In this document: in pieces, positions 1 to 24,163 of the stretch | How the letters are laid out: every line of letters begins with the position of its first letter | Position numbering within the stretch: position 1 is the first letter of the stretch | IMG/VR virus record: IMGVR_UViG_3300033143_002094 | Location: 1-24,163 of that record | Source of the DNA: a virus | Strand: one strand, 5' to 3' | DNA: 24,163 nt | Notes under the pieces: model-generated | What the model was told of the DNA's origin: nothing | Seen by the model: only the letters and a program-made list of their open reading frames with translations | Databases searched by the model: none | Made by a program: the position numbers and the translations under genes

Positions 1-564
1 AGTAAATGCATTTAACTCCCCAATAATTTTATTAATTTCAAATTCAGGATCTGCAGCTGTAGACGCCTCAATTAAATTGTTATAAAACTTTTGAATAGCA
101 GAGTCCCCTAACATATCAACTACACGCTTAATAGCTGAACCATAGTTGGTTACCATCAACGGGGATTTGGCTAATGCACGCCCAGCTGAACTTACTTTTC
201 GTCCTATTACGTTATTATTCTTATCTCTTACTTCCTCCCAAAAAGGACTTAATATGGACTCGATAAATATCTGATCAGTTTCAGTAAATTCACCCTCTCG
301 TCTTAATGTATTTAATTTAGTTGACCATGTGGCAGCTAGATTTTCATAACTATCTCTATTATTCGCACTGAGCTTTTTCCATGTACCGTAGTCAAGGTCT
401 ACCCCATTAATAAAGATTCCGCCCGCCGCAAGCTTTAACCCCATACCCTTTTCAAGCATGGTTTGCATCAAACCAATCATCACACCATTAGTAATACCAT
501 CTGTCTCAATACCTAAATTAGTATCAAAAGATTTATTAGCATCATAGGCAGCCAATGCAACCAG
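1..564 (-). CDS. Single-subunit (T7/N4-type) RNA polymerase, catalytic part in shifted frame, 3' end outside window
   Basis: This 188-codon open frame continues the polymerase of the gene just upstream but in the +1 frame. It is bounded upstream by an in-frame TAG (567-565) and runs off the window without a stop. It carries a clear motif A, read as ETDGITNGVMIGL, with the probable metal-binding Asp at 501-499. It also carries motif B, GRALAKSPLMVTNYG, at about 180-139, which matches the spacing of T7 RNAP R627, K631, Y639 and G640. The two motifs are about 111 residues apart, against about 94 in T7. Motif C (the HDS motif in T7) would lie beyond position 1. The first ATG (480-478) falls after motif A, so independent translation would give a dead enzyme. 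I infer this is the second half of one polymerase gene, not a separate gene. Polymerase identity rests on motifs seen by eye. Confidence 0.85.
   Translation of the reverse strand, partial: MVALAAYDANKSFDTNLGIETDGITNGVMIGLMQTMLEKGMGLKLAAGGIFINGVDLDYGTWKKLSANNRDSYENLAATWSTKLNTLRREGEFTETDQIFIESILSPFWEEVRDKNNNVIGRKVSSAGRALAKSPLMVTNYGSAIKRVVDMLGDSAIQKFYNNLIEASTAADPEFEINKIIGELNAFT
542..564 (-). other. Frameshift region joining the two polymerase frames (+1)
   Basis: The upstream frame stays open to TGA at 544-542, and the downstream frame opens after TAG at 567-565, so the change of frame must happen within these 23 nt. Read in the +1 frame the residues are VALAAYDANKS, a natural-looking alanine-rich lead into motif A. 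The zero frame gives the odd Cys-rich tail GCIGCL. This favours a shift near 565-560, for example one extra G in the GG at 562-561 of the coding strand. No classical slippery heptamer or release-factor-2 type CUU-UGA site is present; the terminal CTA TGA is the nearest thing to a shifty stop. Confidence 0.75.
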
Positions 565-2743
565 CTACAATATCAGCAGGATTATTCTTTGCCTTTATTG
601 CAGCAATTCCTGCTTGGATAACTGGATCTAATATTAATTTATCAAATGCTTGTTTAGACCCATCCATTGAATCCTTATCAATACCTTCATGGCTCACTGC
701 TTTACCTAAAGCTTGAACCACAGCAAGTTTAAAATTATTACGTTGCCGGGTAGATGATACAACCTGGGACCAATTCTTGGCGCCAAATAGATGTCTATGT
801 ATTTTATCGTTCTGAGGGTTAATAGTATTACTAACCATACCCACACGATTATTCTTAAATACTTCATGTTCAAAATAAAGAGAGGCATTAATATTGCCGT
901 CTACATCTAAGAAATCTTGAACATGTTGAAGTGACCGCTCAATACGTTGATTCTGGGCTACTACAGATTTACGTTCATCGACATGAACATTATTTTCAAT
1001 ATCTCTTACATACCCATTGATATCTAATAGATCATCAAAACTTAATTCAGAATACACATCCAGAACATTCGTTTTAGCTTGCCATACTACATTCTGTAAT
1101 CGACGGACTACCTTCTGCATTTTCTTGGAGACGTTCATAAAGGGCACACCCTTTAGAGTCTTAGATACAGATTTAATCTTCTCAGTATGGGGGCCCGTCT
1201 TAAATGATTTGATATCAAAGAGTGTTTCCATCACACCATCACTATTTTTAATGATGTCTATAATGTCCTGCATTTCATTAGCAGGATCTCTTCCAATCTT
1301 ATCTACCTTTACTTTGCTATTTATACTAATAAAGTTACTTGGTGCACTATTATCAATAGTAGTATTACTATCAATATTATTATGCATCTTATTCATTACT
1401 TCAGCTTCAACAGTTGTCTGCTCTGCCAACTTAGCATGTAACATAGTAGATATAATTGCTTCACCTAAAGCTAACTCAATTCGTGCTTGGATATCTCCAT
1501 TAGCACCCTTCTTAAGTTTTAATCCCAATAATTTAAACGCACGCTTACCTAAGGACTCTGCTAAAGCAGTCTTCGGTAATCCTGCATAAGTTAACGTGTC
1601 AAAGGCTAGTTGTCCTGGATAGTTATCTTTTTGGAATCCGTTAATACGGTTAATTGCATCTTTGTCATTAAACAAAGAGCTGGAGCCCTGAGTAGCAATC
1701 CAGTTATAAGCAGTCATAGCGAGTGCACTGACAATATTTGGATTGAGGAATTTAACTCCCTCATTGTCTACCTGGATCAAGTATCCGCTGGGATCCCCTG
1801 AAGTATTATTATCAGCCCCTTCAATAAATGACCCATCTAAATTATTTTTATAAATGAAATCTTGATGAAGAAGCTTCAGGATCCCCGGGCTCTCTGGAGT
1901 ACCTATGAGGGTTTTTGCAAATAGCTCATTAAATGTAATCAATGCAGGGATGGTTTCCTGTTGTTGCTCACTTAATTTTGGAAAACCTTCACTTGCGCCA
2001 TCAACGTTAGCTAACCGTGCAAAGAGATTATTAAATACCTGGAGTACGCTTGTTATTTTAGCCTTCTTATTAACTTCAAAAGAAGTAGCTAAGGTGTCAC
2101 GTTCATTTAGTGCACTGGTATCATTAAATAGAGGAGTATTATAGGTTACTCCTGAATCTAAAATGGTAGCAGCCAAGGTATCTTGTGTGCTGTCCTGTGT
2201 AATATCCCCTACTTGTGGATCCGGATGAGTTATTACACTGTACAGTTCAGCTAAAGTTGTATTAATAGCATTTCGGTTACTACTGATACCTACATCTGGA
2301 TTAGTACTATCAGCTATTTTTTGGAGTCGTCTAACGATAGAATCCCGACGCTTTTTCACCATCAATGATTCCGGGGTTTCATCCCGCTTAGGGAAAGGGA
2401 TCTCTTTTAATCGTTGGATCGTAACACCTAAATTACCCACAGTGATCGAAGGGACTTTAAGTCTACCTGCAGTTTCTGAGACAGCCGTAGAAGCTTTCTC
2501 AGGGACTTTATCCAGGAAGTTGAGTGATCGGCTGGGTATGTCCACACCCTGAGCCTCAGCTGTGTCTTCCAGCTCAATTCGAGCATCTATGGCGTCATTA
2601 GCCATGGCCTTTATAGCTTGCTGGGTCGCAGTCTTATCGCTGTAGCCCAGCTCAATGTTGATATTGTATAAGCGAACCAGTTCAGCAGCATCTGCCTTGG
2701 TTAGGTTTGACTCTGATACTGTATTTTCAATACAACTAGCCAT
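542..2743 (-). CDS. Single-subunit RNA polymerase, N-terminal part (candidate virion RNA polymerase), frame ends prematurely
   Basis: This 733-aa frame is the N-terminal part of a phage DNA-dependent RNA polymerase. Near its end, residues about 623-646 read YFEHEVFKNNRVGMVSNTIN and continue into PQ. This corresponds to the T7 RNAP stretch FPYNMDWRGRVY...FNPQ. R633 would be the equivalent of T7 R425; about 115 residues separate it from the motif A Asp in the next frame, close to the 112 of T7. The upstream ~620 residues are mostly helical and would form the N-terminal promoter-binding domain. The frame stops at TGA (544-542) before motif A. The start overlaps the stop of the 88-aa gene as TAATG, with AAGGCGGG upstream as ribosome-binding site. 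Placement at the end of a virion-protein operon suggests an encapsidated polymerase like N4 gp50. N4 gp50 is about 3500 aa, so this one has a much shorter N-terminal side. Confidence 0.85.
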   Translation of the reverse strand: MASCIENTVSESNLTKADAAELVRLYNINIELGYSDKTATQQAIKAMANDAIDARIELEDTAEAQGVDIPSRSLNFLDKVPEKASTAVSETAGRLKVPSITVGNLGVTIQRLKEIPFPKRDETPESLMVKKRRDSIVRRLQKIADSTNPDVGISSNRNAINTTLAELYSVITHPDPQVGDITQDSTQDTLAATILDSGVTYNTPLFNDTSALNERDTLATSFEVNKKAKITSVLQVFNNLFARLANVDGASEGFPKLSEQQQETIPALITFNELFAKTLIGTPESPGILKLLHQDFIYKNNLDGSFIEGADNNTSGDPSGYLIQVDNEGVKFLNPNIVSALAMTAYNWIATQGSSSLFNDKDAINRINGFQKDNYPGQLAFDTLTYAGLPKTALAESLGKRAFKLLGLKLKKGANGDIQARIELALGEAIISTMLHAKLAEQTTVEAEVMNKMHNNIDSNTTIDNSAPSNFISINSKVKVDKIGRDPANEMQDIIDIIKNSDGVMETLFDIKSFKTGPHTEKIKSVSKTLKGVPFMNVSKKMQKVVRRLQNVVWQAKTNVLDVYSELSFDDLLDINGYVRDIENNVHVDERKSVVAQNQRIERSLQHVQDFLDVDGNINASLYFEHEVFKNNRVGMVSNTINPQNDKIHRHLFGAKNWSQVVSSTRQRNNFKLAVVQALGKAVSHEGIDKDSMDGSKQAFDKLILDPVIQAGIAAIKAKNNPADIVAGCIGCL

Positions 2744-3009
2744 TAAATGATTCCCGCCTTGATTGCTCTAACAATTATCTGGATTATTTCCTCATCTTCA
2801 CGAATGAGCTGATCCAGGTGTTTTTGACGATCCGCCTCAAAAGCTGCTTTCGGTAAGATCTTCCTCCGAATATTATACGCATCTAAATTTCTACTACCAC
2901 CTAGATGGGAAGTTCCTTTTTTTGGTGTTACAACTACGATAACTTCTACATTGGGGCCCCAATATTCTCCCCCAAAGTAAGACTTACCAAAAAAAGAAGC
3001 CCCAAACAT
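2743..3009 (-). CDS. Small aromatic/glycine-rich protein of the tail-fibre cassette
   Basis: This 88-aa protein begins with a striking repeat of aromatic residues and glycine (FGASFFGKSYFGGEYWGPN), followed by a short beta-like stretch (VEVIVVVTP). It ends in a charged helix rich in Lys, Arg, Glu and Ile (about residues 50-88). Small proteins with FG..YFG..YWG starts commonly sit beside the large beta-rich tail genes of podovirus-like phages; their role is not known to me. The start overlaps the stop of the 650-aa gene, and its own stop overlaps the start of the polymerase gene, both as TAATG. Translation of all three is therefore likely coupled. It could be an adaptor or a structural plug of the tail tip, but that is inference. 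There is no signal peptide or membrane segment. Confidence 0.7.
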   Translation of the reverse strand: MFGASFFGKSYFGGEYWGPNVEVIVVVTPKKGTSHLGGSRNLDAYNIRRKILPKAAFEADRQKHLDQLIREDEEIIQIIVRAIKAGII

Positions 3010-4961
3010 TAATAACTCGCATCAATGACAGTACCGGTACGATTACCATAACCATCACCAGTTGTAGCAATACGTGGTTTGGACCCATTAAGTGCCTGGT
3101 AGATTGGATTATTGGTATCAAGCCCAGAAGCATTGCCAGCCATGGCAGCACCCTGCACTCGCATAATTTCTTCTGCAGTAAAGCCAGCCTCTATTAAATG
3201 ACTCCAGGTTAATTTAGCACTAGTCTCATCTACTGTTACGCCAGCAGTTGGTACTGAATCTACAAATTTACAATCACCACGGGCTACCATTGAATTAGCC
3301 ACTGTTGTGGTATTAGATGCATCAAATGTCAGAGAGCCTTCAGATACTTCAACAGTCACTGTACTAGATGCATGATCACACCCTTTAATAGTTATTCCAC
3401 CACCATTCTTTCTCATTATTAATGAGAAGCCAGTAGTACTAGTCATATTGATAGTTGGTCGTGCAAGACCTGCTTTAGCAGATACACAATAGGACATTAG
3501 AGCCGAACCGCCATCAACACCAAATAGATCTCCATCAAGTTTGCATTGATCAAAGTTACCATTGAGATAAAAATTATCTTTTAATCGACAACGATCTGCA
3601 GAGATTACACCAGTATACGTACCATCCATTTGACAGGTTTCAAATACTGAACCAGCTAAATCTTGGCTATTACAGTCTATGGTTGGGTGTCCAATGCCTT
3701 TAAATATAAAGTTTTTAAGTTGTCGATCTAAAATTACATCTCCTGTAACTATTACAGTACGTACGCCATTAGCCTCTCCCCAATCAATAGCAGCAGTCAA
3801 AGTATTAAATGGAGTTTTTTGAGTACCATCTCCTACAGGAATCAATGTTTCATCTAACCAAACAGTTCTTTCTAAATTTTCATAACTTAAAACTGGTACT
3901 GTATTATCATATACTGATGAACCATTAGACATATTGCTAACGTGTCCACCTCCACGAAGAATAATTAGACCATCTGTATTTCCTGCTTGTAAAATACAAT
4001 ACGAACTTATGAGATCAACGCATACAGTAGAAGTAGCTGCAGTAGTCCCTGTTATTTCAAACGGTCCAAGGTACCCTCTTAATGCTAAACTATCTTGTCC
4101 ATTAACATCAATTACAGGACGTAAAGATCCTTCTGCTCTAATAGTAAATGGGTCAACTAAAGTAGTAACACCCCCTAATACATATGGTCCAGCTCCAGCA
4201 AATCCAGTATTTGCTCCTTGTCCTTCAATTCCAGTTACACCATCTGGATGAAAGTCACAATAACTATAAGACATACCTGTACCACTAAGAGCCCCTTTAA
4301 TACATAATTTTACAAAGGAAGTATCATTAGTTATACACCCTGCTACAAACTCAAGTAATGTTACATTAGAACTATCTCCTGAAATAATATAACCACTGAC
4401 ATCTTGAGTTATATTTAATAAATCCCCTTCAATATGTAAATGTTCTAATCCTTCTCTGGCTGCAATTATTAAAGCATCATCCAGGTTATTAACAGGAAAT
4501 TGTAAGTTACCTATATTCCCAGATGTACCAGAGTACATACTTGTAGTATCAACAGTTACTTGTCCGTTATAAGATGCAAAATCTAATGTATCTTTAATTG
4601 TCCCAATACCTTGAGTAATAGGTTGGATGCCTTGGACTAGAACTGTGAAATCCCCTGTAGTTGGAATTAATACAGGTAGTGTAGAATCTTCAGGAGCTAA
4701 GTTACCAGTGAGAAGAATAGTTGCATCTTCTTCAGCTGGTTTAATACGCCAGCCTAATTGATTCTGAATAAAGAAATAAGCACCAGCATCTACACCTGGT
4801 GTTAGTGAGTCACCACCTGTAGTACGAAATGCTTGTGGGTAACGCATATTGCCAGCAAGCATCCAAGTTTTCCATTCACCATAGAGATCAGCTTCAGCAT
4901 CCAAAGTTGGTGTAACTGCATCTAAAGTAATAACTAGTGCTTCCCCATCAAATGTAGGCAT
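3009..4961 (-). CDS. Beta-helix tail-fibre/spike-type virion protein, 650 aa
   Basis: The N-terminus (MPTFDGEALVITLD, then DLYGEWKTWML and YFFIQNQLGWRIKP) is of a type I recognise in phage tail-tip proteins placed beside polymerase or fibre genes. After about residue 135 the protein consists of short Gly/Asn/Thr-rich strands typical of a right-handed parallel beta-helix. Two pectate-lyase-like entry units are visible, at residues about 135-190 (SGTSGNIGNLQFPVNNLDDA) and about 370-408 (GDGTQKTPFNTLTAAIDWGE), each followed by a strand ending in GDL or GDV. This suggests an internal duplication. No catalytic residues can be assigned, so depolymerase activity is unproven. The C-terminus ends in a short helical piece (EIMRVQGAAMAGNASGLD), which may be a trimer tip. 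The start overlaps the 523-aa stop (TAATG). The likely role is receptor binding at the tail tip. Confidence 0.7.
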   Translation of the reverse strand: MPTFDGEALVITLDAVTPTLDAEADLYGEWKTWMLAGNMRYPQAFRTTGGDSLTPGVDAGAYFFIQNQLGWRIKPAEEDATILLTGNLAPEDSTLPVLIPTTGDFTVLVQGIQPITQGIGTIKDTLDFASYNGQVTVDTTSMYSGTSGNIGNLQFPVNNLDDALIIAAREGLEHLHIEGDLLNITQDVSGYIISGDSSNVTLLEFVAGCITNDTSFVKLCIKGALSGTGMSYSYCDFHPDGVTGIEGQGANTGFAGAGPYVLGGVTTLVDPFTIRAEGSLRPVIDVNGQDSLALRGYLGPFEITGTTAATSTVCVDLISSYCILQAGNTDGLIILRGGGHVSNMSNGSSVYDNTVPVLSYENLERTVWLDETLIPVGDGTQKTPFNTLTAAIDWGEANGVRTVIVTGDVILDRQLKNFIFKGIGHPTIDCNSQDLAGSVFETCQMDGTYTGVISADRCRLKDNFYLNGNFDQCKLDGDLFGVDGGSALMSYCVSAKAGLARPTINMTSTTGFSLIMRKNGGGITIKGCDHASSTVTVEVSEGSLTFDASNTTTVANSMVARGDCKFVDSVPTAGVTVDETSAKLTWSHLIEAGFTAEEIMRVQGAAMAGNASGLDTNNPIYQALNGSKPRIATTGDGYGNRTGTVIDASY

Positions 4962-6532
4962 TAGGTTACATTCCGATTGATTAACTGGTTAATATTAATT
5001 GTAGTATTTGTCGCTGGTACAACATAACCATTCACACGAATTGTTTTATAAAATGGTGCAGTACCGCTGAAGTGATGAATAACATAATCAACTACTGTTG
5101 ATGCAGGCGATGCCCAAGTAAAGCTTCTATCATCTGTGGTTCCTGCGGTAACATCTTCGATACCATCTATCTCTGTGTTCGTTCCAGTTTCATAAACCCT
5201 AACTTCCGTATCATCTTTCATTTGATTAAAGGTAACACTGACATCGGCTGAAACTGTAACAGTACAACCAGCTGTTCTAACATGGCTATCGGCGGTTATA
5301 CCTGAACCCCCAGAAATATTAATTGTCATTGAACCAGTAGCAATATTTACGTAGATACCTTTATCAGCATCAACCGTTGTTGAGTAACCACTAAAATCTA
5401 AACCACTTAATGTAATGTTTGCAGCTGTTCCAGTAATCTCTAAACCATTACCTGTACCTGCTGAAGTAAACACACAGTTAGATAATAATGCAGCATTAGC
5501 AGGACTTGAAGTTGTTACATCTACAACGCCTATCCCTGAATCAAATACCGCACCAACTATAGTAGCGCCATTAGTAGTAATTAAATCTGCACCAATCCAT
5601 CGTCCACCAACAATATCTGTTCCTGAACCTAATATTGTTGCGCCAAAATTAATAAAACCTACGTTAGTTAAATTTACATCAGCTGCAGATGTAAGTACTT
5701 CAAACCTACCTGGGTTATTTGTACCTAAAGCTAGAAAATTAACATTAGTGAGTGTTACAATACTTGATGAGTTTTCAATAAGAAACTCTGTAAAATCTGT
5801 TTGTGAGTGTCGCGTATCAACTATATTAATGTTGATATTAGAATCTAAAAACTCACATTCAGTAGCACCACTACCAATTCTTAATTTACCTTGCCAGCTA
5901 TAACCACCGTCAATGGTTATAAATACTCCTTCAGACGCAACAGCATCATCAGCTGCTATGCCTGCAAAATCAGCTTCTGGATCAGCACCAGTACCAAGTA
6001 AAATGTCATAACCAGTACCAATACGTGAAGCATCAATAGCCGTATTATCAAATCGAGCTGTAGCAGTTATATTAGATCCAACACCAATCCATGATGGTGT
6101 AGTCCCTGGTGTCCCTACTAATGTTCTGAAATTGGATAATGTAGTGTTATCAAACCGAACTGCGTAAGGTTGGATACCTCCATTAGGTAAAGTATCACTT
6201 CCTTGTAAATGGAATTTAACAAAGTTACTAGTATCATCACCGATACACATGACCAATCCACGATTATCTCGTGTATCCATTAAACCGGGGATTGAACAAA
6301 GACACCAAGAAAAGAAATGATCGTCGGCTCCAATAGTAAAATTACTTACAGCATCATATAGGAACCCACGTTCAGAACCTGATGTAGGTTTGGCTACACA
6401 GTTAGTCCCTTCAACTGCATAATCTGGCCCAGCACTGGCAGCAGAGCCACCGCCACCAAAGCTGGTGACGGAGCCTACACTTTCCCACATATAGATATCT
6501 GATAGATCAGACGTATAAGTTGCAGCAACCAT
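4961..6532 (-). CDS. Beta-helix virion protein, 523 aa, probable tail-tip component
   Basis: The protein starts with about 60 residues containing a Gly-rich loop (VTSFGGGGSAASAG). A lectin-like or jelly-roll-like region follows to about residue 210. Residues about 215-430 are repetitive short beta strands with Asn, Thr and Ser turns (NININIV, TLTNVNFLAL, NITLSGLDFSGYS), as in parallel beta-helices. A final Ig-like stretch (about 435-500) ends in INRNVT. The last four residues, RNVT, are the same as those of the preceding 815-aa protein. The ribosome-binding site TTAGGA overlaps the stop of the 815-aa gene, and the stop overlaps the next start as TAATG, so the three large proteins are co-translated. 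I infer a fibre or spike component working with its two neighbours. No enzymatic motif was recognised. Confidence 0.68.
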   Translation of the reverse strand: MVAATYTSDLSDIYMWESVGSVTSFGGGGSAASAGPDYAVEGTNCVAKPTSGSERGFLYDAVSNFTIGADDHFFSWCLCSIPGLMDTRDNRGLVMCIGDDTSNFVKFHLQGSDTLPNGGIQPYAVRFDNTTLSNFRTLVGTPGTTPSWIGVGSNITATARFDNTAIDASRIGTGYDILLGTGADPEADFAGIAADDAVASEGVFITIDGGYSWQGKLRIGSGATECEFLDSNININIVDTRHSQTDFTEFLIENSSSIVTLTNVNFLALGTNNPGRFEVLTSAADVNLTNVGFINFGATILGSGTDIVGGRWIGADLITTNGATIVGAVFDSGIGVVDVTTSSPANAALLSNCVFTSAGTGNGLEITGTAANITLSGLDFSGYSTTVDADKGIYVNIATGSMTINISGGSGITADSHVRTAGCTVTVSADVSVTFNQMKDDTEVRVYETGTNTEIDGIEDVTAGTTDDRSFTWASPASTVVDYVIHHFSGTAPFYKTIRVNGYVVPATNTTININQLINRNVT

Positions 6533-6541
6533 TGCTTAGTC

Positions 6542-8989
6542 CTAAGTCACATTACGTTCAGTTGCAGCAAACAACGGAATAGTAACCGGTGTTCCTGATG
6601 CAATTGATGACACAGGAGATGGAATGTACTGAGCTTCTATCTGTCCAATTGCTTTAGCAACAACGAATGTTTCTGTAGACACTGTTCGTCCACCTTGTAC
6701 ATTATCGTCATATGCAAAGTTAAAGACCTTATCAGCATCAAAATCACCAGAGAATAACTTGGTAATTTTAACAGTTGGACCAGTACCTTGAGTTGTAATT
6801 GTTGCAGGGAATATACGCTCTGGTGATACAGTTAATGTAGTAGCACTTTGAGTTAAGATCTCCCAGTAACCATCATTTAAGCCACCTGTTGAATCTTCAA
6901 TCTGGATACGATCACCAACTGCAAATACCGTAAACTCAGATCCAGCTGAAGTAATGGTATCAGCTGAAGTAAACGAAACATCAGCAGAAGTTGCCACATT
7001 GATATTGGTATGTACCAATAATGCATCAGGAGTATCAACACAATGTTGATCAAGATCAACTGCTGCTGCAGTTACCGCAACTATTGTCGTATTATCATAA
7101 CGAACTACTGTCCAATCAGACCCAGCACCATTTATAACTGTGATTTGATAGACTCCGTTCATTGCTGCATCACCACCAGTTAACCCACTAACTCGTACAT
7201 ACGCACCAGCAACAATACTAGCGTTAGAAGGTAACTCAGTTGTAGCAGAAGTAAATTGACCACCACCTGCTACACCAATAACCAAATCATCTAAGTTAAC
7301 AGCAAGAGTTCTAATGGTACGATCAAAGTAAAGATCATATTCAGAAGCAACATCACCAGTAATAATACTATTACCATCAAGAGTAATGGCAATTGATTCT
7401 GGTTTACTTCTTATTACACCAGTATTGTCATAAAACTTGGTTGCATTATCCGATGCAGCATTCAGGTTATCAATAAATAACCCAGCACCACCACCTTCAG
7501 GATTATCAGGGAAGTTAACACCACCATCTGGTGAACCAAATTCACCTGTATCACCATTAAATCGTGCCATTAATTTCAAAGCTCGGCCAACATTGACACC
7601 TGCACCATCATCAATATCAGTTAACAAACGCAATTGACGTTGTAACCATTCAAACACTTCGATGTTTGTACCATTGTTGCCATCAATTATCATACCGAAG
7701 TTGTATGGACCACCTACCAGGCCACCACGAGACTGACCGGATCCATATAATGTTAATCCCATACCCAAAAATGGTGCATTGCCATCTATGTAGGCATCTG
7801 TGTTGGTAATCTTCAAATCTGTTGCATTAGCAAGCGGGAAAGAGAACACGAAGTTACCAAGAGCAGTTTTACCAGCACCAGCTAAGTTAGATTCACCGTA
7901 GGTCTTACCATTGGTATCACCATCTCGTACACGAATACCAAGACGGAAGGCATTATCATTATTAACTGCGATAGTAGTTGTACCAATTGCTTCTACTGTC
8001 CAGGTAGTACTAATAGTTATACTCGTAGCTGAAACAATTGTTATTAGATAAGTACCATCATTGGAAGTTGAGTTAGTAATAGTAATCTGTCCACCAACAA
8101 CGAATCCATCAGCAACAAAGTCACCCGTTGAGCGAGTAAAGGTCGATGTTGTTGCGAATGCTGGGGTGTCACCAGCCAGGTCACCAATCAGATCAAAGAA
8201 CTTAATAGCTTCATTGGCTGGGCCAGTAAAATCAAAGTCAAACGTATCATCGATGATAGTGTTAGTACCGAACTGACCAAATGGTAAATCACCAGTAAGT
8301 GGAGTCTCATCTTCAAACCCACCCAAAGTAACTGCACAGAAGTAACGTGCTGTTTGATCACCAGATACATTGATTTCATCCCAACCCATATTACGCATTA
8401 ATTTACGTGTACGGATAATTGGAGTCTCGCCAGGTAGATCAACGAATGTCCACCCGTTTGAGTTACCAGATGAATCCTGACCCATGATGTATTTACCAGC
8501 ATCTTTATCGATTGCATTCATAGGGAATGGAGAGTTAGCGACAACATAATTATCATCTTTGTATTCCTGCATGAAGAAGGAATACACCGCATCACCATTA
8601 ACACCAAAAGCATCCATGTTACCTTGTTCTATTAAGTAACAATCAAGAGTTGCCAGATCCAAGTGAACTGATTTCTCTGAAGAAGCACCAGTCGCACCAA
8701 GAGTAGTTACAGTGGCTGCACCAGCAACTACAGGTGTACCAGATGAGATCTTATTTACTTCATAATCATCTGTTGATGTATTAACAGTGACTACTTGATA
8801 GAGCCCGTTATTAACGGAATCTACAGCATCTCGTATTTCAAAATATTCAGCAGCTGCTAATGCAGGCAAGTTATTTGATACACTTGTGTGTACGCGGATA
8901 TCAGCACCTGTACCAGTTGCAAAAATGCAAGCAGCAACAGACAGTTTATTCCCTTGGTTTAATCCAGTTCTACTTGTAATCAATGGCAT
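6542..8989 (-). CDS. Large modular tail-tip/fibre-type virion protein, 815 aa
   Basis: The protein begins MPLITSRTGLNQGNKLSVAA and contains, after about residue 110, VYSFFMQEYKDDNYVVANSP with PFPMNAID, then a region ending in GKTYGESNLAG (about 365). This arrangement matches a family of large structural proteins I recognise in podovirus-like phages. At least four small beta modules with the signature NDGxY or NNGxY are spread through it, at residues about 45-85, 285-335, 590-640 and 685-735. Each has a Val/Thr-rich strand on both sides, suggesting Ig-like or knob modules on a shaft. The C-terminus reads TERNVT. It follows a 67-nt gap, one of the longest non-coding gaps here, and has a good ribosome-binding site (GAGGAAA, 9001-8995). 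It opens the fibre cassette. No signal or membrane segment was seen. Function is inferred from composition and position. Confidence 0.72.
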   Translation of the reverse strand: MPLITSRTGLNQGNKLSVAACIFATGTGADIRVHTSVSNNLPALAAAEYFEIRDAVDSVNNGLYQVVTVNTSTDDYEVNKISSGTPVVAGAATVTTLGATGASSEKSVHLDLATLDCYLIEQGNMDAFGVNGDAVYSFFMQEYKDDNYVVANSPFPMNAIDKDAGKYIMGQDSSGNSNGWTFVDLPGETPIIRTRKLMRNMGWDEINVSGDQTARYFCAVTLGGFEDETPLTGDLPFGQFGTNTIIDDTFDFDFTGPANEAIKFFDLIGDLAGDTPAFATTSTFTRSTGDFVADGFVVGGQITITNSTSNDGTYLITIVSATSITISTTWTVEAIGTTTIAVNNDNAFRLGIRVRDGDTNGKTYGESNLAGAGKTALGNFVFSFPLANATDLKITNTDAYIDGNAPFLGMGLTLYGSGQSRGGLVGGPYNFGMIIDGNNGTNIEVFEWLQRQLRLLTDIDDGAGVNVGRALKLMARFNGDTGEFGSPDGGVNFPDNPEGGGAGLFIDNLNAASDNATKFYDNTGVIRSKPESIAITLDGNSIITGDVASEYDLYFDRTIRTLAVNLDDLVIGVAGGGQFTSATTELPSNASIVAGAYVRVSGLTGGDAAMNGVYQITVINGAGSDWTVVRYDNTTIVAVTAAAVDLDQHCVDTPDALLVHTNINVATSADVSFTSADTITSAGSEFTVFAVGDRIQIEDSTGGLNDGYWEILTQSATTLTVSPERIFPATITTQGTGPTVKITKLFSGDFDADKVFNFAYDDNVQGGRTVSTETFVVAKAIGQIEAQYIPSPVSSIASGTPVTIPLFAATERNVT

Positions 8990-9056
8990 TGTAATTTCCT
9001 CGTTGTATTATAGGTTGCCAGTTAGTGGAATAAATTCATTACTGAGCATATGTTAA

Positions 9057-9455
9057 TTAGTTTGTTCGTATTAATTCTATATCTGTCATTAAATCATCTT
9101 TACCACGATTAATCTTCAATTTAATAACTGGGTCAACCTCTACTGCATCTTTAATTTCATTTAATATCTCTCTATTTTTACCTGTACCTTCTTTTATGAC
9201 TGTAAGTATTTTTTCTGCTGTTCTATTAGCCGCCTCTGCTGCTCGCTGCGCGGCAGCAACGGCTAGCCTCATCTGAGGTGAGGAGTTTTCTGTATTAATT
9301 TGATCTAATGGGCTCTTCTTCTTTTTAGCTACTAAAGACGGGGCTGCCTTCGACTCAATCACAGGAGCCGGTTTAGCTTTCTTTTTAATTACTGCTCCAG
9401 AGGCAATACGCTTATCTATGTCTGCCTGAGAAACAACCTTTCTTTTCTTAGCCAC
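9057..9455 (-). CDS. Small basic, helical protein (132 aa), probable virion-associated
   Basis: I place the start at GTG 9455, not GTG 9464, because AAGGAG at 9469-9464 forms a ribosome-binding site 8 nt upstream of 9455 and the 9464 codon would lie inside it. The stop of the preceding gene and this start overlap as TAGTG. The protein is MAKKRKVVSQADIDKR onward. Its N-terminal ~50 residues are Lys/Ala/Pro-rich with KKKAKP and KKKK runs. Residues about 55-100 form an amphipathic Ala-rich helix (MRLAVAAAQRAAEAANRTAE), and a charged tail follows. It may bind DNA or an acidic protein in the head, but no family was recognised. It sits between the large internal-type protein and the fibre cassette. 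Confidence 0.7.
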   Translation of the reverse strand: MAKKRKVVSQADIDKRIASGAVIKKKAKPAPVIESKAAPSLVAKKKKSPLDQINTENSSPQMRLAVAAAQRAAEAANRTAEKILTVIKEGTGKNREILNEIKDAVEVDPVIKLKINRGKDDLMTDIELIRTN

Positions 9456-12247
9456 TATGCACACTCCTTAAATACAAAAGCAAGTGCATTGATTTTACGA
9501 TCTATACGCTTAAGATCTTTACTAATGAGAGTACTTTCTTCAAATATGTCCCCTTTCTCATTTTCAAATTCTTCTATAGTAGACACCTGTTTATTATCTA
9601 AATCAATGATAAGTTCTTTATACTCAGAGGTGAGAATATTCACATGCCCGGGAGCTTCTGTTTTTTGAGTAACTGGTTCAGCTGCTAAAGTAGGATCAGC
9701 AGGTTCTTGTCGAGCATTGGATTCATCCACTTCATCTTGAGCTCGTTCCTGTTTATCAAACTTCTCATCAGCAGCAATCTCTTCCTTAGTCTGAACCACT
9801 TTAGGTTGTTTTGTTTCTTCTTTTTCAACTATAGGTTCAGGTTTAATATCTACTGCTTCAACGCTGAAACGTTTAACACCTTCTTTCTTAGTTATATTGA
9901 TAGCATTATTAAGTAACTCAATCTCTTTTTTAATAAACGTAGCTACAGTTTTAGAATGAGGAACATAATTAGTAAATACTTTATTACCTTCATCATCATA
10001 TAATTGTTTCTGGGTCTTAGGTAAATATCCATTACTTAACTTATCTCTCTGAGTCTGTCTAAATGCTTGTAACTTCTCAATAGTATTTATAGCTACTTCA
10101 CGTTGCCCTAATGCAATTGCCTTTTGGAAGTTTGCAATATGTTGTTTAATACCAATGAACCCTGAACGTTTACTACCAGTAATAACATCACGGTTAACAG
10201 CAGCTGTACCTTTATGAGTCTCTACTGAATCTTCTATGGCTTCAGTAGATTCTAATAACTCAACATAATCTTCAACAGTATCTCGTTGTTCTTTAGTAGC
10301 TACTCCAGTCTCAGGATCAAACGGTGCACTACCTAGTACTTGCTTAAGAGTCTTTAAAGGAACATCAGTTGTAGTAGCAACACTTTCAACAATTGTTTCT
10401 ACAGCTACTGTCTTATCCTCAGTAGTGGCTGTATCTACTTTTTTAGTATCAGTTACAGTTTGTACTGCTTGAAGGATAGAACCCCCGGCTTCAATTCGGT
10501 TATGTGCCTGGGCTAACTGATTTAACTGTGCACGATATTGAGCATTCTCTTCTTTAGCCTTTTTAGTTTTAGCTGTTTTCTCATGCTGAGTAATAAGAGT
10601 ATCCACTCTTTTTAAATTACTAACACGATCTTCTCGTACAGTTTCTTTAAAATTAGTAGATACAGCTTCAAGTGCTAATTTAGGATCTTTATCTTTCTCT
10701 GCCTGAGCCAATATAACTTTGGCCTCACCAATACCTTCCTGACGGAAGCGTTCACCTAATTGTTCATTTAACTCTTGTGCTTGTTTTTGTAACCCAGCAG
10801 GGATTTTTGCAATACCTTCACCAGTAACAATTGCAGTTGAGATATGGGCACCAGAGATACCACCAATAGTTGTATCAACAAGTGCTTCAGCGATGTCTAC
10901 TTTTGATAGATCCTGTTTAGCAGCTAATTGAGTTAGAATATTTTGTATTCCTTCAGTACCACCTTCAATTGGGACTGATCGTACTGGACGAGATGTTACA
11001 ACCTTCTTAGTAATACCTAATGATTTCTTCAAAAGAGATTTACTTGCTTCTTGTGCAGCTAATTCAGCAGCCTCTACAGTTGCTTTAGCTGTTTTAATTC
11101 CAACTTCTTTAGATAAACCAAGAACTGATTTAATTAAGTCCTTGCCTCCTAATACAGCTTTAGCACCAACTGCATCTAGTCCTGCAGCCCCAAGTGCAAG
11201 AATACCAGCAATAGCTTTTTCTTGTTGATTAGGTTGACGATCATGTTCTTTTACAAATTCACGTACAGCTTCATCATATCCAGCTGCAGTTAGTGTACTT
11301 ACACCTAATAATGCATTCTTTGCTAAGACATACATTTGTGGAAGAGACTGTGCAGTTAACTCAAGTGTAGCTGCAGGGTGTTCTGAAGCCATATCTGAAA
11401 AACCATTAAGGAATGTACCTATACTTCCAAATAATTTATCTCCACCAAACTCTTCAACAGCTTTAATAGAATTTGCTTTTAATTGAGCTAATGCTTCTTC
11501 TGTCTTTTTATTATTTGCTAATGCATGCGCAGAATCTATAGAAGATGAAATTTTATTAATAAATTGGTTACGAGCCCCTACTTCTTCTATAGATGAAAAT
11601 TTACTAACTCTAGTTGTAACTTCTTTTCCAAATTCATTCGTTTTAGTAGTTGGTTTTTCAAATGCCATTTCTTCTGGAGTAAGTGTTTCTCCTGATTGAC
11701 GTTTGCTTAGAATAGATCGATATATCGTATAATCTTTTTCATTTAAATCTGCAGTAGCTAATGCATTTACAAAAGAAGATCCAGCAGTAAATGTCTCTCC
11801 AAATACTTGGGCAATACTTGCTCCTGCTTTTACAACAGTATTAGCTGCTCCTCCTACAAAAGTATCTGCTTGTTGATCTGTAAGAAATGACCTCTTTTCA
11901 CGTTGAATTCTTTGCTGATTTGCTTGTTGTTCTTCTTGTCGTAATGTTAAGACATGTTGTTTATTTTCATTTGATAAGAATGCATATGGAATACCATCAA
12001 GTGATAAACCTTTTGTATTATTCCCTAATAACTGTTGTTTCTTTAAAACTGAAGAATTAAGTTTATTCTTTTTATCTTGTACAACTCCATATGGTGTATT
12101 AGACAATAATGCTTCTTTTGCTTCAGTAACAGTTAACTGAGCAGTAGGAGGAGCTAATAACATTTGTTTTGCTTCTTCTGGAGACAGCTGGACTCCTCCT
12201 TCAATAGAAGAATTGCTAAGTGGGGCCAAAATGTTATGTTCAGTCAT
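9455..12247 (-). CDS. Large internal/ejection-type virion protein, 930 aa
   Basis: This is a long, mostly helical protein with charged coiled-coil stretches (about 100-120, 240-265, 485-600) and three Ala/Gly-rich moderately hydrophobic regions (about 131-166, 305-325 and 345-376). These could insert into a membrane during DNA ejection. The sequence EGGTEGIQNILTQL (about 428-441) followed by a glycine-rich hydrophobic stretch (about 457-485) resembles segments of large internal virion proteins of podoviruses. Residues after about 780 are Lys/Glu-rich and probably disordered. It begins directly after the stop of the 474-aa gene (TAAATG) and ends overlapping the next start. I infer that it is packaged in the head or tail and injected with the DNA, like T7 gp15/gp16 or the extra domains of N4 gp50. 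No lysozyme motif was found. Confidence 0.65.
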   Translation of the reverse strand: MTEHNILAPLSNSSIEGGVQLSPEEAKQMLLAPPTAQLTVTEAKEALLSNTPYGVVQDKKNKLNSSVLKKQQLLGNNTKGLSLDGIPYAFLSNENKQHVLTLRQEEQQANQQRIQREKRSFLTDQQADTFVGGAANTVVKAGASIAQVFGETFTAGSSFVNALATADLNEKDYTIYRSILSKRQSGETLTPEEMAFEKPTTKTNEFGKEVTTRVSKFSSIEEVGARNQFINKISSSIDSAHALANNKKTEEALAQLKANSIKAVEEFGGDKLFGSIGTFLNGFSDMASEHPAATLELTAQSLPQMYVLAKNALLGVSTLTAAGYDEAVREFVKEHDRQPNQQEKAIAGILALGAAGLDAVGAKAVLGGKDLIKSVLGLSKEVGIKTAKATVEAAELAAQEASKSLLKKSLGITKKVVTSRPVRSVPIEGGTEGIQNILTQLAAKQDLSKVDIAEALVDTTIGGISGAHISTAIVTGEGIAKIPAGLQKQAQELNEQLGERFRQEGIGEAKVILAQAEKDKDPKLALEAVSTNFKETVREDRVSNLKRVDTLITQHEKTAKTKKAKEENAQYRAQLNQLAQAHNRIEAGGSILQAVQTVTDTKKVDTATTEDKTVAVETIVESVATTTDVPLKTLKQVLGSAPFDPETGVATKEQRDTVEDYVELLESTEAIEDSVETHKGTAAVNRDVITGSKRSGFIGIKQHIANFQKAIALGQREVAINTIEKLQAFRQTQRDKLSNGYLPKTQKQLYDDEGNKVFTNYVPHSKTVATFIKKEIELLNNAINITKKEGVKRFSVEAVDIKPEPIVEKEETKQPKVVQTKEEIAADEKFDKQERAQDEVDESNARQEPADPTLAAEPVTQKTEAPGHVNILTSEYKELIIDLDNKQVSTIEEFENEKGDIFEESTLISKDLKRIDRKINALAFVFKECA
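9464..9469 (-). promoter_or_regulatory. Ribosome-binding site deciding the start of the 132-aa basic protein
   Basis: The minus strand reads AAGGAG, 8 nt upstream of GTG 9455. The in-frame GTG at 9464 shares its first G with this site and is therefore not the start. The preceding stop TAG (9457-9455) overlaps the true start. Confidence 0.65.
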
Positions 12248-13672
12248 TTAGCGTTTAGCTCGTGCAAGCGCCTGCTGTAATACTTCACTATATAATTGTG
12301 AGTTACGTGTACTACTAACTACATGTCGCTCTTGTTTAAATTTACGTTCATATGTAGCATTATCAGAAGTTGCTTTATTAGTAAGTTTTCGAATGTTCTC
12401 ATTAGTCTCTACACGAATGGCTCTTCGTTTTGCTAGAACTGTACCCTTTGCACCTTTCTTAACTTCACGTAAGAGAGCTGATTCTAAATCAGTTAAATCA
12501 ACTGAAGCATTATCTAGCCATTCATCTTCGAAATCTCCAGCTTCACCAAGTACCCCATAAATCATATATGGTTCAACTTCTCTACGAACACCTTTTTCAT
12601 CAACAATTCCATTAGCGAGTATTTCGTGTACTTTATTAACTAATTCAGTTCCCCCTTCCTGGTTACCTATACCAAGAAAGTTTGCATGACTTTCAGGAAA
12701 CAGATTAAGTAAATATGGAGTAAGTTTTTCTTTATCTAGAGCTGTTTGTTCAGGGCTCTTAATTGCATTAACAGTCTTTAGAAGATCCAGTTCATTAGCT
12801 TTTTCACTCTCAATCTGAGCATCACGGGAAGAAATTGTACTAAGTTTGAATGAAGCAACAGTAGCTTGCTCATTTTTAGTAAGAGTACTTTTATTATATC
12901 GAGTAGCGAATTGTTCCCGAGCAAAATTTCTAAACTCAGCAGGAATATCTTTTAGATTTGTATCTAATTGAGCACTAGCTTGCTGGAATGAAGGAATCTT
13001 TGTAAACCCTTCTCCTTTTGCAATTTCTGTGAATTGTGTAATTTCTTCTGCAGTGATATTTGAATCTTGTTTAAAGTTAATTTTACCAAATTGATCCCGA
13101 GTAATAGCTCCTTTACGATCAGGAAACTCTTTTTCAAATTGTGCAATAGCACGATCATGAGCAGCATCATTAGCTTTACCACTTTCGAATAAAGTAGGGA
13201 TATTTTCAGCTTGTATAATTGCAGCTTTACGTCCCTCTTTATTGGCTTGATCTTGTTGAAAGAGTTTTTGTGAATTTTTAAAAGACTGTGCTTTATTTTC
13301 TCGAGCAGTAACATCATCAATGAGTTTAAGTTCACGATCTGCATCTTTATTACTTTGATTTAGAATATTCTGACGAGCAGTATCCCGAAACTTACTAATA
13401 GATTCAGCATTAAAATTACCAGCACCAAACCGTTGATTCAAAGCATCAATACTAGATGCGCCTTCAGCTGCATCAAAGTCTTCTACTGTATTTAATCCAC
13501 GAAGCTCATCCAGTGCAAGAGCAGTATTAGTACTTTCTAGATCAGTCTGTTTCTCTCTAGCAATACCTTCGAATTTATCAAAAGCTTTACCAAATAAAGA
13601 TCCAGCATCTTTTAAAGATCCGGATCCAGCATTTGTACTAACACCTGTTACATTAGCCCATTTTAATGGCAT
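12248..13672 (-). CDS. Helical internal virion-type protein, 474 aa
   Basis: The N-terminus (MPLKWANVTGVSTNAGSGSL, then FGKAFDKFEGIAREK) fits a phage internal-protein layout: a short aromatic/Asn start, a Gly/Ser linker, then long coiled-coil helices. The pattern continues with ALALDELRGL and with ESISKFRDTARQNI at about residues 88-101. The remainder is alternately charged helix rich in Lys, Glu, Gln and Asn to the end, with no hydrophobic segment. The ribosome-binding site AGGGGAA lies 8 nt upstream of ATG 13672, and the stop touches the start of the 930-aa gene. Together with the 156-, 905- and 930-aa proteins it probably forms the ejection apparatus or internal core. I am fairly sure it is a virion protein and less sure of its location. 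Confidence 0.62.
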   Translation of the reverse strand: MPLKWANVTGVSTNAGSGSLKDAGSLFGKAFDKFEGIAREKQTDLESTNTALALDELRGLNTVEDFDAAEGASSIDALNQRFGAGNFNAESISKFRDTARQNILNQSNKDADRELKLIDDVTARENKAQSFKNSQKLFQQDQANKEGRKAAIIQAENIPTLFESGKANDAAHDRAIAQFEKEFPDRKGAITRDQFGKINFKQDSNITAEEITQFTEIAKGEGFTKIPSFQQASAQLDTNLKDIPAEFRNFAREQFATRYNKSTLTKNEQATVASFKLSTISSRDAQIESEKANELDLLKTVNAIKSPEQTALDKEKLTPYLLNLFPESHANFLGIGNQEGGTELVNKVHEILANGIVDEKGVRREVEPYMIYGVLGEAGDFEDEWLDNASVDLTDLESALLREVKKGAKGTVLAKRRAIRVETNENIRKLTNKATSDNATYERKFKQERHVVSSTRNSQLYSEVLQQALARAKR

Positions 13673-13687
13673 GATAATTCCCCTTAT

Positions 13688-14158
13688 TTATACTGGAGCA
13701 CCAGAAACACGATTGTCGGCTACATAGCTCTGTAGATTAGCTTCAAGGGCATCTCTACCAGTCTGAGTATTGCGATCATACACACCGGAAGCTGAGAGAC
13801 GAGCACGCTTACTACCTTCCAATTGGGTATTAGTAAGTTGGGCCTGATTAGCCAAATTTGTATTAAATGAGTCTTTTGCAAATCTAAATTGCTTATTAGA
13901 AAGATCCAGCCCTTTAAATCCTAAAGCTACATTAGCCAAACCACTTATAGCCTGGATGCCTTGAATATACGGGTTGAACCCAGTTGGACCACCACCTTTT
14001 ACTCCAGAATCAACACCTGGGGTGCCTGGAGGGGGCGCAGCAATATTTTCTGGCACTCCTGTAGAACCATAATTATATATGGAAGGTTGGTTCTGTAGTG
14101 CAGGGTTACTAGTCCCAAAAGGTTCATAGTAATATTGGCCATTAGCGTCGATTGGCAT
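13688..14158 (-). CDS. Small structural/internal virion protein, 156 aa
   Basis: The protein has a Pro/Gly/Asn-rich flexible N-terminal half (residues 1-65). A helix follows that contains IQGIQAISGLANVALGFKGL and then the pattern FRFAKDSFNTNLANQAQL with TNTQLEGSKRAR. Such FAK..FN.NLANQA...N..L..R patterns recur in small proteins encoded between the portal/capsid genes and the large internal-protein genes of podovirus-like phages, so I infer a related role as an internal or tail-connecting component. The start has a strong ribosome-binding site within the 11-mer ACGAGGACACA, which also precedes the 114-aa gene. It lies 38 nt after the 905-aa gene and 15 nt before the 474-aa gene. Confidence 0.65.
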   Translation of the reverse strand: MPIDANGQYYYEPFGTSNPALQNQPSIYNYGSTGVPENIAAPPPGTPGVDSGVKGGGPTGFNPYIQGIQAISGLANVALGFKGLDLSNKQFRFAKDSFNTNLANQAQLTNTQLEGSKRARLSASGVYDRNTQTGRDALEANLQSYVADNRVSGAPV

Positions 14159-14161
14159 GAT

Positions 14162-14172
14162 TGTGTCCTCGT
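14162..14172 (-). promoter_or_regulatory. Ribosome-binding site of the 156-aa gene within a repeated 11-mer
   Basis: The minus strand reads ACGAGGACACA, 3 nt before ATG 14158. The identical 11-mer stands before the 114-aa gene at 21832-21822. GAGGA is the Shine-Dalgarno core. Confidence 0.6.
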
Positions 14173-14196
14173 CGGTTGTTGCTAAAAGTGTACCAC

Positions 14197-16914
14197 CTAC
14201 TCATAGTTAGAAACAGGGTCAAATGAGTTAGGGGTTAATCTTGGTAATTGTAGTAAATTATCATGAAAAGTCTCAACCTGGAGTAAGGTTAAAACCCCAG
14301 GATTGGCGGTATGTATAGTTCTCTCGTAATAGCCATCTGGTTTTTCATATGAATCAATCGGGAAATATGTGACTAATTCCCACCATTCTAATTCTGAAGT
14401 GTTATCTAATAGATCCTGGGCTTTTTCAAGTTCTTCCTGTCGTTCTTCAGCACTAATAGTAAATGCATCAATTTCTTGTTGAAGATTGTTTGCTTGAATA
14501 CTGATATCAGTAAGTAGTGCTTGTGTAACAGCATTAACACCAAACAATAAAGACTCTGCTGTACTCATACCTGAAAAATCCGCCGCGTAATATGTTGCAG
14601 CAACAAACGTTAGTATAGCTAGTGCTCTAATTGCTTCATCATCAGCATAGCTGTCCAAGATTTCTAATAAAATCAATTGCAGAGCATATGACCATAGTAT
14701 AGCTTCAGCTAATGCTAGTAATGCAGCAGTTCCTCCTGATTCACCCCAAGTAATTACTAAATAAATCACTGCTATTACAATAATTACAAAACTAACTAAA
14801 TTTAAAAAATCTTCTGTTTCATAAAATTCTAAATGTTGATAGGTAGAAGCATAAACAATCATATGAATAGATTCATATATTATTTTAGTTGATTCATCGC
14901 TTGTCATACTTTTAAGAATATTTGTAGAGACAGGGATAATAAAATTTGCTTTCTGAGTATCATCTGTTGATAACTCAGTTAATGTAGTATTCACTCTTCC
15001 TGCTGTAGTAAAAATATTTGTTAATTGAAATACACCATGAACTTTTAATTCAATATAGTTATTAATTGAATTTTGATAACGTAATAAGATATAACTATTG
15101 ATTTTACCTTCTTGTGTTACATTGCCTTCATCATCTTCTGTATACGGAGTATTAGGTAAAACTACTATTTCTGTTTCATATGAATATAGTTCCCCAATAG
15201 AACCAAGGTTACTTGTTAGTGTAATATAATTAAAAATTATTGCAGTATTATAAGAAGTTTCTTCCATTGAGAAAGTATTAAAGATTGGTGCAGCTCCGGA
15301 AGGATTTGCATCATAGTCTGCTTTACTAACTGTAGCATTAAAATATAAATTAGCCCAAAAATTAAATAATAATTTTTGTCCATGTGTAGTATCGGTATAC
15401 AAATTTATAGCAAATAAAACAAAAGCATCTCTAATTGAAGCAATATCATCATTATCTTCTAACTGTTCAATTAAGTGATCAATATCAAAATTAATTGTAT
15501 CTAATAAACCTTTACTAGATAAGTAAGCTTCTACATTTGAAGAAGGACTATTGACACTAATAAAATCCTTTCTTAAAGGAATAACAGGAAGTACTGCAGC
15601 ATCCCAATATTGCCCTTGCTCTGCTTCATTATCTAAAGTTGGATACGTACCTAAACTTTCTTTATATAACCAAAATTTGGTATAAGATGGGTCAGAATCT
15701 AATGTGTAAAACACATTATAGTGCGTCTCGTAACTTACAATAGGTACTAAATACCCTAATGTTGTAGTTTCATTCCTACTTATAGAATAATTGTCTCCAA
15801 CATCCCAGTCATCATCTGTACCACCTGTTAATGTAGCAGTAATAGTTGTAGCAGTATTTGCTGTAACAGTACCAAAACTTCCATCAGTATCATTATTAAG
15901 TGTTTCTCCTACCCATTCATTAGTTGCCCATGACTGAGTAGTATCCTCAAGAATAGCTACATCATCATCATCACGAACTAATGAGTAAGTATCAGAAGTA
16001 TCCCAATCATCTTCAGTTCCACCAGTAAGAGTTGCTACAATAGTTGTAGCAGTATTTGAAATAATAGTAGCTGAACTACCATCAGTGTTATTTGTAACTA
16101 CACCTCCAGCCCATTCATTTACTGTCCAGGCTTGAGTTGAATCAGTTAAGACAGCAACATCATTTGCACCATCATGTGAACCACTATCGGTTATCGTTCC
16201 ATTATGTGTGTTGTTTCCAACAATATCTCGTTGAAGATTTACTGTAAACTCACCACTAACTTCTTTTACAAAACCATCATATATCCAGGCAATAGGATCA
16301 GGTGCTTTAAATAGTTCAGAAGTATCTTCGGTGTATGATTCATTTTCTTGAAGATAGTATTTAACCCAAAGTAAATCCGTAGGAAAACTTAAATCAGAAG
16401 AGGTTATAGTGATAGCTTCTCCTGCAACTGAAGTTACTACTGTATCAAGAGCATCTAAATCTATTTTACGAAACCCACCTTTAATAGTAGGAAACTCGTA
16501 ATAATATTTGTCTTTTGCATAGTTTATTAAATGGTTAATATTACCTAGTGGACCACTAAGTAATGCTACTTGAACATTATTAACAATATCTTGTTCATTT
16601 TTAATAGCAGCCATTACTGCTTCTGCAAGATGATTTGTTGGTTCTTCAGTAACTAAAGGAATAGTTACAAGTTGAATTGTATAAATATCTTCATCTTCAT
16701 AACCTAATACAGAGAAAGCAGCCTCTACAATAGGATATCCAACATCTTGCCAAACAGTTACTAGTATTTCTTTACCCAAACCTAGAATTGCATCTACACC
16801 GCCAACAATACCATTCCAGCTATCACTAGCAGCATTTGAAATATCCCCTAATGGATCCCAACCACCGTTACCACAGTTTGTTCCCCCTGAAGATACACAA
16901 CTAAATAAGCCCAT
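14197..16914 (-). CDS. Large virion-type protein with tandem beta repeats and C-terminal hydrophobic segments, 905 aa
   Basis: No named family was recognised. Residues 1-90 include Cys/Gly-rich and hydrophobic stretches (GIVGGVDAILGLGKEILVTV). Residues about 252-314 and 317-378 are two tandem copies of a beta domain with the signature DxTQxW..NEW.G...NxTDGS and L.GGT.DDWD. A third copy lies in the adjacent 335-aa protein. Near the C-terminus are strong hydrophobic segments at about 703-720 (LVSFVIIVIAVIYLVITW), 725-752 and 762-778, followed by a coiled coil at about 803-840 (ISAEERQEELEKAQDLL). Membrane-type segments in a late phage protein suggest a role in crossing the host membrane during DNA entry, or in tail assembly. 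The ribosome-binding site is weak (AGG, 10 nt from ATG). The gene follows the 335-aa gene by 12 nt. Confidence 0.65.
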   Translation of the reverse strand: MGLFSCVSSGGTNCGNGGWDPLGDISNAASDSWNGIVGGVDAILGLGKEILVTVWQDVGYPIVEAAFSVLGYEDEDIYTIQLVTIPLVTEEPTNHLAEAVMAAIKNEQDIVNNVQVALLSGPLGNINHLINYAKDKYYYEFPTIKGGFRKIDLDALDTVVTSVAGEAITITSSDLSFPTDLLWVKYYLQENESYTEDTSELFKAPDPIAWIYDGFVKEVSGEFTVNLQRDIVGNNTHNGTITDSGSHDGANDVAVLTDSTQAWTVNEWAGGVVTNNTDGSSATIISNTATTIVATLTGGTEDDWDTSDTYSLVRDDDDVAILEDTTQSWATNEWVGETLNNDTDGSFGTVTANTATTITATLTGGTDDDWDVGDNYSISRNETTTLGYLVPIVSYETHYNVFYTLDSDPSYTKFWLYKESLGTYPTLDNEAEQGQYWDAAVLPVIPLRKDFISVNSPSSNVEAYLSSKGLLDTINFDIDHLIEQLEDNDDIASIRDAFVLFAINLYTDTTHGQKLLFNFWANLYFNATVSKADYDANPSGAAPIFNTFSMEETSYNTAIIFNYITLTSNLGSIGELYSYETEIVVLPNTPYTEDDEGNVTQEGKINSYILLRYQNSINNYIELKVHGVFQLTNIFTTAGRVNTTLTELSTDDTQKANFIIPVSTNILKSMTSDESTKIIYESIHMIVYASTYQHLEFYETEDFLNLVSFVIIVIAVIYLVITWGESGGTAALLALAEAILWSYALQLILLEILDSYADDEAIRALAILTFVAATYYAADFSGMSTAESLLFGVNAVTQALLTDISIQANNLQQEIDAFTISAEERQEELEKAQDLLDNTSELEWWELVTYFPIDSYEKPDGYYERTIHTANPGVLTLLQVETFHDNLLQLPRLTPNSFDPVSNYE
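15780..15966 (-). repeat. Tandem beta repeat, copy 2 in the 905-aa protein
   Basis: This encodes residues about 317-378, beginning DVAILEDTTQSWATNEWVG and ending DDWDVGDNYSIS. It aligns along its full length with the copy immediately upstream (16164-15973) and with one copy in the 335-aa gene. The copies have diverged at DNA level while keeping the TDGS, SNTAT/ANTAT, L.GGT and DWD motifs. Confidence 0.85.
15973..16164 (-). repeat. Tandem beta repeat, copy 1 in the 905-aa protein
   Basis: This encodes residues about 252-314, starting DVAVLTDSTQAWTVNEWAG and ending DDWDTSDTYSLVR. It is the closest partner of the copy at 15966-15780 and shares the motif set with the copy at 17325-17127. Confidence 0.85.
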
Positions 16915-16926
16915 AAAGGTTGCCTA

Positions 16927-17934
16927 TTATGTACAAGTTACTACAACATTTGTAATATCTGAACCATCGCTGTCTATAGTACCAGTACCACCACTAGTAA
17001 TCACACAGGTTAATGCAGGAGGATTAGTTAAGACAGTTACTTCATAATAGGTATCAGGATTTATTGCTGTTGGGAAAGTAAACAGCCCATCATTAGAAAT
17101 AGGTAAATTATCTGCAGGAGCTCCTACAATCAGATACGCATCAGAACTGTCCCAATCATTATCAGTACCTCCAGTTAAAGAAGCTACTGTAATTGTATCA
17201 GCAGTATTACTTATAATTACACCTTCACTTCCATCTGTTATATTTCTAATGGTATAACCATTCCATTCATCAATAGTCCAGGTTGATCCAGTATCCTGCA
17301 TAATAGTGCTATGAGTAGCAACATCATGTTGTCCAGTTACTCCTCCGCCAGTCGCTTTTTGTAGAATTAATCCAGGAGAAGTTGCACCACTAACTGTTCC
17401 TCCAATTGAAGCACGCACACCCAAAGTAACACCAATACCTGCAGCAATAGTATCAATGAATTCATCTATATCTAGATCAGTTGCTTTAGAGGGAGTCTCT
17501 GTTAAAGAATCAGTTGAACGACGGATATTCCAACTATCCATCATAATTTTTAATGCTTTTTGTTCAGCATCCCGCTGAAAACCATCTGTTTGTTGTTGTA
17601 ATAAACCTTTTTGTTTACCCACCATACCAGCAACAGCCCCGGGATTAGTTCCCATAGTTGTAGTATCAAGTATTTGAGCTTCTTCAGTAGCAAGTTTTTG
17701 ATCAAGAAGTTCTGCTTGCTTTTGTGCTTGTTGTTCTCCTAATACAAACTGGACAGCCTGGGCCATGGCTGATTGCATGGCACCCAGGTATACAGTGGAA
17801 TAATCACTACCCTTAATTCGATTCTTATTGTATTCAACATCAATATGAGCAGTAATAACTGACATCAATTTATCAAATACTCCAGCACCTCCAACAGTAC
17901 CATCTGTTACATCTGTAATTTGAATATCAGTCAT
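16927..17934 (-). CDS. Virion-type protein with helical core and C-terminal beta domain, 335 aa
   Basis: After MTDIQITDVTDGTVGGAGVF the protein has a helical region, residues about 25-160, with YSTVYLGAMQSAMAQAVQFV and EQQAQKQAELLDQKLATEE. This type of sequence is found in structural proteins encoded shortly after the capsid gene in N4-like and other podovirus-like phages. I infer a position equivalent to N4 gp54, a structural protein. Residues about 204-269 are one copy of the beta repeat also found twice in the 905-aa neighbour, and the last ~60 residues form another beta-rich domain. The ribosome-binding site AAGGAA is 5 nt from ATG 17934. It lies 16 nt after the 188-aa gene. It may be a head-tail connector or appendage component; the homology claim was not tested. 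Confidence 0.66.
   Translation of the reverse strand: MTDIQITDVTDGTVGGAGVFDKLMSVITAHIDVEYNKNRIKGSDYSTVYLGAMQSAMAQAVQFVLGEQQAQKQAELLDQKLATEEAQILDTTTMGTNPGAVAGMVGKQKGLLQQQTDGFQRDAEQKALKIMMDSWNIRRSTDSLTETPSKATDLDIDEFIDTIAAGIGVTLGVRASIGGTVSGATSPGLILQKATGGGVTGQHDVATHSTIMQDTGSTWTIDEWNGYTIRNITDGSEGVIISNTADTITVASLTGGTDNDWDSSDAYLIVGAPADNLPISNDGLFTFPTAINPDTYYEVTVLTNPPALTCVITSGGTGTIDSDGSDITNVVVTCT
17127..17325 (-). repeat. Beta repeat copy shared with the 905-aa protein
   Basis: Residues about 204-269 of the 335-aa protein, with WTIDEWNGYTIRNITDGSEG, ISNTADTITVASLTGGT and DNDWDSSDAY, match the two tandem copies in the next gene motif by motif. Confidence 0.85.
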
Positions 17935-17950
17935 AATAATTCCTTAAGTA

Positions 17951-18517
17951 TTAATCTAAATTATTAGCCATAGCTTGACGCTGAGCTAATTCATGTAGTT
18001 CATCTCCGGTCAATGGATCCAAGATTTCAATAGCAAACTCTTTAATCAGTTTACCTTTACGAATCTTATTACCTCGTGGACCCTTAACAGTGTAGAACAC
18101 CTGACATTGACGTTCTTTTAAATGCTCTACAATTATATTTGGTACATGCCACCCTTCTTCATTATTATATGGTACAAACTTTTTAAAGGTACCTACTACT
18201 GAATTACTAATAGTAAAGATATCCCCTTCATACTCTTTTTTAAGTGGGTTCATACAATTAACACGTATACGAACAAGTCTACTTGCTTCTTTGTACGCAC
18301 TCTCACGTTTTGTTACCGCAGTTTCAATCTTAGGCATAACTATTTTTGGAGTTACTTCTATAGGAGCATTCTGTCCTTTAAGTGTTAATTCAATTTTATC
18401 TTTAAGCTTTACTACACCAATTTTTGGATGGAATGAAATACCCATTTGGGTAGCACGAGTCTTGAGTAAGGCTAATTCGGTTGGTTCAGATTTCTGTTCA
18501 GCTGTATTGTCAGTCAT
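17951..18517 (-). CDS. Small protein with SAP/HeH-like start, probable capsid-associated (188 aa)
   Basis: I start this gene at ATG 18517. AAAGG (18530-18526) is the ribosome-binding site, 8 nt upstream, and the in-frame GTG at 18526 lies in that site. Residues about 13-40 (LALLKTRATQMGISFHPKIG, then VVKLKDKIEL) look like a helix-extension-helix/SAP-type fold, which often binds DNA or caps phage structural proteins. A Pro/Lys linker follows, then a beta-rich domain (about 75-175: LVRIRVNCMNPLKKEYEGDI, later CQVFYTVKGPRGNK). Small proteins of this architecture sit directly after the capsid gene in several phage groups; head decoration or completion is my inference. It is separated from the capsid gene by a terminator, so its expression should be lower. 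Confidence 0.7.
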   Translation of the reverse strand: MTDNTAEQKSEPTELALLKTRATQMGISFHPKIGVVKLKDKIELTLKGQNAPIEVTPKIVMPKIETAVTKRESAYKEASRLVRIRVNCMNPLKKEYEGDIFTISNSVVGTFKKFVPYNNEEGWHVPNIIVEHLKERQCQVFYTVKGPRGNKIRKGKLIKEFAIEILDPLTGDELHELAQRQAMANNLD

Positions 18518-18525
18518 TGTTTTCA

Positions 18526-18530
18526 CCTTT
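18526..18530 (-). promoter_or_regulatory. Ribosome-binding site deciding the start of the 188-aa gene
   Basis: The minus strand reads AAAGGTG just upstream of AAAACAATG. The SD core AAAGG is 8 nt from ATG 18517 and overlaps the alternative GTG start at 18526, which is therefore unlikely to be used. Confidence 0.6.
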
Positions 18531-18554
18531 TTAAAGAGGGTGGATACCCCTATA

Positions 18555-18590
18555 TTAATAAAAGCAACCCCCGCTTGCGCGAGGGTTGCT
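18555..18590 (-). terminator. Intrinsic terminator after the major capsid gene
   Basis: On the minus strand AGCAACCCTCGC (18590-18579) pairs with GCGGGGGTTGCT (18574-18563), a 12-bp stem with one G-T pair. The loop is GCAA, a GNRA tetraloop, and TTTATTAATA follows. It sits 11 nt after the capsid stop codon, as expected for a device that lets capsid transcripts accumulate while thinning transcription of the genes behind. It is the strongest hairpin I found between genes in the window. Confidence 0.9.
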
Positions 18591-18600
18591 ATCTACTTAC

Positions 18601-20151
18601 TTACCATTTAGCAACAGTCCATGCTACAGCCAAACGTTCTGGACGCAGAATCATAGAACCGTAGTACCATTTGATACTAAAGAACCCAATTTCACCGTAA
18701 GGATCATTGTAGCTATCAGCAGTATCAACACCAGGTTTCTTGTGAGTAATTTTAAATTTCACAGTCTTACCATCGGTTTGGAAACCAATTGTAGTAAATG
18801 AGCCAGAACCAACAACCAGCATTGGGAAAACGTCATAACTACCACCAGATTCACGGTAACCAGTATTAGTGGATACAGTTGCACCAGCACCTGCTTCATG
18901 CATCATTTCAGGAACAACAATGATACGGAATTGGTCGATAGAACCAATTTCACCGACTGCAACATTAGCGCCTGAAGCGTACTGTTGAACAGGGATGAAT
19001 ACCTGGTTATTAAAAGTATCCTGCATCTCTTTTAACAGAGGGATCAATTCAGACCCAACATATATATAACGAGCTGCATCAATAGTTTTAGTATCAACCA
19101 TACGAGTACCAGAAATGATCTTCGTATTTTTAGGACAACGGTTATTGTCCAGGTCGATAGACATACGCATCAAATCACCATAAGTGATTTCAGTAGCAGT
19201 AGCTTCACCAGAAAGCGTGGCTTTAGATGTAGCAGCACCACCGTAACGAACAACACCGGCACCATTCAGCAAATCGATCTGCAGAGCATCTTCAGTGATT
19301 TCATTAGCAGCCATGATTGTTTCACGATGAATATGCATTTCCAGTTCAGCATCTGAATCAAAATCCAGAGATTCCTGGGTGTACTCATCAAAGAAACCAA
19401 ACTTCTCGATAGAACCTTCTACTTCGATTCGTTTGTAACCAACACGGTTAACACGACCACCTGTCTCAGACAGGGCAGGAAGTTTAGCAGTGATAGTACC
19501 AACGTCTTTACTGGAACCATACAAGTTACCAGCTTCCATAACTGCAAGGGCATCACCCAGAGCAATTACATTAGTATCATCAGTACCAGAAGTAATGGTT
19601 ACGAACTGAGGAGTACGGAATCCCAAGTCATATACCAAACCATCAGTGGTATTAACTGCATCAGCGAACTTAAGATCTTCAGTTGCGCCAACAAGTGTCA
19701 AACCAAGACCACCAGCATTAGTGTTTTCTTCTGCCCAGGCATTAAATGCCAGGATAGCAGCATCAGCAGCAAGAGCTGCAGTTGCATAATCAACACTTTG
19801 ATCCCCAGTAATGTAACGTGAGTTACCTACTGCATAACCGTAGAATGGTGAGCCTTCTGGAATCGAACCATCAACAGTAGTAACTTCAATAGCTACTTTC
19901 TGATTAACAATCGCACCGCCTGCATCGATACCTTGATCATTGATATTGGCATCATCCAACAGTGGGATGTAATGGTAACGCTTGATTTTCTTACCCATGT
20001 TTTTAGGCATGGCAGTAACATCAGCCATCTGAGAGAAGTACTGCTCTTTCTTCGCCTCAATTAGCGCCTTTTTCTGAAAATAATCGATACGAATCTGCGT
20101 ACCGATACTGGAGTCACTACCACCAGCTGGGTCATTATAAATATTAGTCAT
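18601..20151 (-). CDS. Major capsid protein, N4 gp56 type
   Basis: The 516-aa protein forms the phage head shell. Its start region ([20 protein letters not shown], then [20 protein letters not shown]) and the later [18 protein letters not shown] and [22 protein letters not shown] are hallmarks of the N4 gp56-like capsid family (HK97 fold). The protein is longer than N4 gp56 (about 400 aa). Residues about 95-165, an Ala-rich helix flanked by Gly/Thr loops ([20 protein letters not shown]), could be an inserted surface domain. The ribosome-binding site AGAAAGG precedes ATG 20151. Upstream is the scaffold-like gene, downstream the terminator at 18590-18555, so it should be the most abundant product. 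Codons here use C in the third position more often than neighbouring genes, consistent with high expression; this was judged by eye. Confidence 0.93.
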
Positions 20152-20174
20152 TGTCTTCTACCTTTCTGTAAGTA

Positions 20175-21473
20175 TTATAAGTTCATACTTCCAGCAGCCT
20201 TTTCAAATTCCTCATCTGATAAAGCCAAAGGGTTAAAATCTGCATTACCCTTACTTTTACTGGAAGCCGTTTTTGTGGCACTCGCAGCCTTTTTACGGTC
20301 ACGAATCTTTGGGTCCACGGTTTTCTTTGGCTTTGGCGTAGGCTTATTAGTAATTTCAGTATTAGCACCTGAGTTATTCATATTATTGAATCCTCCAGCG
20401 TCATTGATTGAATCTCCTATCTGCATATACGCATCCAAATCTGAAACACCTTCCAAGTGTCCCAACATGCGTTCTCGATCAACTGTTTGTGTAATTCTGT
20501 CATACACGCCTGTTGATACATGTTCATTAATAATTTTAATGATATTTGGTTGTTCAACTAAAACCTTCTTACTGGACTCATCCCACTTATTGCTTATAAC
20601 ATCGATAGTTTGGTTAAACGATTGAGTGTCCTTGATATCATCAATAACACCGTCTAACTCGATTTCTTTGTCATCTACAGAGTAAGTATTAGATTTGTAA
20701 CTATGGTCAGATTCTAGATCTATCTCATCCAGGTTAACCCCGGAATCTTTAATAAATTTCTTAACAGCTTCTGGTTCTTTTTTATCCAGATCTATTAAGA
20801 AGCTTAATTTAGCTTCATCAAGCAAATTGTTATTATCAAGCATTTTAATAAGTTTTAGATTTGGCTTAAGACCAGCCATCTTCTTATTATAATTGGCTCC
20901 CATTTGCATCAATGTTCGCGCTTCTTCAACGCTTCTAACTTGCATATCCTTATTGTTAGCCCGGAAAGGCGCTAACAACTTGGCATGTTCATCTTTAAAA
21001 TTTACTTCAGATGAGTCATTGGTTTGTTTGTCATCTTCAGACGTAGATTTGCTTTGTCCCGACTCGTCATCCTTACTGGTTTCTTCGGTTTTGGAGTCGT
21101 CTGAATCACTTCCTTCTCTGAATTCGGAGTCGGTGGATCCTGATTCTCCATCTCCTGATTCGTCACTTCCGGAGTCTCCTGCTCCATCCCCAGCAGTCCC
21201 TTCGCTTTCTCCATCAGCGTTGGTTTCTCCGTCGTCAGATTCTCCTGAGTCGGTTCCTCCTTCTGATTCTCCGTCTCCGTCTGATTCTCCACTTTCTGAT
21301 TGTTCTCCATCATCGTCATCATCTCCAGTTGTGTCGTCATCAGAAGTATCCAGGTTATCTAAATCTTCTAATGACAGGTTAGATAGTTCATCATCAGCCA
21401 TACTTAAAGGGCTGGCAACTTCTTCTTCAGTATTCTTGTTTTGATCCAGCTCTTCAGCTGCTGCGCCTGACAT
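20175..21473 (-). CDS. Scaffold-like head assembly protein with long acidic disordered region
   Basis: This 432-aa protein lies between portal and capsid, the usual place of a scaffold gene. Residues about 40-155 are almost only Asp, Ser, Glu, Gly and Thr (for example DDDTTGDDDDDGEQSESG), a highly acidic disordered stretch. From about 160 the sequence becomes ordered helix: FKDEHAKLLAPFRANNKDMQ, ARTLMQMGANYNKKMAGLKP and LSFLIDLDKKEPEAVKKFI. This is a pattern I recognise from phage head-assembly proteins next to portal genes. The C-terminus is Lys/Pro/Asn-rich (KPTPKPKKTVDPKIRDRKKA) and ends EEFEKAAGSMNL, a typical short capsid-binding helix. The start overlaps the 114-aa stop (TAATG), with TGAGGA upstream. 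The acidic part may compete with DNA or bind basic surfaces during assembly, which is inference. Confidence 0.78.
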   Translation of the reverse strand: MSGAAAEELDQNKNTEEEVASPLSMADDELSNLSLEDLDNLDTSDDDTTGDDDDDGEQSESGESDGDGESEGGTDSGESDDGETNADGESEGTAGDGAGDSGSDESGDGESGSTDSEFREGSDSDDSKTEETSKDDESGQSKSTSEDDKQTNDSSEVNFKDEHAKLLAPFRANNKDMQVRSVEEARTLMQMGANYNKKMAGLKPNLKLIKMLDNNNLLDEAKLSFLIDLDKKEPEAVKKFIKDSGVNLDEIDLESDHSYKSNTYSVDDKEIELDGVIDDIKDTQSFNQTIDVISNKWDESSKKVLVEQPNIIKIINEHVSTGVYDRITQTVDRERMLGHLEGVSDLDAYMQIGDSINDAGGFNNMNNSGANTEITNKPTPKPKKTVDPKIRDRKKAASATKTASSKSKGNADFNPLALSDEEFEKAAGSMNL

Positions 21474-21817
21474 TAACTTAAGTCCTCAGAAAGAATTTCT
21501 TCACGAGTTTTTTCATCTGCATCTATAGCACGTTCTGCAGTCATTCCTTCTTGCATAATTGCAACAAAGTATTGTTTTAAATAACCAATAGCAGTTAAAT
21601 CGTTATTTAACTCTATTTGACGTTCCTCTGTCTGCATAGCAGGAGCTGCACGTAATAGTACAATTCTACTAGCATGCTGTACAAAGTAATCTTCTTCAAT
21701 AAGGACTTTAAAATCCTCATTCTGTGTTAGCTTACGAAAACGATTCATGCGCTCAACTTTACGTTTAGCGACATCAATATTAATTTCTAATTGTTTTAGA
21801 TCTGCTTCATTGCTCAT
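21473..21817 (-). CDS. Small helical protein between portal and scaffold, 114 aa
   Basis: This is a charged, all-helical protein: LKQLEINIDVAKRKVERMNR, then LTQNEDFKVLIEEDYFVQHA, RIVLLRAAP, and a C-terminal acidic helix (RAIDADEKTREEILSEDLS). It has no membrane segment or known motif. Its place between portal and scaffold corresponds to the position of N4 gp58. Proteins of this size and placement often help assembly or packaging, but I do not recognise the family. The ribosome-binding site lies in the 11-mer ACGAGGACACA. The stop TAA overlaps the next start as TAATG. Confidence 0.7.
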   Translation of the reverse strand: MSNEADLKQLEINIDVAKRKVERMNRFRKLTQNEDFKVLIEEDYFVQHASRIVLLRAAPAMQTEERQIELNNDLTAIGYLKQYFVAIMQEGMTAERAIDADEKTREEILSEDLS

Positions 21818-21821
21818 TTCG

Positions 21822-21832
21822 TGTGTCCTCGT
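21822..21832 (-). promoter_or_regulatory. Ribosome-binding site of the 114-aa gene within a repeated 11-mer
   Basis: The minus strand reads ACGAGGACACA, identical to the site before the 156-aa gene at 14172-14162. Here it is 4 nt from ATG 21817. A shorter relative, ACGAGGA, precedes the 815-aa gene. Confidence 0.6.
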
Positions 21833-21855
21833 AGAGAGATAGTAATTAATAAAAT

Positions 21856-24057
21856 TTAAACTGTTGTTATATCAGGTAATTCAACACCACCTTGCGCAGT
21901 TTGTCCAGTACCTTCTTTATCTTCAGCTAAAAGAGCCTCTGCAGTCTTCATATCGAGCTGAGTTGCACGGTCATGATCTTTTTCATCAAGTTTCCGTTCA
22001 TGGTCAGCTCCAGACTCTTTATCAAGGAAATCCAGGTCCTGGCTATCTGACTTACTGTGTAAGTTGCGTGCTTTAGCTTCTTCAGTCTGAGCCTTAGCTC
22101 TCTTAAGACGAATGTCCATGGCATTCTCTTCGGCCTTAGCAGTTTCATTAGCAACCTGTGCACCAAGTAATTCAACTTCAAGTTCTGCCTTCTTCTGAGC
22201 CAATGGATCAGGTTGAGGTTCAAATTCTTCAATACGTTTAGCCAGGGTAGGCATATTCCGTAATCGAGCAATATCTGTAAGAATTATCTTCGACATACCA
22301 AAATCCATGTTATTACCCATGGTTTGCAACATAAATGCTAGTTCCTGAGCCTTCTGATTATCCGACTCAGCAGTACTAATTGTTAGGGTAATATCAAAAT
22401 TACCAGCCAGATCATCACGGCGAACCTCTACAAACTCATCATTTGTGATCCGAATGACTTCTACATCACTCAGGAACTCAGCGTTCATACTAATGATCTT
22501 ACGACCAATATCCTTAAAACCTTGAGCTAACCGTCTCAGGATCCCTAATTCCCGCTTTGACACGGCATCCAGGGCACTACGTACCTCTGTGGCTGTATCA
22601 CCCAGAGCTTGCCCACCGATGCCATTTACAAAGGCACGCACGCCTGAGAGACTCTCAGCCTCAGAATTCTGAAGATTTAGCATGTATTCAGCACTTCTAG
22701 GGATCTCAGGATAGGTGTGCATAAAAATAGCTTGTTTTGGGTCAACCTGGGAGTTGAACTCATAATCCAGGCCATTATCAAATTTCCGCTTATTAGTGAC
22801 ATCTAATGCATCTTTACGGGTACCGACCTGGCCATTAGCACTTCGACCCATGATATCGATCATGCCCCGGGTTACGGCGCCTACAATACGTTGGTTGTCT
22901 TCCAGGAGAGCTCCATCAGGTTCACCGTAGATTGAACCACGAATTGGGAGATATTGAGCCGTAACAAAAGGAATTTCTTGATCTGGGAATGGGTTCTCTT
23001 CCATCCGGATCAGGACCCCACCTACCCAGGTAGCAACAATAGGTTTTACAACCCCAGATTTATTAATATCCCAGTATCCCCAATATTCATATGCTACAAA
23101 TTTCTTACGGGGTTTATCTTTAAAATTGAATGAGGATTCATCCCGGGACTCATGATCAGGTTCATTTAATATCGAAGTGCCCTCGACATTTATTTTATCT
23201 AAGTTATGATATTTACCATCCTTTTCTAATTCAGATAAGGAGGTTTCAAAACTGTAAATAGCAAACCTTGCTTTTTTAAGATCACCTTGACAGCTAGGAT
23301 CAATAATTAAATTATTATAATCACAAACTTCAACTGTTGGATGATTTTTAAGTACGGTAACTTCTTCTTCTAATGAGTAACCATCAATAATTTGTTCTAA
23401 TGCAGCACCTGCATCCATTGATGCTCTATGTAGTTCTTGTTCAGCTTCAGAGAGTTTATCAAACACAGAAGGATCATAAGTCATCGCTTGATGTAACTGT
23501 TGGAACTGCTGTTGTATTGCAGGATCTTGAGATACTTGATAAATGTAATTAGGAACTTCTACTTCATTAGTTTCATCTTCGTATTCCCACCCCACACGAA
23601 CACAAACAGTGCCTTCATCCACAGCTGTACGAATGTAATCATCAATGAATTTTACTTTTTGAATTTTAGTATTAAATTGATTATTAAGAACTAACCCATT
23701 TTGAATAGCAGCGTCTTTATCTTCAAAGGTAACTGGGTCTGTATTATAAATATCATCTGTACTTAAGAAAGGTTCACTTAATGCTGCATAACGCCATTCA
23801 GCCTGTTTACGAATTAATTTAGGAACAATATTGGATCTGCCTGTTCTTTTCTTAATAACCGCATTGCCTTCAATCTTTAAATTATCTAACCATGTTTTAA
23901 CTTCAGTAGTATGAGCTTTATGTGCACTATTAGCATCTTCTAGATCTTGCTTAAGATCTAAAATAGTTGGTTCATTATCCCAATCAGTTAACCCCTTATC
24001 ATCATCTGGTGTCAGAATATGATTAGGGGTATTTTCAACGTCATATGAGGCAGCCAT
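21856..24057 (-). CDS. Portal protein
   Basis: This 733-aa protein is the likely dodecameric portal at the head vertex through which DNA enters and leaves. Residues about 80-165 hold KLIRKQAEWRYAALSEPFLS, TDDIYNTDPVTFEDKDAA and IDDYIRTAVDEGTVCVRVGW, a pattern typical of P22-like and N4-like portals. The stem region includes SGVRAFVNGIGGQALGDTAT and RSALDAVSKRELGILRRLAQ. A long C-terminal charged helix (about 625-720, AQKKAELEVELLGAQVANET onward) is the barrel typical of podoviral portals. The ribosome-binding site TAGGAA overlaps the stop of the upstream partial gene, 7-8 nt before ATG 24057. It comes first in the set of head genes. N4 gp59 is similar in size (763 aa), and the order relative to the capsid gene is the same. 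Confidence 0.88.
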   Translation of the reverse strand: MAASYDVENTPNHILTPDDDKGLTDWDNEPTILDLKQDLEDANSAHKAHTTEVKTWLDNLKIEGNAVIKKRTGRSNIVPKLIRKQAEWRYAALSEPFLSTDDIYNTDPVTFEDKDAAIQNGLVLNNQFNTKIQKVKFIDDYIRTAVDEGTVCVRVGWEYEDETNEVEVPNYIYQVSQDPAIQQQFQQLHQAMTYDPSVFDKLSEAEQELHRASMDAGAALEQIIDGYSLEEEVTVLKNHPTVEVCDYNNLIIDPSCQGDLKKARFAIYSFETSLSELEKDGKYHNLDKINVEGTSILNEPDHESRDESSFNFKDKPRKKFVAYEYWGYWDINKSGVVKPIVATWVGGVLIRMEENPFPDQEIPFVTAQYLPIRGSIYGEPDGALLEDNQRIVGAVTRGMIDIMGRSANGQVGTRKDALDVTNKRKFDNGLDYEFNSQVDPKQAIFMHTYPEIPRSAEYMLNLQNSEAESLSGVRAFVNGIGGQALGDTATEVRSALDAVSKRELGILRRLAQGFKDIGRKIISMNAEFLSDVEVIRITNDEFVEVRRDDLAGNFDITLTISTAESDNQKAQELAFMLQTMGNNMDFGMSKIILTDIARLRNMPTLAKRIEEFEPQPDPLAQKKAELEVELLGAQVANETAKAEENAMDIRLKRAKAQTEEAKARNLHSKSDSQDLDFLDKESGADHERKLDEKDHDRATQLDMKTAEALLAEDKEGTGQTAQGGVELPDITTV

Positions 24058-24067
24058 ATATATATTC

Positions 24068-24163
24068 CTATTGAGATAAATTATATTTTTTAATAAGAGC
24101 GTCTACTTTATTCTTTTTATAATCAATTGTTCTTTCAAGTTTTATAACCTGTCTTGCATCTTG
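24068..24163 (-). CDS. 3' end of an unknown gene upstream of the portal gene
   Basis: Thirty-one codons are visible, entering from the right edge: QDARQVIKLERTIDYKKNK, then VDALIKKYNLSQ and TAG at 24070-24068. The piece is helical and basic. The stop overlaps the portal gene's ribosome-binding site, so the gene is probably in the same operon. Too little is visible to name it. Confidence 0.7.
   Translation of the reverse strand, partial: QDARQVIKLERTIDYKKNKVDALIKKYNLSQ

Follow-up and report, generated by a model that had tools for sequence, protein, structure and literature searches.

Promiscuous domains of phage tails are known mainly as immunoglobulin-like (Ig-like) folds. Among the virion domains of this kind are Big_1, Big_2, I-set and FN3 (Fraser et al. 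2006, cited through PMC9022992), and in the passages of PMC9022992 devoted to them they are accessory parts of the tail tube, fibre, baseplate and other virion proteins, placed terminally or, as in YSD1, internally; for those on tail tubes a role in adhesion has been speculated. Exchange of domains is a general source of mosaicism in phage proteins, notably in receptor-binding proteins, as set out in the relevant parts of Smug et al. 2023 (PMC10684548). The closest described tail assemblies are those of N4 and DEV, where, according to the sections on the tail in PMC12633501 and PMC12892993, a plug (gp53/gp74) caps a tube of 12 subunits (gp54/gp75) to give a 12:1 assembly.

The window, by which we mean the whole stretch of 24,163 nucleotides analysed here, is, judged from its sequence, a fragment of an N4-like phage. 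The features that matter for the argument are as follows:

14197..16914, minus strand: tail plug protein of the N4 gp53 type, 905 aa, bearing the tandem pair of domains (PHROG and PDB matches)
15781..15972 (aligned range 15778-15975), minus strand: plug copy 2 of the domain, directly after plug copy 1 (pairwise alignments, own-record search)
15979..16185 (aligned range 15976-16170), minus strand: plug copy 1, SGSHDGANDVAVLTDS...DTYSL (pairwise alignments, own-record search, edges over many copies)
16927..17934, minus strand: tail tube protein of the N4 gp54 type, 335 aa (phrog_2050, E 1.6e-57, and PDB matches)
16930..17421, minus strand: C-terminal extension of the tube, interrupted by the tube copy (alignment with an uninterrupted homologue in contig L100 and with contig L001)
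17128..17337 (aligned range 17125-17334), minus strand: tube copy, TGQHDVATHS...DAYLI, in a loop of the C-terminal extension (alignments, own-record search)
18601..20151, minus strand: major head protein, context (phrog_1357, E 9e-134)
21856..24057, minus strand: portal protein, context (PF23899, E 1e-149; phrog_1216, E 2e-247)

The 335-aa protein matches the solved tail tubes of Schitoviridae (9d83_C, 9bgm_a, 9d80_C and 9lc0_K, E 2e-27 to 5e-23), the match to 9lc0_K, which is N4 Gp54, having E 5e-23. Residues 77-893 of the 905-aa protein match phrog_2220 (E 1.3e-90) and residues 413-895 match PDB chain 9ze4_M, deposited as 'N4 gp53-like protein' (E 2.2e-8), and its gene lies directly after that of the tube, as expected of a gp53-type plug. 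Tube and plug of N4 and DEV share both family matches and gene order with the window proteins. The initial annotation had suggested from the shared repeat that the two proteins touch. Contact is very likely, because the proteins are homologues of the solved Schitoviridae tubes and of a gp53-like chain, and in N4 and DEV the plug caps the tube; the repeat itself is no evidence for it.

The window differs from the described tails in what these proteins carry. Three isolate tubes that were aligned have neither the C-terminal extension nor the domain, whereas the window tube has both, and three aligned isolate plugs hold nothing comparable to the insert of the window plug, in a half of the protein where the alignment is weak. 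The extension of the tube is Ig-like in appearance; one match to it was obtained in a pattern search, with none in isolate phages up to E 0.1 and none in Pfam.

Alignment and a search of the record bear out the original observation that a repeat occurs once in the 335-aa protein and twice in tandem in the 905-aa protein. In local alignments the three copies share 38/62, 37/70 and 33/59 identical columns with gaps counted (53-61%), and their pairwise scores of 225, 185 and 172 far exceed the maxima of 81, 82 and 62 reached in 1000 shuffles each; beyond these three places, copy 1 matches nothing in its own 24-kb record up to E 1. Judged by the edges seen in many copies, the tube copy probably begins at 17337 and plug copy 1 at 16185; plug copy 2 has no GTHDG-like start.

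Compared across loci, the repeat is a free-standing domain of about 69 aa with fairly sharp edges, [T/S]GTH[D/T]G at the start and YxI at the end. Among viral copies the last residue has an information content of 2.76 bits and the position just beyond it 0.28, and a histidine near the start is shared by 72 of the 102 viral and 18 of the 20 cellular copies. The domain is mostly internal, 81 of the 102 viral copies being flanked on both sides by 60 or more residues of frame, and the residues of an NxTDGS loop are conserved across host proteins. In two loci, L031 and L112, the domain is itself interrupted by another stretch.

AlphaFold confidently predicts that the domain folds as a small beta-barrel, with block means of 83-95 over model residues 31-100 for the tube copy. 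Among the folds listed by the aligner, single-domain and tandem models align best to barrels, with Z up to 7.9 (3.0 Å over 77 residues) for the best alignment and Z 5.8 for the best with the tandem model; the aligned ranges of the latter span both copies, so that these are no clean test of a single copy. Barrels of similar size and arrangement (Z 5.3-7.9) are the N-terminal barrel of F1/V1-ATPase subunits and those of phage tailspikes and baseplate or tail-tip proteins, the structures matched by arrangement including 24qj, 4hiz, 8rk3_O, 8vjh_D and 6tba_7A. By sequence, a profile search up to E 10 matched the domain to none of the PDB chains, and the Z scores, all below 8, are middling, in the range of a common arrangement, which may be all that is shared. 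Foldseek gave no PDB match with E <=0.001 and two matches among viral models, both without names.

The domain matches no family in Pfam, PHROGs or NCBIfam, the best E values being 0.02-0.3 and short of the cut-off wherever a family has one; the queries were nine copies and the consensus, taken up to E 10, and the consensus together with seven host proteins, taken up to E 1. In particular, the nine copies and consensus matched none of Big_1, Big_2, I-set and FN3 in Pfam up to E 10. The consensus at E 1 had no match in 50,697 isolate phage records and the tandem pair at E 0.01 had none in phages, and we are therefore aware of no virion under study in which the domain occurs; plasmid searches likewise gave nothing. 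In a sensitivity control, run with the low-complexity filter on and at the same database size, 94 of the 117 viral pattern loci were recovered by the consensus at E 1 and 63 of the 117 by the tandem pair at E 0.01, values that overstate the sensitivity because the consensus was derived from those same loci. Motif strings of the domain had no full-text match in the literature, and no title or abstract among the papers listed was about it.

Across loci the domain is widespread. In 140 of the 154 loci examined, the window included, there are 181 domains in 155 open frames, some loci being pieces of one contig (L001 and L085; L002 and L010; L003 and L040; L045, L046 and L119; L016 and L116); 164 of the domains are near-complete and 122 of those lie in representatives of 94 source clusters. 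At least two copies are present in 20 of the 119 viral loci with the domain. Most loci were fetched with the pattern GGT[D/E][N/D]DWD, so that copies without it are missed and the conservation of GGT..DWD is partly by construction. Contigs L154 and L100 end inside a copy, and in L102, L105, L090 and L052 copies lie, by eye, at or near the contig end; the idea that assemblies tend to break at the domain is given no weight here.

The host frames fall into 59 flank families, 53 of them with a viral member, under single linkage at E 1e-5 over at least 60 columns, a count that short or cut frames may inflate. The 53 viral representatives match 17 Pfam families, with one to three members apiece; these include nozzle, SU10 adaptor, baseplate hub, T7 tail fibre, tip protein J, pectate lyase and laminin G, and 19 of the 25 PHROGs listed (of 56) for viral host proteins are tail-related. 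Hosts that match a known family are mostly phage tail proteins, and the domain is common to several functional classes of virion proteins; it is also inserted in cellular proteins. The initial annotation had read the repeat as duplicated and spread within one assembly module, and had held that this would be less likely if it were a common free-standing domain in many unrelated phage proteins. The 59 flank families are just such a distribution, and local spread is not supported.

Relatives of the window proteins differ in where the domain sits. The window tube has one copy, in a C-terminal loop; the tube of L001 has two, the first close to the N-terminus and the second in a different C-terminal stretch; and in L100 a complete tube has none while a cut plug has two. 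These different sites in the same tail protein argue for a mobile plug-in decoration and not for local duplication. In a family unrelated to tube and plug (that of L011), a single site holds the domain in 24 loci and lacks it in 17, counts that include near-identical contigs. A tree of 30 of its 42 frames (two fragments and short and identical frames left out) requires at fewest 3 changes, with a bootstrap range of 2-3, of which strongly supported branches force only one. Between L165 and L168, DNA identity is 0.88-1.00 in flanking blocks and 0.58-0.85 in the four blocks over the domain, which could be a swap of the domain or, in this one host pair, fast divergence. From the substitution ratios, the copies are under purifying selection: in 25 pairs, which are not independent, dN/dS is 0.03-0.39 in inserts, with a median of 0.14 against 0.16 in flanks, and exceeds the flank value in 12.

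We think it probable, on balance, that the barrel of about 69 residues is an accessory module that phages gain, keep and exchange as a self-contained unit inside unrelated, often virion, proteins. It would spread by ordinary recombination and selection and not as a mobile DNA element that brings ends of its own, the same general process of exchange as the mosaicism of Smug et al. 2023, although the barrel goes unmentioned in the relevant text of PMC10684548. In this phage, one copy interrupts the C-terminal extension of the tube and two stand in tandem in the plug, and from the 12 tubes and one plug of N4 and DEV about 14 barrels may be displayed along the tail and tip of each virion. More tentatively, they might act as accessory adhesion modules that keep the tail close to the host surface or to polymers around it, a role like the one speculated for the promiscuous Ig-like domains of other tail tubes. 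A bolder extension, which we regard as possible but doubtful, is a general adhesion cassette of uncultivated tailed phages that could be dropped into almost any exposed loop, swapped between phages at its own edges and stacked inside other plug-in domains; if so, a single phage could bear this one module on its tube, plug and fibres alike.

Alternatively, a copy passed from tube to plug, or back, within the module could give the two proteins matching surfaces through which they dock. The genes are adjacent, the proteins of N4 and DEV touch (PMC12633501 and PMC12892993, in the parts on the tail), the two copies of the L001 tube are mutual best matches among eight copies, and for 7 of 47 copies the nearest neighbour comes from the copy's own source, where 2000 shuffles gave 0.7 on average and at most 8. 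Against this stand the breadth of flank families and the nearest neighbours of the window copies, which among the 122 representatives lie in other contigs (L089, score 231; L148, 226; L041, 212), with a small margin for the plug copies because these score about 222-225 together; such comparisons span 64 residues and have little resolution either way. The L100 plug with two copies beside a tube with none further means that a tube-plug docking pair is not required. Local duplication is rejected as the main origin on account of the flank families and the neighbours in other contigs, and we consider the docking scheme as a whole unlikely. A doubling within the plug itself is plausible but would be an old one: window plug copy 2 shares 61% identity with plug copy 2 of L100 and 59% with plug copy 1.

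A mobile DNA element inserting in frame, with the domain as its body, would fit the many unrelated insertion sites and the loci with several copies. Two codons at the edges occur more often than expected (GGA at the first G, 28 times against 18.4; CTA at a later L, 17 against 8.9) but the other eight positions tested are nearer expectation, and flanking direct repeats are slightly long, at 4.33 against 4.15 (sd 0.09), yet below 4.45, the highest mean in 100 flank shuffles. The GC3 values of inserts and their hosts are correlated (0.95), no transposon signature of conserved DNA ends and target-site duplication was found, and such an element, unsupported by codon choice, GC3 or repeats, is very improbable. 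The domain could also be a passive spacer or stabiliser that binds no ligand, its sturdy fold and tolerant ends serving to lengthen or stiffen loops. This reading has a modest chance of being the better account, and insertion in very different proteins, cellular ones included, and within another domain in the window tube fits it. The conserved NxTDGS residues and the low dN/dS count against a spacer, although constraint on the fold alone could give both, and GGT..DWD weighs little here, being partly chosen by the search pattern.

As an accessory module, the barrel resembles the Ig-like virion domains described in PMC9022992 in its occurrence across tail and other virion proteins, but matches none of their families, is predicted to be a small barrel of about 69 residues, is mostly internal, and has an N4-type tube and plug among its hosts. 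It looks like a second, unrelated family of promiscuous tail domains, so far undescribed. For annotation the gain is a domain unnamed in the three libraries searched and unmatched among the isolate phage records, and related phages whose tubes carry or lack it offer natural comparisons in which the role of such decorations becomes testable.

The barrel domain, a beta repeat of about 69 residues, is both widespread and free-standing. A degenerate 24-base pattern covering the GGT..DWD stretch, used for the locus search, had 117 matches in viral contigs and 33 in genome contigs, and a profile seeded with the three copies of the window and then iterated detected the domain in 115 of the former and 21 of the latter. 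With the window and the contig loci L001 to L003 included, the totals are 181 domains in 155 frames from 140 of 154 loci, some loci being parts of a single contig. When the domain is masked these frames group into 59 flank families, of which 53 have a viral member, and this free-standing presence in many unrelated proteins counts against the local duplication proposed in the initial annotation. Seventeen Pfam families, with one to three members each, are matched in the 53 viral representatives and include nozzle, SU10 adaptor, baseplate hub attachment, T7 tail fibre and tip protein J, as well as pectate lyase, beta helix and laminin G; many hosts in this search have no Pfam match. Tail-related PHROGs make up 19 of the 25 matches listed (of 56), and the two cellular hosts tested have beta-helix or laminin-G domains. 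We regard an accessory module as the best explanation, with confidence somewhat better than even, lowered slightly because the search pattern contributes part of the domain's conservation.

Promiscuous virion domains are a known kind of thing. The barrel-domain family appears undescribed in the sources searched: Pfam, PHROGs and NCBIfam have no model for it, isolate phage and plasmid records gave no match (tandem pair at E 0.01, consensus at E 1), and no paper was found for the motif strings.

The main genes of the window, a virus contig of 24,163 bases, lie on the minus strand and are as follows.

Minus strand: portal (PF23899, phrog_1216)
Minus strand: two proteins, listed between the portal and the major head protein (phrog_2346, phrog_2120)
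Minus strand: major head protein (phrog_1357)
Minus strand: phrog_2130 protein, listed between the major head protein and the 335-aa protein
Minus strand: 335-aa protein and then 905-aa protein, listed after the phrog_2130 protein

Three annotated Vibrio phages share this order of head protein, small protein, tube and plug. Four solved Schitoviridae tail tubes match the 335-aa protein (E 2e-27 to 5e-23), and a chain deposited as 'N4 gp53-like protein' matches the 905-aa protein (E 2e-8). In published accounts, the N4 tail tube is gp54 and the plug corking it gp53 (PMC12633501), and the tube of DEV consists of twelve gp75 with a gp74 cap at a 12:1 interface (PMC10925440, PMC12892993).

Elsewhere in the window, the virion RNA polymerase (1-2743, minus strand) appears interrupted, with frame 542-2743 matching positions 905-1400 of phrog_2206, which has 3406 positions, and frame 1-555, open at the window end, matching positions 1442-1626. 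These minus-strand frames overlap by 14 bases, and the interruption may be an assembly frameshift or a genuine split. Between them and a 474-aa frame are six further frames (88, 650, 523, 815, 135 and 930 aa; 2743-12247, minus strand), several of them adjoining at their start and stop codons. The sole PHROG match among the six at E 0.01 or better is that of 6542-8989 to a head protein (phrog_1236, 1.9e-9), and we know of nothing of comparable size in this place in N4.

The shared repeat of tube and plug is borne out, its three copies being 53-61% identical and scoring 172-225, where 3 x 1000 shuffles reach 82 at most; a search of the record up to E 1 gives no further copy. The window copies have their nearest neighbours, out of 122 representatives, in other contigs, by small margins for the plug copies. 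In multi-copy sources, the nearest neighbour comes from the same source for 7 of 47 copies (mean 0.7, maximum 8 in 2000 shuffles), five of them within one protein, so some local copying occurs, mostly inside a single protein. Docking of tube and plug through the repeat is weakened by contig locus L100, where the plug carries the domain and the tube does not. Proteins with three to four copies, some closely spaced, are found in L094 (3-1847), L059 (5809-9666) and L035 (3675-6323), all on the minus strand.

Both tube and plug homologues are present in L100 and in L001, which shares one contig with L085. The C-terminal extension of the L100 tube is uninterrupted; in the alignment, that of the window tube breaks off behind LILQKATGGG and picks up again with ADNLPIS. 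The L001 tube is intact at this place; one copy lies further on in the extension, and a second sits near the N-terminus, flanked by DINITDVT and FDKLM. In the window and L100, about ten residues separate these two stretches. Neither extension nor barrel is found in the three isolate tubes aligned. The plug insert occupies one place in the window (two copies), L100 (two, in a fragment) and L001 (one), with nothing comparable there in three isolate plugs, whose alignment is weak in that half. L154 shares 99% identity with the window over a stretch of 185 residues, its contig ending within the tube copy. The extension itself (window 16930-17421, minus strand; L100 8140-8409; L001 2764-3258) matches neither Pfam nor isolate phages and may be a second accessory domain; its sequence gives the impression of an Ig-like fold. 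Tube and plug are separated by about 460 bases in L100 (about 8410-8870) and by 12 in the window, and the L100 gap may contain a further gene.

Presence and absence were also compared among 41 loci fetched by the N-terminal 141 residues of the L011 host, a stretch ending before the domain. With near-identical contigs included, 24 loci have the domain at one site and 17 do not, and the flanks align closely across the site; in L172 the domain is in a separate frame directly downstream. On a tree of 30 flanks the presence/absence label requires three changes (bootstrap 2-3), of which strongly supported branches force just one. Between L165 and L168 the domain (dS 0.62, dN 0.24) is more diverged than its flanks (dS 0.21, dN 0.03), the shift coinciding with the domain edges within 20-codon blocks; the simplest reading would be a swapped cassette, a single case in which L164 is a near copy of L165. 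For L022 and L051, and for L093 and L063, similarity is higher in a longer tract that takes in the domain than in the remainder, showing recombination though not of the domain specifically, and differences in L119/L039 and L020/L095 are weak and patchy. In 25 related-host pairs, non-independent and many with high dS, insert dN/dS is 0.03-0.39 (median 0.14; flank median 0.16) and exceeds that of the flank in 12. In L031 and L112 about 75 residues of a different sequence interrupt the barrel domain itself (host-frame residues about 97-240), indicating nested insertions there too.

Two of the three seed copies start at or after GAN, the profile start. Even so, among 102 viral copies G (in 78), H (in 72) and D or T (in 76) are frequent directly upstream, and conservation stops at YxI. 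A strict expression for the start fits 75 of 122 copies, so that a GTHDG-like start is common, not universal; plug copy 2 of the window lacks it. Past the edges, flanks are unrelated from family to family. No clear DNA-level insertion signature was found in edge codons, GC3 or flanking direct repeats. The strongest codon departures at ten edge positions are the first G (GGA 28 versus 18.4 expected) and a later L (CTA 17 versus 8.9), the remainder being nearer host-frame use; GC3 values of insert and host have a correlation of 0.95, and direct repeats average 4.33 bases versus 4.15 (sd 0.09; highest mean 4.45) in 100 shuffles.

AlphaFold models of the C-terminal part of the tube (68 rows) give block means of 83-95 for the barrel (residues 31-100) and 37-66 for the rest, with strands that include the VTGQHD stretch and YLIV. 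In the tandem region the model places five strands in copy 1 and four in copy 2, their positions roughly matching. Block means are 74-87 for most of the first core and 81-92 for most of the second, and the remainder has low confidence. Structural alignment matches the barrel model to phage tailspike, tail-tip and baseplate proteins and F1/V1-ATPase barrels (Z up to 7.9), and the tandem model to F1/V1-ATPase barrels (Z up to 5.8); such values can reflect a common arrangement alone.

By homology, twelve tube copies and two plug copies would place about 14 barrels on each tail. We liken their role to that of the Ig-like domains on the tubes of other phages, which are described in PMC9022992 as outward-projecting and non-essential, sometimes raising infection efficiency, and are speculated there to aid adsorption. 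The main rival is that the barrels are spacers without a ligand; by analogy with the Ig-like domains, they would most likely serve as an aid to adsorption.
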